Below are positions 1-64,000 of a DNA stretch of 64,000 nucleotides, one piece after another. Numbering within the stretch: position 1 is the first letter of the stretch; each line of letters starts with the position of its first letter. Source of the stretch: Caballeronia concitans (GTDB taxonomy: Bacteria; Pseudomonadota; Gammaproteobacteria; Burkholderiales; Burkholderiaceae); the NCBI RefSeq assembly GCF_001544615.1, contig NZ_FCNV02000002.1, forward strand, positions 186,001 to 250,000, written 5' to 3'. Below the pieces are notes generated by a model that ran no database searches, was not told where the DNA came from, and was given only the letters and a program-made list of their open reading frames with translations. A program made the position numbers and the translations under genes.

Positions 1-273
1 GGAAATTTTCGCGGTCAAACCGTGGTAAGACCAGAAGGTAGAGGATGTCCTCCGTTCTGCCCATGCGGGCTTTCCCGGGGAAGCCATGCGGTATTGACCA
101 TCACGGGCGACGAGTCGATCCATATCGTCGAGCACTTTCTCTGCCCACCGATTAAGTCGCTCAGCCTGCTGCGCGTCGACATGGGACACGCGCAAATCGT
201 TGAAGTCGACTGGAGGGTTCGCTGGGCGGGCCGCGTGTCGCGGCTCAATCGAGACCGCCTTCGCATATGTCAC
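1..273 (-). CDS. Possible partial unknown protein, runs off left edge
   Basis: A minus-strand frame stays open for 91 codons from a GTG at 273 to the left end of the window, with no stop. The translation contains stretches such as DFNDLRVSHVDAQQAERL and is rich in third-position G/C, which is mildly coding-like, but other frames are also open here and I recognise no family. No convincing ribosome binding site was seen. It could be the front of a real gene continuing outside the window or a chance frame. No function is proposed. Confidence 0.22.
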   Translation of the reverse strand, partial: MTYAKAVSIEPRHAARPANPPVDFNDLRVSHVDAQQAERLNRWAEKVLDDMDRLVARDGQYRMASPGKPAWAERRTSSTFWSYHGLTAKIS

Positions 274-649
274 GCGTACTCGACCGAAAGATGGTCGTCG
301 AGTCCGTAGCGTGACCCTTCGCGGCCATAGACCGACTCTTGGTCACTCCGGATTGACTTACGAGCCGGACGAATACTATATTGCGCCGACACCGGGAATG
401 TAGCCTTCGTTTAAAACCCGAGAGAATCATGACGGTCCGTCGCGCCGACTATCTCGACGCTGCCAGAACCGCAGGAGGAGACCGTTGCCGAATAGCACAG
501 TCGTATCGCTTGCCGGGCCTCATCGTGCCGCGAGTCTGCCGCGACTCCGCACACTCCCGGTAGCCCGTACCGCGGAACAGCGCCGCCACGCTGCGCCCAT
601 GACGTCTCCGCAAGGTATCTCGATGCCCTTCCACAGCGGCGCCGCCGGG
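274..649. other. Stretch without a recognisable gene
   Basis: Only short overlapping frames occur on both strands and none resembles a known protein. It separates the partial frame at the left edge from the 3' remnant of a CoA-transferase gene. The breakpoint that removed the front of that CoA-transferase must lie in this stretch or close to its right end. Confidence 0.4.
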
Positions 650-988
650 CCGCTCAACGGCATTCGCGCCGACCGGATGGTCGACAGTTGGTTCGCTAGC
701 GGCGCCCGCGAAGAGGCGCTCGCCGAGATGTGCGTACCATGCGTCCCCGCAGAGCCGGTCTATCACATCGCCGACGCCGTGACCGGCTCGCCCTTCCGCG
801 ACAGCCAGGTTCTCGGCGAGGTCGAAGACCCAGAGTTCGGGCCGATGCCGATGCACAGCATAGTGTCGCGCCTGCCGGTTACACCAAGTGTCGGGCCGCG
901 CGGCCAGCATGCCGATCAGGTTCTCTGCCCAGCCGGCTTCAAGGCAACGTCTATCGCCGGGCTGTGCGTCAAAGGAGCTTGCGCATGA
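650..988 (+). pseudogene. 3' remnant of a CaiB/BaiF CoA-transferase gene
   Basis: From about 653 to the TGA at 986-988 the frame reads like the last ~110 residues of a class III (CaiB/BaiF) CoA-transferase: a REEALAEM helix, PAEPVYHIADAV, a LGEVEDPEFGPMPMHS beta-hairpin motif and a terminal IAGLCVKGACA helix. The same order is seen in the intact family member at 2745-3929. The N-terminal three quarters, with the CoA site and catalytic acid, are absent and the sequence upstream is unrelated. The stop overlaps the next start as ATGA, so the original operon coupling survives although the protein cannot be functional. The open frame itself extends back to a TTG at 485. Confidence 0.7.
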
Positions 989-1845
989 TCCGCTCCCTGC
1001 TCTTCGTTCCGGCCAGTGCCGAACGTTTCGTCGCCAAGGCGCATCAACGCGGCGCCGACGCCATCATCCTTGACCTGGAAGACGCCATTCCGCCCGATGG
1101 CAAGCAAACTGCGCGCGCCGCTCTGGTCCATGCCGTGCCCCGAGTCGGCCGGGGCGGTGCGGCCGTGCTGGTGCGCATCAACAGCGAGCCCGAACTGCGC
1201 GATCTCGATGCGGTGGCCGCCTGCCGCGCGGGCGCCGCCGCGCTGCTCGTGCCAAAGGTCACCACGCCTGCGACGCTCGCTGCACTGGCGGATATCCTCG
1301 GGCCGGTCGAGCGTTCACTGGGACGCGAACCGCTTCGCTTCATGCCGCTCGTCGAAGACCCTGGCGCCGTGCTCGATGCCCGCGCGATCGCCGCAGGCCC
1401 GCGCGTCTTCGCGATCGCGACCGGCGGCGAGGACCTCGCAACCGAAATGGATGCCGAGCCCACCGCCGACATGCTGCGCCTGCCGAAACTGCTCGTGCAT
1501 CTGGCGGCGAAGGCGGCCGGCATCCGGTCGTTCGGCATGCTGCGTTCCGTGGCCAATTACACCGATACCGAGGCGATCGTCGCGAGCGCGCGCGAGGCCC
1601 GCTCGCTCGGGTTCGACGGCGCGTCTTGCATCCATCCGGCGGTGGTGCCGATCCTCAACGACGCCTTTTCGCCATCGCCCGCCGCAGTCGAGCGGGCACA
1701 TCGCATGGTCGCCGCGTTCGATGAAGCGGCGTCCGAAGGCCGGGGCGCGTTCACGTTCGACGGGGATATGGTCGACCTGCCGATCGTCGCACGCGCCCGA
1801 CGCCTCATTGCGCGCGCCGGCTCTCGCCCCGGCGAACTCGACTAA
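985..1845 (+). CDS. HpcH/HpaI aldolase / CitE-like CoA-ester lyase (copy 1)
   Basis: 286 residues of the CitE/malyl-CoA lyase TIM-barrel family. Visible landmarks are the N-terminal RSLLFVPAS strand, IILDLEDAIPP (metal/CoA loop, residues ~30-40), LVPKVTT, the acidic metal ligand region around MPLVEDPGA and the C-terminal FDGASCIHPAVVP. Enzymes of this family cleave or form malyl-, citramalyl- or citryl-CoA type esters in the cytoplasm, with Mg2+. The ATG overlaps the stop of the CoA-transferase remnant (ATGA), and a second CitE-like gene follows 25 bp downstream. The exact ester cannot be read from sequence. Confidence 0.85.
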   Translation: MIRSLLFVPASAERFVAKAHQRGADAIILDLEDAIPPDGKQTARAALVHAVPRVGRGGAAVLVRINSEPELRDLDAVAACRAGAAALLVPKVTTPATLAALADILGPVERSLGREPLRFMPLVEDPGAVLDARAIAAGPRVFAIATGGEDLATEMDAEPTADMLRLPKLLVHLAAKAAGIRSFGMLRSVANYTDTEAIVASAREARSLGFDGASCIHPAVVPILNDAFSPSPAAVERAHRMVAAFDEAASEGRGAFTFDGDMVDLPIVARARRLIARAGSRPGELD

Positions 1846-1870
1846 TCAAGCCAAGACCGAAAATCCGCTC

Positions 1871-2743
1871 ATGCCCAATATCGTTCGTCCCCCGCGTTCC
1901 CTGCTGTTCGTCCCGGCAACCAGTCCGGACAAAGTCGAAAAGGCGCTGGCCAGCGCCGCCGACGGCGTGATCGTCGATCTGGAAGACGCGGTGGCAGTCG
2001 CGGAAAAGGCGCGCGCCCGCGAGAGCGCCGTCATTCTGCTCAAGGACCGACGTGCGACGCAGGTCTATCTGCGCGTCAACGCGCTGACGACGCCTTTCTG
2101 CTTCGACGATCTGCAAGCCGCCGCGTCGGCGACGCTCGACGGCATCATCCTGCCCAAAGCCGAGACGGCGAGCGAGCTCGCCACCGTCGATTGGGTGCTG
2201 GCGCAATGGGAGGCGAAGCTCGGCAAGCCCGTTGGCAGCATCGCCGTTCTGCCGATCCTCGAGACGGCGCGCGGCATTGCGGCGGCGACCGAGGTCGCGC
2301 AGGCGTCGCAACGCGTTCGGCAACTGATGTTCGGCGCGGTCGATTTCGCGCTCGACCTCGATGTCGATCTCGCTGACGAAACCGGGGCCATCGCGCATGC
2401 CCGCTTCGCAGTCGCGCTCGCTTCCCGTCAGGCCGGTCTCGCCGCGCCGGTCGATTCCGTGTTCACCGGCATCCGCGACCTCGACGGCCTGCGCGCCGCA
2501 TCGACGCGGGCGCGCGCGATGGGCTTCGGCGGCAAGGCGTGCATCCACCCGGCGCAGATCGCGACGATCAACGAAGTGTTCTCGCCGAACGAGACCGAAC
2601 TGACGCGGGCGCGCGAGATCGTGGCCGCTTTCGACGCAGCTGAGGCAGCGGGCGCCGCGGCCGTATCGGTGAGCGGCGTGATGGTCGACTACCCGGTCGT
2701 CGAGAAAGCGCGACGCATCCTGGCTACCGCGAGGAGTCACTGA
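1871..2743 (+). CDS. HpcH/HpaI aldolase / CitE-like CoA-ester lyase (copy 2)
   Basis: 290 residues; start ATG at 1871. Same fold as the preceding gene but clearly diverged: RSLLFVPATS, VIVDLEDAVAV, IILPKAET, LPILETARGI, LMFGAVDFALDL and FGGKACIHPAQI. The FGGKACIHPAQI form is closer to the common citrate-lyase-beta-like enzymes than the FDGASCIHP of copy 1. It ends 1 nt before the CoA-transferase ATG, so the two are surely co-transcribed. Two adjacent CitE paralogues may form a hetero-oligomer or handle two different acyl-CoA esters; this is inference. Confidence 0.85.
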   Translation: MPNIVRPPRSLLFVPATSPDKVEKALASAADGVIVDLEDAVAVAEKARARESAVILLKDRRATQVYLRVNALTTPFCFDDLQAAASATLDGIILPKAETASELATVDWVLAQWEAKLGKPVGSIAVLPILETARGIAAATEVAQASQRVRQLMFGAVDFALDLDVDLADETGAIAHARFAVALASRQAGLAAPVDSVFTGIRDLDGLRAASTRARAMGFGGKACIHPAQIATINEVFSPNETELTRAREIVAAFDAAEAAGAAAVSVSGVMVDYPVVEKARRILATARSH

Positions 2744-2744
2744 C

Positions 2745-3929
2745 ATGACCGCGACGATTCCGGCCGCCCAGCCGTTCCAGCCCGACCGCTCGTGCCCGCT
2801 CGACGGGCTGCGCGTGCTCGATTTCTCGCGCCTCGTCGCGGGCAACATGCTGACGCTGCAACTCGCCGATTTCGGCGCGGAGGTGATCAAGCTCGAGCCC
2901 GCTTCGGGTGATCCGCTGCGTGCGTGGCGCGAAGACGGCGTTGCGGCCTACTGGAAGGTCTACGGCCGCAACAAGAAGAGCGTCCGGCTCGATCTGCGCA
3001 GCGCCGACGGCAAGGAACTGCTCGCCCGGCTGATCCCGACCGCTCATGTGCTCGTCGAAAGCTTCCGTCCCGGCAGCATGGAAGCGGCCGGCTTCGGCCC
3101 CGAGGACGTCGCGCGCCTCAATCCCAAGCTCGTTTTCGTGCGCATCTCCGGCTTCGGCCAGACGGGCCCTTACGCGCAGCGGCCGGGCTTCGGATCGCTG
3201 GTCGAGGCGATGAGCGGCTTCGCGGCCAAGAACGGCTTCGTCGACAAACCGCCCGCGCTGCCGAATTTCGCGCTGGCCGACATGGTGTCCGGCATTCAGG
3301 GCGCATTCGCCACCATGGTCGCGGTGCGCGAAGCCGAACGTCCCGGCGGCAAGGGACAGGTGATCGACCTGTCGCTGCTCGAACCGCTGTATTCGACGCT
3401 CGGCCCGGAAGCCGCCGCGTGGCGCATCACGGGCACGATCCCGCCGCGCTCGGGCAATCGCGCGTCGATTACCGCGCCGCGCAACATTTATCCGACCGCC
3501 GATGACGGCTGGGTGGCGCTCTCCGCGTCGACCCAGGCAATGACGGAGCGTCTGTTCCGCGCGATCGGCCGGGCGGACATGCTCGACGATCCGCGCTTTC
3601 GCACGAATGCCGACCGGCTCGCCCATGTCGACGAGGTGGATGCCATCGTCGGGGCTTTCATCGGCGCGCGATCGCTTGCGGAGAACCTCGCGTTTTTCGA
3701 GGCCGCCGAAGTGACGGTCGGCCCGGTCTACGACGCCTCGGGCTTCGAAACCGATCCGCACGTGCAAGGCCGCGGCGTCCTGGTCGAGATGGAGGATGCG
3801 GAGCTGGGCAGCATTCCAATGCATGCCGTCATCCCCCGCCTCTCCGGAACACCCGGCGCACTGCGCCGGCCGGCCCCTGCACTGGGCCAGGACGAGAAAG
3901 ACATCCTGGCCTCGCTCAAGACGCGCTGA
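2745..3929 (+). CDS. CaiB/BaiF (class III) CoA-transferase
   Basis: 394 residues, full length for the family, which moves CoA between carboxylic acids. Motifs: LRVLDFSRLVAGNMLTLQLA near the N-terminus, GRNKKSVRLDL, LVESFRPGSM, ISGFGQTGPYAQRPGF and GQVIDLSLLEPL. The usual catalytic aspartate position in the last motif holds glutamate (LLEPL), a form I believe occurs in part of the family; the paralogue at 45956-47212 has aspartate (LFDPM). With two CitE-like lyases upstream and a TRAP transporter downstream, a likely job is activation of an imported dicarboxylate to its CoA ester before cleavage. Confidence 0.85.
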   Translation: MTATIPAAQPFQPDRSCPLDGLRVLDFSRLVAGNMLTLQLADFGAEVIKLEPASGDPLRAWREDGVAAYWKVYGRNKKSVRLDLRSADGKELLARLIPTAHVLVESFRPGSMEAAGFGPEDVARLNPKLVFVRISGFGQTGPYAQRPGFGSLVEAMSGFAAKNGFVDKPPALPNFALADMVSGIQGAFATMVAVREAERPGGKGQVIDLSLLEPLYSTLGPEAAAWRITGTIPPRSGNRASITAPRNIYPTADDGWVALSASTQAMTERLFRAIGRADMLDDPRFRTNADRLAHVDEVDAIVGAFIGARSLAENLAFFEAAEVTVGPVYDASGFETDPHVQGRGVLVEMEDAELGSIPMHAVIPRLSGTPGALRRPAPALGQDEKDILASLKTR

Positions 3930-3964
3930 AACCACACTGACGATAATCACACGGAGACACGACC

Positions 3965-4972
3965 ATGAGCATTTCACGTAGACAGGTTCTGAAGGGCGCC
4001 ACGGCACTCGCCGCCGCCGCCGCGATCCGGCCGGCCGTCGCCGCGCGCAAGACCGTGGTCAAGATCGGCCTCGATCTCGAGCCCGGTCACCCGACGGTCG
4101 CGAACCTCAACACCGCTGCCGCCAAGATCAAGGATGCGACCAAGGGCGAAGTCCTGCTGCAGGTGTTCCCGAGCAGCCAGCTCGGCAACGACACGCACAT
4201 GCTGTCGAACCTGCGCTCCGGCGCCATGCAGATGATGGCGATCGGCGACAACATCCTCGGGACGCTGGTGCCGAGCGCCGCCATCGACAATATCGGCTTC
4301 GCGTTCAAGACGCCGGAAACGGCGTGGAAGGCGCTCGACGGCGGCGTGGGCGACGTGGTGCGCGCCGATATCGAGAAGGCGGGGCTGCATCCGATGCACC
4401 GCATCTGGGATGAGGGCTTCCGTCAGGTCACGTCCAGCACCAAGCAGATCAACACGCCCGAGGATCTTCACGGCTTCAAGATCCGCGTCCCGCCGAGCCC
4501 TATCTCGTTGTCGCTGTTCCAGTCGCTGGGCGCGGCCGCGACCACGATCAATGCCGCCGAGTTGTACACGTCGCTGCAAACGCATGTGGTCGACGGGCAG
4601 GAAAACCCGCTCGGCAACATCGAGACGATGAAGCTCAATCAGGTGCAGAAATACTGCTCGCTGACGAACCACATGTGGGTCGGTTATTGGCTGCTGGTGA
4701 ACGGAACGTTCTGGGCGAGCCTGCCCGATGACCACAAGAAGGTGATCGCCGACACGCTCGACGCGCAGGCGCTGGAACAGCGCAAGGCGAATCAGGCGCT
4801 CGACGACTCGCTCGAAGAAACGTTGAAAAAGCAGGGCATCGTGTTCGCCAAGCCGGATACCACGGCATTCCAGAAGGCGCTGACCCAGTCCGGTTTCTAC
4901 AAGACCTGGAAGGAGAAGTTCGGCGCGCCGCTGTGGACGGCGCTTGAAGGCGTCACCGGTCCCCTCGCCTGA
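3965..4972 (+). CDS. TRAP transporter substrate-binding protein (DctP family)
   Basis: 335 residues. The N-terminus MSISRRQVLKG followed by an Ala-rich hydrophobic run is a twin-arginine-type signal, so the protein probably folds before export to the periplasm. Family landmarks: FPSSQLGND, the LRSGAMQMM segment, the WDEGFRQVTSS strand, FKIRVPPSPI with the conserved arginine that usually binds the substrate carboxylate, and VDGQENPLGNI. It delivers an organic acid to the fused TRAP permease, whose ATG overlaps this stop by one base. Confidence 0.9.
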   Translation: MSISRRQVLKGATALAAAAAIRPAVAARKTVVKIGLDLEPGHPTVANLNTAAAKIKDATKGEVLLQVFPSSQLGNDTHMLSNLRSGAMQMMAIGDNILGTLVPSAAIDNIGFAFKTPETAWKALDGGVGDVVRADIEKAGLHPMHRIWDEGFRQVTSSTKQINTPEDLHGFKIRVPPSPISLSLFQSLGAAATTINAAELYTSLQTHVVDGQENPLGNIETMKLNQVQKYCSLTNHMWVGYWLLVNGTFWASLPDDHKKVIADTLDAQALEQRKANQALDDSLEETLKKQGIVFAKPDTTAFQKALTQSGFYKTWKEKFGAPLWTALEGVTGPLA

Positions 4973-6834
4973 TGCGCGCCGGCCAGAGAACCCTCTCCAG
5001 CGGGCAACCCGTGAACGGTCTTTTGCACGGCCTCGACCGGGTCGTCGATTGGGTCAGCCAGGGTGTGGGCGGCTGCCTCGTCGCCGTCGAAGTCATCCTT
5101 CTGTTCGCGGGGGTGGTCGGACGCTACATGTTCGATCATCCGCTCGTCTGGACGGATGAAGTCGCGGGGATCCTGTTCCTCTGGCTGGTGAGCGTCGGGG
5201 CGGTCATCGCGCTTCGCCGCACGGAGCACATGCGCATGACCGTCGTGCTCGGCCGACTCGGTCCGCGCGCCCGGCGTCTCGCGGGCTGCCTCGCGGCCAT
5301 TCTCGTCGTGCTCGTGGCACTGTGTCTGATCGTCCCCGGCTTGAGCTATGCCCGGCAGCAGGCGGCGGTCCTGACGCCGGTGCTGCAGATGCCCGCGTCC
5401 TGGGAAGTCTACGGACAACTCGCCGCCCTCGTTCTGCTGCTCTACGTGGCGCTGCGCCAGTTGCTCAGCGGCGCGAACTGGATCGAGATTGCATGCGTGC
5501 TGATCTTCAGCGCCGTCGTCTGGTTTGCGCTCGACCGAATCGAAAATGCGTTGGATCTCGGGAACGCCGACCTGCCGATCTACTTTGTCGGTGTGGTCGG
5601 CGTCTGCATTTTCCTCGGCGTGCCCATCGCCTTCAGTTTCGCGACCGCGACCTTCGCCTACATCCATTTCACCGGCACGATTCCGCTTTCCGTCGTCATC
5701 AGCCAGATGGATCAGGGCATGTCGTCCATCGAGCTGCTGGCCGTGCCGATGTTCATCGTCCTCGGCCTGTTGCTGGAGATGACCGGCATCGCCCGCGCGA
5801 TGGTGAATTTTCTCGCCGCGCTGGTCGGCCATCGGCGCGGTGGCTTGCACTACGTGCTGATCGCGGCCATGTACCTGATCTCCGGCATTTCGGGTTCCAA
5901 GGCCGCCGATCAGGCAGCGGTCGCACCCGTGCTGCTGCCGGAGATGCGACGGCGCGGTGTGCCGCCGGGCGAACTCGCGGCGCTCCTGGCGGCATCGGCG
6001 GCGATGTCGGAAACGATCCCGCCGAGCCTCGTGCTCATCATCGTCGGCGCCGTCACGGGCGTGTCGATCTCCGCGCTGTTCACGGGCGGGCTGCTGCCGG
6101 CGGGCCTCGCCGCCGCCGGGCTGGCTATACTCGTGCTCTTCCGCACGCGCACGGACCGGCCGGAGGGAGCGAAGGCCAATGCGCGCGAAATCGGCCGCCT
6201 GCTCATGGTAGCCCTGCCCGCGCTCATCCTTCCGTTCATCATCCGCTATGCCGTGCTGGCAGGCGTCACGACGGCGACAGAGGTGGCGACGGTCGGCGTC
6301 GTGTACGCGGTTCTCATCGGCCTGTTCGTGTATCGCTGCTTCGAATGGCGGCGGCTGTTCCCCATCCTCGTCGAGACAGCGGCGCTGTCGGGCTCCATCC
6401 TGCTCATCATCGGTTCGGCGAGCGCGATGGCGTGGTCGCTGACGCAGGCCGGCTTCGCACAGACGCTGACCGAAATGATGACCAGCCTGCCGGGCGGGCG
6501 CGCCGGATTCCTCGCTGTATCGGTGGCGCTGTTCGTCGTGCTGGGCAGCGTGCTGGAAGGACTTCCGGCCATGGTGCTCTTCGGACCGCTCCTGTTTCCA
6601 GCGGCCCAGCAACTCGGCATCCATCTCGTGCAGTACGGCATCGTCGCCATTCTCGCCATGGGCATCGGGTTGTTTGCGCCGCCCTTCGGGGTCGGCTTCT
6701 ATCAGACGTGCCTGATCGGGAAGGTGTCGAGCGATGAAGCATTCGGCCGGATCTGGCCTTATCTCGCCGTGCTGGTCGTCGCTCTGATCATCGTCGCCGC
6801 GGTGCCGTGGATCTCGACCGGTTTCGTCGCCTGA
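4972..6834 (+). CDS. Fused TRAP transporter permease (DctQ-DctM)
   Basis: 620 residues carrying both membrane subunits in one chain. Residues ~1-190 are the small four-helix DctQ part (VGRYMFDHPLVWTDEVAGIL motif). The rest is the large DctM part, with PMFIVLGLLLEMTG, ISGISGSKAADQAAVAPVL and SETIPPSLVLIIVG. It drives Na+- or H+-coupled uptake of the ligand carried by the upstream binding protein. Start ATG at 4972 shares its A with the preceding TGA. It closes the operon that begins at 985. Confidence 0.9.
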   Translation: MRAGQRTLSSGQPVNGLLHGLDRVVDWVSQGVGGCLVAVEVILLFAGVVGRYMFDHPLVWTDEVAGILFLWLVSVGAVIALRRTEHMRMTVVLGRLGPRARRLAGCLAAILVVLVALCLIVPGLSYARQQAAVLTPVLQMPASWEVYGQLAALVLLLYVALRQLLSGANWIEIACVLIFSAVVWFALDRIENALDLGNADLPIYFVGVVGVCIFLGVPIAFSFATATFAYIHFTGTIPLSVVISQMDQGMSSIELLAVPMFIVLGLLLEMTGIARAMVNFLAALVGHRRGGLHYVLIAAMYLISGISGSKAADQAAVAPVLLPEMRRRGVPPGELAALLAASAAMSETIPPSLVLIIVGAVTGVSISALFTGGLLPAGLAAAGLAILVLFRTRTDRPEGAKANAREIGRLLMVALPALILPFIIRYAVLAGVTTATEVATVGVVYAVLIGLFVYRCFEWRRLFPILVETAALSGSILLIIGSASAMAWSLTQAGFAQTLTEMMTSLPGGRAGFLAVSVALFVVLGSVLEGLPAMVLFGPLLFPAAQQLGIHLVQYGIVAILAMGIGLFAPPFGVGFYQTCLIGKVSSDEAFGRIWPYLAVLVVALIIVAAVPWISTGFVA

Positions 6835-7052
6835 CAGGAGGCCAGGGGCGGCACAACAGGATCGGCGGCTTCGGTCTCGTCGCCGCCCGGTCCGAGTCGT
6901 CGCGAATCAGGACGCCGCGCGTCGTCGCATTGCGAGGGACGGACGAAAGCGCATTCGAAAATGATTCGTCAGGCGCGGTGGCATGCAGCGTCTGTGCGTT
7001 ATGCAGCGCCCTGTGACGACGCGCGCGCCCCAGGAGCTGCGCCGCTGTCTTT

Positions 7053-8135
7053 TCAATTGCCGATCAAAAAGACGTAGCCGCCTTCATAATAGCTCTTGAC
7101 CACTTCGGCACACAGAACGAGCATGATCCCCGTCACGTACCAAATGGAGAACGCATTTCGGAAGCGGATATGCGGGACGATGAAAGGCAGCAATAACGGA
7201 ATGCAATACCACACGCGGCCTTTGCCGAACGGGAACAGCAGGAAGGCAAGCACCAAGTAGACTGTGAGCACGATATGCATCGTGCAAAGCTCGGTCCATA
7301 CGGTCGCCTTCGCCTCAGGCCTGTTCTTCCACTCCGAATAGAGATAAATGACCGAAGCGGTCACGTAGATGAGAAGCAGAATCACGAGCTTGATCGTGAA
7401 ATCGTTGTGGTAACCCGAATATTCGTCGACCCGTCTGCCGCCGAAATTCCTGAAAAGAAAGCCCGCGGATGAAACCAGTACGAAGGACATCACGCTCGCG
7501 CTGATGAAGGCGAGCCGCCTGCGGTCGCCGCAAAAGCGAATCGTGAAAAGCAGTATCGCGGGAATGGCGAAGGTCGTATGAACGAAACACGCGAGCACCC
7601 ATCCGGTCAGTGGACGCTGATATCGCAGCGTGAAAAGCATTGCAATGCCGAATGCGAGGCCCTGGCGAATCTGGAACGTGCCGACGGTGGCCAGCGCCAT
7701 CGGGATAATCGCCCATAGCAACAGGCCGAAGAGCGGCCGCCTGGTTTCGAGCAGGGCAACGAACACCGCGGCATTGAGTAGCACGACCGTTAGGCGCACG
7801 CCCGTCTCCGGCGCGAATCCCAGCGCATTGACCGCAATCACCCACGCGCGCCAGCCGAATTCCTCCGTCACTGTGCTGATGACAAACGCAAGCGTCGAAG
7901 TGCGACTCTTGAATGAGCTGACGAACCAGTCCCACGTCGTCGTACGGAAATACTCGATGTAATTGTCTTGATCGACCATCGTCGAGACGTGGCGCGGTTC
8001 CATTGCGATGACGAGAAGGATGGCAACCGCCAACACGACGTACGCCACGCCGCCAGGAGTCGTCAGGTAATTCTTCGGGCGATACATGCCGCGCGAAGCC
8101 GACGCGGTGCGAATCTGCATCGCTCTACCTCTCAT
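7053..8135 (-). CDS. EpsG-like polytopic membrane protein
   Basis: 360 residues with about ten predicted membrane spans and short loops. The FQIRQGLAFGIAML helix and a helix with CFVHTTFAIPAILLF match the pattern of EpsG-type proteins, which are linked to assembly of extracellular polysaccharide. AGGAG lies 7 nt before the ATG at 8135. There are no glycosyltransferase, flippase or export genes beside it except the divergent GT87 protein at 8758, so a complete polysaccharide locus is not present. Family membership is reasonable; function is inference. Confidence 0.6.
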   Translation of the reverse strand: MRGRAMQIRTASASRGMYRPKNYLTTPGGVAYVVLAVAILLVIAMEPRHVSTMVDQDNYIEYFRTTTWDWFVSSFKSRTSTLAFVISTVTEEFGWRAWVIAVNALGFAPETGVRLTVVLLNAAVFVALLETRRPLFGLLLWAIIPMALATVGTFQIRQGLAFGIAMLFTLRYQRPLTGWVLACFVHTTFAIPAILLFTIRFCGDRRRLAFISASVMSFVLVSSAGFLFRNFGGRRVDEYSGYHNDFTIKLVILLLIYVTASVIYLYSEWKNRPEAKATVWTELCTMHIVLTVYLVLAFLLFPFGKGRVWYCIPLLLPFIVPHIRFRNAFSIWYVTGIMLVLCAEVVKSYYEGGYVFLIGN

Positions 8136-8757
8136 CGAAACACTCCTCGGGTGAATGTCGCATCCGAAAGCCTGCGACGCCGCGGTTGCCGAGTCTGTGC
8201 GCTGTCACACAGCGTGCAGCGCTCGCTTCCCTCGCCAGCCGCAAGTCCGTCACCACAATCGCCGGACCCCGTTTGTCATAGTCGACGCTTTCCACCGACG
8301 CAGGCGCGGATCAACCCGGTCGGCGACCGGCTTTCGCGGCGCCCTTTGACGATGAAGCTCTTCGTATCGAGACCCGACGGCTCCGAGGGTGCCATCGAGA
8401 TCGACGCAGAGCGGAACGCTTGCCTGGCGATAACGTCCGTTTCAGTGATTCGTCTGTCGATTCGGACGCGAGCCATGCGAATTGTTTGCGATATAGAATG
8501 ACCAGGCATGCTTAAGATGCTCCGTGCGCCAGGGCACTTCGAACTGCGCGCGCGGACCCTACCGTAGCCGCATCGGCGCAGCTGTCAAGACGCGGTGGTT
8601 CGGCGCTGCGATTAAGCTCTTGCCACAATGCGACCATAGCTCGCCGACTGGCGGCACCCTCGGAGCGGATCGAACTATCCGCTTCCGGACGATGCATCAG
8701 ACGGCGCTTGCATCTCCTTGCATCTCCTTTAATCTGTGCAATCTTCCTGAGGACGCT
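8136..8757. other. Divergent intergenic region, no gene recognised
   Basis: This 622-bp stretch separates the EpsG-like gene from the GT87 gene and must hold both promoters. Open frames here, including an extension of the GT87 frame back to 8524, do not resemble proteins. A perfect tandem duplication of the 10-mer CTTGCATCTC lies at 8707-8726, about 30 bp before the GT87 start. No tRNA or terminator was seen. Confidence 0.4.
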
Positions 8758-10104
8758 ATGGATTATCGAGGAGCATTGAGCCATCAAAGCAGCGGGGTGA
8801 AAGCGCCTCCGTCCGTGGAGAGAACGCGGGCACGCCTGTTTCGCATCGCGATTTTCGTATGTGTCGTCTCACCAGTCGTCGATATGGCGATATGGCTCAT
8901 CGTGCATGTGTGGCTAGGACACGACTACACGCCCGCGCTGGGTTATGTGCGATCGTGGCTGCGTTCTCTTTTGTTTGGCGCTACCGATGAAAACGATTCG
9001 TGGCAACCCATGCGGCTCGCGTTGGCCTGGCTGAAAGAGCACCCATACGGAGATGTATACGCGAAGCTCTTCTTTGCCGATCATGTCAAGTTTCAGTATC
9101 CCCCCAGCAGCCTGCTGCCGTTGTATTTTCTGGATTCATTCGGCACGTCGCCGACAGATGTGACGTTGAATCGCATCGGCTCTTTCGTCGTAGCAGCCAA
9201 TGTCATTGCGTCGGGCGCATTCGCGCTTTTATTGGCCAAGCGTTCGAGTGTGCTCTTCGACTTGCGCTACGCGTGCGCGATATTGGCAGCCGTGGCGACC
9301 CTGTCGTACTCCCCACTGCTGAAAGCATTCTCGCTCGGCCAACTACAAGTCTGGATCAACGCGCTTTTCATGATGTCGGTGTTGGCGTGGGTTGTCGAAA
9401 AGCAACTCCTCGCCGGACTGCTTATCGGGCTGATCTGCCTGCTAAAACCGCAACTTGCGCTCTTTGTCCTGTGGGGTGTGCTACGCCGGCATTGGCGTTT
9501 TTGCTCGGGCTGGCTCGCTGCTTTCGGTTTGGGAACGGCGGTCTCTCTCGCCGTATTCGGCCTTCGAAATCATCTCGACTATGGCTCGGTAATGCACGCG
9601 TTATCCAGAACAGGTGAGATGTACATCAAGAATCAGTCGATAAATGGCTTCCTGAATCGGCTTTATGTTCCGAGTGACGTTGCTTCCGACTGGCAAGCGC
9701 ACGAGTTTCCGCCGTATCACGCGCTGGTGTATTACGGGACACTGCTGACATCGGTCGGACTGGTCGGGGCCGCGCTATTCGTTCCTCTGAAGGGGGGCTC
9801 GCATCGCGACGTCTTCGATTTCCTGCTTGCCGCGTTGACTTTCACAGTTGCATCGCCGATTGCCTGGGAACATCACTACGGCGTCATGCCGGCCGTGTAT
9901 ATTGCGTTGGCATTCTGGCTGCTGACGCGATCCACTTCGAGATGGAGCTGGCCCGCAGCCGCGACACTCGCCGCGTCCTACCTGATTACAGATCACTGGC
10001 TAGGCGGCTCGTGGATGCTGGGCGGCGTGATCGCGACACTCTGGTTGTTGTATTGGGCCAATCTCGAGACGCGTTTGCCGGTAACGGGTCACGGTAGCAT
10101 GTAG
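8758..10104 (+). CDS. GT87-type (DUF2029) membrane glycosyltransferase-like protein
   Basis: 448 residues if translation starts at the ATG at 8758 (GAGGA lies just upstream). Many hydrophobic helices alternate with a periplasmic loop containing FFADHVKFQYPPSSLLP, which matches the YPP-type loop of the DUF2029/GT87 family of GT-C polyprenyl-phosphate sugar transferases. Later loops have a KNQSINGFLNRLY motif and ASPIAWEHHYG, both typical of the family. It probably transfers a mannose-like sugar from a lipid carrier at the outer face of the inner membrane; acceptor unknown. Confidence 0.7.
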   Translation: MDYRGALSHQSSGVKAPPSVERTRARLFRIAIFVCVVSPVVDMAIWLIVHVWLGHDYTPALGYVRSWLRSLLFGATDENDSWQPMRLALAWLKEHPYGDVYAKLFFADHVKFQYPPSSLLPLYFLDSFGTSPTDVTLNRIGSFVVAANVIASGAFALLLAKRSSVLFDLRYACAILAAVATLSYSPLLKAFSLGQLQVWINALFMMSVLAWVVEKQLLAGLLIGLICLLKPQLALFVLWGVLRRHWRFCSGWLAAFGLGTAVSLAVFGLRNHLDYGSVMHALSRTGEMYIKNQSINGFLNRLYVPSDVASDWQAHEFPPYHALVYYGTLLTSVGLVGAALFVPLKGGSHRDVFDFLLAALTFTVASPIAWEHHYGVMPAVYIALAFWLLTRSTSRWSWPAAATLAASYLITDHWLGGSWMLGGVIATLWLLYWANLETRLPVTGHGSM

Positions 10105-10266
10105 CTGGAGCTGCACGGCGTCGCGTACGGGACTCCAAGCATTCAGGGTTCCCGATGCGGCCCTCTTCCGTCGGTCGACATGAAGAGGATATTGGCCCGG
10201 TTACGCGCCGCATGACTTGGATCGGCTGAAGGTCAAGTTTCGCGCACGACGCCGGGGCGCACGCCA

Positions 10267-11805
10267 TTAAACCGTGAAGGCGCTCACCGTCTGCCGCAAT
10301 CCGGCCGCCTGGTCAGCAAGCGCTCGCGTGGCAGCGGTTGACTGTTCAACCAACGCGGCGTTTTGCTGTGTTACGGCGTCCATCTGGGACACGGCGACTC
10401 CGGCATGCTCGATGCCGCGGCTCTGTTCGGACGACGCGGCCGAGATTTCCTCCATGATCGATGTCACTTGGGACACTTCGCGCAACATCGCGTCCATGGT
10501 TTCGCCGGCCTGACGCGCGTATGTCTCGCCGACGGTCACCCGTTCGCCCGAACTGTCGATCAACGTCTTTACGTCCTTGGCCGCCGCCGCGGATCGTTGT
10601 GCAAGGTTGCGCACCTCGGAGGCAACAACTGCAAAGCCTCGCCCATGATCGCCCGCGCGCGCGGCCTCGACTGCCGCGTTCAGCGCCAGGATATTCGTCT
10701 GGAACGCAATACCTTCGATAACCCCGATGATGTCCTTCGTCCGTGCCGAACTCGCGGCAATGTCGCTCATCGTCCCGATGACGCCCGACACAACCTTGCC
10801 GCCCTCCTGCACGGTCAGCGACGCCTTTGCCATCAACTGGCTGGCTTTTTGCGCATTGTCGGCGTTTTGGCGCACGGTCGACGTCAACTCTTCCATGCTC
10901 GACGCAGTTTCAGCAAGCGATGCCGCCTGCTCTTCGGTGCGTGACGACAGGTCCATATTGCCGTCTGCGATCTCGCGCGAGGCGGACGTGATCGCGTCGG
11001 CACTGCTATGAATTTGCCGGATCGCTTCTGCCAGTCGCGTCTGCATGGTACGCATCGAATACAGCAGGCTCGACGAGTCGTTCCCTGACAGCACAACACG
11101 TTCACTGATATCGCCTTCAGCAATGCGTTCGCAGACCTGCGCCACGTATGCCGGATCCCCGCCGATCGTGCGAAGCACGCTACGCATCAGCAGGCTCATT
11201 CCCACGACGAGCGCCGCTGCGATCGCAGCAACGATTGCCAGGGACCGCACCAGGATCGCCCGGAACTGGACGTCAATATCGTCGATGTAATCGCCCGTGT
11301 AGATCGTCCATCCCCACGCAGTCTGCTTGCCGAACGTCATTTTAGGTACGGGGCGCGTGTCCGAACCTGGGCGCGGCCACATGTAGTAGGTGATGTACGT
11401 TCCGTCGCGCGCGTGCTGCAGAATATCCAGCACGAGATGTTTCCCGTTCGGATCGACGAAATCCGCGTGCTTGCCTTCGAGGCTCGGGTTAACGGGCATC
11501 AGCACCAGCTTCGGTTCGGAATCGACAATGGAGAAGTAGCCACTTTTTCCGAATCGGATCATTCGGAGGTGCGCGAGTGCAGCGGCTTGAGCGCTCTCGA
11601 CTGACGTGTGGCCGCTATCACTCTCCTTGGCGTAGTTATTGATCACGCTGAGCGCGGCGTCGATCTGTTCCTCCATCGCGATGCGCCTTTGCTCCACCAG
11701 AATCGACCGCTCCTGAACCGCCCCGACAATCGCCACTGCCACCAGACCCGCGACGGTAAATGCTACCGCGCACAACAATTTTGCCTTAAACGTCAGTCGT
11801 CTCAT
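10267..11805 (-). CDS. Methyl-accepting chemotaxis protein with Cache domain
   Basis: 512 residues from the ATG at 11805; the frame runs 97 codons further upstream but that part does not look like a receptor. One membrane helix (~8-30), a periplasmic single-Cache_2-type sensor ([32 protein letters not shown]), a second helix (~190-212), a HAMP linker, then the cytoplasmic signalling hairpin with the highly conserved tip [20 protein letters not shown]. No C-terminal NWETF-type CheR/CheB tether is present. Cache_2 receptors commonly sense small organic acids. No chemotaxis genes are adjacent. Confidence 0.9.
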
Positions 11806-12237
11806 TAACCCTGCCCCAATGCCTTCACTCTTTCTTGGCCTCATCAGCCACCAAACGGCCGCTGCTGCTTGTGACAGCAGACAGGACCCACGCCTGCGTG
11901 AGCGCCCCTTGGCAGTCACGCGTCTCCGTGCGAAAGGCTGACCCGTGGTCGGCCGTCTCCAGACATGGTTATCGGCAAAAGGAAGAATTTCTTTGATCGA
12001 CCGACGGGGGACGGGCACAACCACTTCGCGCATGCGTGCGCAGTCAAACAACTGTCTTGCCTGCCTGGGTGCACCGTCGCATCGCGACGTGGTCAATGGC
12101 GTTGCGCTGAGACCATTTGCCCCGGAAAAACCCTATGTGTTTCGCATCGAGGCGTCTACTACGCTTTGCACGTATGCGCGTATTGCATCCGTCCGGCAGG
12201 TTTCGACGGACGCGTTGACCTGATTACGGAGACCGGA
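11806..12237. other. Divergent intergenic region, no gene recognised
   Basis: 432 bp between the chemoreceptor start and the membrane-protein start at 12238. Both upstream genes have frames that extend into it, but neither extension shows family features or a better ribosome binding site. I see no RNA gene or repeat. Confidence 0.4.
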
Positions 12238-13935
12238 ATGGCTGGGCTTCGCGTGGCGATAGTGATGTGGCTGTGGATGCTGCCGTTTTCAGCGTCGCAT
12301 GCGGCGGGAGCGCCGTCCAGCTGCATGGATGATACGGTCACCTCCGTCGAGACCGATCCATTGTTGAGAGTGGCGTCAGCCGCGCCTGTGACCCGCGTTC
12401 TTCCAGCGGCAGGCGACGCGCGCATCGCTTACAGGGCACAGAAACAACCCGATACGCCACAGCGTTTTATCGCTTACGAGCGAAACCATTATGATCGGGC
12501 GCGCGCAACCTCCGTCGAGCAAACCACGGAAAAGGTGCTGCCGGACTATCCCGCTGACAAAAGCGTCGTCATCCACCTTGACATTGACAAGGAAGGCGAC
12601 GGCTTTCCCCTTTGGCATCAGCGATCTTTCATTGTCGTTGAATGCCGGGGAGATGCGCCGGTCTCGTGGGCGCCTGTCGTGGCCTACGTCAGTTCACCCC
12701 TCGTTGGACTACTGTGGATTCCCACTGCGTTGCTCATCTACGCGCTGGCAATAACCGCGGTCTACCAATCGCGAAAGAAGTTTCTTGAAGCCGCCAAAAG
12801 AGACAAGGAAGGCCTGGCGGAAAAATACCCATCTGTTTTCGCGATGAAGCCCTTCGAGTTTCGCGACTTCTTCAACCCGATTCAGCTTGCCGCCAACGCT
12901 TTCAATCAAGGCAGCGTGCAGAAGATGCAAGTCCTGATGTTTTCGTTTGTCATCGGGTCGTTGGTCCTTTCACTTGTTTTGAGAACCGGCACGCTCGCAA
13001 ATATGTCGGCGACCGTCGTTGCCCTCCTTGGCATATCCGGTTTCGGCGCTACCGTGTCTCAGATTACCTACACCACTAAAACACGGCTGTCTTTCGACAA
13101 CTGGGCCTGGCTACAAACGAACCACGTTCTGGCCGACGACAAGGTGCGCGGGCCAGAGTGGAAAGACCTGGTCCTGACCAACCGGGAGTTCGATGTCTAC
13201 AAGCTGCAGACGATAATTTTCAGCTTATCAGTGGCAGCGGCGCTGCTTGTCGATGGCGCCTCCAATCTTGCAACCTTCTCCATCCCCGAGGCCATGCTCG
13301 GGGTTCTCGGCTTGTCGCAAGTCGTGTTTGTCGGTGGCATCCTCGTACGTCCGCCCGCGACGGAAGATCTCGATAAACGCCTGGTCGAGCTGCGCGGAGC
13401 AGCACAAAAAGTCATCGAAGCGCGCGCTCGCAACACGGATGTGGATGAGAACGGCAAGCTCCTTAGCGTTCTCCCGCCGGGAGGCAAGCCCGCCGAGAAC
13501 GCAGAGCGCCAATATCGCGAACTCGTTTTTCAAGTCATGCCCATGCTCGAATCTACGCTTGAAATCGAAGCTGACGAAGCCGCTCTTCTTGATGCCACGC
13601 TGCCGCACGACGAGAAAGTCAGCCGAAAGGCGCTGCGCGATGCACTTTCCAAAAGAGCGTCGACAGACGAGATCGAGATATCGCCATCAACAGTTCATGC
13701 TTGCGCGGAGAGGCTGAGCCGATTGCTTGCCGGCTTGCTGCGCCGCCATGACAATGTCAGTGCCGTTGCCGTCCAGGCGATGAGCGATGCAGGCGACACC
13801 GCGCTTCCGTTGAGCGATCAACAGGCTCGTCAATATATAGAGGCCGCGGCAAAAAAGCGGAACATACCGCTGTCTACCGCACAGGTTTTGCAAGCCGTCG
13901 CCCTTCTGCGGAGTGTTCTGGAAAAACAAAAGTGA
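12238..13935 (+). CDS. Unrecognised membrane protein with signal peptide
   Basis: 565 residues from the ATG at 12238, chosen because it begins a clear signal peptide (MAGLRVAIVMWLWMLPFSAS). A ~120-residue extracytoplasmic domain with two cysteines follows. Membrane spans are visible at about 153-176, 230-248, 255-275, 321-338 and 350-371, and then a ~190-residue soluble, helical tail rich in charged residues. The loop after the first span has KPFEFRDFFNPIQLAANAF. I do not recognise the family and propose no function. It stands alone, with no operon partner on the same strand. Confidence 0.75.
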   Translation: MAGLRVAIVMWLWMLPFSASHAAGAPSSCMDDTVTSVETDPLLRVASAAPVTRVLPAAGDARIAYRAQKQPDTPQRFIAYERNHYDRARATSVEQTTEKVLPDYPADKSVVIHLDIDKEGDGFPLWHQRSFIVVECRGDAPVSWAPVVAYVSSPLVGLLWIPTALLIYALAITAVYQSRKKFLEAAKRDKEGLAEKYPSVFAMKPFEFRDFFNPIQLAANAFNQGSVQKMQVLMFSFVIGSLVLSLVLRTGTLANMSATVVALLGISGFGATVSQITYTTKTRLSFDNWAWLQTNHVLADDKVRGPEWKDLVLTNREFDVYKLQTIIFSLSVAAALLVDGASNLATFSIPEAMLGVLGLSQVVFVGGILVRPPATEDLDKRLVELRGAAQKVIEARARNTDVDENGKLLSVLPPGGKPAENAERQYRELVFQVMPMLESTLEIEADEAALLDATLPHDEKVSRKALRDALSKRASTDEIEISPSTVHACAERLSRLLAGLLRRHDNVSAVAVQAMSDAGDTALPLSDQQARQYIEAAAKKRNIPLSTAQVLQAVALLRSVLEKQK

Positions 13936-14130
13936 TGCGGCTGACGCGGCCCCGCTCGAATGAGACGTCTACCATTGATCGTGTGTGCGTCAGTCTTGTT
14001 TTGATGGCAACTTCCGTTGGCGCTGGCGACTTCGATGGCGCTTCTGCGGCGCAAGCATGCGCTGAACGTCCGTAACAGTACATAGCGAAGGTCGCTTATT
14101 GGCCGGCAAGCGCCCGCTCAAGGGCCAACA

Positions 14131-14250
14131 TCAGACTTCGGTTTGTTCGGCCATCTCGAGCGCGTCATTCACCTCGATACCGAGGTATCGAACCGTGCTC
14201 TCGAGCTTGGCATGGCCCAAGAGCAACCGAACCGCGCCGGCGGTGTCACC
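14131..14250 (-). pseudogene. 3' end of a tyrosine recombinase (phage-type integrase) gene
   Basis: On the minus strand, 14250 down to the stop at 14131-14133 reads GDTAGAVRLLLGHAKLESTV then RYLGIEVNDALEMAEQTEV. This is the C-terminal end of a phage-type integrase, with the LLGH box histidine and the catalytic tyrosine in RYLGIEV. Everything upstream, including the catalytic arginines, is missing. The remnant joins directly onto the 3' end of the cupredoxin gene, whose stop codon overlaps it. This marks an old deletion or insertion boundary. Confidence 0.8.
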
Positions 14251-14662
14251 GCTCAACGACGAACGACTTATGCATGCCCATCTCATAGTGCCCCGGGCGA
14301 TTGCAAATCAGCACATAGCGCCCTGGCACGAGCTTCAATGACAGGCGCTTGGTGGAATGCTGATCCAGATCTTCCACCTCACCCATCTTCCTGAATCGGC
14401 TTTCCGTTACCTGGCCGTTACGAACCGGCAACCGCGCTTCGTCAGTGTCGGTTCTCAATACAACGAATTCATGTTCGGTATTGCTTTTCGCTTCGTTACT
14501 CACCTCGAACGTAACATTTCCCGCCTCGGTTGTATCCGTATCGAGTTGGATTGCGTTGTCCGTGAGCCTCACATGGATCGTCTCGCTCGCACGACCGCTG
14601 AGCGGCAGCATGAGCGCGACTATCGCCAGCACGTACCTCGCATCTTTTCTGCCAGCCTTCAT
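14246..14662 (-). CDS. Small secreted cupredoxin-like protein
   Basis: 138 residues from the ATG at 14662 (GGAG 9 nt upstream; a longer start at 14695 lacks a site). The N-terminal signal peptide ends near LPLSGRASE. The mature part is a single cupredoxin-like beta domain. Type I copper ligands are visible: His in NTEHEFVVL, then Cys, His and Met in YVLICNRPGHYEMGMHKSF. It is likely a periplasmic blue-copper electron carrier or copper-binding protein. It stands alone, its 3' end fused to an integrase remnant, so it may have arrived with, or been cut by, a mobile element. Confidence 0.75.
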   Translation of the reverse strand: MKAGRKDARYVLAIVALMLPLSGRASETIHVRLTDNAIQLDTDTTEAGNVTFEVSNEAKSNTEHEFVVLRTDTDEARLPVRNGQVTESRFRKMGEVEDLDQHSTKRLSLKLVPGRYVLICNRPGHYEMGMHKSFVVER

Positions 14663-14987
14663 TTTTCTCTTCTCCGAAAGCGGAATGTTCTTCAACAGAC
14701 GGGATCGACTGTGATGCTGCGTCAGCCGACCCAGTGCCGTGCTCGGCAGCGTCTATCTCGCAGATAGAACGAAGGAAGACTTCCGAATATTCCACATGAC
14801 GCACAGGGAGCGACTGACCACTGGACTACACGCGCCGCCGACAGGCGCAAACAAGCAGATCTATCGAAGGGCTTATTTGACGTTTGATTCGGCGTGGCAA
14901 AGACACGAATCGCTTCGCCGGAATAAACCCCGCCGCCTCTGCGTTCTTTGACCGTTAGGTCCTTTGGACCGGTCAAGGAGTATGGTC
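14663..14987. other. Divergent intergenic region
   Basis: 325 bp between the cupredoxin start and the TIGR03118-type gene. No gene is recognised. The right end carries a nested inverted repeat, listed separately. Confidence 0.4.
14948..14976 (+). promoter_or_regulatory. Nested inverted repeat abutting a ribosome binding site
   Basis: TTGACC (14948-14953) pairs with GGTCAA (14971-14976), and inside it GGTCC (14958-14962) pairs with GGACC (14966-14970) across a TTT loop. The outer arm runs into the AAGGAG at 14975-14980. It could be an mRNA hairpin that limits access to the ribosome binding site or a DNA operator; sequence alone does not decide. Confidence 0.4.
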
Positions 14988-16172
14988 ATGAGGTCTCTGC
15001 TCGCTGTATTCGGCGTCGTGGCATGCGGCGCGGCCATCGCAACGCTGATGTCATGTGGTGGCGGATCCGGTTCGAACAGTAACAACACGCCTGCCCAGTC
15101 GTCGTTCACTGTGACGGCCCTCGTGTCTGACGGCGCGGTACAGGCCGCACACACTGACCCGAATCTGAAAAATCCCTGGGGCGTCGCATTCAATCCAAAG
15201 GGTTTCGTCTGGGTCGCGGATAACGGCACCAATGTCGCGACACTTTACGACGGCAACGGCGCGCCGCAACCGCTGGTCGTCGCGATACCGGCAGGCATGA
15301 ACGGTTCGGCATCGCCCACAGGCATTGTCTTCAACGGCACACAAAGCTTCATCGTCAATGAGAAAGGCATGGCCGGAGTCGCTGCGTTCATCTTCGCTGG
15401 CGAAGGCGGCACCATCACTGCGTGGGCGCCCGCAGTCGGGCCGACCAACGCGTTCATCATGTATGACGATGGGGCGGGCGGCGCCGTCTACAAAGGGCTC
15501 GCGCTTGCCGCCTCGAACAACAACAGCTTTCTCTATGCCACTGACTTCCATAACAACAAGATCGACGTATTCAATACGTCCTTCAAGAAAGTCGTCATGC
15601 CTGGTGCTTTCAAGGACCCGGCGATTCCAGCCGGCTTCGCGCCGTTCGGCATTCAGGCGATCGGCTCGAATCTGTTCGTCACGTACGCAATGCAAGACGC
15701 AGCCAAGCACGACGATGTCGCCGGCGCGGGTCTCGGCATGGTCGATGTCTACGATACTGCGGGCAACCTGAAGCAACGCTTCGCAACAGGCGGCCCGCTG
15801 AACGCGCCTTGGGGCATTGCGCCAGCGCCCGCGAATTTCGGCTCTTTGAGCGGCGCGATACTGATCGGCAATTTCGGTGATGGGACGATCAACGCGTTCA
15901 ATGCCTCGACCGGTCAGCCGATGGGACGGCTCAACGGACCGAATGGCAGTCCGATCGTCGAACACGGTGCGTGGGGCATCGCGTTCGGCAACGATCTCAG
16001 CGATCAACCCTCCAACACGCTTTTCTTCGCCGCGGGACCGAACGACGAAGCCAATGGCGTGTACGGAAGAATCGATTTGAATACCACACCGAACTCGGGG
16101 ACGAACACGGGTTCAGGTACGGGCACGGGCGCGGGCGCGGGCGCGGGCGCAGGGACGAGCATGGGCATGTAA
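14988..16172 (+). CDS. TIGR03118-type secreted beta-propeller lipoprotein
   Basis: 394 residues from the ATG at 14988, which sits 7 nt after AAGGAG; the in-frame ATG at 14982 is too close to that site. A hydrophobic segment ends in LMSCGGGSGS, a plausible lipobox with Cys as the lipidated residue, followed by a Gly/Asn/Ser linker. The body has repeated propeller-like blades (PWGVAFNPKGFVWVADNGT, SPTGIVFNG, GAWGIAFGNDLS) typical of the TIGR03118 family. Biochemical role unknown. The last ~25 residues are a Gly-Ala/Thr/Ser tail encoded by a GGGCGC-like repeat. Confidence 0.75.
   Translation: MRSLLAVFGVVACGAAIATLMSCGGGSGSNSNNTPAQSSFTVTALVSDGAVQAAHTDPNLKNPWGVAFNPKGFVWVADNGTNVATLYDGNGAPQPLVVAIPAGMNGSASPTGIVFNGTQSFIVNEKGMAGVAAFIFAGEGGTITAWAPAVGPTNAFIMYDDGAGGAVYKGLALAASNNNSFLYATDFHNNKIDVFNTSFKKVVMPGAFKDPAIPAGFAPFGIQAIGSNLFVTYAMQDAAKHDDVAGAGLGMVDVYDTAGNLKQRFATGGPLNAPWGIAPAPANFGSLSGAILIGNFGDGTINAFNASTGQPMGRLNGPNGSPIVEHGAWGIAFGNDLSDQPSNTLFFAAGPNDEANGVYGRIDLNTTPNSGTNTGSGTGTGAGAGAGAGTSMGM
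16118..16152 (+). repeat. GGGCGC-type short tandem repeat in coding sequence
   Basis: A run of near-identical six-base units (GGGCAC, then GGGCGC repeated, ending GGGCGC/AGG) encodes the Gly-Thr/Gly-Ala tail of the lipoprotein. Units are in frame, so slippage would change tail length without a frameshift. Confidence 0.65.
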
Positions 16173-16280
16173 TGCTGACCGCGCATCGAATGGATGGCGT
16201 ACTCCTGCTCAAGAGCGGGACGCCCGATCGCTCGACTCCTCCAATGCCGGTATGTCCGATAACCCCCGCGTAGGCGCCCA

Positions 16281-18227
16281 TCACCGCTTCCCGTTCAACT
16301 TCCGCCAAAGCGTAGTCTTGCTGATCCCCAGCGCCTTGCAGGCCGCATCGCGGTCCCCTCCAAATTCATTCAGCGTCGCGCGGACCTGATCCGCTTCCGC
16401 CGAACGACTCAACTGACGCAGACTCGGGTTCCCGCGTGCATCGTGCGCCGCGCCGAAGAGTTCCGGCGCGATCGCCTCGAAGTCCGCCAGCGTCAGCTTC
16501 CATTCACGCCCGTTTTTGCCCGGCATATGCGCGATCTCGACCGCAACTCGCTCGATAACGTTCTGCAGTTCGCGCACATTCCCCGGCCAGCGATACGCAC
16601 TCAGCGCATCTTCGAGCGGCGCCAGCACCTTGCGCACCGCATCGCGATTCGCAAGCCGCTGCGCAAGCGCTCCATCGCGGCTCGCGGCCTGCGCGAGCAG
16701 CTCGGCCGCCAGCGGCAGGATATCGCCAGCACGCGCGCGCAAAGGCGGCAGCGCGATGCTGAGAATGTTGATCCGGTAGAACAGGTCGGCCCGAAACGAG
16801 CCGTCCTCCACGCCCTCCGCGAGCGTGCGATGCGTCGCCGCGATCACGCGGATATCCACGCGCGTCGGCTCCGTCGATCCGAGCCGCACCACTTCCCGCT
16901 CCTGCAACACGCGCAGCAGCCGGCTTTGCAGCGACGACGGCATCTCGCCGATTTCATCGAGAAACAGCGTGCCGCGATGCGACGCCTCGATCAGCCCCGC
17001 CTTGCCGCCCCTGCGCGCGCCAGTGAACGCGCCCTCCTCATAGCCGAACAGTTCGCTTTCCAGCAAGGCCTCCGAAAACGCGCCGCAGTTGATCGCGACG
17101 AACGGAAAGTCCTTGCGGCGGCTCATCTGATGCATGCTCTGGGCGACCATTTCCTTGCCGGTGCCGCTCTCGCCGAGAATCAGGACCGTGGCATCGGACG
17201 TCGCGTATTTGCGCACCTGCGCCTTCACGCGACGCATGGCCTCCGAATCGCCGACGATCGATTCGAGCTGGTAGCGCGCGACGAATTCCTGCGCGCCCTG
17301 CCGCGAGCGCAGCGTCCGGTCCAGCCGCTCGACGGCGCGCGATTCCTGAAACGTGAAGATGGTGCCGCCGGATGTGCCGTCGCCACCCAGCGGACCGCGA
17401 TGGATCGCGTAGCTGACGCCGTGCACGCGCCCCACGACGTCCTCGCCTTCGGCGGGCAAGAGGCCATCGAGCGCGGGCGCGACATCGAGCAGCGGGTGGC
17501 CGACGACGCGCGCCGCATCGGCCAGACCGAGCGCCGTCAGCAAGCGTCGATTGATGGCTTCGATGCGCCCTTCCGCATCGACCGCCACCACGCCGTCGCG
17601 CAAATGCTGGAGGAGGTTGTCGAGCCGCGTGCGCCGCCCGACTTCGCGGCGCATCGCGTGCGCGACTTCCAGCGCGGTCTCGAACGCCGATGCAACGGAC
17701 GTGCGCGAGTAGAGGAACACCGACCGCATGCCGGCGCGGGCGGCCAGATCGGTCACGAGACCCGGCCCCACGACCGTATCGATGCCGCGGTCGCGCAGAT
17801 CGAGCACGAGGTTTTCGGCGTCCTGCGCCGATCGATACGATTCGCAAGCGACGTCGATGGCGTACGCGGCGAGAAAGCGGCGAATCTCCGGCGGCGTGTC
17901 GCCGTGCGTGACCAGCGCCATGCGCGCATCGGCGCGCCGCGCCTTCGCGAGCGCCTGCATCACGTCGAAACCGGTCGGGCTGATGATCACGACCGGCACC
18001 GACACGCGCGACTTCAGATAAGCGCCGTTCGATCCGCCGCCCACGACCACGTCGGGCCGCTCGCCGGTTTCGGATTCGATGCGCGCCACGGCATCCTCGT
18101 AGCCGAGCGCGATCACGTCGAGATCGGCGCGATCGGCGTACTCGGCGCCGACATCCATGAACAAGTCGCGCAGCCGGCTGATGCCGACCGCCCAGATGCG
18201 CGGACGCGCTGCGGTGTCTGCTTTCAT
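16281..18227 (-). CDS. prpR: Propionate catabolism sigma-54 activator PrpR
   Basis: 648 residues. Residues ~10-195 are the PrpR_N sensor domain, which binds 2-methylcitrate in known members. A PAS-like region follows (DGVVAVDAEGRIEAINRR). The AAA+ sigma-54 interaction domain has Walker A GESGTGKE, the GAFTGA loop that contacts sigma-54, and Walker B GTLFLDEIGEM. A C-terminal Fis-type helix-turn-helix ends in LGISKTTLWRKLN. It is divergent from prpB and the intervening region has a matching -24/-12 promoter. Length and domain order are standard. Confidence 0.96.
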   Translation of the reverse strand: MKADTAARPRIWAVGISRLRDLFMDVGAEYADRADLDVIALGYEDAVARIESETGERPDVVVGGGSNGAYLKSRVSVPVVIISPTGFDVMQALAKARRADARMALVTHGDTPPEIRRFLAAYAIDVACESYRSAQDAENLVLDLRDRGIDTVVGPGLVTDLAARAGMRSVFLYSRTSVASAFETALEVAHAMRREVGRRTRLDNLLQHLRDGVVAVDAEGRIEAINRRLLTALGLADAARVVGHPLLDVAPALDGLLPAEGEDVVGRVHGVSYAIHRGPLGGDGTSGGTIFTFQESRAVERLDRTLRSRQGAQEFVARYQLESIVGDSEAMRRVKAQVRKYATSDATVLILGESGTGKEMVAQSMHQMSRRKDFPFVAINCGAFSEALLESELFGYEEGAFTGARRGGKAGLIEASHRGTLFLDEIGEMPSSLQSRLLRVLQEREVVRLGSTEPTRVDIRVIAATHRTLAEGVEDGSFRADLFYRINILSIALPPLRARAGDILPLAAELLAQAASRDGALAQRLANRDAVRKVLAPLEDALSAYRWPGNVRELQNVIERVAVEIAHMPGKNGREWKLTLADFEAIAPELFGAAHDARGNPSLRQLSRSAEADQVRATLNEFGGDRDAACKALGISKTTLWRKLNGKR

Positions 18228-18371
18228 GTTTTCAAAACGATGCGCCGAGGAACTCGCAGCTTAACGCGGCAATTCCCCGTTCGAAACCGCTATTTCATAT
18301 GTGAAATCGGCAAACGCCTGGCGCACTCCGGCATCTCCTTCTAAATCAATCACTTAAGCGGTGCATCGCAG

Positions 18372-18388
18372 TTGGCAAAGAAATTGCA
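18372..18388 (+). promoter_or_regulatory. Sigma-54 (-24/-12) promoter of the prp operon
   Basis: TTGGCAAAGAAATTGCA fits the -24/-12 consensus TGGCA-N6-TTGC, with GG and GC one helical turn apart. It predicts transcription starting near 18399, about 22 nt before the GTG of prpB. The divergent gene encodes the sigma-54 activator PrpR, so the assignment is well supported by context. Confidence 0.88.
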
Positions 18389-18420
18389 GTAAATGGCGCC
18401 TTCTTGCGGAGACATCCAAC

Positions 18421-19317
18421 GTGAACACACCTACCTCACCCGTACAAAGCGCCGGCGCGCGTTTCCGCGCGGCCGTCCGCGACGAATCCCCCTTGCAGGT
18501 CGTGGGCGCCATCACGGCGTATGCGGCGAAGATGGCCGAAGCGGTCGGCTTCAAGGCGCTCTATCTGTCGGGCGGCGGCGTGGCCGCCAACTCGCTCGGC
18601 ATGCCGGACCTCGGCATCAGCACGATGGAAGACGTGCTGATCGACGCGCGCCGCATCACGGACGCGTCGTCATTGCCGCTGATGGTCGATATCGATACCG
18701 GCTGGGGCGGCGCGTTCAACATCGCGCGCACCATCCGCTCGTTCATCAAGGCGGGCGTGGCGGCCGTGCATATCGAAGACCAGGTGGGCCAGAAGCGCTG
18801 CGGGCATCGTCCGGGCAAGGAAGTCGTGTCGACGGGCGAGATGGTCGATCGCGTGAAAGCGGCTGTCGATGCGCGCACCGACGAGTCGTTCGTTATCATG
18901 GCGCGCACCGACGCGGCCGCCGCGGAAGGCATCGATGCCGCGATCGAGCGGGCCGTCGCGTACGTCGAAGCCGGCGCGGATATGATCTTCCCCGAAGCGA
19001 TGAAAACGCTCGACGACTATCGGCGCTTCAAGGCGGCGGTCGGCGTGCCGATTCTCGCGAACCTGACCGAGTTCGGTTCGACGCCCTTCTTCACGGTCGA
19101 CGAACTGAAGGACGCCAATGTCGATATCGCGCTGTACTGCTGCGGCGCGTATCGCGCGATGAACGCGGCGGCGCTGAATTTCTACGAGACCGTGCGGCGC
19201 GACGGCACGCAGAAAGCCGCCGTCGAAACCATGCAGACGCGCGCGGATCTGTACAAGTATCTCGGCTATCACGCATACGAAGACAAGCTGGATCAGTTGT
19301 TCTCGGCACAGAAATAA
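18421..19317 (+). CDS. prpB: 2-methylisocitrate lyase PrpB
   Basis: 298 residues from a GTG at 18421 with GGAG 9 nt upstream; there is no suitable ATG, and earlier starts lie upstream of the predicted transcription start. It cleaves 2-methylisocitrate to pyruvate and succinate in the methylcitrate cycle. The ICL/PEP-mutase barrel shows [16 protein letters not shown] (Mg2+ site), the catalytic QKRCGH loop and IMARTDAAA. It is first in the prpB-prpC-acnD-prpF set. Confidence 0.95.
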
Positions 19318-19338
19318 CCCGCATTCAGGAGACGAACG

Positions 19339-20505
19339 ATGAGCGAAGCAGACAACAGCACCCCAACGAGCGGCTTCAAGCCGAAGAAGTCGGTCGCGCT
19401 TTCCGGTGTGACCGCCGGCAACACGGCCTTGTGCACGGTCGGCCGCACCGGCAACGACCTGCACTATCGCGGCTACGACATTCTCGATCTCGCCACCACG
19501 AGCGAATTCGAGGAAATCGCGTATCTGCTCGTGCACGGCAAGCTGCCGAGCGCCGCCGAACTCGCGGCCTACAAGACCAAGCTGAAGGCGCTGCGCGGCC
19601 TGCCCGCGAACCTGAAGGCCGCGCTGGAATGGATTCCCGCTTCCGCGCATCCGATGGACGTGATGCGCACCGGCGTCTCCGTGCTGGGCACCATCCTGCC
19701 CGAGAAGGACGATCACAACGTGCCCGGCGCGAAGGACATCGCCGACAAGCTGATGGCCTCGCTCGGCTCGATGCTGCTCTACTGGTATCACTACTCGCAT
19801 AACGGCCGCCGCATCGAAGTCGAAACCGACGACGATTCCATCGGCGGGCACTTCCTGCATCTCCTGCACGGCGTCGAGCCGCCGAAATCGTGGGTCGATG
19901 CAATGCACGTCTCGCTCAACCTCTACGCGGAGCACGAGTTCAACGCATCGACCTTCACGGCGCGCGTGATCGCGGGCACGGGTTCGGACATGTACTCGTC
20001 GATCACCGGCGCGATCGGCGCGCTGCGCGGCCCGAAGCACGGCGGCGCCAACGAAGTCGCGTTCGAGATTCAGTCGCGCTATCAGAACGCCGACGAAGCG
20101 GAAGCCGACATCAAGCGCCGCGTCGAAAACAAGGAAGTGGTGATCGGCTTCGGCCATCCGGTCTATACGATCTCGGACCCGCGCAACAAGGTCATCAAGG
20201 AAGTCGCGAAGACGCTCTCGAAGGAAGCCGGCGACACGAAGCTCTTCGACATCGCCGAGCGGCTCGAATCGGTGATGTGGGACGCGAAGAAGATGTTCCC
20301 GAATCTGGACTGGTTCAGCGCCGTGTCGTATCACATGATGGGCGTGCCCACGGCGATGTTCACGCCGCTGTTCGTGATCTCGCGCACCTCGGGCTGGAGT
20401 GCGCATATCATCGAGCAGCGCATCGACAACAAGATCATTCGGCCGAGCGCGAACTACACCGGCCCGGAGAATCTCTCCTTCGTTCCGCTTGCCGAGCGCA
20501 CGTAA
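19339..20505 (+). CDS. prpC: 2-methylcitrate synthase PrpC
   Basis: 388 residues of the citrate synthase family, short bacterial PrpC type. It condenses propionyl-CoA with oxaloacetate to 2-methylcitrate. Catalytic residues are visible: His in [10 protein letters not shown], His in GFGHPVYT and Asp in [27 protein letters not shown] at the N-terminus is characteristic of PrpC. It starts 21 bp after prpB. A 165-bp gap with two hairpins separates it from acnD. Confidence 0.95.
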
Positions 20506-20522
20506 CAGGCGCATGTTGCACC

Positions 20523-20579
20523 TTCGCGCGAGAAGCCGGACGCGCGCGAAGTCCCTCCTCGCCGCCGCATCAGGCGGCG
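20523..20579 (+). promoter_or_regulatory. Two tandem hairpins between prpC and acnD
   Basis: TTCGCGCG (20523-20530) pairs perfectly with CGCGCGAA (20543-20550). CGCCGCC (20560-20566) pairs with GGCGGCG (20573-20579) across a 6-nt loop. Neither is followed by a T run, so they are not classical terminators. They more likely act on mRNA processing or stability inside the operon. Confidence 0.5.
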
Positions 20580-20670
20580 GGGCCGTTCGATGAAGCAAGG
20601 CGTTTCGCCCCACGATACCTTTGAGCATGGCGCCTTCGCGCACAGACCATGCGATGAGCGAGATACGGCC

Positions 20671-23268
20671 ATGAATACTGCCAACCGCAAACCTCTTCCC
20701 GGCACGCACTGCGACTTCTTCGACGCCCGCGCGGCCGTCGATGCCATCCGCCCCGGCGCTTACGACGCCCTGCCCTACACCTCGCGCGTGCTCGCGGAGA
20801 ATCTGGTTCGCCGCTGCGATCCGGCGCTGCTCGAAGCATCGCTGCTGCAACTGATCGAGCGCAAGACCGAGCGCGATTTCCCGTGGTATCCGACGCGCGT
20901 CGTGTGTCACGACATCCTCGGCCAGACGGCGCTCGTGGACCTCGCGGGCCTGCGCGACGCCATCGCGAGCCAGGGCGGCGATCCGGCCAAGGTGAATCCG
21001 GTGGTGCCGGTTCAACTGATCGTCGATCACTCGCTCGCCGTCGAATGCGGCGGCTTCGACCCGGATGCCTTTGCGAAGAATCGCGCGATCGAGGACCGGC
21101 GCAACGAAGACCGTTTCGATTTCATCAACTGGACGAAGAAGGCGTTCAAGAACGTCGACGTGATTCCGCCGGGCAACGGCATCATGCATCAGATCAATCT
21201 GGAGCGGATGTCGCCGGTCATCCATGCGATCGACGGCGTCGCCTTTCCCGATACCCTCGTCGGCACCGACAGCCACACGCCGCACGTCGATGCCCTCGGC
21301 GTGATCGCGATCGGCGTCGGCGGCCTAGAGGCGGAGAACGTGATGCTCGGCCGCGCATCGTGGATGCGTCTGCCCGATATCGTCGGCGTCGAGCTGACGG
21401 GCAAGCGCCAGCCGGGCATCACGGCCACCGACATCGTGCTCGCCCTGACCGAATTCCTGCGCAAGGAAAAAGTGGTCGGCGCCTATCTCGAGTTCTATGG
21501 CGAAGGCGCATCGAGCCTCACCCTCGGCGACCGCGCGACGATCTCGAACATGGCGCCGGAATACGGCGCGACGGCCGCGATGTTCTACATCGACGAACAG
21601 ACGATTGCGTACCTGCGGCTCACCGGCCGCGACGATGCGCAGATCCGCCTCGTCGAAACCTATGCGAAAACCGCCGGCCTGTGGGCCGATTCGCTCGCTA
21701 ACGCGCAGTACGAGCGCGTGCTGCGCTTCGATCTGTCGAGCGTCGAGCGCAACATGGCAGGGCCGTCGAATCCGCACAAGCGGCTGCCGACGTCGAAGCT
21801 CGCGGAACGCGGCATCGCGCATGAATGGGTCGAGACGCCGGGCAAGATGCCCGAGGGCGCGGTCATCATTGCGGCAATCACCAGTTGCACCAACACCAGC
21901 AATCCGCGCAACGTGATCGCGGCCGCGCTGCTCGCCCGCAATGCGAACGCGCGCGGGCTTGCGCGCAAGCCGTGGGTCAAGTCGTCGCTCGCGCCGGGAT
22001 CGAAGGCAGTCGAGTTGTACCTCGAAGAAGCCGGTCTGCTCGGCGAACTCGAACGGCTTGGCTTCGGCATCGTCGCGTTCGCGTGCACGACCTGCAACGG
22101 CATGTCGGGCGCGCTGGACCCGGTCATTCAGCAGGAGATCGTCGAGCGCGAGCTTTATACGACCGCCGTGCTCTCCGGCAACCGCAACTTCGACGGCCGC
22201 ATTCATCCGTACGCGAAGCAGGCGTTTTTGGCGTCGCCGCCGCTCGTCGTCGCGTATGCGATCGCGGGCACCATTCACTTCGACATCGAGCAGGACTCGC
22301 TCGGCACGGACGCGAACGGCCAGCCCGTTTATCTCAAGGACATCTGGCCCGACGATGCGGAGATCGACGCCATCGTCGCGCAAAGCGTGAAGCCCGAACA
22401 CTTCCGCCGCGTGTACGAGCCGATGTTCGCCGTCACCGAGGCGCGCGACGAAGCCATCAGCCCGGTCTACGACTGGCGCGGCGAAAGCACCTACATTCGC
22501 CGTCCGCCGTACTGGGAAGGCGCGCTCGCGGGCAAGCGCACGCTTTCGGGCATGCGCGCGCTGGCCGTGCTCGGCGACAACATCACGACCGATCACCTGT
22601 CGCCGTCGAACGCCATTCTCGCGGACAGCGCGGCCGGCGAATATCTGACGAAGATGGGCTTGCCGGAAGAAGACTTCAATTCCTACGCGACGCATCGCGG
22701 CGATCATTTGACGGCGCAGCGCGCGACCTTCGCGAATCCGACGCTCGTCAACGAAATGGCTGTGGTCGACGGCACGGTGAAGAAAGGCTCGCTCGCGCGC
22801 ATCGAACCGGAAGGCAAGGTCACGCGCATGTGGGAAGCCATCGAAACCTACATGGAACGCAAGCAGCCGCTCATCATCGTGGCGGGCGCGGACTACGGAC
22901 AAGGTTCGTCGCGCGACTGGGCCGCGAAAGGCGTGCGGCTGGCGGGCGTCGAGGCGATCGTCGCCGAAGGCTTCGAGCGCATCCATCGGACGAACCTGAT
23001 CGGCATGGGCGTCCTGCCGCTCGAATTCAAGGCGGGCGTGAATCGCCTGACGCTCGGCATCGACGGCACCGAAACCTTCGACGTGACCGGCGAACGCAAG
23101 CCGCGCGCGGACCTGACGCTCGTGATCCGGCGCAAGAACGGCGAGTGCGTCGAAGTGCCGGTCACCTGCCGTCTCGATACGGCCGAGGAAGTGTCGATCT
23201 ACGAAGCGGGCGGCGTGCTGCAGCGCTTCGCACAGGACTTTCTGGAATCGTCGAAGACCGCCGCGTAA
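20671..23268 (+). CDS. acnD: Fe/S-dependent 2-methylcitrate dehydratase AcnD
   Basis: 865 residues, an aconitase-family hydro-lyase that dehydrates 2-methylcitrate and works with PrpF in place of PrpD. [4Fe-4S] ligand cysteines sit in SCTNTSNP and CTTCNGMSG, and the substrate-binding QGSSRDW loop is in the swivelling C-terminal domain. The frame opens 27 codons earlier, but MNTANRKPLPGTHCDFFDA from the ATG at 20671 is the family-like start. It forms the third step of the prp operon; oxygen sensitivity is expected from the cluster. Confidence 0.94.
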   Translation: MNTANRKPLPGTHCDFFDARAAVDAIRPGAYDALPYTSRVLAENLVRRCDPALLEASLLQLIERKTERDFPWYPTRVVCHDILGQTALVDLAGLRDAIASQGGDPAKVNPVVPVQLIVDHSLAVECGGFDPDAFAKNRAIEDRRNEDRFDFINWTKKAFKNVDVIPPGNGIMHQINLERMSPVIHAIDGVAFPDTLVGTDSHTPHVDALGVIAIGVGGLEAENVMLGRASWMRLPDIVGVELTGKRQPGITATDIVLALTEFLRKEKVVGAYLEFYGEGASSLTLGDRATISNMAPEYGATAAMFYIDEQTIAYLRLTGRDDAQIRLVETYAKTAGLWADSLANAQYERVLRFDLSSVERNMAGPSNPHKRLPTSKLAERGIAHEWVETPGKMPEGAVIIAAITSCTNTSNPRNVIAAALLARNANARGLARKPWVKSSLAPGSKAVELYLEEAGLLGELERLGFGIVAFACTTCNGMSGALDPVIQQEIVERELYTTAVLSGNRNFDGRIHPYAKQAFLASPPLVVAYAIAGTIHFDIEQDSLGTDANGQPVYLKDIWPDDAEIDAIVAQSVKPEHFRRVYEPMFAVTEARDEAISPVYDWRGESTYIRRPPYWEGALAGKRTLSGMRALAVLGDNITTDHLSPSNAILADSAAGEYLTKMGLPEEDFNSYATHRGDHLTAQRATFANPTLVNEMAVVDGTVKKGSLARIEPEGKVTRMWEAIETYMERKQPLIIVAGADYGQGSSRDWAAKGVRLAGVEAIVAEGFERIHRTNLIGMGVLPLEFKAGVNRLTLGIDGTETFDVTGERKPRADLTLVIRRKNGECVEVPVTCRLDTAEEVSIYEAGGVLQRFAQDFLESSKTAA

Positions 23269-23283
23269 GACTACGGCCTTCGC

Positions 23284-23308
23284 GGATGCGGCGCCGCACG
23301 CCGCATCC
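23284..23308 (+). promoter_or_regulatory. Perfect 10-bp hairpin between acnD and prpF
   Basis: GGATGCGGCG (23284-23293) and CGCCGCATCC (23299-23308) form a perfect stem with a 5-nt loop in the 66-bp gap before prpF. A pyrimidine run TCTCTCTTTC follows but is not a pure T tract. It may be a partial terminator or a 3' stabilising element. Confidence 0.55.
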
Positions 23309-23334
23309 TCTCTCTTTCGAAACAGGACTCAAGC

Positions 23335-24528
23335 ATGGCCTACGCACCCCAGATCCGAATCGCCGCGACCTACATGCGCGGCGGCACCAGCAAGGGCGTT
23401 TTCTTCCGGCTCGACGACCTGCCCGAAGCCGCGCGCGTGCCGGGCGCCGCGCGCGACGCGCTGTTCCTGCGCGTGATCGGCAGCCCGGACCCGTACGGCA
23501 AGCAGATCGACGGCATGGGCGGCGCAACGTCGAGCACGAGCAAGACGGTGATCGTTTCGCGCAGCACGCGTCCCGGTCACGATGTCGATTATCTGTTCGG
23601 ACAGGTGTCGATCGACAAGCCGTTCGTCGACTGGAGCGGCAACTGCGGCAATCTGTCGGCGGCGGTCGGTCCGTTCGCGATCGCGAACGGCCTCATCGAT
23701 CCCGAGCGCGTGCCGGACGACGGCATCGCGGTCGTGCGCGTCTGGCAGGCGAATATCGGCAAGACCATCATCGCGCATGTGCCGATGACGCGCGGCGCGG
23801 TGCAGGAAACCGGCGACTTCGAACTGGACGGCGTGACGTTTCCCGCCGCCGAAGTGCAGCTCGAATTCCTCGATCCGGCCGCCGATGAAGAAGGCGCGGG
23901 CGGCGCGATGTTCCCGACCGGCCAGCTCGTCGACGATCTGGAGGTGCCCGGCATCGGCACGCTGAAGGCGACCATGATCAACGCGGGCATTCCGACGATC
24001 TTCGTCAACGCCGATGCGATCGGCTACACCGGCACCGAGCTTCAGGACGCGATCAACGGCGACGACGCGGCGCTGCGGCGCTTCGAGACCATTCGCGCGT
24101 ACGGCGCGCTGCGCATGGGGCTGATCGCGAGCCTCGATGACATCGCGAAGCGCCAGCACACGCCGAAAGTCGCCTTCGTCGCACCGCCGGCCGCGTATGT
24201 CGCGTCGAGCGGAAAGCGTATCGGTGCGGAAGACGTCGACGTGCTGGTGCGCGCGATGTCGATGGGCAAGCTGCATCACGCGATGATGGGCACCGCCGCC
24301 GTCGCGATCGGCACGGCAGCGGCGATTCCGGGCACGCTCGTCAATCTCGCGGCGGGCGGCGGCAAGCTCCGCGAAGTGCGATTCGGGCATCCGTCGGGCA
24401 CGCTTCGCGTGGGTGCGGAAGCGGTCGAAGCGGACGGCGAATGGAAGGTCACGAAAGCCATCATGAGCCGCAGTGCGCGCGTGCTGATGGAGGGGAAGGT
24501 GCGGGTGCCGGTGGGTTCCGAAGCGTGA
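23335..24528 (+). CDS. prpF: 2-methylaconitate isomerase PrpF
   Basis: 397 residues of the PrpF family (two-lobed diaminopimelate-epimerase-like fold). It isomerises the 2-methylaconitate made by AcnD so that aconitase can hydrate it. Characteristic segments are ATYMRGGTSKGVFFR at the N-terminus, DGMGGATSSTSKT, DWSGNCGNLSAAVGPFAI with the conserved cysteine, and MSMGKLHHAMMGTAAVA. Start ATG at 23335. It is the last gene of the prp operon. Confidence 0.95.
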   Translation: MAYAPQIRIAATYMRGGTSKGVFFRLDDLPEAARVPGAARDALFLRVIGSPDPYGKQIDGMGGATSSTSKTVIVSRSTRPGHDVDYLFGQVSIDKPFVDWSGNCGNLSAAVGPFAIANGLIDPERVPDDGIAVVRVWQANIGKTIIAHVPMTRGAVQETGDFELDGVTFPAAEVQLEFLDPAADEEGAGGAMFPTGQLVDDLEVPGIGTLKATMINAGIPTIFVNADAIGYTGTELQDAINGDDAALRRFETIRAYGALRMGLIASLDDIAKRQHTPKVAFVAPPAAYVASSGKRIGAEDVDVLVRAMSMGKLHHAMMGTAAVAIGTAAAIPGTLVNLAAGGGKLREVRFGHPSGTLRVGAEAVEADGEWKVTKAIMSRSARVLMEGKVRVPVGSEA

Positions 24529-24582
24529 GGTAACCGCGCTCGCGCAGCCGGCGGTACATCGATCGTCAGGACGTCGAGCCGC

Positions 24583-25575
24583 TCAACGAACGCCGGCAAG
24601 GCCGGCGTCGCCGCGATGATCCGGTCTGATCCGCGCGGCTCTCTTCTTCTGCTGGAGCGACGGAGGCCGTTCGGTCAGGCTCGTCGCCGTGTCCTTGTCG
24701 GCGGCACCCTCCACCCGGAACTGGCGCCGATACTCGGCCGGCGTCGTTTGCTTCGCGGTCTTGAACTGCCGATTGAAATTGGCGACGTTCGCAAACCCGG
24801 AGCGGGCAGCAATCACCGAAATGGGCAGCGACGTGTCGCCCAGCAACCGGCACGCGTGCCCGATGCGCACGCGCGCGATATACCGTCCGACGCTCTCGCC
24901 AATGTGCTGCACGAAGTAACGCGTCAGCGTCCGTTCCGACAGACTGGCTGCTGCACAGAGTTCCGCAAGTCGCAGCGGTTCGGCAAACCGGGCATCGATC
25001 ATCGCAAGCACACGGTTGATGCGCTCGGGCTCGTGGCCGGAGGGGCCGGTGCTCGTCTGGTTGAAGGCGCTCGGCGAGGCGAGCGGATGGCCGGGCGCGT
25101 CGCCGAGCGTGCAGAGAATGTCGAGCGCCGCGCTCAGGCGTTCGCGTGGCGCGTTCGAGAGCAACGGCTCCAGACGGCCGCGCATCCATTCGCCGGCAGG
25201 CGGTTCGAAAGCCAGTCCGCACGCGGCGCGACGCAAGAGCTTGCGAAGCGGCTCGTATTCGCGGCAGCAATCCGCCATGCGTCTCGCCCACTCGCCCTCG
25301 AACCAAATGACGATGGCGACCTGCGGCAAGGCGGGATCGATCGACCGGTTCGATGACCACGTATGCGGCAAGTCCGGCGGCACGAGGACGAGATCCTCGG
25401 CGCGGTACTCGTTGACCGAGTCCCCGATATAGCGCTTGCCGTGGCTGTTCATCGTCAACGTCAACTCGTACTCCGGATGGTGATGCCATTCGAACGGAAT
25501 ACGCGCGAGCCGCCGATGGTAAACCCGGACCGAACAGTCCTCGCCGAATTCGACATGCTCGTAAGCTGGTTTCAT
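24583..25575 (-). CDS. AraC-family regulator with cupin sensor domain
   Basis: 330 residues. An N-terminal cupin-like ligand domain (FEWHHHPEYELTL, VLVPPDLPHTWSSN) is followed by two AraC helix-turn-helix motifs (LAELCAAASLSERTLTRYF and ISVIAARSGFANVANFNRQF), ending in a Lys/Arg-rich tail of ~40 residues. The cupin form resembles sugar-responsive AraC proteins. It is divergent from the DUF1479-binding protein-aldo/keto reductase set at 25669-29269, its probable target, with a ~90-bp shared control region. Confidence 0.88.
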   Translation of the reverse strand: MKPAYEHVEFGEDCSVRVYHRRLARIPFEWHHHPEYELTLTMNSHGKRYIGDSVNEYRAEDLVLVPPDLPHTWSSNRSIDPALPQVAIVIWFEGEWARRMADCCREYEPLRKLLRRAACGLAFEPPAGEWMRGRLEPLLSNAPRERLSAALDILCTLGDAPGHPLASPSAFNQTSTGPSGHEPERINRVLAMIDARFAEPLRLAELCAAASLSERTLTRYFVQHIGESVGRYIARVRIGHACRLLGDTSLPISVIAARSGFANVANFNRQFKTAKQTTPAEYRRQFRVEGAADKDTATSLTERPPSLQQKKRAARIRPDHRGDAGLAGVR

Positions 25576-25668
25576 GGCCGAAAACGCAAATGAATTGCCG
25601 GAATAGTATCACCGGCGGCCGCATGAGCGTCATATGCTTCTCGCACAGAAATTTACATGGAGACGATC

Positions 25669-26913
25669 ATGGCGCTGAAGATCGATGACTTGCCGGGCGC
25701 GATCCGCCAGGCGAAAAAGGAATTGCGCGCCGCGCTGCCGAATTACCGGGAGGTCTTCGCGGAGGTCGAACAGTCGATCCGCGAAGAAGCGAAGCGAATC
25801 GCCGCTCAGCGCGCCCGGGGAGAGAACGTCATTCCGGAGATCCAGTTTGCCGACATCGCCGGACAATGCGTGCGCGCCGAAGAGATAGCGCTCGTCAAGG
25901 CGCGCGGTGCGTGCGTGATTCGGAACGTGTTCCCTCGCGAACAGGTGCAGAAGTGGGACGACGACATCGCGCAATACGTCGAGCGCAATCATCTCGACAA
26001 GCGTCTCGAAAATCGTGCTGAAGACAAATACTTCGGACAACTGGCATCGAGCAAGCCGCAGATTTACGGCGTGTACTGGTCGAAGCCGCAGGTGCTCGCC
26101 CGTCAGTCGGAGTCGCTGACCGCCGCACGCGTCTTTCTCAACAAGCTCTGGCGCAACGAAAGCGAAGGACGTATTCACTTCGATCCGGAACACGTCCCGG
26201 TCTATGCCGACCGTCTGCGTCGCCGGCCGCCGGGATCGGCGTCGCTCGGCCTGTCGGCGCATTGCGATGGCGGCTCGGTCGAACGCTGGATCGAAAGCAA
26301 TTTCCGCAAGGTGTATCGGCATGTGTTCGCGGGCAACTGGCGCGATTACGATGCATTCGACGCTGCTTTCCGGCCCGATGTGCAAGAGATTGCATCGCCT
26401 GCCGTCTGCTCGATGTTCCGCACGTTTCAGGGCTGGACCGCGTTGACGCCGCAAGGCCCGGGCGACGGCACGCTGCAACTCGTGCCCATGGCCCATTCGA
26501 TGGTGTACATCCTGCTGCGCGCCCTTCAGGACGACGTCGCCGACGACGACCTGTGCGGCGCCATGCCCGGACGCGCGCTCTCGATCAAGCCGGAATATCA
26601 CGCGCCGCTGTTCGAAGCGTTGTCGTCCATCCCGAAGATGGAAGCCGGCGACACGGTGTTCTGGCACAGCGACGTCATCCATGCGGTCGAAGACGAGCAC
26701 AAGGGAGCGGGTTACAGCAACGTGATGTACATCGCCTCCGCGCCCGCATGCGCGAAGAATGACGCTTATCTCAAGCGCCAGTTGCCGAGTTTCCTCAAAG
26801 GCGAAAGCCCGCCGGACTTCCCGACGGACCATTTCGAAGTCGATTTCACCGGCCGCGCAACGGTCGACGATCTGACACCGCTCGGCCGGGCCCAGCTCGG
26901 GTTCGACCTGTAA
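25669..26913 (+). CDS. DUF1479 (YbiU-like) putative Fe/2OG oxygenase
   Basis: 414 residues from the ATG at 25669 (GGAG 6 nt upstream); an in-frame ATG at 25657 has no site. The protein is a DUF1479 member, related in fold to 2-oxoglutarate/Fe(II) oxygenases. A candidate metal triad is LSAHCDGGS (His-x-Asp) with a distal His in GDTVFWHSDVIHAVE. Substrate unknown. It heads a probable three-gene operon with a sugar-binding protein and a sugar-type dehydrogenase, so a carbohydrate-derived substrate is an inference from context. Confidence 0.8.
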   Translation: MALKIDDLPGAIRQAKKELRAALPNYREVFAEVEQSIREEAKRIAAQRARGENVIPEIQFADIAGQCVRAEEIALVKARGACVIRNVFPREQVQKWDDDIAQYVERNHLDKRLENRAEDKYFGQLASSKPQIYGVYWSKPQVLARQSESLTAARVFLNKLWRNESEGRIHFDPEHVPVYADRLRRRPPGSASLGLSAHCDGGSVERWIESNFRKVYRHVFAGNWRDYDAFDAAFRPDVQEIASPAVCSMFRTFQGWTALTPQGPGDGTLQLVPMAHSMVYILLRALQDDVADDDLCGAMPGRALSIKPEYHAPLFEALSSIPKMEAGDTVFWHSDVIHAVEDEHKGAGYSNVMYIASAPACAKNDAYLKRQLPSFLKGESPPDFPTDHFEVDFTGRATVDDLTPLGRAQLGFDL

Positions 26914-26969
26914 CTGACCGGGGCGCGCGAACGCGTCGCTTCGTCCATAAATAAAAATCGGAGACTGCA

Positions 26970-28217
26970 ATGAAACATACCCTGACGTCGGCCGCAGCGG
27001 CCGTCGCGCTGTTCATCGCCGGTACGCATGCCGTACTCGCCGCCGAACAGATGTCGGTCCTGCACTGGTGGACTTCCGGCGGCGAATCCAAAGCCATCAG
27101 GGTGCTGAAGGACGATATGAGCAAGCAGGGCTATGAATGGAAGGACTTCGCTGTCGCGGGCGGATCGGGCACCGCGGCCATGACGGCGCTCAAGACCCAG
27201 GTGATCTCGGGCAACGCGCCGTCTGCCGCGCAGATCAAGGGACCGCTGATTCGCGACTGGGCGGACCAGGGCGTGCTCGTGACCATCGACCAGGCGGCGG
27301 CCGACTGGAAAAGCCATATGCCCGCGCAGATCGACAATGCGATGAAGGCGGACGGCCATTATGTGGCGGCGCCTTTCTCGGTGCACCGGATCAACTGGCT
27401 GTGGATCAACAAGGCGGACCTCGACAAGGTGGGCGGTGCGCCGCCCACGACGTGGCCGGAGTTCTTCGCGCTCGCCGACAAGTTTCGCGCAGCGGGCATC
27501 ACGCCGGTCGCGCACGGCGGGCAGCCCTGGCAAGACATGACAATCTGGGAAACGGTCGTGTTGTCGCAGGGCGCGGACTTCTACCGCAAGGCGCTCATCG
27601 ATCTCGATCAGAAGACGCTTACGTCGCCGCAGATGGTGCAGGTCTTCGAGACCGTGCAGAAGATTCGGACTTACTTCGACAAGGCCTATCACGGCCGCGA
27701 CTGGAATCTCGCCACCGCGATGGTGATTTCCGGCTCGGGCGGCATGCAGTTCATGGGCGACTGGGCAAAAGGCGAGTTCGTCAACGCGAACAAGAAGGCG
27801 GATGCCGACTTCGTCTGCGCGCCCGCGCCCGGCACGTCGAACGCCTACACGTACACGGCGGATGCCTTCGTGTTCTTCCAGCAAAACGGCAAGAAGGACG
27901 CGACGCCGGGGCAGCTTGCGATGGCCAGAACGATCATGTCCCCCGACTTTCAGGAGCAGTTCAGTCTCAACAAGGGTTCGATTCCGGTGAGGCTGGATGT
28001 GCCGATGGACAAGTTCGACAGCTGCGCGAAGAAATCGCGCGCGGACGAGCAGGCGACGATCAAGTCGGGCGGCTTTCTTCCTTCCTTGGCATTCGGTGAG
28101 CTTCAGTCCGCAGTGACGGCCGGTGCGATCACCGACGTGGTGACCACTTTCATGAACTCGAACGAGGACGCGAAAGAAGGCGTGCGCAAGCTCGCTGCCG
28201 CCGCGAAGGTCAAGTAA
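26970..28217 (+). CDS. ABC sugar transporter periplasmic binding protein (family 1)
   Basis: 415 residues with a cleavable signal peptide (HAVLAAEQ). The family-1 fold common to glucose/mannose-type binding proteins is suggested by VLHWWTSGGESKA, GGSGTAAMTALKTQVISG, PFSVHRINWLWINKADLDK, and a C-terminal SCAKKSRAD with a cysteine also near FVCAPAPG. No ATPase or permease genes are adjacent, so it must share a transporter encoded elsewhere or act as a sensor. It lies 56 bp after the DUF1479 gene and 35 bp before the reductase. Confidence 0.85.
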   Translation: MKHTLTSAAAAVALFIAGTHAVLAAEQMSVLHWWTSGGESKAIRVLKDDMSKQGYEWKDFAVAGGSGTAAMTALKTQVISGNAPSAAQIKGPLIRDWADQGVLVTIDQAAADWKSHMPAQIDNAMKADGHYVAAPFSVHRINWLWINKADLDKVGGAPPTTWPEFFALADKFRAAGITPVAHGGQPWQDMTIWETVVLSQGADFYRKALIDLDQKTLTSPQMVQVFETVQKIRTYFDKAYHGRDWNLATAMVISGSGGMQFMGDWAKGEFVNANKKADADFVCAPAPGTSNAYTYTADAFVFFQQNGKKDATPGQLAMARTIMSPDFQEQFSLNKGSIPVRLDVPMDKFDSCAKKSRADEQATIKSGGFLPSLAFGELQSAVTAGAITDVVTTFMNSNEDAKEGVRKLAAAAKVK

Positions 28218-28252
28218 GCGAGCCGCGATCTCACTCACAACAGGAGACACAC

Positions 28253-29269
28253 TTGGATCCAGTCGCCAAACGGAAATGGCCGCGTTCCGGGCTCGAAACA
28301 ACCGTGATGGGTTTCGGCGCCGCACCGATCGGCAATATCTTCAGACCGATCAGTGAAGCGGATTCGGCTGCCCTCATCAAGGCCGCGTGGGACGCAGGCG
28401 TGCGTTATTTCGATACCGCTCCGATGTACGGTCATGGCTTGAGCGAAGCGCGCTGCGGACAGGGTCTGCGATGGTATCCGCGCGATCAGTTCGTGCTGTC
28501 GACCAAGGTCGGGCGGCTTCTCAGACCGCGCAAGCGCGCCGAGATAAACTTCGCGCCCTGGGTGGACGGGCTGCCGTTCGAGACGGTCTTCGACTACAGC
28601 TACGACGGGACGATGCGCTCGATCGAGGATAGCCTGCAGCGTCTGGCGCTGGAGCATGTCGATATCGCGTTGATTCACGATATCGATGTCTTCACCCACG
28701 GCGAGCGTCAGCCCGAGATGTTCGAAGCCGCGATGGCGGGCGCGTCGAAAGCGCTGCTCAGGCTCCGCGACGAAGGCATCGTGAAGGCGGTCGGCATCGG
28801 CGTGAACGAATGGCAGGTGGCGCACGAAGCCATTCGCCGGCAGGACTTCGATTGCCTGCTGCTGGCAGGCCGCTACACGCTGCTCGAACAGGACGCACTG
28901 GACGGCTTCTTGCCATTGTGCGAAGAGAAGCAAGTGTCGGTCATACTCGGCGGCGGCTACAACAGCGGCATTCTCGCGACAGGAGCCGTGCCCGGCGCGA
29001 AATACAACTATGCGCCCGCGCCGGACGCCATTCTGGCGCGCGTGCGCAAGATGGAGGACGTATGCCGGGAGTATTCGGTCCCGCTCAAAGCCGCGGCGCT
29101 GCAATTCGTCCTCGGCCATCCTGCCATCCCGACGAACATTCCGGGTGTGCGCACGGTTGCACAGCTCGACGACAACCTCGAGACCTTCCGGACGGAGATA
29201 CCGCCCGACTTCTGGGCTGAACTGAAGCGTCGCGAGCTGATTCGCGAGGACGCGCCGACGCCTCGATAG
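28253..29269 (+). CDS. Aldo/keto reductase, aldose-1-dehydrogenase type
   Basis: 338 residues from a TTG at 28253, chosen because AGGAG lies 6 nt upstream and the family's KRKWPRSGLETTVMGFGAAP follows. Catalytic tetrad residues are visible: Asp and Tyr in FDTAPMYGHG, Lys in VLSTKVGR, His in ALIHDIDV. The closest functional group is the D-threo-aldose/L-fucose 1-dehydrogenase and pyridoxal 4-dehydrogenase branch, which oxidises free sugars or aldehydes with NAD(P)+. It ends the operon with the DUF1479 and sugar-binding genes. Confidence 0.82.
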   Translation: MDPVAKRKWPRSGLETTVMGFGAAPIGNIFRPISEADSAALIKAAWDAGVRYFDTAPMYGHGLSEARCGQGLRWYPRDQFVLSTKVGRLLRPRKRAEINFAPWVDGLPFETVFDYSYDGTMRSIEDSLQRLALEHVDIALIHDIDVFTHGERQPEMFEAAMAGASKALLRLRDEGIVKAVGIGVNEWQVAHEAIRRQDFDCLLLAGRYTLLEQDALDGFLPLCEEKQVSVILGGGYNSGILATGAVPGAKYNYAPAPDAILARVRKMEDVCREYSVPLKAAALQFVLGHPAIPTNIPGVRTVAQLDDNLETFRTEIPPDFWAELKRRELIREDAPTPR

Positions 29270-29326
29270 AGACGCTGCGGATGGCTGACGCGGCACAACG
29301 GACAAGACAAGCGCCCGCCGTTCCGC

Positions 29327-29340
29327 TTGATATGAGTCAA
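29327..29340. promoter_or_regulatory. Fnr-type box upstream of adhP
   Basis: TTGATATGAGTCAA matches TTGAT-N4-ATCAA with one mismatch. Its centre (~29333.5) is followed by a CATACT -10-like element at 29362-29367, giving the -41.5 geometry of a class II Fnr promoter with a start near 29375. Confidence 0.75.
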
Positions 29341-29429
29341 GACCCGCTCAATTCGCTTGCGCATACTGAACGCTCATCCGGCGGCTGATTGCAGACACGG
29401 GATGCCGCCCACTTTCGAGGGAGCGTTCG

Positions 29430-30455
29430 ATGACCACATCGATGAAAGCTGCTGTCGTTCACGCGTTCGGCGAACCGTTGCGCATCGAGGAGGTGCCGAT
29501 GCCGGCGCCGGGCCGCAATGAAATCCTGGTGAAGATCGCCGCATCCGGCGTGTGCCATACCGATGTCCACGCTGCCGACGGCGACTGGCCCGTCAAGCCT
29601 GCGCTTCCGTTCATCCCCGGCCACGAAGGCGTGGGCTACGTCGCCGCCGCCGGCGCGGACGTGACGCAAGTGAAGGAAGGCGATCGCGTCGGCGTGCCGT
29701 GGCTCTATACGGCCTGCGGACACTGCGAGCACTGTCTTTCCGGATGGGAGACGCTCTGCCATTCGCAGAAGAACACGGGCTATTCGGTGAACGGCGGCTA
29801 CGCGGAATACGTCCTCGCCGATCCCGGCTATGTCGGGCATCTGCCGAAGCAGGTCGCGTTCGATGAAATCGCGCCGATTCTCTGCGCCGGCGTGACCGTC
29901 TACAAAGGCATCCGCGTGACCGACACGCGGCCGGGCCAATGGCTCGCCATCTCGGGCATCGGCGGACTCGGGCATGTGGCCGTGCAATATGCCATCGCGA
30001 TGGGCCTTCATGTCGTCGCCGTCGATATCGATCCCCGCAAGCTCGCCCTCGCTCGCGATCTCGGCGCGAAGCTCGCCATCGACGCATCCGTCGACGATCC
30101 CGCCGCAGTCATCCAGAAGGAGATCGGCGGCGTGCATGGCGTGCTCGTCACCGCCGTGTCGCGCGGCGCGTTCGCGCAGGCGCTCGGCATGGTGCGGCGA
30201 GGCGGCACGGTCTCGCTCAACGGCCTGCCGCCCGGCGACTTTCCGCTGCCCATCTTTTCGACGGTCCTGAACGGCATCACGGTGCGCGGTTCCATCGTCG
30301 GCACGCGGCGCGACCTTCAGGAAGCGCTCGATTTCGCGGCGGAAGGCAAAGTTCGCGCGCACATTCATCGCGAGCGGCTCGAGAACATCAATTCCGTTAT
30401 CGCCGATCTGAAAAGCGGCAAGGTCGATGGCCGCGTCGTGCTGACGCTCGACTGA
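29430..30455 (+). CDS. adhP: Zinc-dependent alcohol dehydrogenase AdhP
   Basis: 341 residues, NAD+-dependent medium-chain dehydrogenase of the AdhP type (ethanol/short alcohols). The catalytic zinc site is Cys in [10 protein letters not shown], His-Glu in PGHEGVGY and a later Cys ([11 protein letters not shown]). The structural zinc lobe is [15 protein letters not shown]. The nucleotide loop is [13 protein letters not shown]. It is preceded by an Fnr-type box, consistent with a role in redox balance at low oxygen. Confidence 0.93.
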
Positions 30456-30547
30456 GCAACGGCAGCCGCGCATGTCCGCGAAGCTCGACGGTGGCATCCG
30501 GCATGGCGGCGCGATTATCGACGTGCCTTGCGTTCGATCCGCGACGA

Positions 30548-30561
30548 CTGATCCAGATCAA
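30548..30561. promoter_or_regulatory. Fnr-type box upstream of the nitroreductase
   Basis: CTGATCCAGATCAA matches the Fnr consensus with one mismatch. The -41.5 rule predicts transcription from about 30596, which supports the start at 30639 rather than the earlier in-frame start at 30579. Confidence 0.72.
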
Positions 30562-30638
30562 TCGCCAGCCTGTGCACGGTGGAAGAATCGATTCGTTACC
30601 CGCTTATCCGGCGCGTGAGCGAACGCGGAAATACGGCC

Positions 30639-31292
30639 ATGATCAAGCCATTGTTTCGAATCGGCGCGGTGCTGAACGCGCCGACACCGCGTGCCGTGGA
30701 AGCGGAGCCGCCCGCCGTCATCGCGTTTCCCGCGCCGCGACGCAGCGGCGGCATGCCGCTTCTCGACGCCCTCGCCGCGCGGCAAACCACCCGCAGCTTC
30801 TCGTCCGATGCGATCGACACCGGCCTGCTCGGCGACCTGCTATGGGCCGCTGACGGCATCAATCGCGATGTGGACGGCGGGCGCACGGCGCCATCGGCGC
30901 TCGGCGGATATGAGATCGACATCTATGTGCTGCTGGCTACGGGCTCGTATCGCTACGATCCGACCGCTCACCGGCTCGTACTCGTTGCGCCGTTCGACTT
31001 GCGAGCGACGACGGGCTACCAGGACTTTCTCGCGCATGCGCCGGTAGACCTCGTCTATGTCGCCGATCTGAACCGCATGCAGGACGTGCCGCCTCGCCAG
31101 CGCGAGAACTTCGCGTGCGCGAGCGCCGGTGCGATTCTGCAGAACGTCTATCTGTTCTGCGCATCCGCAGGGCTCGCCGCCGCCGCGTGCGGCTGGATGA
31201 ACCGCACCGCGCTGGCCGTCAACCTGAAGCTGCCGGTGGGATCGAGCGCCATGCTCGCGCAGACCATCGGGTATTTCGCTCGGCACTCCTGA
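30639..31292 (+). CDS. Nitroreductase / SagB-type FMN oxidoreductase
   Basis: 217 residues from the ATG at 30639. The fold is that of FMN-dependent nitroreductases: LLDALAARQTTRSF with the FMN-phosphate-binding Arg pair, APSALGGYEIDIYVL and FACASAGAILQNVYLFCASAGL. The TAPSALGGYEIDIYV segment and the SYRYDPTAHRL turn are closest to the SagB/ThcOx-like branch. It stands alone, not beside a peptide-modification gene, so a simple NAD(P)H oxidoreductase role is more likely. It lies under an Fnr-type box in the low-oxygen island. Confidence 0.78.
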   Translation: MIKPLFRIGAVLNAPTPRAVEAEPPAVIAFPAPRRSGGMPLLDALAARQTTRSFSSDAIDTGLLGDLLWAADGINRDVDGGRTAPSALGGYEIDIYVLLATGSYRYDPTAHRLVLVAPFDLRATTGYQDFLAHAPVDLVYVADLNRMQDVPPRQRENFACASAGAILQNVYLFCASAGLAAAACGWMNRTALAVNLKLPVGSSAMLAQTIGYFARHS

Positions 31293-31382
31293 TATGGTTA
31301 GATATCCCTATTATCTAGTGATATTCATGAACTCATCGGTTTGCTTGTATAAGAACACCGAATCTATGATCGGCAAACGCTT

Positions 31383-31580
31383 CTAATCGGCGGGCGCCTT
31401 TTTCGGCAGCGTGAGCGTCAGGATGCCGCCCTGATACTGTGCGCTGGCGGCGCCGTCGTCGATTTGGCTGCCGAACGAGAACGAGCGGCTCACTTCTCCC
31501 GTATAGCGTTCGCGGCGAATCACGCGCTCGCCGTCTTGCTCTTCCTTGTTGCGCTCGGGTAAGACGTTCGCGTCTGGCAC
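31383..31580 (-). pseudogene. C-terminal half of an Hsp20 small heat-shock protein
   Basis: The 65-residue frame contains only the second half of an alpha-crystallin domain: DGERVIRRERYTGEVSRSF, the SAQYQGGILTLTLPKK beta-strand and a short tail. Intact Hsp20 proteins are about 140-150 residues, so about half of the family length, including the start of the domain, is missing. The only start is a GTG at 31580, 3 bp from an Fnr-type box. It is probably a remnant left by a deletion, although a short expressed product cannot be excluded. Confidence 0.7.
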
Positions 31581-31582
31581 GA

Positions 31583-31596
31583 TTGACCTGCATCAA
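31583..31596. promoter_or_regulatory. Fnr-type box between hsp20 remnant and a small secreted protein
   Basis: TTGACCTGCATCAA has one mismatch to the Fnr consensus. The spacing to the + strand gene (predicted start of transcription near 31631, ATG at 31659) is right for activation of that gene. Confidence 0.68.
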
Positions 31597-31658
31597 GCGA
31601 GGAGACAAACGGCGGGCGCACAGTGGGGCCCGATATCAGCCTATCCCGGAGACGCAGC

Positions 31659-32030
31659 ATGACGGTACATAGCGCAACGCTTTCATCGCAATGCCTGGTG
31701 GCAGCCGCAGCGGTCGTGCTCACGACCTGCACGCCCTTATGCGCCGCGCAGAGTCGAACACCGGAGGAGCATCGTATCGTCGCGCCCGCGAGCACTGATC
31801 CTTTCGTGGCGAGACGCAATGCGAACGCTCAGGCGAACGCCGAGTATCGCGCTGCGAAGAAGGTCTCGAAGAGCGAGCGGCGCGCGAGCGTCAAGGAAGC
31901 GGACGCGCAGTACAAGGAAGAGGTCGGCAACGCGCGCGTCAATCGCAAGGCGGATCGTGACGCCGCGAACAAGGCGCTTAAGGCGAGCGAACTGGAGCGC
32001 ACGAGTGCACCGCCTCATGTCTCTCATTGA
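31659..32030 (+). CDS. Small secreted Lys/Arg/Ala-rich protein
   Basis: 123 residues from the ATG at 31659 (GGAG 7 nt upstream; an earlier in-frame start at 31623 precedes the predicted transcript). The N-terminus is a signal peptide (CLVAAAAVVLTTCTPLCAAQ). The mature part is almost entirely helical and highly charged, with repeated short patterns (AEYRAAKKVSKSERR, ADAQYKEEVGNARVNRKADR). No family or function is recognised. It lies under an Fnr-type box and is convergent with the gene at 32045. Confidence 0.65.
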   Translation: MTVHSATLSSQCLVAAAAVVLTTCTPLCAAQSRTPEEHRIVAPASTDPFVARRNANAQANAEYRAAKKVSKSERRASVKEADAQYKEEVGNARVNRKADRDAANKALKASELERTSAPPHVSH

Positions 32031-32044
32031 CGCGAGCCTCGCCT

Positions 32045-32284
32045 CTACACGCTGATGACCTTGTCGGACTTGAGATTGATCCACGCCATGCCTTCACGCA
32101 GGCCCTCGAGCACCGCTTCGCGCTCGCTTTCGAACTCACCCGCATGCTTGAAGCGATGCACGAATCGCCCGCCTTCCACATTCGGATGCTCGACGGCGAC
32201 CGCGCATACGATGCCTTCCGAAGTTCGTTCGGCGTTGCATGTCACGGTCCAGTCCGCGCAATTCACTTGTCCCTTGATCGACAT
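32045..32284 (-). CDS. Small conserved-type protein of unknown function
   Basis: 79 residues from the ATG at 32284, preceded by AGGAG. It has two cysteines (VNCADWTVTCNAE), VAVEHPNVEGGRFVHRFKH and an acidic helix ending in LREGMAWINLKSD. There is no signal peptide or membrane span. Family not recognised. It is divergent from the universal stress gene and has its own Fnr-type box at 32365-32378, so co-expression at low oxygen is likely. Confidence 0.68.
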   Translation of the reverse strand: MSIKGQVNCADWTVTCNAERTSEGIVCAVAVEHPNVEGGRFVHRFKHAGEFESEREAVLEGLREGMAWINLKSDKVISV

Positions 32285-32364
32285 TGCTCTGCTCCTGTTC
32301 ATCGTCGTACGCCGTGCCGCGACCATCGGCTAATTCAACCTTATGAATTCCCGCGCGCACCGTC

Positions 32365-32378
32365 TTGAGCCAAATCAA
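32365..32378. promoter_or_regulatory. Fnr-type box serving the minus-strand small gene
   Basis: TTGAGCCAAATCAA has one mismatch to the consensus. Counting 41-42 bp toward the minus gene places transcription start near 32330, 46 bp before its ATG. Confidence 0.7.
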
Positions 32379-32410
32379 GGCATGGTTCGTTGCCGCTGCC
32401 TCGTGATCGT

Positions 32411-32424
32411 TTGACCTGAGTCAA
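32411..32424. promoter_or_regulatory. Fnr-type box serving the universal stress gene
   Basis: TTGACCTGAGTCAA is a perfect palindrome in its arms (TTGAC/GTCAA), with two mismatches to the TTGAT consensus. A TACACT -10 element at 32447-32452 and a predicted start near 32459 fit a class II promoter for the gene at 32514. Confidence 0.72.
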
Positions 32425-32513
32425 GCGCGTTTCATGAGCCAATCCGTACACTCTTCCGCATACAACGATGCGTCCCGCCCCGATCCCACCCCTCTTCTTC
32501 TAATGAGTCCGCC

Positions 32514-33011
32514 ATGTACAAACGCATCCTCGCGCCGATCGACGGCAGCATCACTTCCACGCACGCCTTCGAAGAGGCGCTCAAGATCGCGCGAGACAGC
32601 GACGCCATGCTTCAGCCGCTTTTCATCGTGGATCTTCAGCCCGTGACCTACACCGCAGCCGCGACCTTCTATCCCGACATGCGCGATGCATTGCTCGAAG
32701 AAGGCCGGCGCCTGACGAAGGAAGCCGCCGGGCGCATGGCGCGCGAAGGCGTGAAAGGCGAGCCGCGCATCGCCGAAGTGGAATTGACGGACGACGACAT
32801 CGGAGAGCGCATTCTTCATTGCGCAGATGATTTCGGCGCGGATCTGGTCGTGATGGGAACGCACGGACGGCGCGGCTTTCAGCGCGTCCTGCTGGGCAGC
32901 GTCGCCGAGCGATTCATCCGGCTCGCGCGCTGTCCCGTCATGCTGGTGCCGGGCCGCGAAGCCGAAGCGCAGGCAAAGCAAGCGGAGGAAGCAGCGCACG
33001 TCGCGGAATGA
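32514..33011 (+). CDS. Universal stress protein (UspA family)
   Basis: 165 residues, single Usp domain. [15 protein letters not shown] opens the fold and the ATP-binding G-x2-G-x9-GS motif is intact as [20 protein letters not shown], so this is an ATP-binding type. A 20-residue Ala/Glu/Lys tail is extra. Proteins of this kind accumulate in stress and low oxygen. Its promoter region has an Fnr-type box at the class II distance. Confidence 0.93.
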
Positions 33012-33065
33012 ACGACAACCTGCGTCCGAGAATTTGATCGCGTTTCCCTACTCTGCAGGGCGGCG

Positions 33066-34415
33066 ATGCAAGGGCCATATGAGCAAGATCGAAGCGTCAA
33101 TGAACCGTACGCCCGGTTGAAGCGCCATGCGTCCGCAAAAGCCGCACTCGCCGCAGCCGTCGTGTTTGCGGCCTGGTGGCTGGGCATCCAGCGCCTTCTT
33201 TCGGTTTGCGTTGTCGGGACGTTCGACGAGGTCTGGCTCTGGACGGCCGCCGTCGCATGCACGCTGCTCTTCGGATCGCTCGTGTTTCTCGTCGTGCGGC
33301 AACGCGCGACTCACGCCATCGCCGGAAGCGGAGCGCTGACGCATGCGCGCCTCGACGGCATCATCCGTTCGACGACGGAAGCCATCATCACGATCGATTC
33401 GGCCCAGCGCATCGTCCTCTTCAATCCGATGGCGGAGCAGGTCTTCCGTTGCCCCGCGAGCGATGCGATCGGCGCGCCGCTCGCGCGCTTCATTCCCGAG
33501 CGCTATCGCGCGGCGCATGAGCATCAGGTCCGGCAGTTCGGCACGACCGGCGTATCGGACCGGCAGATGGGCGCGCAGCGCGTGCTGTTCGGCCTGCGCG
33601 CCGACGGCGAAGAGTTTCCCATCGAAGCATCCATCTCGCAGACCGAAGACGACGACGGCAAGCTCTTCACCGTCGTCCTGCGCGATGTCACCGATCGCGT
33701 GAAAGCGGCAGCGCAGCTCGAACAGTCGCGTGAAGAACTGCGCGCGTTGTCGGTCAATCTTCAGCAACTGCGTGAGAACGAGAAAAGCCGCATTGCACGC
33801 GAACTGCACGACGATCTCGGCCAGACGCTGACCGCGCTCAAGATGGATGTCTTCGCGCTCGAAGCGGAACTCGCCGCGCGTAAGGCTCATGATGCGCATA
33901 TCGCCGATCGCCTGAAGCGCATGCTCGGCCTCATCGACCGCAATATCGCATCGCTGCGGCGCATCGCGGCGCATCAGCGGCCCGTCATGCTCGACGATCT
34001 CGGACTGAACGCCGCCATCGACTGGCTCGTGGACGACTTCGTGCAACGCTATGGCATCGAGGTGACGCACACGCTCGATACCGGCGACATCGTGTTCAAC
34101 GCGCACGCAGCCACGACGGTTTTCCGTATCATCGAGGAAGCGCTCATGAATGTCGCCCGCCATGCGCACGCCAGCCGCGTCGAGTTGATGCTCGAAGCCA
34201 AGGAACGCGATTGCGTGCTGCGCGTGAGCGACGATGGCGTCGGCACGCGTACGCTGCCTGCGCCGAACGGAAAATGCTTCGGCCTGATCGACGTGCGCGA
34301 GCGTGCGAATGCACTGGGCGGCCGCGTGTGCGTCGATTCGATGCCCGGCAACGGCTTCGTCCTGACCGTGGTCCTGCCCCGCGAAGCGGTGCACGAAAAG
34401 GAATCGCAACCATGA
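33066..34415 (+). CDS. NarL-type sensor histidine kinase with PAS domain
   Basis: 449 residues. Two membrane helices (~27-46 and ~57-78) with only a short loop between them, then a PAS domain (~95-205; ARLDGIIRSTTEAIITID, a FPIEASIS strand), a HisKA_3 dimerisation helix with the phospho-acceptor in RIARELHDDLGQTLTAL, and a HATPase_c domain (EEALMNVARHAHASRVEL, DDGVG). The layout points to cytoplasmic sensing; the PAS has no obvious haem-binding FixL motif that I can identify. The stop overlaps the regulator ATG (ATGA). Confidence 0.92.
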   Translation: MQGPYEQDRSVNEPYARLKRHASAKAALAAAVVFAAWWLGIQRLLSVCVVGTFDEVWLWTAAVACTLLFGSLVFLVVRQRATHAIAGSGALTHARLDGIIRSTTEAIITIDSAQRIVLFNPMAEQVFRCPASDAIGAPLARFIPERYRAAHEHQVRQFGTTGVSDRQMGAQRVLFGLRADGEEFPIEASISQTEDDDGKLFTVVLRDVTDRVKAAAQLEQSREELRALSVNLQQLRENEKSRIARELHDDLGQTLTALKMDVFALEAELAARKAHDAHIADRLKRMLGLIDRNIASLRRIAAHQRPVMLDDLGLNAAIDWLVDDFVQRYGIEVTHTLDTGDIVFNAHAATTVFRIIEEALMNVARHAHASRVELMLEAKERDCVLRVSDDGVGTRTLPAPNGKCFGLIDVRERANALGGRVCVDSMPGNGFVLTVVLPREAVHEKESQP

Positions 34416-35065
34416 CGACGAAAGTGCTGATCGCGGACGACCACACGCTCGTACGCGACGGACTGCGCCACATTCTCGCCAACGCAAGCAGCTTCGAGGT
34501 GGCGGGCGAAGCGAGCGATGGTCCGAGCACGCTCGCCCTCGTGCGCTCGACGCCGGCTCACGTCCTCGTGCTCGATCTCTCGATGCCGGGCCGCAGCGGC
34601 CTCGAACTGCTCAAGCAGATCAAGGACGAGATTCCCGCGCTTCGCATCCTCGTGCTGACCATGCATGCGGAACAGCAATACGCCGCGCGCGCGTTCAAGG
34701 CGGGCGCATCGGGCTATCTCACGAAGGAAAGCGCCAGTGCGGAACTGGTCTCCGCCGTCACGAAGGTCGCGGCGGGCGGCGCATACGTGAGCCTCGCAAT
34801 GGCCGAACGCTTCGCGCAAAGCCTGACGGAACCGGCGGACGCGTTGCCGCATCAGCGCCTGTCGGATCGCGAGCATGAGGTGTTTCGCCGGCTGTGCGCG
34901 GGGGAGTCGATCAACCAGATCGGCGAGGCGCTGTGCGTGAGCGCGAAGACCATCAGCACTTACAAGGCGCGCATTCTCGAAAAGATGCAGATGCCGCATG
35001 AAGCGGCGCTCGTGCGCTACGCCGTCAAGCATCATCTTTTCGACGACGAGAACGACGACGTCTGA
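34412..35065 (+). CDS. NarL/FixJ-type response regulator
   Basis: 217 residues from the ATG at 34412, translationally coupled to the kinase. The receiver domain has the acidic pocket IADDHTLVRDG, phospho-acceptor Asp in LVLDLSMPGRSG and the switch Thr/Lys (LVLTMHAE, GYLTKES). The LuxR-type helix-turn-helix is LSDREHEVFRRLCAGESINQ then IGEALCVSAKTISTYKARIL. It acts with the upstream kinase, probably on genes of the surrounding low-oxygen island. Confidence 0.94.
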   Translation: MTTKVLIADDHTLVRDGLRHILANASSFEVAGEASDGPSTLALVRSTPAHVLVLDLSMPGRSGLELLKQIKDEIPALRILVLTMHAEQQYAARAFKAGASGYLTKESASAELVSAVTKVAAGGAYVSLAMAERFAQSLTEPADALPHQRLSDREHEVFRRLCAGESINQIGEALCVSAKTISTYKARILEKMQMPHEAALVRYAVKHHLFDDENDDV

Positions 35066-35234
35066 ATGTCGTCCGTCAGGATTTCCCTACACGCCTGCCG
35101 AAACGCCTACGGAAGTTTCCGCCATCGCCGATTCATTTCGGGATTTGCTCAGCCGATAATCGAACGCATGGATTCATCGGCCGCGCCGGAAGTATCACGG
35201 TGCGCGCGAACCAACGTTCGACAGGAGGCGCAGC

Positions 35235-36023
35235 ATGTTTCCCGTAAGCGAAGCCAGACCCATCGCCCGCAAGAACGAGGTGCCCGCCCCGCGACGCGCG
35301 TTTCAGATCGCGGACAAGTCATCGAAGAGCGCAACGCGCCAGGGCATGCGCTGCTCGACCTGCTCGATGCAGCGTGTGTGCATGCCGAGCGCCCTCTCCC
35401 CCGACGAATGCGAACGGCTCGACGCGATCATCTGCGCGACGCGTATCGTCCGGCGCGGCGAGACGCTCTATCGCTCCGGCGATGCATTTCAGAGCGTCTA
35501 TGCCGTGCGCAGCGGCTGTTTCAAGACCGTCGTCGTGCATCGCGACGGCGACGAGCAGGTCACGGGCTTTCATCTCGCGGGCGATGCGCTCGGACTCGAC
35601 GGCGTGAGTTCCGACAGCCACACGTGCGATGCGATCGCGCTCGAAGACAGCGTCGTCTGCATCATTCCGTTCGATCTGCTCGAACTGCTTTGCCGCGAAG
35701 TCAAGGCGATCCAGCATCACGTTCATCGCCTGATGAGCAGCGAGATCGTGCGTGAATCCAATCTCATGATGCTGCTCGGCACGATGTCGGCGGAACAGCG
35801 CGTCGCCGCGTTCCTGCTCAATATCTCGGCGCGCATGAAGGCGCGCGGCTATTCGCCCGCGCAGTTCGTGCTGCGCATGACGCGCGAAGAGATCGGCAGC
35901 TATCTCGGCCTCAAGCTCGAAACCGTGAGCCGCATGTTCTCGAAGCTGCAAAAGGCGGGCGTGGTCGATGCGCGCGGCAAGGAAGTGCGGATACTGAATC
36001 AGGCGAGCCTCGAAAGCGTTTGA
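35235..36023 (+). CDS. Fnr/Anr-type oxygen-sensing transcription regulator
   Basis: 262 residues with an AGGAGG site 6-7 nt before the ATG. It has the four cysteines used by E. coli Fnr for its oxygen-labile [4Fe-4S] cluster: three in MRCSTCSMQRVCMPS (C-x2-C-x5-C) and one in DSVVCIIPF. The cNMP-fold core includes GDEQVTGFHLAGDALG. The recognition helix LGLKLETVSRMFSKLQ has the E--SR pattern that reads TTGAT half-sites. Six such boxes lie in the surrounding 7 kb, so it very likely controls them. Confidence 0.94.
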   Translation: MFPVSEARPIARKNEVPAPRRAFQIADKSSKSATRQGMRCSTCSMQRVCMPSALSPDECERLDAIICATRIVRRGETLYRSGDAFQSVYAVRSGCFKTVVVHRDGDEQVTGFHLAGDALGLDGVSSDSHTCDAIALEDSVVCIIPFDLLELLCREVKAIQHHVHRLMSSEIVRESNLMMLLGTMSAEQRVAAFLLNISARMKARGYSPAQFVLRMTREEIGSYLGLKLETVSRMFSKLQKAGVVDARGKEVRILNQASLESV

Positions 36024-36050
36024 AGCGCGCTTGCGCGCTGATATGCCCCG

Positions 36051-36064
36051 TTGATGCAGATCAA
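36051..36064. promoter_or_regulatory. Perfect Fnr box upstream of the cytochrome c gene
   Basis: TTGATGCAGATCAA is an exact match to TTGAT-N4-ATCAA, and the palindrome extends four further bases on each side (CCCG/CGGG). Predicted transcription start is near 36099, 22 bp before the ATG at 36121. Confidence 0.85.
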
Positions 36065-36120
36065 CGGGCATCGCGGCTGCGGATCGCATCATCGGTGCGT
36101 GCCTTCATTCATTGCGCGCC

Positions 36121-36465
36121 ATGTCTCTCGCTCATTCTCGTCGTCTTGCACGCACGGCGCTCCTCGCCGGTCTCATGCTGTGCGCATCGCACGCGGTGGC
36201 GCAGTCCGAGCCGAGCGCGCTGATCGACCAGCAACACTGCATGTTCTGCCATACCAACGACGCCCCGTTACTCGCGCCGTCGTTCCAGCAGATCGCCAGC
36301 CGCTATCGCGACGATCCGCAAGCGCAAGCCATGCTGGAGCACAAGCTGCGCGCGGGCGGCCGCGCACACTGGGGCGACATGGCCATGCCGATGCCCGCCG
36401 AACGCGGCGGCGCGCTTTCGCCGGAAGATGCGCATGTGCTCGTCGAATGGGTGTTGCGTCATTAG
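36121..36465 (+). CDS. Small secreted class I cytochrome c
   Basis: 114 residues from the ATG at 36121. A signal peptide (ALLAGLMLCASHAVAQ) is followed by one haem c site, CMFCH, and a later MAMPMPAERGG segment that supplies the axial Met. LSPEDAHVLVEWVLRH is the usual C-terminal helix. It should be a periplasmic monohaem electron carrier. A perfect Fnr box precedes it, which fits use in low-oxygen respiration. Confidence 0.88.
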   Translation: MSLAHSRRLARTALLAGLMLCASHAVAQSEPSALIDQQHCMFCHTNDAPLLAPSFQQIASRYRDDPQAQAMLEHKLRAGGRAHWGDMAMPMPAERGGALSPEDAHVLVEWVLRH

Positions 36466-36486
36466 TCATAGCGAGCGGAATCCATC

Positions 36487-36930
36487 ATGCGCATCACCAT
36501 CAAGCTCGACGCTTTCGATCGCGTGTCCGATGCGGCTTACGCGGTGATATGGCTCGACACTTCTTGTGGCCGATGGTCACGCGAAGGACATGATCGCATC
36601 GAGCTTCCTGCATGGGGAACGTGGCAGTCCGCGACGGACGGCACGCTGCTTGTCGATCCCGCCACGCACGCGCCCCTCTTTCTGTTTCGCGGTATGGGGC
36701 TCGATGCGGCGGAAGACTCACGCAACGTGATCGATTCAAAGAAGGCAGAACATGGCCGCGTCGAGCACTTCAGCATCGGTCCGGATGGCGCGGCGCTCAC
36801 GAAGGACTCCGGGCATTGGCACGTCCAATGTGTCGATCGCGAGGCGACCATCGCCGAACACGAGATATTCTCGGATGAACCGGACGCGCCTCATGAACAC
36901 GAGGAACCCGGTCGCGATGCCGAAACGTAA
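36487..36930 (+). CDS. Hypothetical protein
   Basis: 147 residues from the ATG at 36487, 21 bp after the cytochrome gene and probably co-transcribed with it. It begins MRITIKLDAF, has several Trp and His residues (GHWHVQCVD, REGHDRIELPAWGTWQS) and an acidic C-terminus rich in Glu/His. There is no signal peptide or membrane helix. I do not recognise a family. Confidence 0.55.
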   Translation: MRITIKLDAFDRVSDAAYAVIWLDTSCGRWSREGHDRIELPAWGTWQSATDGTLLVDPATHAPLFLFRGMGLDAAEDSRNVIDSKKAEHGRVEHFSIGPDGAALTKDSGHWHVQCVDREATIAEHEIFSDEPDAPHEHEEPGRDAET

Positions 36931-36947
36931 CGTGGGCACATCGAAGG

Positions 36948-37214
36948 TCATGCGGAAGGAACGTGCCGCTGCTTGAGCAGGCGCATGGCGTTGTCGAACG
37001 CACGATGAATCGCGACGCACACGTCCGGGTCCGAACCGCGCTCCACCGGTATCAGATCGAACGCTCGCGTGATGAGATCGAGCCGCGCATCGTAGCGCCG
37101 CGCGCCCGACGGGTCACGATACGCTTCGACAGTCAGATGGCTGTTGGCGGATCGATTCCTGTGCGATGCAGCATCCGTCCCGCGCAGATCGATCTGAACT
37201 AACCGAGGTTTCAT
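36948..37214 (-). CDS. Short HPF/RaiA-like protein (possibly truncated)
   Basis: 88 residues from the ATG at 37212-37214. The segment SHLTVEAYRDPSGARRYDAR followed by ...DPDVCVAIHRAFDNAMRLLK resembles the second half of ribosome hibernation factors, where a beta-strand is followed by an acidic loop and the helix DVYVAIRDAFDAARRQLE. The first beta-alpha unit of that fold is shortened or lost. It is convergent with the hypothetical gene at 36487. The match is by eye and only suggestive, but a hibernation-type protein would suit the low-oxygen/stress neighbourhood. Confidence 0.45.
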   Translation of the reverse strand: MKPRLVQIDLRGTDAASHRNRSANSHLTVEAYRDPSGARRYDARLDLITRAFDLIPVERGSDPDVCVAIHRAFDNAMRLLKQRHVPSA

Positions 37215-37481
37215 CCCTCACGCGGCAAGCATCGGGCACGCTGGTAAACCACTATCGCGCGTGGTTGGGTATGCCAGTACTGTCAGACGCGAACGCGCAC
37301 GCGCGTACCCTTCCTCGCGCCTCGCGCGGGCACTTTTGAACAGGTTCTTCCGCTAGTCCGATCCAGTCCCGCTTTTAGCAAGTCCGCAAGATTTCGTGCT
37401 TCTCGCACATCGTGCCGCCCGTTCACGACGTGCCATGTGCGCCAGCAGCCGGTGAGTTCGATCCAACAAAAAGGAGACGCC

Positions 37482-38609
37482 ATGCTTGCAGGAATCCAGG
37501 TGCTTCGAGTGGCGGTGACTGCGGCGCTGGCGCTAGGCGCAAGTGCGGCCTTCGCACAGGCGTCGATCGTTTCGGGCCCGGCCAGCGACCCCACATGCAT
37601 GGTCCCGTGGAAGAACGACACCAAGTTCATCAAGTATCCGAAGAAAAACGCGCCCTACCGGATCGCGCTCGTGAACGGCTATATCGCGAACACCTGGCGC
37701 ATCCAGATGATCAAGACCGCCAAGGCGTATACCGCGCAACCGGCAGTCGCCGCCAAGCTGAAGGAATTCAAGGTCGTCTCGACGGGCGAGGACGTGCCGG
37801 CGCAGATCTCGGCCGTCAACAACTTTATCGATGCGGGCTATGACGCGATCATCGTGGATGCGCAGAACCCTTCCTCGTTCGGCCCGGCGATCCGCCGCGC
37901 GAAGAAAGCCGGCGTCGTGCTGATCGCGTTCGACAATACGCTCGACAGCGAAGACGCGATCAACGTCGATGTCGACCAGTACGGGCTCGGCGTGCTGTGG
38001 GCCAAGTGGCTCGCGGAGCACGTGCCGAACGGCGGCAAGGTGCTCGAGGTTCGCGGCGTGGCGGGCACGTCGGTCGACACGGACCGGCACAACGGCTTCA
38101 CGAAAACGCTCGACGATACCGGTAAAAAGTGGAACATCGTCCAGGTCTACGGCAAGTGGGACGACGGCGTCGCGCAGAAAGCCGCCGCCGACGCCATCGC
38201 GGTGCAGGGCCATTTCGACGGCATCTCGGCGCAGGGCGGCGACACGGGTGTCGTGCGCGCGATGCTCGACGCGAAGCATCCCTTCGTGCCGTTCGGCGGC
38301 GAGACGGAAAACGGCTTCCGCAAATTCTGCGCGCAGTATGGAAGCCAGGGCCTGAAGTGCACGTCGGCGGGAAGCGGTCCCGCGCAGGTGGCCGTCGCGA
38401 TCAAGACAGCGCTCGCCGCGCTGGACGGCCAGACCATTCCAGTCGCGATCAAGCTGCCGCTCGACATCACGGACGATTCGAAGCTGAAAGCCGGCGTCAA
38501 CTACTTCCCGAACGAGTCCGACAACTTCTTCGTCGGCAACTCGTTTCCGACTTGCGGCATCAACTTCTCGGCGCAGGAAATCATGAAGCAGAGCCAGGGC
38601 AACCAGTAA
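37482..38609 (+). CDS. Sugar ABC transporter periplasmic binding protein (ribose-type)
   Basis: 375 residues from the ATG at 37482, AAGGAG just upstream. The signal peptide ends at ASAAFAQAS. It is a periplasmic-binding-protein-type-1 fold: YRIALVNGYIANTWR, NNFIDAGYDAIIVDAQNPSS, GVVLIAFDNTLD, LEVRGVAGTSVDTDRHNGF and a cysteine pair in FPTCGINFSA. It heads a four-gene operon with one ATPase and two permeases. Specificity cannot be read from sequence. Confidence 0.92.
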   Translation: MLAGIQVLRVAVTAALALGASAAFAQASIVSGPASDPTCMVPWKNDTKFIKYPKKNAPYRIALVNGYIANTWRIQMIKTAKAYTAQPAVAAKLKEFKVVSTGEDVPAQISAVNNFIDAGYDAIIVDAQNPSSFGPAIRRAKKAGVVLIAFDNTLDSEDAINVDVDQYGLGVLWAKWLAEHVPNGGKVLEVRGVAGTSVDTDRHNGFTKTLDDTGKKWNIVQVYGKWDDGVAQKAAADAIAVQGHFDGISAQGGDTGVVRAMLDAKHPFVPFGGETENGFRKFCAQYGSQGLKCTSAGSGPAQVAVAIKTALAALDGQTIPVAIKLPLDITDDSKLKAGVNYFPNESDNFFVGNSFPTCGINFSAQEIMKQSQGNQ

Positions 38610-38643
38610 CCGGATCATGGCGGGTGAAGACGGGAGACGAAGC

Positions 38644-40206
38644 ATGCGGCGGGACGCAGAGCGGCCGTTCTTTCAGATGTCCGGGATATCGAAAAGCTAT
38701 GGCGGCGCCGTCGCGCTGGATCACGCGGAACTCGCGGTGCGCAGGGGACGCATCCACGCGGTCCTCGGCGAGAACGGCGCGGGCAAGTCCACGCTCCTGA
38801 AGGTGATGTCCGGCGTCGTGCAGCCGGACCAGGGCACGATGCATCTCGATGGCCGCGAAGTCTCGTTCGCGTCGCCCGCCGTGGCCAACGCGGCCGGCAT
38901 CGTCTGCGTGTATCAGGAGTTGTCGCTGATCCCCGACTTGAGCGTGGCGGACAACATCTTCGCGTCGAATCCGCCGCGCCGCTTCGTCATGATCGACCGC
39001 CGGGCGCAGCGCCGGCAGGCCGAAGCCGCCCTTGCCCGCGCGGGCGCACCCGACATCGATCCGCTCGCGAAAGTCCGCGACCTGCCGCTGTCGCGCCAGC
39101 AAATGGTCGAGCTGGCGAAGGGGCTCGCGCACGAGCCGCGCATCCTCATTCTCGATGAAGCCACGTCGGCGCTGACCGCCGCCGACGTGGCGCGCGTGAT
39201 CGAAGTGCTCAAGCGCCTGCGCGACGAAGGGCTCGCGCTGCTCTTCATCTCGCACCGGATGCACGAGGTAAAAGCGCTCGCGGACGAATGCACCGTCTAC
39301 CGTAACGGCCGTCATGTGATGAGCTTCGAGGCGGGCACGCGCTCCGACAACGAGGTCGTCGAGATGATGATAGGGCGGAAGTATCAGCACGTTTTCCCCG
39401 ACAAACCGGAAGGCAAAATCGAGAGCAGCGCCGCCTCGAAACCCGTGCTCGCCTGCCGCGATCTCGCGTGGAACGACACGCTTCGGGGCGTCAGCTTTTC
39501 GTTGAGGCGCGGCGAAATCCTGGGGCTGGGCGGCCTCGACGGACAAGGCCAGCGCGAACTGCTGCTCGCGTTGTTCGGCGTGCTGCGCGGTTGCGCGGGT
39601 CAGATCGAGATCGATGGCAAGGCGGTGTCCGTCGCGAGTCCCAGGGCGGCGCGCGCCGACCGGATCGGCATGGCGCTGATTCCGGAGGATCGCAAGACCG
39701 AAGGGCTGATGCTGCCGATGTCGCTGCGCGAGAACCTGTCGTTTGCCGCGCTCGATCGCATGTCCACGGCGGGCGTGATCGACCGCGGCCGCCAGCAGTC
39801 GTTCGTCGACCGGATGATGAGCCTGCTCGCGATCAAGTCGTTCAGCCTCGATGCGGCCGTGGACTCGCTATCGGGCGGCAACCAGCAGAAGGTGGTCATC
39901 GCGAAATGGCTGATCCGGCAGCCGAGAATCCTGCTTCTCTGCGACCCGACGCGCGGCATCGACGTCGGCACCAAGCAGGAGATCTATCAGTTGCTCAGGC
40001 GCCTCGCCGACGAAGGCGCCGCGATCGTCTTCTATTCGACCGACTACGATGAGCTGATCGGCTGCTGCGACCGCGTGCTCGTGCTCTATGAAGGCAGGAT
40101 CAAGAAGGAACTCGCGGGACCTGCCATCACCGAGCAAAGCCTCATTGCCAGTGCGCTGGACCTGCCGGTCGGTCAAAGTTCGGCTTCACGAGGAGTCGTG
40201 TCATGA
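38644..40206 (+). CDS. Sugar ABC transporter ATPase (tandem ABC domains)
   Basis: 520 residues from the ATG at 38644 (GGAG 7 nt upstream; the earlier ATG at 38617 has no site). The first ABC domain has Walker A GENGAGKST and the Walker B/D-loop LILDEATSALT, with signature LPLSRQQ. The second has the usual degenerate Walker A (GLGGLDGQGQRE), signature LSGGNQQK and LLLCDPTRGIDVG. This asymmetric pair is normal for RbsA/XylG/MglA-type importers. The stop overlaps the next ATG. Confidence 0.95.
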   Translation: MRRDAERPFFQMSGISKSYGGAVALDHAELAVRRGRIHAVLGENGAGKSTLLKVMSGVVQPDQGTMHLDGREVSFASPAVANAAGIVCVYQELSLIPDLSVADNIFASNPPRRFVMIDRRAQRRQAEAALARAGAPDIDPLAKVRDLPLSRQQMVELAKGLAHEPRILILDEATSALTAADVARVIEVLKRLRDEGLALLFISHRMHEVKALADECTVYRNGRHVMSFEAGTRSDNEVVEMMIGRKYQHVFPDKPEGKIESSAASKPVLACRDLAWNDTLRGVSFSLRRGEILGLGGLDGQGQRELLLALFGVLRGCAGQIEIDGKAVSVASPRAARADRIGMALIPEDRKTEGLMLPMSLRENLSFAALDRMSTAGVIDRGRQQSFVDRMMSLLAIKSFSLDAAVDSLSGGNQQKVVIAKWLIRQPRILLLCDPTRGIDVGTKQEIYQLLRRLADEGAAIVFYSTDYDELIGCCDRVLVLYEGRIKKELAGPAITEQSLIASALDLPVGQSSASRGVVS

Positions 40207-41183
40207 GCGGCTTGCGTTACTGGTATGCGGAGAATCGCGGGTCGGCGTTTGCCTTCGGCCTGTTCGTGCTGATGTTCGCGATCTACCTCATCAACTATCC
40301 CTCGAACCTGTCGGCGAACGTCTTTCAGACGGCGGCGAACAAGGCCGTGTTGCTCGCGCTGGTGTCGATGGGCCAGACGCTCGTCGTGCTGACCTCGGGA
40401 ATCGACCTCTCGATCGGCATGATGCTCGTGCTCACGAACTGCATTGCATCTTGGATCGTCACGGGCGACGCGCTGCACAGCGCGCTCGGCATCGCCGGCG
40501 TGCTCGCGGCGGGCGCGCTGTGCGGCGCGCTCAACGGCGTCATCATCATCTTCGGCCGTCTGCAGCCGATCGTGACGACGATCGCCACGGGCGCCGTCTA
40601 CTACGGCCTCGCGCTGCTGCTGCGCCCGGTCCCCGGCGGATCGATCAACGAGGATCTCGCCGACGCACTGACCGGCAAAGTCGCGGGCATCGTGCCTGCG
40701 AGCCTGCTGATTCTGCTCGCGGCCGTGGTGATCGTCTGGGTTCCGTTCAAGCGTTCGGCGGTCGGGCGCGCGGCTTACGCGACCGGCTCCTCCGAGCCTG
40801 CGGCCTTTCTGTCCGGCATGCCCATCCGCCGTGCGAAACTGGTGAGCTACACGCTCGCCGGACTGCTCGCCGCGATCGGCGGCCTCTTTCTGACCTTCTT
40901 CACGGACACCGGCGAAGCCAGCCTCGGCAGCGCCAATTCGTACACCTTGTTTTCGATCGCCGCCGTGGTGATCGGCGGCGTGTCGCTGCTGGGCGGCCGG
41001 GGCAGCGCGATCGGCGCGGTCTTCGGCGCATTCGCGTTCCGCTCTATCGGCGACCTGCTGTTCGTCTTCAACGTCGATGCGCTGTGGCAGCCGCTGTTTC
41101 AGGGCATCATCCTTCTGCTTGCGGTTTCGATCGGCGCGTGCGGGCTGTTCAGGGTGCGCAACCGGCTGGAGTGGTTTCAATGA
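40203..41183 (+). CDS. Sugar ABC transporter permease 1
   Basis: 326 residues, about ten membrane helices, BPD_transp_2 family. Motifs: TLVVLTSGIDLSIGMMLVLT and the coupling region with YATGSSEPAAFLSGMPIRR. Start ATG at 40203 overlaps the ATPase stop by 4 nt, and its stop overlaps the second permease. It pairs with that permease as a heterodimer. Confidence 0.93.
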   Translation: MSGLRYWYAENRGSAFAFGLFVLMFAIYLINYPSNLSANVFQTAANKAVLLALVSMGQTLVVLTSGIDLSIGMMLVLTNCIASWIVTGDALHSALGIAGVLAAGALCGALNGVIIIFGRLQPIVTTIATGAVYYGLALLLRPVPGGSINEDLADALTGKVAGIVPASLLILLAAVVIVWVPFKRSAVGRAAYATGSSEPAAFLSGMPIRRAKLVSYTLAGLLAAIGGLFLTFFTDTGEASLGSANSYTLFSIAAVVIGGVSLLGGRGSAIGAVFGAFAFRSIGDLLFVFNVDALWQPLFQGIILLLAVSIGACGLFRVRNRLEWFQ

Positions 41184-42166
41184 GCGACGTGTCCGCAAAC
41201 GGCCGGACGACGTTCGTGTCCCGGCTCGCGCGCAGAATCGACAAGCCGATCCTGATCGCGTTCGGCTGCATCGTCGCGCTGCTGCTTGTCGGCGGCATGT
41301 TCTCGCGCAACTTCACGTCGCCGGAGTACATCCTGCTGCAGCTGAAGGTCGGCGCGTTCCTCGGCATCATCGCGACCGGCCTGATGATGGTGATCCTGCT
41401 CGGCCATATCGACTTGTCGCTCCCGTGGACGATCACGGTCGGCGCGATGATGGCGTGCGCCGTCGCGGGGCACGGCGAACTCGGACGCGTGCTCGCGATT
41501 CCGGCCGGAATCGGCTGCGGCGTGCTGATCGGCATCTTCAACGGCGTGCTCGTGGCGCTGCTGCGCATTCCGTCGATGATCGCAACGCTCGCGACCAATG
41601 CAGTCGCGCAGGGCATCATGATCGTGTACACGGGGGGATCGTCGCCGCAGGATTCCGCGCCGGACGTGATGCGATGGCTCGCGGCCGGATGGCTCGTGCC
41701 GGGCGTGCCGAACGCGGTCGCGCTATGGATCGTCATCGGCGCCGCCACGATGTTCCTGCTGTCGCGCACGACCTTCGGCCGGACGCTGTACGCCATCGGC
41801 AACACGGAACGCGCGGCCTATCTGTCCGGCATCAACACGAGGCTGGTGACGGTGGCCGCATTCGCCGTGTGCAGCGCGTTCGCGGCCTTCGGCGGCGTGC
41901 TGCTGGCGGGTTACGCATCGAAGGCCGCGCAGTCGATGGGCGACGCCTACCTGTTGCCGGCCATCGCGGCGGTCGTGCTCGGCGGCACGTCGATTCTGGG
42001 TGGCCGGGGATCGTACCTCGGCACCGTGGCCGGCGCGATCCTCATCACGCTTTTGCAGTCGATCCTGTCGGTCGCGCAAATGCCGGAGGCGGGACGCCAG
42101 ATCATCTACGGCGTGGTGATCGCGGCGATGCTGTTGCTGTACGGGCGCAGCAAGCGGCAGGCGTAG
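41180..42166 (+). CDS. Sugar ABC transporter permease 2
   Basis: 328 residues of the same BPD_transp_2 family: MMVILLGHIDLSLPWTITVG, YAIGNTERAAYLSGINTR and VVLGGTSILGGRGSYLGT. The ATG at 41180 lies inside the end of permease 1 (ATGA). It is the last gene of the operon and is convergent with the lyase at 42201, with only 34 bp between them and no clear terminator. Confidence 0.93.
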   Translation: MSDVSANGRTTFVSRLARRIDKPILIAFGCIVALLLVGGMFSRNFTSPEYILLQLKVGAFLGIIATGLMMVILLGHIDLSLPWTITVGAMMACAVAGHGELGRVLAIPAGIGCGVLIGIFNGVLVALLRIPSMIATLATNAVAQGIMIVYTGGSSPQDSAPDVMRWLAAGWLVPGVPNAVALWIVIGAATMFLLSRTTFGRTLYAIGNTERAAYLSGINTRLVTVAAFAVCSAFAAFGGVLLAGYASKAAQSMGDAYLLPAIAAVVLGGTSILGGRGSYLGTVAGAILITLLQSILSVAQMPEAGRQIIYGVVIAAMLLLYGRSKRQA

Positions 42167-42200
42167 GAAGCGGAGTCAATCGCTCGCCGCTGCGCTGACA

Positions 42201-43052
42201 TCACTCGTAGCGTCGCGCTTCGTCCATCAGTTGCGGCGTGCCGATGATCGCGTTGATCTCGTCGAAATCGGCCATGCGCGCTTTCCAGGGTGCGGTCGTG
42301 CCGTGCTCGCGCAAGCTGTTGTAGAAGCCTTGCAGCGTATGCGCAACCGCGCGCGCCGCGCCGCCCGGGAAGATCACGATGCGAAAGCCCCGCGCCGACA
42401 GCGCCTCGGCGCTCTGAACCGGCGTCTTGCCGCCTTCGACCATATTGGCGAGCAACGGCACGCGCGAGGCGAAACGCGCGCACGCGACATCCATCTGCTC
42501 GGCGGAGCGCAGCGCTTCGATGAACAGCGCATCGACGCCCGTTTCCAGATAACGTTCGGCGCGATCGAGCGCGGCGTCGAGACCTTCCACCGCGAGCGCA
42601 TCCGTACGGGCCAGAATGAGCGTCTCGCGGCGCTCACGCGCATCGAGCGCGGCGCGCAGCTTGCCGCACATCTCCGCGACCGGGATCACGCTCTTGCCGT
42701 CCAGATGACCGCAGCGCTTCGGGAAGGTCTGGTCTTCCAGCTGGATCATCGCCGCGCCCGCGCGTTCGAAGCCGCGCACGGTGCGTTTGACGTTCAGCGC
42801 ATTGCCGAAGCCCGTATCGGCATCGACGATGACCGGCAGCGTCACGCGCTCCGTGATGCGCGCGAGCGTATCCGCGACTTCGGTGAACGTGGTCAGGCCG
42901 ACATCGGAGCGGCCCAGCTTCGTATAGGCGATCGAAGCGCCCGACAGATACAGCGCGTCGAACCCGGCCTGCTCGGCGATGAGCGCGGAAAGCGCATCGT
43001 AGACGCCGGGCGCGAGCACGGTCTTGCGCGCGAGTTGTTCAGCGAGTGTCAT
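42201..43052 (-). CDS. ICL/PEP-mutase-superfamily lyase (2,3-dimethylmalate/methylisocitrate lyase-like)
   Basis: 283 residues from the ATG at 43052. The ICL/PEPM barrel is complete: LAPGVYDALSALIAEQAGF, PVIVDADTGFGNALNV (Mg2+ site), LEDQTFPKRCGH with the catalytic cysteine of C-C lyases, and ILARTDALAVEG. It is not PrpB, which is at 18421. The KRCGH loop points to lyase activity on a 2-hydroxy or 2-methyl di/tricarboxylate, releasing pyruvate or glyoxylate. It overlaps the LeuD-like gene by 14 nt, last in a five-gene operon. Confidence 0.88.
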   Translation of the reverse strand: MTLAEQLARKTVLAPGVYDALSALIAEQAGFDALYLSGASIAYTKLGRSDVGLTTFTEVADTLARITERVTLPVIVDADTGFGNALNVKRTVRGFERAGAAMIQLEDQTFPKRCGHLDGKSVIPVAEMCGKLRAALDARERRETLILARTDALAVEGLDAALDRAERYLETGVDALFIEALRSAEQMDVACARFASRVPLLANMVEGGKTPVQSAEALSARGFRIVIFPGGAARAVAHTLQGFYNSLREHGTTAPWKARMADFDEINAIIGTPQLMDEARRYE

Positions 43053-43560
43053 GAGAGGACGGCTCCTTGACGCTGTAGCGCTGCTGCAGCAGCTTGAAAA
43101 GCCCGCCTGCTTCGGCCATGTCGAGCAGGAATGCAGGCAAAGGATCGCAGACGAGCGTGACGCCGCTCGCGCGCGTGATCCGCCCGCGCAGCGGATCGAT
43201 GGCGATGCGCTCGCCCTCTTCCATCGTTTCGGCCTGTGCACACGTGAGCAGCACGAGCCCCACGTTGAACGCGTTGCGGAAAAACAGGCCGCTGAACGCG
43301 GGCGCGATCACCGCGCGCACGCCGAGTTGCACGAGCGCGGCGGGCGCCTGCTCGCGCGAAGAGCCGATACCGAAGTTCGGCCCGGCAACGATGACATCGC
43401 CGGGATTCACGTTCGCGGCGAAGTCCGGGCGCTGCCGTTGCAGGCAATGCCGCGCGATTTCGTCGATGCCGAATTTCATGTACGCGCCGGGCGCCAGCGC
43501 ATCCGTATCGATATCCGCGCCGACGCGCCACACGCGATGCGTTTCCGTGCTCGCGTTCAT
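43039..43560 (-). CDS. LeuD-like aconitase-family small subunit
   Basis: 173 residues from the ATG at 43560. The swivelling domain of two-subunit hydro-lyases: VGADIDTDALAPGAYMK, VIVAGPNFGIGSSREQAPAA and IAPAFSGLFFRNAFNVGL. It pairs with the LeuC-like subunit whose stop overlaps its start. Genomic context (dioxygenase, CoA-transferase, ICL-type lyase, IclR regulator) argues against leucine synthesis and for a catabolic hydratase/isomerase, in the way DmdA/DmdB work with dimethylmalate lyase in nicotinate-fermenting Eubacterium barkeri. The exact substrate is unknown. Confidence 0.88.
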   Translation of the reverse strand: MNASTETHRVWRVGADIDTDALAPGAYMKFGIDEIARHCLQRQRPDFAANVNPGDVIVAGPNFGIGSSREQAPAALVQLGVRAVIAPAFSGLFFRNAFNVGLVLLTCAQAETMEEGERIAIDPLRGRITRASGVTLVCDPLPAFLLDMAEAGGLFKLLQQRYSVKEPSSHDTR

Positions 43561-44837
43561 GCGATCACCTCGCGCGGATCGGTGATGCGCCCGCGCAATG
43601 CGGACGCGGCCACCGTGAACGGCGAGCCGAGATAGACCTGCGCCGTTTCCGCGCCCATGCGGCCCTGGAAGTTGCGCGCGGTGCTGGAAATCACGGTGCT
43701 GCCTTCCGGAATCTGTCCGCCGTAGCCGGAGCACGCACCGCACGACGTGGCGAGCACTTGCGCGCCGGCGTCTTCGAAAATCGACATGACGCCTTCGCGG
43801 CGTGCGACTTCGCGGTCGCGCACGCTCGCGGGCGCGACGACCAGCTGCACGCCTTGCGCCACGCGCCGATGCTTAAGCACGCTGGCCGCCGCGCGCAGAT
43901 CGTCGAGCTTCGCGCCCGTGCATGCGCCGATGTACGCCACCTGCACGGCGACGTCGCCGAAGGTATCGGCCGCGCGCGTGTTCGCGGGACTGTGCGGCGC
44001 GGCCACTTGCGGCGCGAGGGCGGCGGCATCGAAGTCCTCGGTTTCGGCTGGCGCATCGGCATCGCTTCGCCAGTGCGCGATGTCGAATTCGTCGGTCACG
44101 CCTGCTGCGCGCAGATAGTCGAGCGTCACCGCATCCGGCGCGATCAGCCCCGTCTGCGCGCCCATCTCCGCGCTCATGTTCGAGAGCGTCATGCGCTCCT
44201 GCATCGACAATGCCGCGACGGCTTCACCGCAGAACTCGACCGCCTGATAGCGCCCGCCGTTCATGCCGAAGCGGCCGATCATGTGCAGCATCATGTCCTT
44301 TGCCGTGACGCCGCGCGCGAGCCGCCCGCGCCACCGCATGCGCAGCGTCTCGGGCACCTTCACCCAGATCTGCCCCGATACCGCGACGCCCAGCATCTCC
44401 GTGCTGCCGATGCCGAACATGTATGCGCCGAACGCGCCGCCCGTCGGCGAATGCGAATCGCCGCCGACGCAGAACATGCCCGGCCGCACGTGTCCGTGCT
44501 CGGGCAGCACGACATGGCAGATGCCGACGCTGTCGTACACGTTGGGCAAGCGCTGCGCCGCCGCCCAGTCGCGCGCGATGCGCACGATGCGGCGCGATTC
44601 GTCATCGGCTTCGGGCACGTAGTGATCGATCACGAGCACGATCTTCGACGCGTCCCAAAGCGGCGCACCGAGCGCTTCGAGCATCGGCTTCAGGCGGCGC
44701 GGGCCGCTCGAATCGTGGAACATCGCGAGATCGACATCGCAGGTGACGATCTCGCCCACCGCGACCTCGGCACGCCCGCACGCCTTCGCGATGAGCTTTT
44801 GCGCGAGCGTCTGAGGCTTGGGCACGGACGTGTCCAT
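43557..44837 (-). CDS. LeuC-like aconitase-family large subunit
   Basis: 426 residues from the ATG at 44837. [4Fe-4S] ligand cysteines are in AYIGACTGAK and LATSCGACSGYGG. Other landmarks: VIDHYVPEAD, FCVGGDSHSPTGGAFGAYMF, and a C-terminal STARNFQGRMG. Together with the LeuD-like subunit it should form an oxygen-sensitive hydro-lyase that shifts a hydroxyl on a branched di/tricarboxylate. At 426 residues it is of the short, archaeal/DmdA-like type rather than the ~470-residue leucine-biosynthetic LeuC of proteobacteria. It is 8 bp after the dioxygenase gene. Confidence 0.88.
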   Translation of the reverse strand: MDTSVPKPQTLAQKLIAKACGRAEVAVGEIVTCDVDLAMFHDSSGPRRLKPMLEALGAPLWDASKIVLVIDHYVPEADDESRRIVRIARDWAAAQRLPNVYDSVGICHVVLPEHGHVRPGMFCVGGDSHSPTGGAFGAYMFGIGSTEMLGVAVSGQIWVKVPETLRMRWRGRLARGVTAKDMMLHMIGRFGMNGGRYQAVEFCGEAVAALSMQERMTLSNMSAEMGAQTGLIAPDAVTLDYLRAAGVTDEFDIAHWRSDADAPAETEDFDAAALAPQVAAPHSPANTRAADTFGDVAVQVAYIGACTGAKLDDLRAAASVLKHRRVAQGVQLVVAPASVRDREVARREGVMSIFEDAGAQVLATSCGACSGYGGQIPEGSTVISSTARNFQGRMGAETAQVYLGSPFTVAASALRGRITDPREVIA

Positions 44838-44845
44838 GATCGCGC

Positions 44846-45931
44846 TCAATCGACCATCTGCGCGACCTGCCCTGCTTCGAGCAGCAGGCGGTCGTGCGTG
44901 GACGGCAGCTCCGCGAACGGGCGGCGGTATTGCGCCCACATGCGCAAGTCCTCGGGCTTATGGAACACCTGCGCGTCCGGCATAGCGGGCCAGTCGGACA
45001 CCGTGAGCCAAAGGCGCAGCAGATGACGGCGCTCGTGGAGCGGCTCGGCATCGACGTAATCGGTGCGGCCGTGCACGAGCACGCGATTGTTCAGGAACTG
45101 GATGTCGCCGTCGCGAAAGCCCATGTCGAGATAAAACTCGGGCGATGCCGCGATCTTGCGCACCGTATAGAGCGCCTCGGATTCGAGCTCGCTGAACGGG
45201 ACCTGCCCGCTCTTCTCGGCCAGACGCGCGTAGCCCGTCGGCAGGTAGCAGATCACTTCGCCCGCGCTGTCGGTGAAGAACGGCACCTTGTGCTCGCTGA
45301 ACGTGCGCGTCGCGCGGCGGCCGTCTTCGTCGGTGCGCTTGCACCAGAGGCCTTCGCGCAGCGCTTCGAGCAGATCCGGGCGCGTGCGCAGCAATTCGTT
45401 ATGCACGGCGAGCGCGCTGGAGATGCGGCTTTCGCCGCCGGAGATCGCGGTGCGCAGGCACATCAGGCCGATGATGTCGCACGAATCCGTGTGCATCAGT
45501 TGACCGCCGCCTTTGCGATAGCCGCGCGATTTCGGCTCGTAGTCGCTCACGTTGACCACGTGGCCGAGCACGTCGCCGAGATACGACTGCGTCACCGGCT
45601 TGCTGATGTACGAGCCCAGGCCGAAGTAGATGCGCGTCATGTCGTCGTCGGAGTAGCGCTCGCGCGGCAGGCCGCGCAACATCAGGAAGCCGCGTCCGTT
45701 GCGCAGGAACGCGGGCAGCGCGCGCATGAAGCGGCCCATCGTGTCGAGCGGAAATGTCTCCGGGCTGATGTCCGGAAAGTCGATGTCGCCGAGCGAATGC
45801 AGATGCGCGAGCGCGGCGTCGATCTCGGCGATCTCGGCTTCGCTCAGGACGTGCAGGCCTTCGCGCGTCCAGTCGAGTTCGGGGCCTTTCCAGGCGGCGG
45901 GGGATTCAATCGGTTGTCCTACGCGATTCAT
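44846..45931 (-). CDS. TauD/TfdA-family Fe(II)/2-oxoglutarate dioxygenase
   Basis: 361 residues. The facial triad is visible as GGQLMHTDSCD (His-x-Asp) and NNRVLVHGRTDY (distal His), with the 2-oxoglutarate-binding Arg in RRHLLRLWL. It should hydroxylate or oxidatively cleave a carboxylate using O2 and 2OG. It lies in the operon between the CoA-transferase (24 bp upstream) and the LeuC-like subunit, so hydroxylating the substrate before the hydro-lyase and lyase steps is a reasonable inference. Confidence 0.88.
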   Translation of the reverse strand: MNRVGQPIESPAAWKGPELDWTREGLHVLSEAEIAEIDAALAHLHSLGDIDFPDISPETFPLDTMGRFMRALPAFLRNGRGFLMLRGLPRERYSDDDMTRIYFGLGSYISKPVTQSYLGDVLGHVVNVSDYEPKSRGYRKGGGQLMHTDSCDIIGLMCLRTAISGGESRISSALAVHNELLRTRPDLLEALREGLWCKRTDEDGRRATRTFSEHKVPFFTDSAGEVICYLPTGYARLAEKSGQVPFSELESEALYTVRKIAASPEFYLDMGFRDGDIQFLNNRVLVHGRTDYVDAEPLHERRHLLRLWLTVSDWPAMPDAQVFHKPEDLRMWAQYRRPFAELPSTHDRLLLEAGQVAQMVD

Positions 45932-45955
45932 CTCATGCTCCTTGATGGAAATGGT

Positions 45956-47212
45956 TCATGCGCGCGCGGCATGTGCGGCTTCATGCGCGGCATCGTGAAC
46001 GGGGACGACCACGGCGCCGCAGCCGATGAGTTCGTCGAGCGCGCATTCGCCGATGAGCGGCGCGAGGACCTCGCGCGAATGCTCGCCCTTTTTCGGCGCG
46101 GGACGCGTGAAGCCGCCCGGCGTCGCGGAAAGACGCGCGACCACGTTATGCACGGCAAGATGGCCGAGCTCGTCGTCTTCGATTTCGACGAGCGCTTCGC
46201 GGCCCGTGACGTAGGCATCGTCGGCAAGATCGCTCGCGTCGAGCACGGGACCCGCCGTGATGTCGGCGCGTTCGAAGAAAGCAAGGTTCTCCGCGAGCGT
46301 GCGCGCACGAATGAAGCCGCCGACCACCTGATCGACTTCCTCCACATGCTTGAGACGCGCGCTGTTGGTCGCGTAGCGCGGATCGGTGTTCATGTCGTCG
46401 CGGCCGATCGCGGCGAGAAGGCGCTGCGCCATGCTCTGCGTCGACGTCGAAATGCAAAGCCACTTGCGGTCCGCGGTTTCATACGTGTTGCGCGGACACG
46501 TGGTGCTCGAGCGGCTGCCGGTGCGCGGCTTCACGTCGCCCGTGAGCTGGAAGTTCGCGACCTGCGGGCCGAGAATCGAGATCATCGGATCGAACAGCGA
46601 CAGGTCGATCACCTGCCCGTTGCCGCCGTTCACGCGCGTTTCCCAGAGCGCGACCATCGCGGCATGCGCGCCGTAGAGGCCCGCGGTCATGTCGCCGAGA
46701 AACATCGGCGGCAAGACGGGCTCGCGATCGCCGAATCCGTTCATCGCGGCGAAGCCCGAATAGCCCTCGACCAGCGTGCCGAAACCCGGACGCTCGCGAT
46801 AAGGCCCCGTCTGCCCCCAGCCCGACACGCGCACGATGACGAGCTTCGGATTGGCCGCGTGCAGCGCCTGCGGTGAAAGCCCCATCTTTTCGAGCGTGCC
46901 GGGCCTGAAGCTTTCGACGAGCAGGTCGGCATCCCGCGCGAGGCTCGCGATCAGCTTCGCGCCCGCCTCGTGATGAAAGTCGATGCACACGCTGCGCTTG
47001 TTGCGCGCATACGCTTTCCAGAACACCTCCGCGCCCCGCGTGCGAAAGGCGCGCAACGTGTCGCCTTTCAAGGGTTCGACCTTGACGACATCCGCGCCGA
47101 AATCCGCGAGCTGCAAGGTCAGCATGTTGCCCGCGACGAGACGCGACAGGTCCACTACCTTCACGCCGCGTAGCGGCCCGATGTGTGATGCGTCGAAGGC
47201 TTTGCGATGCAT
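45956..47212 (-). CDS. CaiB/BaiF CoA-transferase (paralogue of the one at 2745)
   Basis: 418 residues. It shares long blocks with the protein at 2745: SRLVAGNMLTLQLADFGA, ARNKRSVCIDF, LVESFRPGTLEKMG, ENLAFFERADITAGPVLDAS. Here the catalytic position is the usual Asp (GQVIDLSLFDPM). The C-terminal ~30 residues with several His and Ala are an extension not present in the other copy. First gene of the minus-strand operon; a 19-bp palindrome lies 70 bp upstream of its start. It probably activates or releases the pathway acid as a CoA ester. Confidence 0.88.
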   Translation of the reverse strand: MHRKAFDASHIGPLRGVKVVDLSRLVAGNMLTLQLADFGADVVKVEPLKGDTLRAFRTRGAEVFWKAYARNKRSVCIDFHHEAGAKLIASLARDADLLVESFRPGTLEKMGLSPQALHAANPKLVIVRVSGWGQTGPYRERPGFGTLVEGYSGFAAMNGFGDREPVLPPMFLGDMTAGLYGAHAAMVALWETRVNGGNGQVIDLSLFDPMISILGPQVANFQLTGDVKPRTGSRSSTTCPRNTYETADRKWLCISTSTQSMAQRLLAAIGRDDMNTDPRYATNSARLKHVEEVDQVVGGFIRARTLAENLAFFERADITAGPVLDASDLADDAYVTGREALVEIEDDELGHLAVHNVVARLSATPGGFTRPAPKKGEHSREVLAPLIGECALDELIGCGAVVVPVHDAAHEAAHAARA

Positions 47213-47280
47213 GTTCAGATCCTCCCGGCTGCGCGGTCGTTGCTTGCCGAAAACGTCGGCGTGATTTCATTATCTTTGAA

Positions 47281-47299
47281 AATAGACATCATGTCTATT
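47281..47299. promoter_or_regulatory. 19-bp palindromic operator, CoA-transferase/iclR intergenic region
   Basis: AATAGACATCATGTCTATT is a perfect palindrome with 9-bp arms around one central base. It lies between the divergent CoA-transferase operon and iclR genes. A partner site with one intact arm occurs at 49437-49455 before the MFS gene. IclR proteins typically bind such palindromes, so it is likely the operator of the adjacent regulator. Confidence 0.82.
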
Positions 47300-47404
47300 C
47301 TTTCCCTTCGCGATGAGAAGGCTGCCGCTCTTGCGGGCCGCATGCCTTACGCGGCAAGATACGCGGCAACGCTCGGACAACGGCGCAATCAACCGGAAAC
47401 AGCA

Positions 47405-48139
47405 ATGGCAACCGAAGAACCCGGCGTCGCGGCAGTCAACCGCGCGCTCTCGATCCTCAAGGCGTTCGAGGACAGCATCGACGGCATGACGCTCACCGAC
47501 CTCACCAACGCAACAGGCCTCTACCACAGCACGATCCTGCGTCTGTGCGAATCGCTCGAGCACTTCGGTTATCTCAAGCGTCTGGAAGACGGCCGCTACA
47601 TGCTCGGGCCGATGCTGTTTCATCTCGGCATGATTTATCAAAGCTCGTTCCGTCTGCGCGACTACGCGTTGCCGGTGCTGCGCACCCTCGTCAAGGAAAC
47701 GGGCGAGACCGCCGCGGTCTACGTGCGCGAGGGCGACGAGCGTCTCTGTCTCTATCGCGTGGAATGGCAGCGCTCGGTGCGCATGCATGTGCGCGAAGGC
47801 GAACGTCTGACGCTCGAAGCCGGCGCGGCGGGTCACGTGCTGCGCGCGTTTTCCGAGGGCGCGGTCAAGGGGCATCTGAAAAAGGTGCGCGAAAACGGCT
47901 ATTGCGTGTCGCTCGGCGAGCGCGAACCGGAAAGCGCCGCGATCGCCGTGCCGGTGTTCCGCACGGGACAGGAACTCGTCTGCGCCATTTCCCTCGGCGT
48001 GCCGCGCTACCGCTTCGATCGCAAGTCCTTCGACATCTATCTGCCGAAGGTGATGGAAGCGGGCGCGGCGCTCACGCAGGCACTGGGCGGCGACGTGTCG
48101 ATTTTCCAGCCGCCCTACGCGCATTTCAGCGGCGTTTGA
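47405..48139 (+). CDS. IclR-family transcription regulator
   Basis: 244 residues from the ATG at 47405, where the family's AAVNRALSILKAFEDS begins; an ATG at 47291 lies inside the palindromic operator and is less likely. The winged helix (LTDLTNATGLYHSTILRLCE) is followed by an effector domain (LVKETGETAAVYVREGDERL, EAGAAGHVLRAF, ESAAIAVPVF). It is divergent from the catabolic operon and convergent with the MFS gene. Two matching palindromes in front of these units suggest that it controls both. Confidence 0.92.
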   Translation: MATEEPGVAAVNRALSILKAFEDSIDGMTLTDLTNATGLYHSTILRLCESLEHFGYLKRLEDGRYMLGPMLFHLGMIYQSSFRLRDYALPVLRTLVKETGETAAVYVREGDERLCLYRVEWQRSVRMHVREGERLTLEAGAAGHVLRAFSEGAVKGHLKKVRENGYCVSLGEREPESAAIAVPVFRTGQELVCAISLGVPRYRFDRKSFDIYLPKVMEAGAALTQALGGDVSIFQPPYAHFSGV

Positions 48140-48158
48140 GCGGGTCCCCGGACGCGCG

Positions 48159-49394
48159 TCAGACGTTCTGCTGAATCGCGGGACGCGCGCCGTCCGCTTC
48201 CTGCTCGGTGCCGTTCACGCGCGATTGCAGCGCCGCGAAGCAGCCCGCGCCGATCACGAGCGCCGAAATCATGAACAGGAAGCCGTTGTTGTACGAGCCG
48301 CTCGCCTTGACGAGATAACCCACGCCGAGCGGCGCGAGCAGCCCGCCGATCTGCCCGCCCGTATTGATGACGCCCGCGAACACGCCGCGCGCGCCCTGCG
48401 GCGCCAGTTGGGCGACAAGGCCCGCATACGGCGAGAGGCAGCCGTACAGCAGAAACGCCGCCGCCGACAGGCCGATCACGCATGCGACGATGTTCTCGGC
48501 GGTGTACGCGAGATAGAGCGCGAGGCCGGTGCAGACATAGCCCACCGCGACCAGCGTCGGCCGTCTGCGATGCAGCATTCCGCTGCCGAGCCAGCCGAAC
48601 ACGACGATGCCGAGAAAGCCGAACAGATAAGGCACCGACGCCGCGACGCCCAGCGCTTTCAGATCGATATGGCGCTGATTGGCGAGATAGGACGGAATCC
48701 AGCCGAGAAAGCCCCAGTAGCCGACGCTGAACGTCATATAGCCGAAGAACAGCAGCCAAGTGCTCTTGCGCCCCGCGAACAGACGCCATTGCTCCGCGCG
48801 GCTTGCCTGGTCGTGCGTGGCGCGTTCCTTCGCTTCGATCGCCTTGCCCGGAATGATGAAGAAGATCAGCAGCGCGACGATCACGCCCGGAATCGCGAAG
48901 ACATAGAACACGTTGCGCCAGTCGCCGTGCATCAGCAGGCTCGTGACGACGGGCGCGACGACCGCCGGACCGATCGCGAGCGCGGAGAGCCAGACGGCAT
49001 GCGCCTTCGCCGCGTCCTTGTGGCTGAAGTTGTCGGCGACGGCCTTGTAGACGGCCGCGTTGCACGACCCTTCGGCCAGGCCGAAGCAGAAGCGCGCCGC
49101 GATGAGCACGGCCATCGAGGTCGCGAGTCCCGTCATGCCGGTGAAAATCGAAAACAAAACCGGCGCCACGACCAGCAGCGCCTTGGTGCCGAACCGGTCC
49201 GCGAAGAAGCCGCCGGGCAACTGCATCAACGCATAGCCGAGGGCGAACGCGGCGAGCAGGAAGCCGAACTGCGCGGCATCTAGGTGCAGGGCTTTCATCA
49301 TCGTCGGACCGGCGACGGAAATACTCACCCGATCCAGATAGTTGACGAATTGTAGAAGCCACGTCAGCACCAGCAACTGGTATCTCAAACTCAT
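48159..49394 (-). CDS. MFS transporter, anion:cation symporter (ACS) type
   Basis: 411 residues from the ATG at 49394 with AGGAG just upstream. Twelve membrane spans. The first-helix motif NYLDRVSISVAGPTM and GGFFADRFGTK are typical of ACS-family symporters for carboxylates and related anions. It ends near the iclR stop (convergent). The control region carries a second copy of the operator found before the catabolic operon, so this is probably the importer of that pathway's substrate. Confidence 0.9.
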   Translation of the reverse strand: MSLRYQLLVLTWLLQFVNYLDRVSISVAGPTMMKALHLDAAQFGFLLAAFALGYALMQLPGGFFADRFGTKALLVVAPVLFSIFTGMTGLATSMAVLIAARFCFGLAEGSCNAAVYKAVADNFSHKDAAKAHAVWLSALAIGPAVVAPVVTSLLMHGDWRNVFYVFAIPGVIVALLIFFIIPGKAIEAKERATHDQASRAEQWRLFAGRKSTWLLFFGYMTFSVGYWGFLGWIPSYLANQRHIDLKALGVAASVPYLFGFLGIVVFGWLGSGMLHRRRPTLVAVGYVCTGLALYLAYTAENIVACVIGLSAAAFLLYGCLSPYAGLVAQLAPQGARGVFAGVINTGGQIGGLLAPLGVGYLVKASGSYNNGFLFMISALVIGAGCFAALQSRVNGTEQEADGARPAIQQNV

Positions 49395-49436
49395 TCCTGT
49401 CTCCTTCGCCTTGCGCGAATGTCCTGCGGCTCGAAT

Positions 49437-49455
49437 AATAGAAACTATGTCTATT
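49437..49455. promoter_or_regulatory. Second copy of the 19-bp operator, before the MFS gene
   Basis: AATAGAAACTATGTCTATT keeps the full ATGTCTATT arm of the 47281-47299 palindrome and most of the other arm (AATAGA). It sits 43-61 bp upstream of the MFS start codon. Confidence 0.78.
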
Positions 49456-49953
49456 TTCGATAACGTAACGGACCGGCGCGGCCTGCACAAGAAAAGGAAG
49501 ATCGGGGATTTCCCGTAGCGAGGTGAACCGAACGGAAGTGAAAGCTATATGCATCGGCGCTGCGGGCAGCGTGTTCGATGCGGGGCGTCGGGTCCGCGCG
49601 GCTTCGAGCGGATCATCGCTTAGAGGTGGCTGTAAGCCTCGTTAGAGACCGTCGGCACGTCGTTCACCGTGGGTATGGATAGCGTCACGCGGCCGTTCTT
49701 CCACCGTTGAGGCGCAGCACTGGATCTGTCCGTTTAAGCGAACGCTGAATATTTGTAAAAAATGTTAAAGCTCTATCTAGACAAAATCTCGGCCACTAAC
49801 ATCAGACCATGCGAGCGAAAAGCGGCTGACCATTAAAAACTTCACCGGATCGGCTTGCTGCTTCGCGGGCGTGCGTGTGGGCGGCGGAGGTCGTCCGAAA
49901 CCATCGAGACCGGTGACTATGAGCGCCAGTCCGTGCCTACCTGAGAGATTGCG
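49456..49953. other. Gene-poor region, no feature recognised
   Basis: About 500 bp between the MFS promoter and a possible small gene. Only short frames occur. Base composition becomes visibly richer in A/T from about 49740 (ATATTTGTAAAAAATGTTAA). No RNA gene, insertion sequence end or terminator was identified. Confidence 0.4.
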
Positions 49954-50310
49954 ATGATCATCTACAACGGTCGAGCGGCATCGGAACCGGACGTCACGCG
50001 CGCGCGAGACGAATTGTTTGCGACGTCCACGATTCTCGAAGAGCCCACTGAAGGCGACGAATCGCATCGACCGACTGTACGGCGTCTCAAAGTCACTGGG
50101 CTCAGCGCTATCGAAAAAGCGATCGAGAAATGCGAGGAGCAGATCGAATTGCAAACCGATCGGCTCATGCGACAAACAAAGGCCGGAATCGACCCGACTC
50201 ACTCCCGAAAACTGCTGTTTTTTTATCACTCCAGCCTGATTGCATTAGAGCGATCAAGGCAAGCCCTGCAGAAGCAACAGAACTTACGTGCGCAATTTCG
50301 GGCACGCTGA
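49954..50310 (+). CDS. Possible small helical protein, unknown function
   Basis: 118 residues from the ATG at 49954; only a weak GAGAG lies upstream. The sequence is charged and mostly helical (SAIEKAIEKCEEQIELQTDR, LIALERSRQALQKQQNLRAQ), which could be a coiled coil. It has no signal peptide, membrane span or recognised family. It lies in an A/T-richer, gene-poor stretch and might be a relic of a mobile region. Confidence 0.45.
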   Translation: MIIYNGRAASEPDVTRARDELFATSTILEEPTEGDESHRPTVRRLKVTGLSAIEKAIEKCEEQIELQTDRLMRQTKAGIDPTHSRKLLFFYHSSLIALERSRQALQKQQNLRAQFRAR

Positions 50311-51138
50311 AGCTCCCGCGCGGCAGAGTATCCTCGTGCACTCTTGCAGCCCGACCCAGATTGTTGTGCCGTGGAAGTAGCTCACCGTCGACGAGGAATT
50401 GACGATCGCCACGTCAAGTGTCTTCGCCGAACATTGGCGCCGGACACGCAACGCACGAACGTCCCTGTTTAGCGGTGCATCCTCCGGAGCGTTGCTTGTG
50501 CCATGCCTTGTCCGCGGCGAGGGGTGATTCAAGCATGCCGCCTCTCGAGAGTTTTGCAAAATCTTCAGCCGCTGGAAGTTATTCCCCGGCGAATTCGATA
50601 CTCGCGATAAATCGCTCACCGATTAGTACATGAGCGAGAGCGCGGCAAGACGATATCGAGCGAGCACAAGACGCCGAACGCGCAGCCTGCAGACACTCAA
50701 ATCAGTATTTCTACCCGCCAGTCTTCGCTTCCAGGTACGTCGATTACCGCGTTATCCCCACACACGAAGCGAACGTGCAGTCAACAATGCACAAACATCT
50801 TTAGCCAACAATTTAAACAGGCAGCGGGCACGTGGATGGCTGAAGATTCATCGTGCATGCACCGGTAATCAATAAGCGAACAGATTCTCGCCATTAACTT
50901 AGGAATACGATATATCTGCCGATGACTGCCCGTTGGTGCTCGGCCGCTCTTCGATTTGCCGACCCGGAAGTGAAAGGTGCAAACCCAACAAGACGAGACG
51001 TTAGCGTCGGAAAGGAAGTGCTCAACAATCGGGAGACCAGCCGTCCCACAGGTACGTCTGTGGGTTTGCCGACGCCGTCAGCCGCCGAGCGGCTTATGCG
51101 GTAGCGGCTTTTTGCAGTCGCCTTCCCAGGAGAAAGAA
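50311..51138. other. Long gene-poor region before the dehydrogenase cluster
   Basis: About 830 bp. Frames at 50284-50619 (minus) and 50630-50875 (plus) are Arg/Ser-rich and show no protein-like features, so they are not called. The stretch is less G/C-rich than its surroundings. Its right end (51045-51114) has strong hairpin potential and is listed separately. Confidence 0.4.
51045..51114 (+). promoter_or_regulatory. Structured leader upstream of the first zinc dehydrogenase
   Basis: CCCACAG (51045-51051) pairs with CTGTGGG (51058-51064). AGCCGC (51080-51085) can pair either with the near GCGGCT (51089-51094) or with a second GCGGCT (51104-51109) that is followed by a T run (CTTTTTG). The ATG is at 51139. 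Mutually exclusive stems plus a T run look like an attenuator-type element; I cannot match it to a named riboswitch. Confidence 0.45.
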
Positions 51139-52287
51139 ATGAAAGCGGTTGTATATCGTGGTCCTCGCCAGGTCGCCATAGAAGATGTCCCGGACCCCAA
51201 GATCGAGCGCCCAACCGACGCCATCGTCAAAATCACCAGCACCAACATTTGCGGGTCCGACCTGCACATGTACGAAGGCCGAACCGACTTCGAGCAAGGG
51301 CGCATCTTCGGTCACGAAAATCTGGGCGTGGTTCAGGAAGTAGGACCAGCGGTAGAGCGGATCAAGCCCGGTGACTGGGTGTGCCTTCCATTCAACGTAA
51401 GCTGCGGCCACTGCGCAAACTGCGAGCGCGGACTCACCGCGTTTTGCCTGAGCGCGAACCAGCCGGGAATCGCGGGCGGTGCCTTCGGCTTTGCGGACAT
51501 GGGCCCGTGGGCGGGCGGACAGGCCGAATATCTCCGAGTGCCTTGGGCGGACTTCATGTCGTTGAAGCTGCCTCCGGACGCACAGGAGAAGCAGACTGAC
51601 TACGTGATGTGCGCCGACATCTTTCCGACCGGTTGGCACGCCACCGAACTGGCCGGCATGCGGCCCGGCGACGCGGTGGTGATTTATGGTTCGGGACCGG
51701 TGGGCCTGATGGCCGCGCACTCGGCCATGATCAAGGGAGCCCGCAGCGTCATGGTGGTCGACTGCCATCCCGACCGGCTCAAGCTTGCAGAGTCGATCGG
51801 CGCGATCGCGATCGATTATTCGAAGGAAGACCCGGTGCAGCGCGTCATGGATCTGACACGCGGGATGGGCGCGGACGTGGGTTGTGAATGTGTCGGCTAC
51901 CAGTGCCACGATCCGGCTCCGCATCGCCACGAGAACCCCAATCTGACGATGAACAATCTGGTGGCATCGGTCAAGTTCACCGGCGGGATCGGCGTGGTCG
52001 GCGTGTTCGTTCCGGAGGACCCGGGCGCGCAGGACGAACTGGCGAAGCAAGGGAAGATTGCGTTCGATTGGGGCAAGTGCTGGTTCAAAGGCCAGCACAT
52101 CGCCACCGGCCAGTGCAACGTCAAGGCATACAACCGGCAATTGCGCGATCTGATCGATGCCGGCCGCGCGAAACCGTCGTTCATCGTTTCGCATGAGTTG
52201 AAACTCGCCGATGCGCCCGACGCCTATCAACACTTCGACGTGCGCGAACACGGCTGGACCAAGGTGGTCTTGCACCCCGGAGGCTAG
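51139..52287 (+). CDS. Zinc dehydrogenase, formaldehyde dehydrogenase (FdhA)-like
   Basis: 382 residues from the ATG at 51139 (CAGGAG upstream). Medium-chain dehydrogenase with catalytic zinc residues Cys in NICGSDLHMYEG and His-Glu in FGHENLGVV, the structural lobe NVSCGHCANCERGLTAFCL and the NAD loop YGSGPVGLMAA. The GSDLHMYEGRTDFEQG start, the CECVGYQCHDP segment and the ~380-residue length fit the glutathione-independent formaldehyde dehydrogenase group. Other aldehydes or alcohols are possible. Three further same-strand genes follow. Confidence 0.87.
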   Translation: MKAVVYRGPRQVAIEDVPDPKIERPTDAIVKITSTNICGSDLHMYEGRTDFEQGRIFGHENLGVVQEVGPAVERIKPGDWVCLPFNVSCGHCANCERGLTAFCLSANQPGIAGGAFGFADMGPWAGGQAEYLRVPWADFMSLKLPPDAQEKQTDYVMCADIFPTGWHATELAGMRPGDAVVIYGSGPVGLMAAHSAMIKGARSVMVVDCHPDRLKLAESIGAIAIDYSKEDPVQRVMDLTRGMGADVGCECVGYQCHDPAPHRHENPNLTMNNLVASVKFTGGIGVVGVFVPEDPGAQDELAKQGKIAFDWGKCWFKGQHIATGQCNVKAYNRQLRDLIDAGRAKPSFIVSHELKLADAPDAYQHFDVREHGWTKVVLHPGG

Positions 52288-52498
52288 CGAAGCGACACGA
52301 TCGTAGCCGCAACAGGGCTCTTGCGAATCATTCATCGAAATCCCCGTGGGAACGCGAACCGACCAACCGGCCCCGGGCGGTGCAGTTCCGCGACTCATGG
52401 GGACGCGGGAAACGGGCGAACGTGTCACGAACCTTTCTCAACGATCTCGCTGCACGGACCCTCCCGCGGAGCGGATCGTCACTACGGAAGCATTCATC

Positions 52499-53260
52499 AT
52501 GGCAAGCAGCATCCTCGATATGCAAACGGGCGGACAATTGCGGCGCGGCCGCCTCTCGTCGGGCACCTCGGCCGGTGAAGCCATGCAAGGTTTGAACTGG
52601 GTCCCCGTCGCGCTCAGCGCGGCCTTCATTGTGTCGGCGCTCGCCGGCCGGAAGACGGGTGCAATGGCTCTCGCTCTCACTGCTTGCGCCGGGATAGCCG
52701 TGGCGAGTGCGGGGTGCGGCGGGCCGCTTCATCGGGGCATGGGGAACAGCAAGCGGAAGAACGGGATCACTGGCGCCAAGCCAGAGGTGGAGCGCTCGAT
52801 CACGATCGGCAAGACCGCGGACGAGCTTCGTCAACTTTGGCTCGCCCCCCGGACGCTCCAGCAAGTCATGGCAGGCTTCGCGACGTTGCACGCGACCGGC
52901 GACGGACGCATGCGCTGGGAGGTACGGGCGCCGCTTGGTCGCGCGTACGAATGGGAGTCCGAGATCATCGACAGGCCCGGCAGTCGCATCGGCTGGCGCT
53001 CGCTTCCTGACGCCGCCATTCCGAACGAGGGGTCCGTGCGTTTCGACCCTGCTCCTAACGACCGCGGCACCGTGGCCACGCTGCACGTCAGGTTTGACCC
53101 GCCGGGCGGCACCGTCGGGGGTGAGTTGCTCGAACTCTTAGGGAACACGCCGCTGAACCTCGTGGCCGACCGAGCGCTGCGGCGCTTCAAAAGTCTCGCC
53201 GAAACAGGTGAGATCCCGACCACTGATCGGCAGCCCGCTGCCCGCCAAAACGAGCGCTAA
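52499..53260 (+). CDS. SRPBCC-domain protein with N-terminal membrane segment
   Basis: 253 residues from the ATG at 52499. Residues ~30-80 contain hydrophobic helices (VPVALSAAFIVSALAG, LALTACAGIAVASAG) like the DUF2892-type membrane hairpin. The rest is a SRPBCC/polyketide-cyclase-like domain: VERSITIGKTADELRQLW, WEVRAPLGRAYEWESEIID, IGWRSLPDA, EGSVRFDPAP. Such proteins often accompany dehydrogenases but their ligand is unknown. It lies between the two zinc dehydrogenases, 11 bp before the second, so co-expression is likely. Confidence 0.75.
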   Translation: MASSILDMQTGGQLRRGRLSSGTSAGEAMQGLNWVPVALSAAFIVSALAGRKTGAMALALTACAGIAVASAGCGGPLHRGMGNSKRKNGITGAKPEVERSITIGKTADELRQLWLAPRTLQQVMAGFATLHATGDGRMRWEVRAPLGRAYEWESEIIDRPGSRIGWRSLPDAAIPNEGSVRFDPAPNDRGTVATLHVRFDPPGGTVGGELLELLGNTPLNLVADRALRRFKSLAETGEIPTTDRQPAARQNER

Positions 53261-53271
53261 GGAGAGTGAGC

Positions 53272-54444
53272 ATGCGAGCACTGTACTGGAACGGCGTAAA
53301 TGACCTGCGCGTCGGGACTGTAAAAGACCCGGAGATCATCAACCCTCACGACGCTATCCTGCGCGTGAGTCTGTCAACGACGTGCGGCTCCGATCTGCAT
53401 TTCATCGATGGCTACATCCCGACAATGAAGTCCGGCGATGTGATCGGCCACGAGTTCATGGGCGTGATCGAGGATATCGGGCCTGAGGTGAAGCGCCTCG
53501 CGAAGGGCGACCGCGTCGTGGTACCTTCATTCATCGTGTGCGGGCAATGCTGGTATTGCCAGCATTCTCTTTACTCGCTGTGCGACAACACGCACCCCAA
53601 GCCCGAACTACAGGCGCCGCTTCTAGGCGGACACACGACGGCCGGCATCTACGGCTACACCCACGCCTTCGGCGGCTATGCGGGCGCCCACGCGCAATAC
53701 GTGCGGATACCGTTTGCCGACAACGACTGCTTCAAGGTCCCTGACGGAGTCGCGGACGAGACGGCGCTGTTCCTTTCGGATGCGGCGCCGACCGGCTACA
53801 TGGGCGCCGATTTCTGCAACATCCAGCCGGGTGACACGGTCGCGGTCTGGGGCTGCGGCGGCGTCGGGCTGATGGCGCAGCAAAGCGCGCGTCTGATGGG
53901 TGCGGAGCGGGTGATCGCCATCGACCGTTTTCCCGAGCGGCTGCGAATGGCGCGCGAGCACGCCGGCTCTGAAACGATCGACTACACCGAGGTCGACAGC
54001 GTATTGGATACGCTCATGGAGATGACGGGCGGGCGCGGCCCTGACTCTTGCATCGACGCCGTAGGGATGGAGGCGCATGGCACCGGCCCGCAGTATGCCT
54101 ATGATCGGGTCAAGCAGGCCTTGCGTCTCGAGACAGACCGCGGCCAGGCGCTGCGTGAGGCTGTAATGGCCTGCCGCAAGGGTGGCACGCTGTCCGTACT
54201 CGGCGTCTACGGGCTGATCGACAAGTTCCCGATGGGCGCCATCATGAACAAGGGCATGACGGTGCGCAGTGCCCAACAGCACGGGCAAGCCTATATGGAT
54301 CGTCTGCTTTCGCACGCACAGAAGGGCGAGCTGAATCCTGCTTACCTCGCCACGCACCGCTTCTCGCTGGAGGAAGCGCCACGCGGATACGACATGTTCA
54401 AGCATAAGACCGACGGCTGCGTGCGTGCTGTGTTCGCGCCGTGA
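53272..54444 (+). CDS. Zinc-dependent alcohol dehydrogenase family protein
   Basis: 390 residues from the ATG at 53272, 7 nt after GGAG; the GTG at 53266 is too close. Catalytic zinc motif TTCGSDLHFIDGY and GHEFMGVIEDIG; structural zinc lobe VCGQCWYCQHSLYSLCDN; NAD loop GCGGVGLMAQ. The DAVGMEAHGTG motif and GGYAGAHAQYVRIPFAD are typical of the long-chain formaldehyde-dehydrogenase-like branch. It is a diverged relative of the gene at 51139 and probably acts on a related aldehyde or alcohol. Confidence 0.87.
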   Translation: MRALYWNGVNDLRVGTVKDPEIINPHDAILRVSLSTTCGSDLHFIDGYIPTMKSGDVIGHEFMGVIEDIGPEVKRLAKGDRVVVPSFIVCGQCWYCQHSLYSLCDNTHPKPELQAPLLGGHTTAGIYGYTHAFGGYAGAHAQYVRIPFADNDCFKVPDGVADETALFLSDAAPTGYMGADFCNIQPGDTVAVWGCGGVGLMAQQSARLMGAERVIAIDRFPERLRMAREHAGSETIDYTEVDSVLDTLMEMTGGRGPDSCIDAVGMEAHGTGPQYAYDRVKQALRLETDRGQALREAVMACRKGGTLSVLGVYGLIDKFPMGAIMNKGMTVRSAQQHGQAYMDRLLSHAQKGELNPAYLATHRFSLEEAPRGYDMFKHKTDGCVRAVFAP

Positions 54445-54487
54445 GAGTCGCCGTCCATCGCGAGTGCTTCATGCCGAGGAAATCATC

Positions 54488-55618
54488 ATGACCCGATTCA
54501 CGCCCGCATCCGCAGTAGTGGCGTTCACAATTCTAGCCAACGCATCCTTCGCCCAGGAGCAACCGAGTGCTTCGCCTGATACGGCGCGGCTGCAGCAAGT
54601 CGCCAGCTTCGAGCACCAGGTCACAGGAGTAACCGTTTCGACGGATGGGCGCATCTTTGTCAACTTCCCCCGGTGGACCGAAGATGCACCGATCTCTGTT
54701 GCGGAGGTGACCCGCGACGGCCAGATCAAACCTTACCCGGACGACGAGTGGAATTCATGGCGCAACGACAAGAAGAACCAGATGTCCGCCGGAGATCATT
54801 TCGTGTGCGTGCAAAGCGTCGTGACCGATGCGCACGGCGGTCTTTGGGTCGTTGATCCGGCCGCGCCGGCCACAGCATCGATTGTGGCGGGCGGCCCGAA
54901 GCTGGTGAGAATCGACCTCAAGGCGAACAAGGTGGCGCGCGTAATCCACTTCGACGAAACAGCAGCACCTCAGGGAAGCTATTTGAATGACGTGCGGTTT
55001 TCGCCAGATGGGCAGTATGCCTATCTGACCGATGCCGGGGCCAAGGGTGCGCTCCTCGTTGTGAATCTGCAGACCGGCAAGGCCAGGCGCGTGCTCGACG
55101 GCCACCCGAGCACGCAGCCGGAAAAGGACGTGGTGGTCACGACCGATGGACAGGCGTTGCGCCGACCTGACGGCCGTGGAGTCGAATTCGCCGCCGACAG
55201 CCTCGCGCTCTCCACCGATGGACGAACGCTCTATTGGAAAGCCCTCACCGGCCGCACGCTCTATCGCATCGCGACGAACGCCTTGCAGAACCCGCGTCTT
55301 TCAGAAAAGGACCTCGAAGCTCGTGTGGAGCGTGTCACCGAAACAGAGCCGACGGACGGCCTTTGGATCGACAAGCGTGGGCGGCTTTATTTGAGTGCTA
55401 TCGAGCAGGACGCAGTGAAGGTCCGTGACGGGAATCGCATCACGACCCTCGTACACGACAAGCGGCTTCTCTGGCCCGATACGTTCTCGGAGGGACCCGA
55501 TGGGACCGTCTATGTCACCAGTTCCCACATCCAGGACATGAGCTGGTTCAAGCCTGAGACCGGCCCGCGTCTCAAGACGCAGTTGTGGCGCATTGAACAG
55601 CCCGGAGCCCAACAATGA
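54488..55618 (+). CDS. Secreted Yellow/major royal jelly-like beta-propeller protein
   Basis: 376 residues from the ATG at 54488 (GAGGA upstream). The signal peptide ends near ANASFAQEQ. The body has propeller strands GVTVSTDGRIFVNFPRW, GLWVVDPA, NDVRFSPDGQYAYLTDAG and a final YVTSSHIQDMSWFKP, matching the MRJP/Yellow family, in which bacterial members are secreted and may act as lactonase-like enzymes. It is separated from the upstream dehydrogenase by 43 bp. Substrate unknown. Confidence 0.8.
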   Translation: MTRFTPASAVVAFTILANASFAQEQPSASPDTARLQQVASFEHQVTGVTVSTDGRIFVNFPRWTEDAPISVAEVTRDGQIKPYPDDEWNSWRNDKKNQMSAGDHFVCVQSVVTDAHGGLWVVDPAAPATASIVAGGPKLVRIDLKANKVARVIHFDETAAPQGSYLNDVRFSPDGQYAYLTDAGAKGALLVVNLQTGKARRVLDGHPSTQPEKDVVVTTDGQALRRPDGRGVEFAADSLALSTDGRTLYWKALTGRTLYRIATNALQNPRLSEKDLEARVERVTETEPTDGLWIDKRGRLYLSAIEQDAVKVRDGNRITTLVHDKRLLWPDTFSEGPDGTVYVTSSHIQDMSWFKPETGPRLKTQLWRIEQPGAQQ

Positions 55619-55765
55619 CGCGCAGGACGGGATTTTTCTTTCCCTTAACAGCGCCGGACCCTTCAAGCCGAGATACATTTAGATGACAACGGCGGCCAAA
55701 AATCATCAAGCGCGAGGCGGCGTTTTCCTGGAATGCCCCGCCACCGCGCTTCATCGAGCAACGCC

Positions 55766-56710
55766 TCACGCACTGACTTCCTTCGACCATCCCGCATACC
55801 ACTTTCGGAACAGATTGAATTGCGTTTCCGCATAGCGACGCTGCGCTTCGCTGAGCGCATCCGTTTCATTGAAGTGAAGCGTGTATTCCTTGTCGCCGTT
55901 GAGCACCATCAGATACTTGTAATACAGCACGAGATCCGTGCCTTCGTCGAACGATGAAAGCACCGCGAGCGCCGCTTCGAGTTCACGCGCCTGACGACGC
56001 GCGGTCACGTCTCCATCGCTGGCCTTGCGGCAAAGATCGACCAGATGCAAGACTTCGCGCGGCAACGCATTGCCGATACCGGTGATCGCGCCTCGCGCTC
56101 CGCAGTTCACGAAGCCGTGGAAGACCTGAGTGTCGACGCCCGCCATCAACGTGACGTTCTCGTCCTGACTCGTGATGTGCTCGGCTGCATAGCGCATATC
56201 CGCCGCACCGCCGAACTCCTTGAAGCCGATCAGGTTCGGGTACTTCGCACGCAGCTCGAAGAACAGGTCTGCACGCGTGGCAAAGCCGTAGTAAGGACTG
56301 TTATAGATGACTGCGGGCAGTGCGGGCGCCGCTTCGAGAATCGCGGAGAAATGGGCCTTTTGCGCGGCAGGCGAAGCACCGCGCGACAGCACGCGCGGAA
56401 TCACCATCAGGCCGCTGGCACCGACCTTCGCCGCGTGCGCCGCATGCGATACGGCTTCCTTCGAATTCACCGCGCCCGTACCGACGATAGTCGGAACGCC
56501 GGCATCGACCAGACGCGCCACGCCTTCCTGACGCTGCGCTGCGCTCAGAAGCGGCCAGTCACCCATCGACCCGCAGTACACCACTGCGTTCATGCCGAGG
56601 CCGACCAGCTCGCGCCCCTTGGCGACGAGCGCGTCGTAGTCCGGCGCGCGTTCGGCCGTGCACGGCGTCATTAGCGCCGGAATGGTGCCCGTGAAGATGT
56701 TGTTGCCCAT
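55766..56710 (-). CDS. DapA-family deaminase/dehydratase of hydroxyproline catabolism (probable)
   Basis: 314 residues from the ATG at 56710 (GAGGG upstream). DHDPS/NAL family with Schiff-base Lys164 in LIGFKEFGG, Tyr136 in AVIYNSPYYG and the CGSMGDWPLL loop. Beside a 4-hydroxyproline epimerase and a flavin dehydrogenase set, the best role is 1-pyrroline-4-hydroxy-2-carboxylate deaminase, which yields 2-oxoglutarate semialdehyde and ammonia. The family is broad, so the assignment rests on context. The 2-oxoglutarate semialdehyde dehydrogenase is not in the window. Confidence 0.75.
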   Translation of the reverse strand: MGNNIFTGTIPALMTPCTAERAPDYDALVAKGRELVGLGMNAVVYCGSMGDWPLLSAAQRQEGVARLVDAGVPTIVGTGAVNSKEAVSHAAHAAKVGASGLMVIPRVLSRGASPAAQKAHFSAILEAAPALPAVIYNSPYYGFATRADLFFELRAKYPNLIGFKEFGGAADMRYAAEHITSQDENVTLMAGVDTQVFHGFVNCGARGAITGIGNALPREVLHLVDLCRKASDGDVTARRQARELEAALAVLSSFDEGTDLVLYYKYLMVLNGDKEYTLHFNETDALSEAQRRYAETQFNLFRKWYAGWSKEVSA

Positions 56711-56870
56711 GTTGTTGCCCTCGACGTTCGGTGACTTCGATCTGTGAATTGAACTCGCCAATCATTCTGGCGATGCCCTGAAGTATCACAAGCCAAAAGC
56801 GTTACGGCTTGCGTCGATTCGCGGTGTCGCGTGACGAAATCGGCATAACGGCGCGACGTGCCCCGTTGCA

Positions 56871-57638
56871 CTATCGCGCTTTGTCGGCGCGCACAAGCGT
56901 GCGATATTCACTGGGCGTCAAGCCGACCGTCGCCTTGAATTGCCGAGTGAATGCGCTGTGGTCGTTGTATCCGCATCGCGCGGCGATGTCGGTAATGCTG
57001 AGATCGCTCGCGAGCAATCGGGATGCTGCATCGAGCCGAGTCTTCAGCAGCATTTGACGCGGCGTGAGATGAAAGATCTTGTCGAAATAGCGCTCCATTT
57101 GCGCGACCGACATGTCGATGAGCGATGCGATATCCGCAAGCCTGATCGGCTGCGCGTAGTTGTCGTGGATATTCCTGGCCGCCACCGCCAGGCGATGATA
57201 CGCAGGATGAGTGCCCTCGGCCGCACGCAAATCACGCGAAACGCCCGCGACGCCGAGCACGCGTCCTTCTGCGTCCTGCAACGGCAATTTCGACGTGAGG
57301 CACCATCCGGGTTCCCGCCCCGGATACAGATGAAGCTCGAGCTGATCGGTGAAGCGCGTGCGCGAATGCACGATGCTCCTGTCCTGAGCCGTATAAGCCT
57401 GCCCGAAGCGCGCCGGAAAGACTTCCTCGGCGGTCTTTCCGAGCAGCGTCGCCTTCTCTTTCATGCCGCAGCGCTTCGCAAGCGTGGTATTCACGATCAC
57501 ATATCGCGCGTTATCGTCCTTGACGAAGAAAACTACGTCGGGCATCGCATCGAAAAGCGGCTCGAGCAACGAGAAATGCGCCACCATGTGCTGCATGGAT
57601 TGCGTTGCCGTGGCAGCAGGCAAGACGATGTCGATCAT
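56871..57638 (-). CDS. PAS-AraC regulator of the hydroxyproline cluster
   Basis: 255 residues. An N-terminal PAS domain (LFDAMPDVVFFVKDDNARYV, LPLQDAEGRVLGVAGVSRDL) precedes an AraC DNA-binding domain (IRLADIASLIDMSVAQMERY, ITDIAARCGYNDHSAFTRQF). The combination is less common than cupin-AraC. The start overlaps the end of the flavoprotein gene by 4 nt, so it is co-transcribed with the catabolic genes and probably autoregulates the cluster. Confidence 0.87.
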   Translation of the reverse strand: MIDIVLPAATATQSMQHMVAHFSLLEPLFDAMPDVVFFVKDDNARYVIVNTTLAKRCGMKEKATLLGKTAEEVFPARFGQAYTAQDRSIVHSRTRFTDQLELHLYPGREPGWCLTSKLPLQDAEGRVLGVAGVSRDLRAAEGTHPAYHRLAVAARNIHDNYAQPIRLADIASLIDMSVAQMERYFDKIFHLTPRQMLLKTRLDAASRLLASDLSITDIAARCGYNDHSAFTRQFKATVGLTPSEYRTLVRADKAR

Positions 57639-58921
57639 TGCGCGTGATCGGCGAGTGGCGACGGCTCAACCTCGAGCAGCGTTGCGATGCGCGCCGGCGC
57701 GAACGGCGGACGTTGCGCGCCCGTCTTCCAGTCGAAACAGAACGCAGCCGCTTCGCCGCAAACCTTTCCCTGGCAGGGTCCCATGCCGCAGCGCGTATGC
57801 AGCTTCGCGTCGCGCCACGAGCGATACTTCGACGCATCGCCGAAAGCGACGTCTTCGCATCGGCACAAGATGGTGTCGGGCGTGGCGAGCGTGCGAAGTG
57901 TCGCATTCAGAGCGAACGCTTCGTGCATGCGTCGCGCGAATTGCCGATAAGTCTCGCGCGACGCAAAAAGCGCCCGCGCGTGCTCGCGATCACCCGTCGC
58001 CGCGTGCGCGGCGATGCGGCCTTCGAGCGCGGAAAGCTCCATGCCGCCCACGCCCGTGCATTCGCCCGCAGCGTAGACGTCCGGCACGGAAGTGGCCTGC
58101 CATTCATCCACACGCAAGGCGATTCCGGACGGCGTCTCGACAATCTGGCAGCCAAGCGCGATGCCGATTTGCGCGTTCGGCACGAGCCCGTACGCGCAAG
58201 CGAGGCGATCGCAGTCGATACGCATCTCGCTTTCGCCATGACGCACGCGCACATGCGTAAGCTGCGTATCGCCGTACGCTTCCGCGACGTAAGCCCCGCG
58301 ATAGTACGGCGTCGCGCGCAGATCGAAGCGCATGCCCGCTGCCTGAACGAGCTTCGCGGGCGTCTTCAGGAGACCGAAAGCGAAGTGCCGGACATTGCTC
58401 GCGGATGCCTGCTCGACGATAGCCGCGACATGCGCGCCCTGTTTGCGCGCCGTGATCGCCGCGGCCCAAAGCAGCGGCCCGGTGCCCGCAATCACGATAC
58501 GCTGCCCCGCAACCGGCATGCCGCCCTTGATGAGCGCCTGCAAGCCGCCCGCGCCCGTCACGCCCGGCAATGTCCATCCGGGATACGGCAAGAAGCGCTC
58601 GCGCGCGCCTGTGGCCACGATCAGCTTGTCGTAGCCGACCTGATAGCCGCGCGCGGCGCCTTCAACGAGTAGCTTTTTATCGCCCAGGGAGTGCACCACG
58701 CGGGTGCCGCAAAGACGTGTGATGTTGGCGTGTCGAGAGAGCGCGTCGATGGCCGCGCGCGCCTCGCCTTTCGGCGCATGTTGCGGACCTTGCCGCCAGA
58801 TTTGACCGCCGGGCAGCGCGTTATCGTCGATCACGCCGACCTTCACGCCCGCATCCGCCGCGACGCGTGCCGCATGCAGACCCGCCGGCCCCGCTCCGAT
58901 AATCAGGATGTCGAACTTCAT
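57635..58921 (-). CDS. FAD/NAD(P)-binding alpha subunit of a hydroxyproline dehydrogenase complex (probable)
   Basis: 428 residues from the ATG at 58921. Rossmann motif DILIIGAGPAGLHAARVA, a second nucleotide motif IVIAGTGPLLWAAAITA and YAAGECTGVGG. The C-terminus carries a BFD-type [2Fe-2S] cysteine cluster (ILCRCEDVAFGD, RCGMGPCQGKVCG). This is the layout of the alpha subunit of three-part amino-acid dehydrogenases of the OoxA/HcnB type. It partners with the small ferredoxin-like and D-amino-acid-oxidase-like genes upstream, with 4- and 8-nt overlaps. Confidence 0.85.
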   Translation of the reverse strand: MKFDILIIGAGPAGLHAARVAADAGVKVGVIDDNALPGGQIWRQGPQHAPKGEARAAIDALSRHANITRLCGTRVVHSLGDKKLLVEGAARGYQVGYDKLIVATGARERFLPYPGWTLPGVTGAGGLQALIKGGMPVAGQRIVIAGTGPLLWAAAITARKQGAHVAAIVEQASASNVRHFAFGLLKTPAKLVQAAGMRFDLRATPYYRGAYVAEAYGDTQLTHVRVRHGESEMRIDCDRLACAYGLVPNAQIGIALGCQIVETPSGIALRVDEWQATSVPDVYAAGECTGVGGMELSALEGRIAAHAATGDREHARALFASRETYRQFARRMHEAFALNATLRTLATPDTILCRCEDVAFGDASKYRSWRDAKLHTRCGMGPCQGKVCGEAAAFCFDWKTGAQRPPFAPARIATLLEVEPSPLADHAQ

Positions 58922-59187
58922 TTGATCGCTCTTCCCGTCTCGACCGACATGCCCTGCGCGCACAGCGTCTGACACGCGAGCCGATGCTGCACGCCATCGA
59001 TCGTGACTCTGCATTCCTGGCATATTCCCATGCCGCATAACGGGCCGCGGGCTGCACCGCTGACCGAGCGCCGCGTGACGACATCCGCGCCGCCCGCGGC
59101 AAGCGCCACTGCCGCCAGCACCGAACTGCCGCTTGCCACGCTCAAGGCGCGTCCATCGATGTGAACCGTCAACGATTGCTCAGACAT
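58918..59187 (-). CDS. Small [2Fe-2S] subunit of the flavin dehydrogenase
   Basis: 89 residues, HcnA-like. Ligand cysteines are in GPLCGMGICQECRVTIDG and LACQTLCAQG. It should relay electrons between the two flavin subunits. The ATG at 59187 lies inside the end of the gene at 59180, and its own stop overlaps the alpha subunit start, showing tight coupling. Confidence 0.88.
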   Translation of the reverse strand: MSEQSLTVHIDGRALSVASGSSVLAAVALAAGGADVVTRRSVSGAARGPLCGMGICQECRVTIDGVQHRLACQTLCAQGMSVETGRAIK

Positions 59188-60397
59188 GCGCGGTTCCTTT
59201 GCTCACGCCATCGACCACGCGGCTCGTCTGGAATCGCGACGGCAGATACGGCGTCGCGTCGATCGGCAACTGAGACGACGCGCCCGTCATTTGCGCCGCG
59301 ATGAGCTTCGCGGTCGCGAGCGCCGTCGTCACGCCGAGGCCTTCGTGCCCCGTCGCGATCCATGCCGGAACGCGGGCCGCATCGTCGTCGACAAAATGCG
59401 CCGCCGGGCCGATGAGCGGCAGGCCATCCACCGTCGCGGGCCGAAAGCCCGTCCACGCGCGGATCGCGTTGAGGCGGGGAAGCCTGGGAAGATACTCGCT
59501 CGCGCGCCGAAGCATGCGCGCCATGATCTCGGGTTCGATGGAGGAATCGACGTTGTCGAACTGGCGAGACGAGCCGATCAACAATTGCCCCGTCGGACGC
59601 GGCTGCACGTTGAACGCAACCGACGTGCCGCTCGCGTTATGCGCGCTCTTGATATAGCCCAGTTCGAGGATCTGATGCCGGATGGTGCCCGGATAGCGAT
59701 CCGTGATGAGCAGATGCCCCTTCTTCGCCTGCATCGGCAATGCGGGCATCAAGTCGATGGCTTGCAAGCCGTTCGCGATGAGCACCGCGCCCGCCGCGAT
59801 GGCTTCGCCGTTGTCGAGCACGACGCCTTCGCGCGTCAATTGCGCCACCGATGCGCCGAGCCGGCACGTCACGCGGCCTTCGCCCGGCTCCGCAGCCGAC
59901 GCGTCCGCGATCAGCCACGCGGCGGCGGACGGCGCGTAGACGACGGCGTCGTCGGGCACGATCATGCCGCCCCGAAAGCCATCGCGAAGTTCGGACTCGG
60001 CTTCGCGCAACTGCTGCGCATCGAGCATGTCGCACGCGATGCCCTGGCGCGCGAGTGAATCGCGACGCTCACGCGCGAGGTCGAACTCTTCGTCGTCGGC
60101 GGCGACCCAAAGCGTGCCGCAACGCACGAAGTCCTGACGCTTGTCGAGACGCGGCGCGAGATCGAGCCACAACTGACGCGACCACGACGACAGCGCGAAT
60201 TCAGCGGGCGTATCGTCCATCACGACGACGTGGCCCATGCCCGCCGCCGTCACGCCCCCCCCGATTCCCGCGCGATCGAGCACGAGCACATCCAGCCCGT
60301 TGCGCGCGAGCTCACGCGCGCACGCCGCGCCGACGATGCCCGCGCCGATCACGATCACATCGGGGCAAGCGCGTCCCGGGGCGGCACTCGCTTTCAC
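59180..60397 (-). CDS. D-amino-acid-oxidase-like catalytic subunit (cis-4-hydroxy-D-proline dehydrogenase, probable)
   Basis: 405 residues from a GTG at 60397 that overlaps the epimerase stop (GTGA); an alternative GTG is at 60412. DAO family with [20 protein letters not shown], a PLIGPAAHF segment and the C-terminal [20 protein letters not shown] flavin loop. It should oxidise cis-4-hydroxy-D-proline, the epimerase product, to 1-pyrroline-4-hydroxy-2-carboxylate. Substrate assignment comes from the neighbouring epimerase and DapA-family genes. Confidence 0.82.
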
Positions 60398-61353
60398 GTG
60401 CGGATGCCCCACGCGAACGGGTCGTCGCTCGAGAAGACGAGCTTCGCTTCGGCATTCACGTGCGCGGTTCCGCGAATGCTCGGCCGCACGCGTCCCGCCG
60501 CGTGATCGCCGATGCTTTCATAACGCGCCTCGAACACGCTGCCGACGATGCTTTCCTGCCGCCAGAGCGCGCCCGGCGCGAGCAGGCCATCGGCGGCGAG
60601 GCAGGCGACTTTCGCGCTCGTGCCCGTTCCGCACGGCGAGCGGTCGTACGCCTTGCCGGGGCACAGCACGAAGTTGCGGCTATCGACATTGGGCGTGGTC
60701 GAATCGGCGAATAGTTCGATATGGTCGATGAGCGCGCCGCCCTCGCCCGTTATGCCGTTCGCTTCGAGCGCTTCGCGGATCGCCCAGGCGGTCGCGGTCA
60801 GCAATTCGACGCGCGCGAAGTCCAGCGCCTGACCGTGATCGGACACGAGAAAGAACCAGTTGCCGCCCCACGCGATATCGCCGTGCACGCGCCCGAGATT
60901 CGGCACGTCGAGCGGCACTTGCGTACGGTAACGATACGCGGGAACGTTGTGCACGGTCACGCTGAGATCGCTGTGCAGTTCGGCTTCCACGATACCGACG
61001 GGCGTTTCTATCCGGTGCACGCCGGGCTGCATGCGCCCGAGATGCGCGAGCGAAACGACGAGCCCGATCGTGCCGTGACCGCACATGCCGAGAAAGCCCA
61101 CGTTATTGAAGAAGATCACGCCCGCCGAGCACGATGGATCGTGCGGTTCGCACAAGAGCGCGCCGACCATCACGTCCGAGCCGCGCGGCTCGTTGACGAT
61201 GCCCGCACGCAAGCGATCGTAGTCGCGGCGAAAGATTTCGAGGCGTTCGGAGAGCGGTCCGCGACCGAGATCGGGGCCGCCCGCGATGACGAGTCGAGTC
61301 GGCTCACCGCCGGTATGCGAGTCGACGACTTCGATGTGTGTGAGTGTGTTCAT
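60394..61353 (-). CDS. 4-hydroxyproline 2-epimerase (proline racemase family)
   Basis: 319 residues from the ATG at 61353. Both catalytic cysteines are present: Cys91 in [12 protein letters not shown] and Cys241 in SPCGTGTSA, which distinguishes epimerases from the dehydratases that carry Thr at the second position. [17 protein letters not shown] opens the fold. It converts trans-4-hydroxy-L-proline to the cis-D form, the first step of the pathway. First gene of the minus-strand operon. Confidence 0.9.
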
Positions 61354-61701
61354 GGGGCAATGGTAAGCGGCCGCATCGCCAGCGTCTTGGCCGAACGCAC
61401 CTGCGCGAATGATGAAATCGGCATAGCGTCGTCTGAGAAAGCGCGCTAGTGCGCGACGCATAAGGTCACCGGTAAAAACCCGACTAGTCAAAGACGCATA
61501 CCGTCGCCGGCCTTGAATGCCGCGCGACTATGCGGATTTCTGCATCGCCGCTGTTTATTTCCCGCAAGACGCGGCGATGTCCGGCTTCGTATATTTGTGC
61601 GCCACGTGCCCGAAGACGTGCCGATAAAACCGGGAAACGTCTACACCGGTTCGAGTTTCACCACTACGACACACGATCAAACCAAAGAGGATGCCTGAGA
61701 A
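61354..61701. other. Divergent control region, hydroxyproline operon / binding protein
   Basis: 348 bp between the epimerase and the amino-acid-type binding protein, which probably share regulation by the PAS-AraC protein. No gene is called. A four-codon frame ATGCCTGAGAAATGA (61690-61704) ends on the binding-protein ATG and might couple its translation. Confidence 0.45.
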
Positions 61702-62859
61702 ATGAAAGTCGCCACTTCGTACGTATCGGCCGCGCTGGTTGCGTGCTCGACCTTTGCCAGTGCATCGTACGCGCTCGCTGCATCGGCATCGCCGCAAAAC
61801 GTTCAGATCGGTTTCGCGGCGCCGCTCACCGGCGGCCAGGCGCACTATGGCGCGGATTTTCGAAGCGGCGTCGAGCTCGCGATTGCAGACATGAATGCGA
61901 CGAAGCCGGTTATCGGCGGTCAGCCCGTGCAGTTCGTGCTCAACGCACAGGACGATCAGGCCGATCCGCGCACGGGCACCACGGTCGCGCAAAAGCTCGT
62001 GGACGACGGCGTGGTCGCGGTCATCGGCCATTACAACTCGGGCACCAGCATTCCGGCCGCGCCGATCTACGCGAAGGCGGGCATCCCCGAAGTCGCGATG
62101 GCAACCGCGCCTTCCTACACGCGCCTCGGTTTGCCGACGACGTTCCGCCTGCTGACATCGGACACGCAATTGGGCAGCGTGCTCGGCGAGTATGTCGCGA
62201 AGGGTCTCAAGTTCAAGCGGCTCGCCATCGTCGATGACCGCACCGCGTACGGACAAGGCGTCGCCGAAGAGTTCGCGAAGGCGGCGAAGGCGGCGGGCGC
62301 GACCATCGTCGATCAGGAATACACGACGGACAAGGCGGTCGATTTCCGCGCGATTCTCACGAAGATCAAGTCCGCCGATGTGGATGCGGTCTTCTACGGC
62401 GGCGCCGATACGCAAGCCGCCCCGATGCTCAAGCAAATGCGCTCGCTGGCGATCAAGGCGGTGCTGATCGGCCCGGACATGCTGCAGTCCGAGAATCTGA
62501 TCAAGATCGCGGGCGGAGCGGCTGAAGGCACGCTGGCGGCATCGGAGGGAAGTCCGCTTGCGCAGATGCCGGGCGGCAGCGCGTTCGCCGAGCACTACAA
62601 GGCGCACTTCAGCAAGCCAGTGGAACTGTACGCGCCTTATGCATACGACGGCACCATGGCCGTGTTCAACGCGATGAAGAAAGCGGATTCCACCGATCCG
62701 CGCGTGTTCCTCACGGCGCTCAAGAGCACGAACATGAAGGGCGTGACCACGAGCGAGCTGTCGTACGACAATTACGGCGACCTGAAATACGGCGGGGTGA
62801 CGGTGTACAAGGTCGCGAACGGGAAGTGGGTGCCGTTGCAGACCGTGGGCACGAAGTAA
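61702..62859 (+). CDS. Branched-chain amino acid-type ABC binding protein (LivK family)
   Basis: 385 residues with a signal peptide (SYALAASAS). Type I periplasmic fold: VQIGFAAPLTGGQAHYGADF, VVAVIGHYNSGTSIPAAPIY, AIVDDRTAYGQGVAEEF, VDAVFYGGADTQAAPM and YAYDGTMAVFNAM. No Liv-type ATPase or permease lies beside it. It is divergent from the hydroxyproline operon, so hydroxyproline or proline is a likely ligand, but this is inference. Confidence 0.9.
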   Translation: MKVATSYVSAALVACSTFASASYALAASASPQNVQIGFAAPLTGGQAHYGADFRSGVELAIADMNATKPVIGGQPVQFVLNAQDDQADPRTGTTVAQKLVDDGVVAVIGHYNSGTSIPAAPIYAKAGIPEVAMATAPSYTRLGLPTTFRLLTSDTQLGSVLGEYVAKGLKFKRLAIVDDRTAYGQGVAEEFAKAAKAAGATIVDQEYTTDKAVDFRAILTKIKSADVDAVFYGGADTQAAPMLKQMRSLAIKAVLIGPDMLQSENLIKIAGGAAEGTLAASEGSPLAQMPGGSAFAEHYKAHFSKPVELYAPYAYDGTMAVFNAMKKADSTDPRVFLTALKSTNMKGVTTSELSYDNYGDLKYGGVTVYKVANGKWVPLQTVGTK

Positions 62860-62889
62860 GCGGCACGGGGTGGCCGCGCGCTTTGGCAG

Positions 62890-63777
62890 CTACCCCTGCT
62901 TCGCCTGAACGCCGGCAAATCGCTTCTCGACATCGACCGCTTGATCCAGCCCGACGAAGCGGTTGTATTCCTCGAAAGGCGTCAGCCTGTCGGCGATGGC
63001 ATCGGTCGAGCCTTCGCGCATGAACACGGTCATCATGTCCTTCACGGCCTTGTGCATCGCAAGCATCGGCTCGATGGGACTCAACGTGTACGCAAAGCCC
63101 ATTTCATAGGCCTCTTTCATCGACACGTACGGGCTTTTTCCGGTGCGCGCCTGATTGAAGAGAATCGGCTTGCCGAGCGGCTTCAGACGCCGCGTCAGTT
63201 CGCGCATACGCTCGATGCTTTCGGGCGCATCGGCATAGAGACCGTCCGCGCCCGCCTCCGCATACGCTTCGAGCCGCGCGATGGCATCGTCGATGCCCGT
63301 CACCGCAATCGCATCGGTGCGCGCGACGATAAAGAAATCCGGATCGCGGCGCGCATCGATCATCGCGCGCAGCTTCAACACCATCTCTTCCTTCGAGACG
63401 AGCTGTTTACCCGCGTAATGGCCGCACTTCTTCGGCAACGCCTGATCCTCGAGATGCAGCACGGATGCGCCCGCCTCTTCCCAAAGACGCATCGTGCGCT
63501 GCACATCGAGGATGCCGCCGTAGCCCGTATCGGCGTCGGCGAAAACCGGCACCGACGTCACGCGGCAGATGCGGCGGATATGCTCGAACATCTCCGTCTG
63601 CGAGAGCACGCCGACGTCCGGCTGTCCCGCGACGACGCCCGATGCGACGAAGCCCGACACATAGATGGCCTTCGCGCCGGCCTGCTCGGCGAGCATCGCG
63701 GTGATGGCGTCATGCGCACCCATGCAGACGAACGGCCCTTCGTTGAACAACTCGCGAAAGCGTGCGGAACGGGTCAA
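62890..63777 (-). CDS. ICL/PEP-mutase-superfamily lyase (second non-PrpB copy)
   Basis: 295 residues from a TTG at 63777, chosen because GGAG lies 7 nt upstream and family sequence starts at RSARFRELF. Barrel motifs: MGAHDAITAMLAEQAGAKAI, PVFADADTGYGGILDV (Mg2+), LEDQALPKKCGH with the lyase cysteine, and IVARTDAIAVTG. It follows a LeuD-like gene by 16 bp, the same pairing seen at 42201-43560. It probably cleaves a branched 2-hydroxy acid; substrate unknown. Confidence 0.86.
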   Translation of the reverse strand: MTRSARFRELFNEGPFVCMGAHDAITAMLAEQAGAKAIYVSGFVASGVVAGQPDVGVLSQTEMFEHIRRICRVTSVPVFADADTGYGGILDVQRTMRLWEEAGASVLHLEDQALPKKCGHYAGKQLVSKEEMVLKLRAMIDARRDPDFFIVARTDAIAVTGIDDAIARLEAYAEAGADGLYADAPESIERMRELTRRLKPLGKPILFNQARTGKSPYVSMKEAYEMGFAYTLSPIEPMLAMHKAVKDMMTVFMREGSTDAIADRLTPFEEYNRFVGLDQAVDVEKRFAGVQAKQG

Positions 63778-63793
63778 GATGAGTCTCCGGATA

Positions 63794-64000
63794 TCAGTCA
63801 AGGTAAGCCCAGCCGCGCGCCTTTCGATCGCTCGCGCGAAACTGCGCGATGCGCTCGCTGAGCCTGCGTGTCTGGTCGATCTCGTCGAGTCCTTCGAGCA
63901 GCGCCTCGCGCGGCGCTTCGTCGAAGTCGAAGGGAATCGCATCGAGTCCCGGCACGCGGATTTCGAGCGCGCGCAGATCGACTTCGATGCTCGCGCCATC
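63794..64000 (-). CDS. LeuD-like aconitase-family small subunit, partial (3' end only)
   Basis: 68 codons are visible, running in from beyond the right edge to the stop at 63794-63796. The sequence DAIPFDFDEAPREALLEGLD then EIDQTRRLSERIAQFRASDR matches the C-terminal end of 3-isopropylmalate dehydratase small subunits, where a LLEGLDDI helix is diagnostic. It lies directly upstream of the ICL/PEP-mutase-type lyase, so a LeuC-like partner is expected just outside the window. Confidence 0.8.
   Translation of the reverse strand, partial: DGASIEVDLRALEIRVPGLDAIPFDFDEAPREALLEGLDEIDQTRRLSERIAQFRASDRKARGWAYLD

Follow-up and report, generated by a model that had tools for sequence, protein, structure and literature searches.

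Genes and operator-like sites at the locus

The window analyzed here is a stretch of 64,000 nucleotides from Caballeronia concitans (GCF_001544615.1, NZ_FCNV02000002.1, 186,001-250,000, forward strand), and the locus under study lies at 42201-49394 within it. We confirmed seven intact frames at this locus: five minus-strand genes, iclR (+) and an MFS gene (-) (Table 1). All gave Pfam matches above the respective cut-offs (PEP_mutase/ICL, Aconitase_C, Aconitase, TauD, CoA_transf_3, IclR and MFS_1) and all catalytic residues checked were intact, in agreement with an initial annotation of these genes. The LeuD-like and lyase frames overlap by 14 bases and the LeuC-like and LeuD-like frames by 4 bases, giving an operon-like arrangement. 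No hydratase or CitE was found among the operon genes. None of the NCBIfam equivalogs scored above its cut-off for the lyase, LeuC, LeuD, dioxygenase or CoA-transferase; the models that did were at the subfamily level (LEUD_arch; PRK00402 and hacA_fam). A literature search, which covered few subscription journals, found no description of the operon or its exact gene set.

Table 1. Features of the locus, with positions in the window
Feature	Coordinates	Strand	Family or basis
ICL/PEP-mutase-type C-C lyase, 283 aa, KRCGH loop, last operon gene	42201..43052	-	Pfam PF13714
LeuD-like small subunit, 173 aa, loop YMKF	43039..43560	-	TIGR02087
LeuC-like large subunit, 426 aa, short archaeal type, three Fe-S cysteines	43557..44837	-	PRK00402, hacA_fam
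TauD-type Fe(II)/2-oxoglutarate dioxygenase, 361 aa	44846..45931	-	Pfam TauD
Class III (CaiB-type) CoA-transferase, 418 aa, first operon gene	45956..47212	-	PF02515
Palindrome AATAGACAT-G-ATGTCTATT, 19 bases, between iclR and CoA-transferase gene	47281..47299	.	Probable IclR operator
IclR-family regulator, 244 aa, start possibly further upstream	47405..48139	+	PF01614, PF09339
MFS importer	48159..49394	-	MFS_1; best NCBIfam D-galactonate transporter 2A0114, below cut-off
Second operator-like palindrome, imperfect, before MFS gene	49437..49455	.	Genome scan

The initial annotation had also placed the operon under IclR-type control, and the palindrome beside iclR bears this out: the full palindrome is present at 13 of the 17 loci with iclR and at none of the 8 CoA-transferase loci without it, making it a probable IclR operator as judged from sequence. 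Beyond the two sites in Table 1, the 6.17 Mb genome held no further copies at up to 2 mismatches. Both iclR and the importer, which we take to belong to the ACS family, do flank the operon as described. The MFS gene, however, has its own operator-like site and so need not belong to the minus-strand transcript; it is retained beside the CoA-transferase and dioxygenase genes in 7/28 loci.

To place the five operon proteins, we compared scores, conserved residues and nearest relatives. The CoA-transferase belongs to class III (CoA_transf_3, 359 bits), and D174, presumably the catalytic Asp, is invariant in 11 rows. Its nearest NCBIfam model, succinate--glutarate CoA-transferase NF052585, gave 232 bits against a cut-off of 750; this cut-off is strict, as the gcdH-linked CoA-transferase of another genome (G015) also fell below it at 544 bits. 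In the dioxygenase, H147, D149, H287, R302 and R306 are invariant in 26 rows, and the HxD...H triad and 2OG-binding Arg on the TauD fold of a predicted structure identify a TauD/TfdA Fe(II)/2OG enzyme. Its closest solved relative by both fold and sequence is TtnM (PDB 7n7v, ~30% identity), followed by FrbJ. TtnM is a tautomycetin hydroxylase that acts on the dialkylmaleate side chain, in a pathway (genes presumably labeled ttnKLMNOPRS) that yields a dialkylmaleic anhydride. It differs from the operon enzyme in belonging to Streptomyces secondary metabolism.

The LeuD-like subunit scored 154.7 bits for the LeuD/DmdB family TIGR02087 (cut-off 108.95), and the LeuC-like subunit exceeded the cut-offs of PRK00402 (518 bits) and hacA_fam (412 bits), with isopropylmalate/citramalate isomerase 4nqy as its best PDB match. 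Its Fe-S cysteines are intact, as previously annotated: C306, C366 and C369 are invariant in 10 rows. Neither subunit reached the leucine equivalogs (LeuC-like: leuC 235 of 560 bits, LEU2 355 of 611; LeuD-like: leuD 55 of 116, leud 114 of 246). The pair resembles archaeal-type LeuCD and homoaconitase in fold family, Fe-S cysteines and subunit lengths, but its loop reads YMKF in place of the YLVY or YLRT motifs of isopropylmalate isomerase and homoaconitase, and the loci we read adjoin uptake systems and hydrolase-like genes, not leu genes. The loop Lys is kept in 21/25 relatives; an Arg-to-Lys homoaconitase variant is said to have shifted towards isopropylmalate, which weakens any argument from this residue. 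PF00330 occurs at 6 places in the genome, and one of the loci, G000:C27:44721-47933, is a separate leuC-leuD-leuB set, judged by eye on its gene order and sequence. The operon LeuCD is therefore not the sole isopropylmalate isomerase; had it been the sole one, this would have counted against the initial reading of the pair.

The lyase carries KRCGH at 112-116, with K112, C114, G115 and H116 invariant in 9/9 aligned rows. A K-[KR]-C-G-H loop with its catalytic Cys assigns it to the lyase branch of the ICL/PEP-mutase superfamily, as first annotated. Phosphonate chemistry, considered on account of the dioxygenase relative FrbJ, was set aside because the lyase retains this cysteine and we saw no phosphonate genes among those of the operon. 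Scores for both PrpB models were below cut-off (TIGR02317, 290 of 354 bits; NF008455, 247 of 353). A phylogeny gave the lyase its own clade (support 98/97, 19/30 rows), with PrpB in another; its subfamily residues Y43, R48, R69, G130, R197 and M204 are not common to the PrpB of the same window, which belongs to a prpB-prpC-acnD-prpF cluster at 16281-24528. This cluster was assigned by eye, as were the gene names asd, leuB and prp. A PDB chain named 2,3-dimethylmalate lyase (3fa3) matched the lyase at 5e-46, more weakly than PrpB chains did. The name "dimethylmalate lyase" has been applied in two papers (PMC9804861, PMC8471276) to a gene of a methylcitrate cluster or cycle.

Two separately conserved modules

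The five-gene set occurs in unchanged order in 5 loci, which indicates that it is not a chance assembly. It joins two modules, each of which is also conserved on its own. The CoA-transferase and dioxygenase (module A) were found together in 25/28 loci, 5 of which carried the operon-type LeuCD-lyase. In 23/28 loci the operon-type LeuCD-lyase was absent behind the dioxygenase, so module A has a function apart from it; two of these (L059 and L029) had another lyase and a long-type LeuCD nearby. Across 58 genomes of the genus, 10/19 dioxygenase-family matches had a lyase within 5 kb (0.08 expected) and 9/19 had none nearby. The CoA-transferase-linked dioxygenases form a clade (support 100/100), and lyase-linked dioxygenase paralogs fall outside it, so dioxygenase-lyase pairing arose more than once. 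At three loci (L112-L114) such a paralog is the direct partner of a 69-71% lyase, and the stretches covered there contain no LeuCD; in a Rhodospirillales MAG (L078), a 58% lyase lies ~6.4 kb from a dioxygenase ortholog.

We characterized the second set, LeuC-LeuD-lyase (module B), over 21 further LeuC loci, the fused ones being excluded. LeuD was present at 19/21, the lyase at 13/21, and the dioxygenase or CoA-transferase at 0/21. The remaining 8 loci had no operon-type lyase in the stretch read, two of them (L177 and L180) stopping at a contig edge. Two alphaproteobacterial-type loci (L173 and L174) extend the module to another class, so that two or more classes of Pseudomonadota have it. At 12/21 loci there was a gene resembling cyclic imide/amide hydrolases, drawn from any of three families unrelated to one another. 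Beyond LeuD and the lyase, the partners of module B were ring-opening hydrolase-like and half-amidase-like genes, a TcuA-like FAD enzyme, uptake systems and, rarely, glutaryl-CoA dehydrogenase (GcdH; 4/21). GcdH directly adjoins LeuC in one genus only; at two more loci its distance from the start of LeuC is 6.6 and 8.2 kb. The window operon itself lacks the ring-opening, half-amidase, FAD and GcdH genes that accompany module B elsewhere, and the best PuuE-type relative in its own genome reached 32%. Judging from context, the PuuE-type genes near module B are putative imidases; imidase activity is known in the dihydropyrimidinase and hydantoinase families. Our search for cyclic imide hydrolases of the polysaccharide deacetylase kind returned nothing relevant among the 15 of 362 literature matches listed.

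The joint occurrence of the LeuCD and lyase subfamilies at 13/21 loci suggests that they form a catabolic module along with genes of the cyclic imide/amide hydrolase kind, and it upholds the earlier proposal that the LeuCD-like hydro-lyase works with the ICL-type lyase. The single linear route proposed with it, in which an acid is hydroxylated, isomerized and then cleaved, is not supported in that form: the two modules mostly occur apart in the loci read, and the direct dioxygenase-lyase pairs also speak against it. The ring-opening, half-amidase, FAD and GcdH partners of module B suggest hydration of an unsaturated acid, not isomerization of a hydroxylated one.

Proposed route and alternative readings

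With moderate confidence we read the locus as a catabolic operon whose two modules were joined under one IclR-type switch; its chemistry and substrates are all inferred. The operon probably cleaves methyl-branched organic acids to pyruvate and a second acid, and these substrates might derive from the decay of chlorophyll or heme. In module B, the LeuCD-like hydro-lyase would add water to a substituted maleate, bearing a methyl and probably one more carboxylate, to give a 2-methyl-3-substituted malate, which the lyase would split into pyruvate and a carboxylic acid. The dioxygenase and CoA-transferase may provide a second entry or exit. The TauD-type enzyme would hydroxylate either a saturated relative taken up by the cell or the side chain of this same acid, with 2-oxoglutarate turned into succinate. 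The CaiB-type enzyme would use succinyl-CoA to turn the hydroxy acid or the released carboxylate into a CoA ester. Both ways would converge on substituted malates, cleavable as free acids by the ICL-type lyase or as CoA esters by a CitE-type lyase such as lies near module A in some relatives. This scheme offers no evident single position for a CoA-transferase encoded beside a lyase of free acids.

Known pathways offer partial parallels. In the nicotinate fermentation of Eubacterium barkeri, a LeuCD-type hydro-lyase (DmdAB) is followed by an ICL/PEP-mutase-type lyase that yields pyruvate and a carboxylate; the comparison is a fair chemical analogy, and the operon differs in adding a dioxygenase, a CoA-transferase and an IclR switch and in having no nicotinate enzymes. 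At the end of the methylcitrate cycle, AcnD/PrpF form a methylated isocitrate-type acid that PrpB cleaves to pyruvate, whereas the operon has a hydro-lyase of another type and a lyase outside PrpB. Itaconate and methylsuccinate degradation (Ict, Ich, Ccl, Mcd, MmgE) shares the use of a CoA-transferase, with a CitE-type lyase, on C5 branched acids, but the operon has a dioxygenase in place of Ich and Mcd, and has no CitE.

One specific substrate, which we hold to be rather unlikely, is hematinic acid, the C8 methyl-carboxyethyl-maleimide left by chlorophyll or heme oxidation. Module B would then be a so far undescribed pathway for it, and the window operon a free-acid version. Ring opening to methyl-homoaconitate would fall to an imide hydrolase of the PuuE, hydantoinase or caprolactamase type, together with a half-amidase of the isochorismatase type; LeuCD would form methyl-homoisocitrate, and the lyase would release pyruvate (C3) and glutarate (C5), the latter passing to a CoA-transferase and GcdH. 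The window operon would have captured module B and gained a TtnM-like hydroxylase and CoA-transferase. We counted two observations against this substrate, namely that this genome has no PuuE-type imidase ortholog above 32% and that GcdH stands directly beside LeuC in a single genus. Hematinic acid occurs in leaves, according to one report (PMC7318184). If the hematinic acid reading is true, tetrapyrrole carbon would have an end resembling the methylcitrate cycle, and this substrate or other tetrapyrrole maleimides would bear on the microbial fate of the last pieces of chlorophyll and heme.

As a tentative alternative, module A alone could be the pathway: a 2-methylsuccinate-type acid would be hydroxylated to a citramalate-type acid, activated by the CoA-transferase and split by a lyase of the CitE, (S)-citramalyl-CoA-like type encoded elsewhere. 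LeuCD-lyase would be an addition that salvages the unwanted regioisomer, taking citramalate via 3-methylmalate to glyoxylate and propionate. A CitE-like gene does lie within 2 genes of the module A pair in 7/28 loci (L029, L030, L059, L060, L063, L064 and L067), and a 56% paralog of the CoA-transferase adjoins two CitE-like genes in the same window (985-3929); however, 21/28 loci have no CitE that close, and the CitE-like proteins tested scored below the RipC/Ccl cut-off. Betaproteobacteria use methylsuccinate, and the methylsuccinate isomerases include one MmgE/PrpD protein, as stated in one paper (PMC12290011); an MmgE/PrpD gene directly precedes the CoA-transferase in L061 and L080. We nevertheless set the L061 protein aside as such an isomerase because it is at most 37% identical to other MmgE proteins beyond its own orthologs. 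Glutarate use is less probable still: the CoA-transferase would form glutaryl-CoA and the dioxygenase 2-hydroxyglutarate (like CsiD/GlaH), both serving to remove the glutarate that the lyase sets free.

We consider two further readings very improbable. Were the operon biosynthetic, the lyase would join, LeuCD would dehydrate and a TtnM-like dioxygenase would hydroxylate to give a dialkylmaleate-type product. The relationship to TtnM favors this, as does the construction of the C8 dialkylmaleic anhydride of tautomycetin from propionate and a C5 compound, described in two papers (PMC8793217, PMC6560455). Weighing against it are the low identity to TtnM, the operator-like sites common to the importer-type MFS, the IclR regulator and the operon, the uptake systems and hydrolases beside module B elsewhere, and the absence of polyketide genes in what was seen near the operon. 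The other reading, a spare leucine-type isomerase with a promiscuous oxaloacetate or methylisocitrate lyase and no common pathway, draws on sequence resemblance to IPMI/HACN and PrpB. It was already disfavored by the separate leu and prp clusters and by the LeuCD-lyase pairing outside the operon.

Under the favored catabolic reading, a soil or plant bacterium would have built a single switchable operon from two gene sets that existed before, and the fusion is a clean case of operon building, with two modules and one operator. Annotation readily assigns LeuCD-like genes to leucine metabolism and PrpB-like genes to propionate metabolism, and such genes may often be misnamed; here, gene context yields a short substrate list. 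Finally, a plasmid search gave 1 close match among the 15 records listed, PREW-6R.

Operon composition and predicted operator

All seven genes lie where the initial annotation had placed them, and its reading of them was right: Pfam and NCBIfam assigned a PEP-mutase/ICL lyase, the small and large aconitase subunits (LeuD and LeuC), a TauD dioxygenase, a class III CoA-transferase, an IclR regulator and an MFS importer, and in alignments the checked catalytic residues of the enzymes were intact and conserved. None of the operon's enzymes reached an NCBIfam equivalog cut-off; cut-offs were exceeded only by subfamily models, LeuD/DmdB for the small subunit, PRK00402 and hacA_fam for the large one. 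The operon is real and conserved, and it is probably co-regulated.

In 13 of the 17 loci that carry iclR, the palindrome AAATAGACATNATGTCTATTT, 19-21 bases long and with 8-base arms that match perfectly, lies no more than 260 bases upstream of the CoA-transferase gene. Only a 13-base core is kept at loci L056 and L064, the site at L058 is imperfect, and none was found upstream of the CoA-transferase in L072, which has iclR; the palindrome was found in none of eight CoA-transferase loci lacking iclR. The window yielded four strand matches (two sites) against 0.00 expected in shuffles, and no further site with up to two mismatches was found in the whole genome, so the MFS gene and the five-gene operon probably form one small regulon under the predicted operator.

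Two modules with separate distributions

The pathway idea of the initial annotation stands in part, but its single linear route is not supported as stated. The operon joins two modules that are distributed separately: the CoA-transferase with the dioxygenase (module A), and LeuC, LeuD and the lyase (module B). Dioxygenase relatives occurred in 15 of 58 genomes of the genus (E 1e-30 or better), five of which hold a 78-100% copy, and in 27 of 399 genomes of the order (E 1e-50 or better), with at least 70% reached only in the own genome and G381; plasmids gave 15 records, one of them close, and genome_contigs 25 loci. We compared 28 module A loci (the window, 25 named loci, L029 and L030). The CoA-transferase gene preceded the dioxygenase in 25, the other three being alphaproteobacterial MAG loci, and iclR was present in 17, a window-type MFS gene in seven and Bug-type binding proteins (assigned by eye) in 18, at most two genes away in 14. 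A CitE-like gene lay within two genes in seven, an MmgE/PrpD gene directly before the pair in two (L061, L080), and LeuC-LeuD-lyase behind the dioxygenase in five (the window, L056, L057, L058 and L030). L030 has both CitE and LeuC-LeuD-lyase, while L059 and L029 have CitE with a more distant ICL-type lyase (only a short frame in L029) and long-type LeuCD further off.

The MmgE/PrpD gene of L061 and L080, both in Bordetella, is accompanied by a GntR-like regulator and is possibly an isomerase for the same substrate; the L080 genome (G458, 6.2 Mb) matched an MmgE/PrpD query at 33 places, against 1 to 9 in five other genomes searched. Locus L116 is a further cluster, made up entirely of distant paralogs of the genes in the window set: LeuC, dioxygenase and CoA-transferase, together with an ICL-type lyase and two genes each of the CitE-like and GntR-like regulator kinds. 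L138 is a remnant of the fused operon in which LeuD (90% identical) and the lyase (94%) alone survive, with unrelated DNA cutting them off.

LeuC of the operon type was found in 20 of 399 order genomes (E 1e-100) and 11 of 398 genomes of an overlapping phylum sample (E 1e-140). Wider stretches were read in 16 of the 19 order genomes besides the own, five further phylum genomes, and G015 and G034 (found via the lyase). Setting aside the five fused loci, L138 (LeuC lost) and L176 (LeuC missed in gene calling) gave 21 LeuC loci, which are not independent events, as L147/L181 and L173/L174 are near relatives, and contig ends cut L177 and L180. LeuD was present in 19, an operon-type lyase (at least 55%) in 13, a TcuA/flavocytochrome-like FAD enzyme in eight, an isochorismatase-like gene in seven and glutaryl-CoA dehydrogenase (GcdH) in four; neither the dioxygenase nor a window-type CoA-transferase occurred in any. 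Ring-opening hydrolase-like genes occurred in 12 (caprolactamase-like HyuAB in six, allantoinase/dihydropyrimidinase-like in three, PuuE-like in three) and were absent from the stretch read in nine. Their best NCBIfam matches all fell below cut-off: caprolactamase subunits for HyuAB (290 and 517 bits), 125-144 bits for PuuE-like genes and 231 bits for allantoinase AllB. Three order genomes read on short flanks held the lyase in two (L126, L129) and GcdH in one (L135).

In a tree of 30 lyases (L173, L174, L178 and L182 left out), the window lyase fell in a clade of 19 (support 98/97) with all short-type-LeuC-linked lyases in the tree, the L078 lyase and those of L112-L114, which are 69-71% lyases directly behind a dioxygenase paralog; PrpB, the window's second lyase and other paralogs fell outside. 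Y43, R48, R69, G130, Leu145, R197 and M204 were fixed in the compared clade rows and rare outside. R48 lies two residues N-terminal of a conserved Asp of the Mg site; it is Gly in L173 and L174 and hence not universal in the lyase family.

Proposed chemistry and substrate

From established family chemistry, we infer a scheme common to these arrangements. A 2-hydroxy dicarboxylate would first be formed, either by LeuCD, through hydration of a double bond, or by the dioxygenase, through hydroxylation at a saturated carbon; a lyase would then cut it, either as the free acid (ICL type) or as the CoA ester (CoA-transferase with CitE type). The LeuD loop residue, Arg in homoaconitases and hydrophobic in isopropylmalate isomerases, is Lys in 21 of 25 sequences (His in two, Arg and Gln in one each). 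This Lys is only a hint of an extra carboxylate on the substrate, since a Lys variant of a homoaconitase is reportedly active on isopropylmalate.

The partner genes of module B narrow the substrate. Three unrelated cyclic imide/amide hydrolase-like families and half-amidase-like genes suggest a maleimide, and GcdH suggests, more weakly, glutarate as a product. L147 GcdH scored 628 bits against the solved glutaryl-CoA dehydrogenase 3gnc, and the L147 and L139 proteins are 73% alike. Only in genus g65 (L134/L147, L135, L136/L181) does GcdH lie close to LeuC, divergent and 0.2 kb away; elsewhere it is 6.6 kb (L178) and 8.2 kb (L139) from the LeuC start, and the L139 copy, beside a succinate--glutarate CoA-transferase-like gene, could simply be a housekeeping locus.

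To our knowledge, hematinic acid is the only widespread natural maleimide that can be named whose hydration and cleavage would give pyruvate and glutarate. Leaves contain it in amounts similar to the dipyrrole products, with simpler maleimides undetected there (PMC7318184), and a heme-cleaving protein of bacterial origin releases it (PMC11442138). Among solved structures, the nearest relative of the dioxygenase is the tautomycetin dioxygenase TtnM, and the C8 dialkylmaleic anhydride of tautomycetin is built in the opposite direction, with propionate and a C5 compound as precursors (PMC8793217, PMC6560455). The two lines agree, and neither is proof. Several results count against this scheme: the operon itself contains no ring-opening gene, and the best relative in the genome of the one type searched there, PuuE, is at 32%; nine of the 21 module B loci likewise lack such a gene in the stretch read, and close GcdH is confined to g65; many module A loci have no operon-type lyase nearby, and the CoA-transferase has no obvious place in a free-acid route.

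The pairing of a hydro-lyase with an ICL-type lyase is known from the methylcitrate cycle and nicotinate fermentation. The operon shares it, but the partner genes are new and the substrate probably is too; no description of its exact gene set was found in the literature searched.

Related sets in the same genome

The window spans G000:C12:186001-250000 of a 6.17 Mb genome in which PF00330 occurs at six places: leuC-leuD-leuB, an aconitase, a second leuCDB-like set, AcnD, a second LeuC-LeuD-lyase set and the operon's LeuC. With other leuCDB sets present, assigned by gene order and eye, LeuCD is not required as the sole isopropylmalate isomerase, a role the initial annotation had left possible. 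The operon lyase is distinct from PrpB.

Features by position (window coordinates unless prefixed)
Feature	Position	Basis or remark
Palindrome	47281-47299	
Palindrome, imperfect	49437-49455	before MFS gene
leuC-leuD-leuB	C27:44721-47933	gene order and eye
Aconitase	C27	gene order and eye
Second leuCDB-like set	C12:302343-305478	gene order and eye
prpR-prpB-prpC-acnD-prpF methylcitrate cluster	16281-24528	by eye
AcnD	prp cluster in window	gene order and eye
PrpB	18421-19317	prp cluster
Second LeuC-LeuD-lyase operon, long LeuC type	62890-64000 / G000:C12:248890-251814	right window end
Lyase of that operon	62890-63750	gene order and eye
CitE/CaiB/TRAP set	623-6834	one direction
LysR/CitE/CaiB set, L056	L056 13792-18108	near fused operon
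LysR/CitE/CaiB set, own genome	G000:C21:41223-46551	another contig
L116	G051:C28:5000-20000	
L138	G034:C5:424000-443000	

The second LeuC-LeuD-lyase operon adjoins an NMT1-type ABC transporter (by eye), and its LeuC scores above the leuC equivalog cut-off despite the leuCDB operon elsewhere. The set at the left of the window comprises a CaiB-like C-terminal fragment (by eye), two CitE-like genes, a CaiB-type CoA-transferase 56% identical to that of the operon, and a TRAP-type transporter (by eye). At L056 and L057 the fused operon is found near a conserved set of LysR, CitE, CaiB, amidohydrolase and TIGR00366 family transporter genes, which at L138 adjoins the remnant; the best model for the amidohydrolase was 4-sulfomuconolactone hydrolase, below cut-off.
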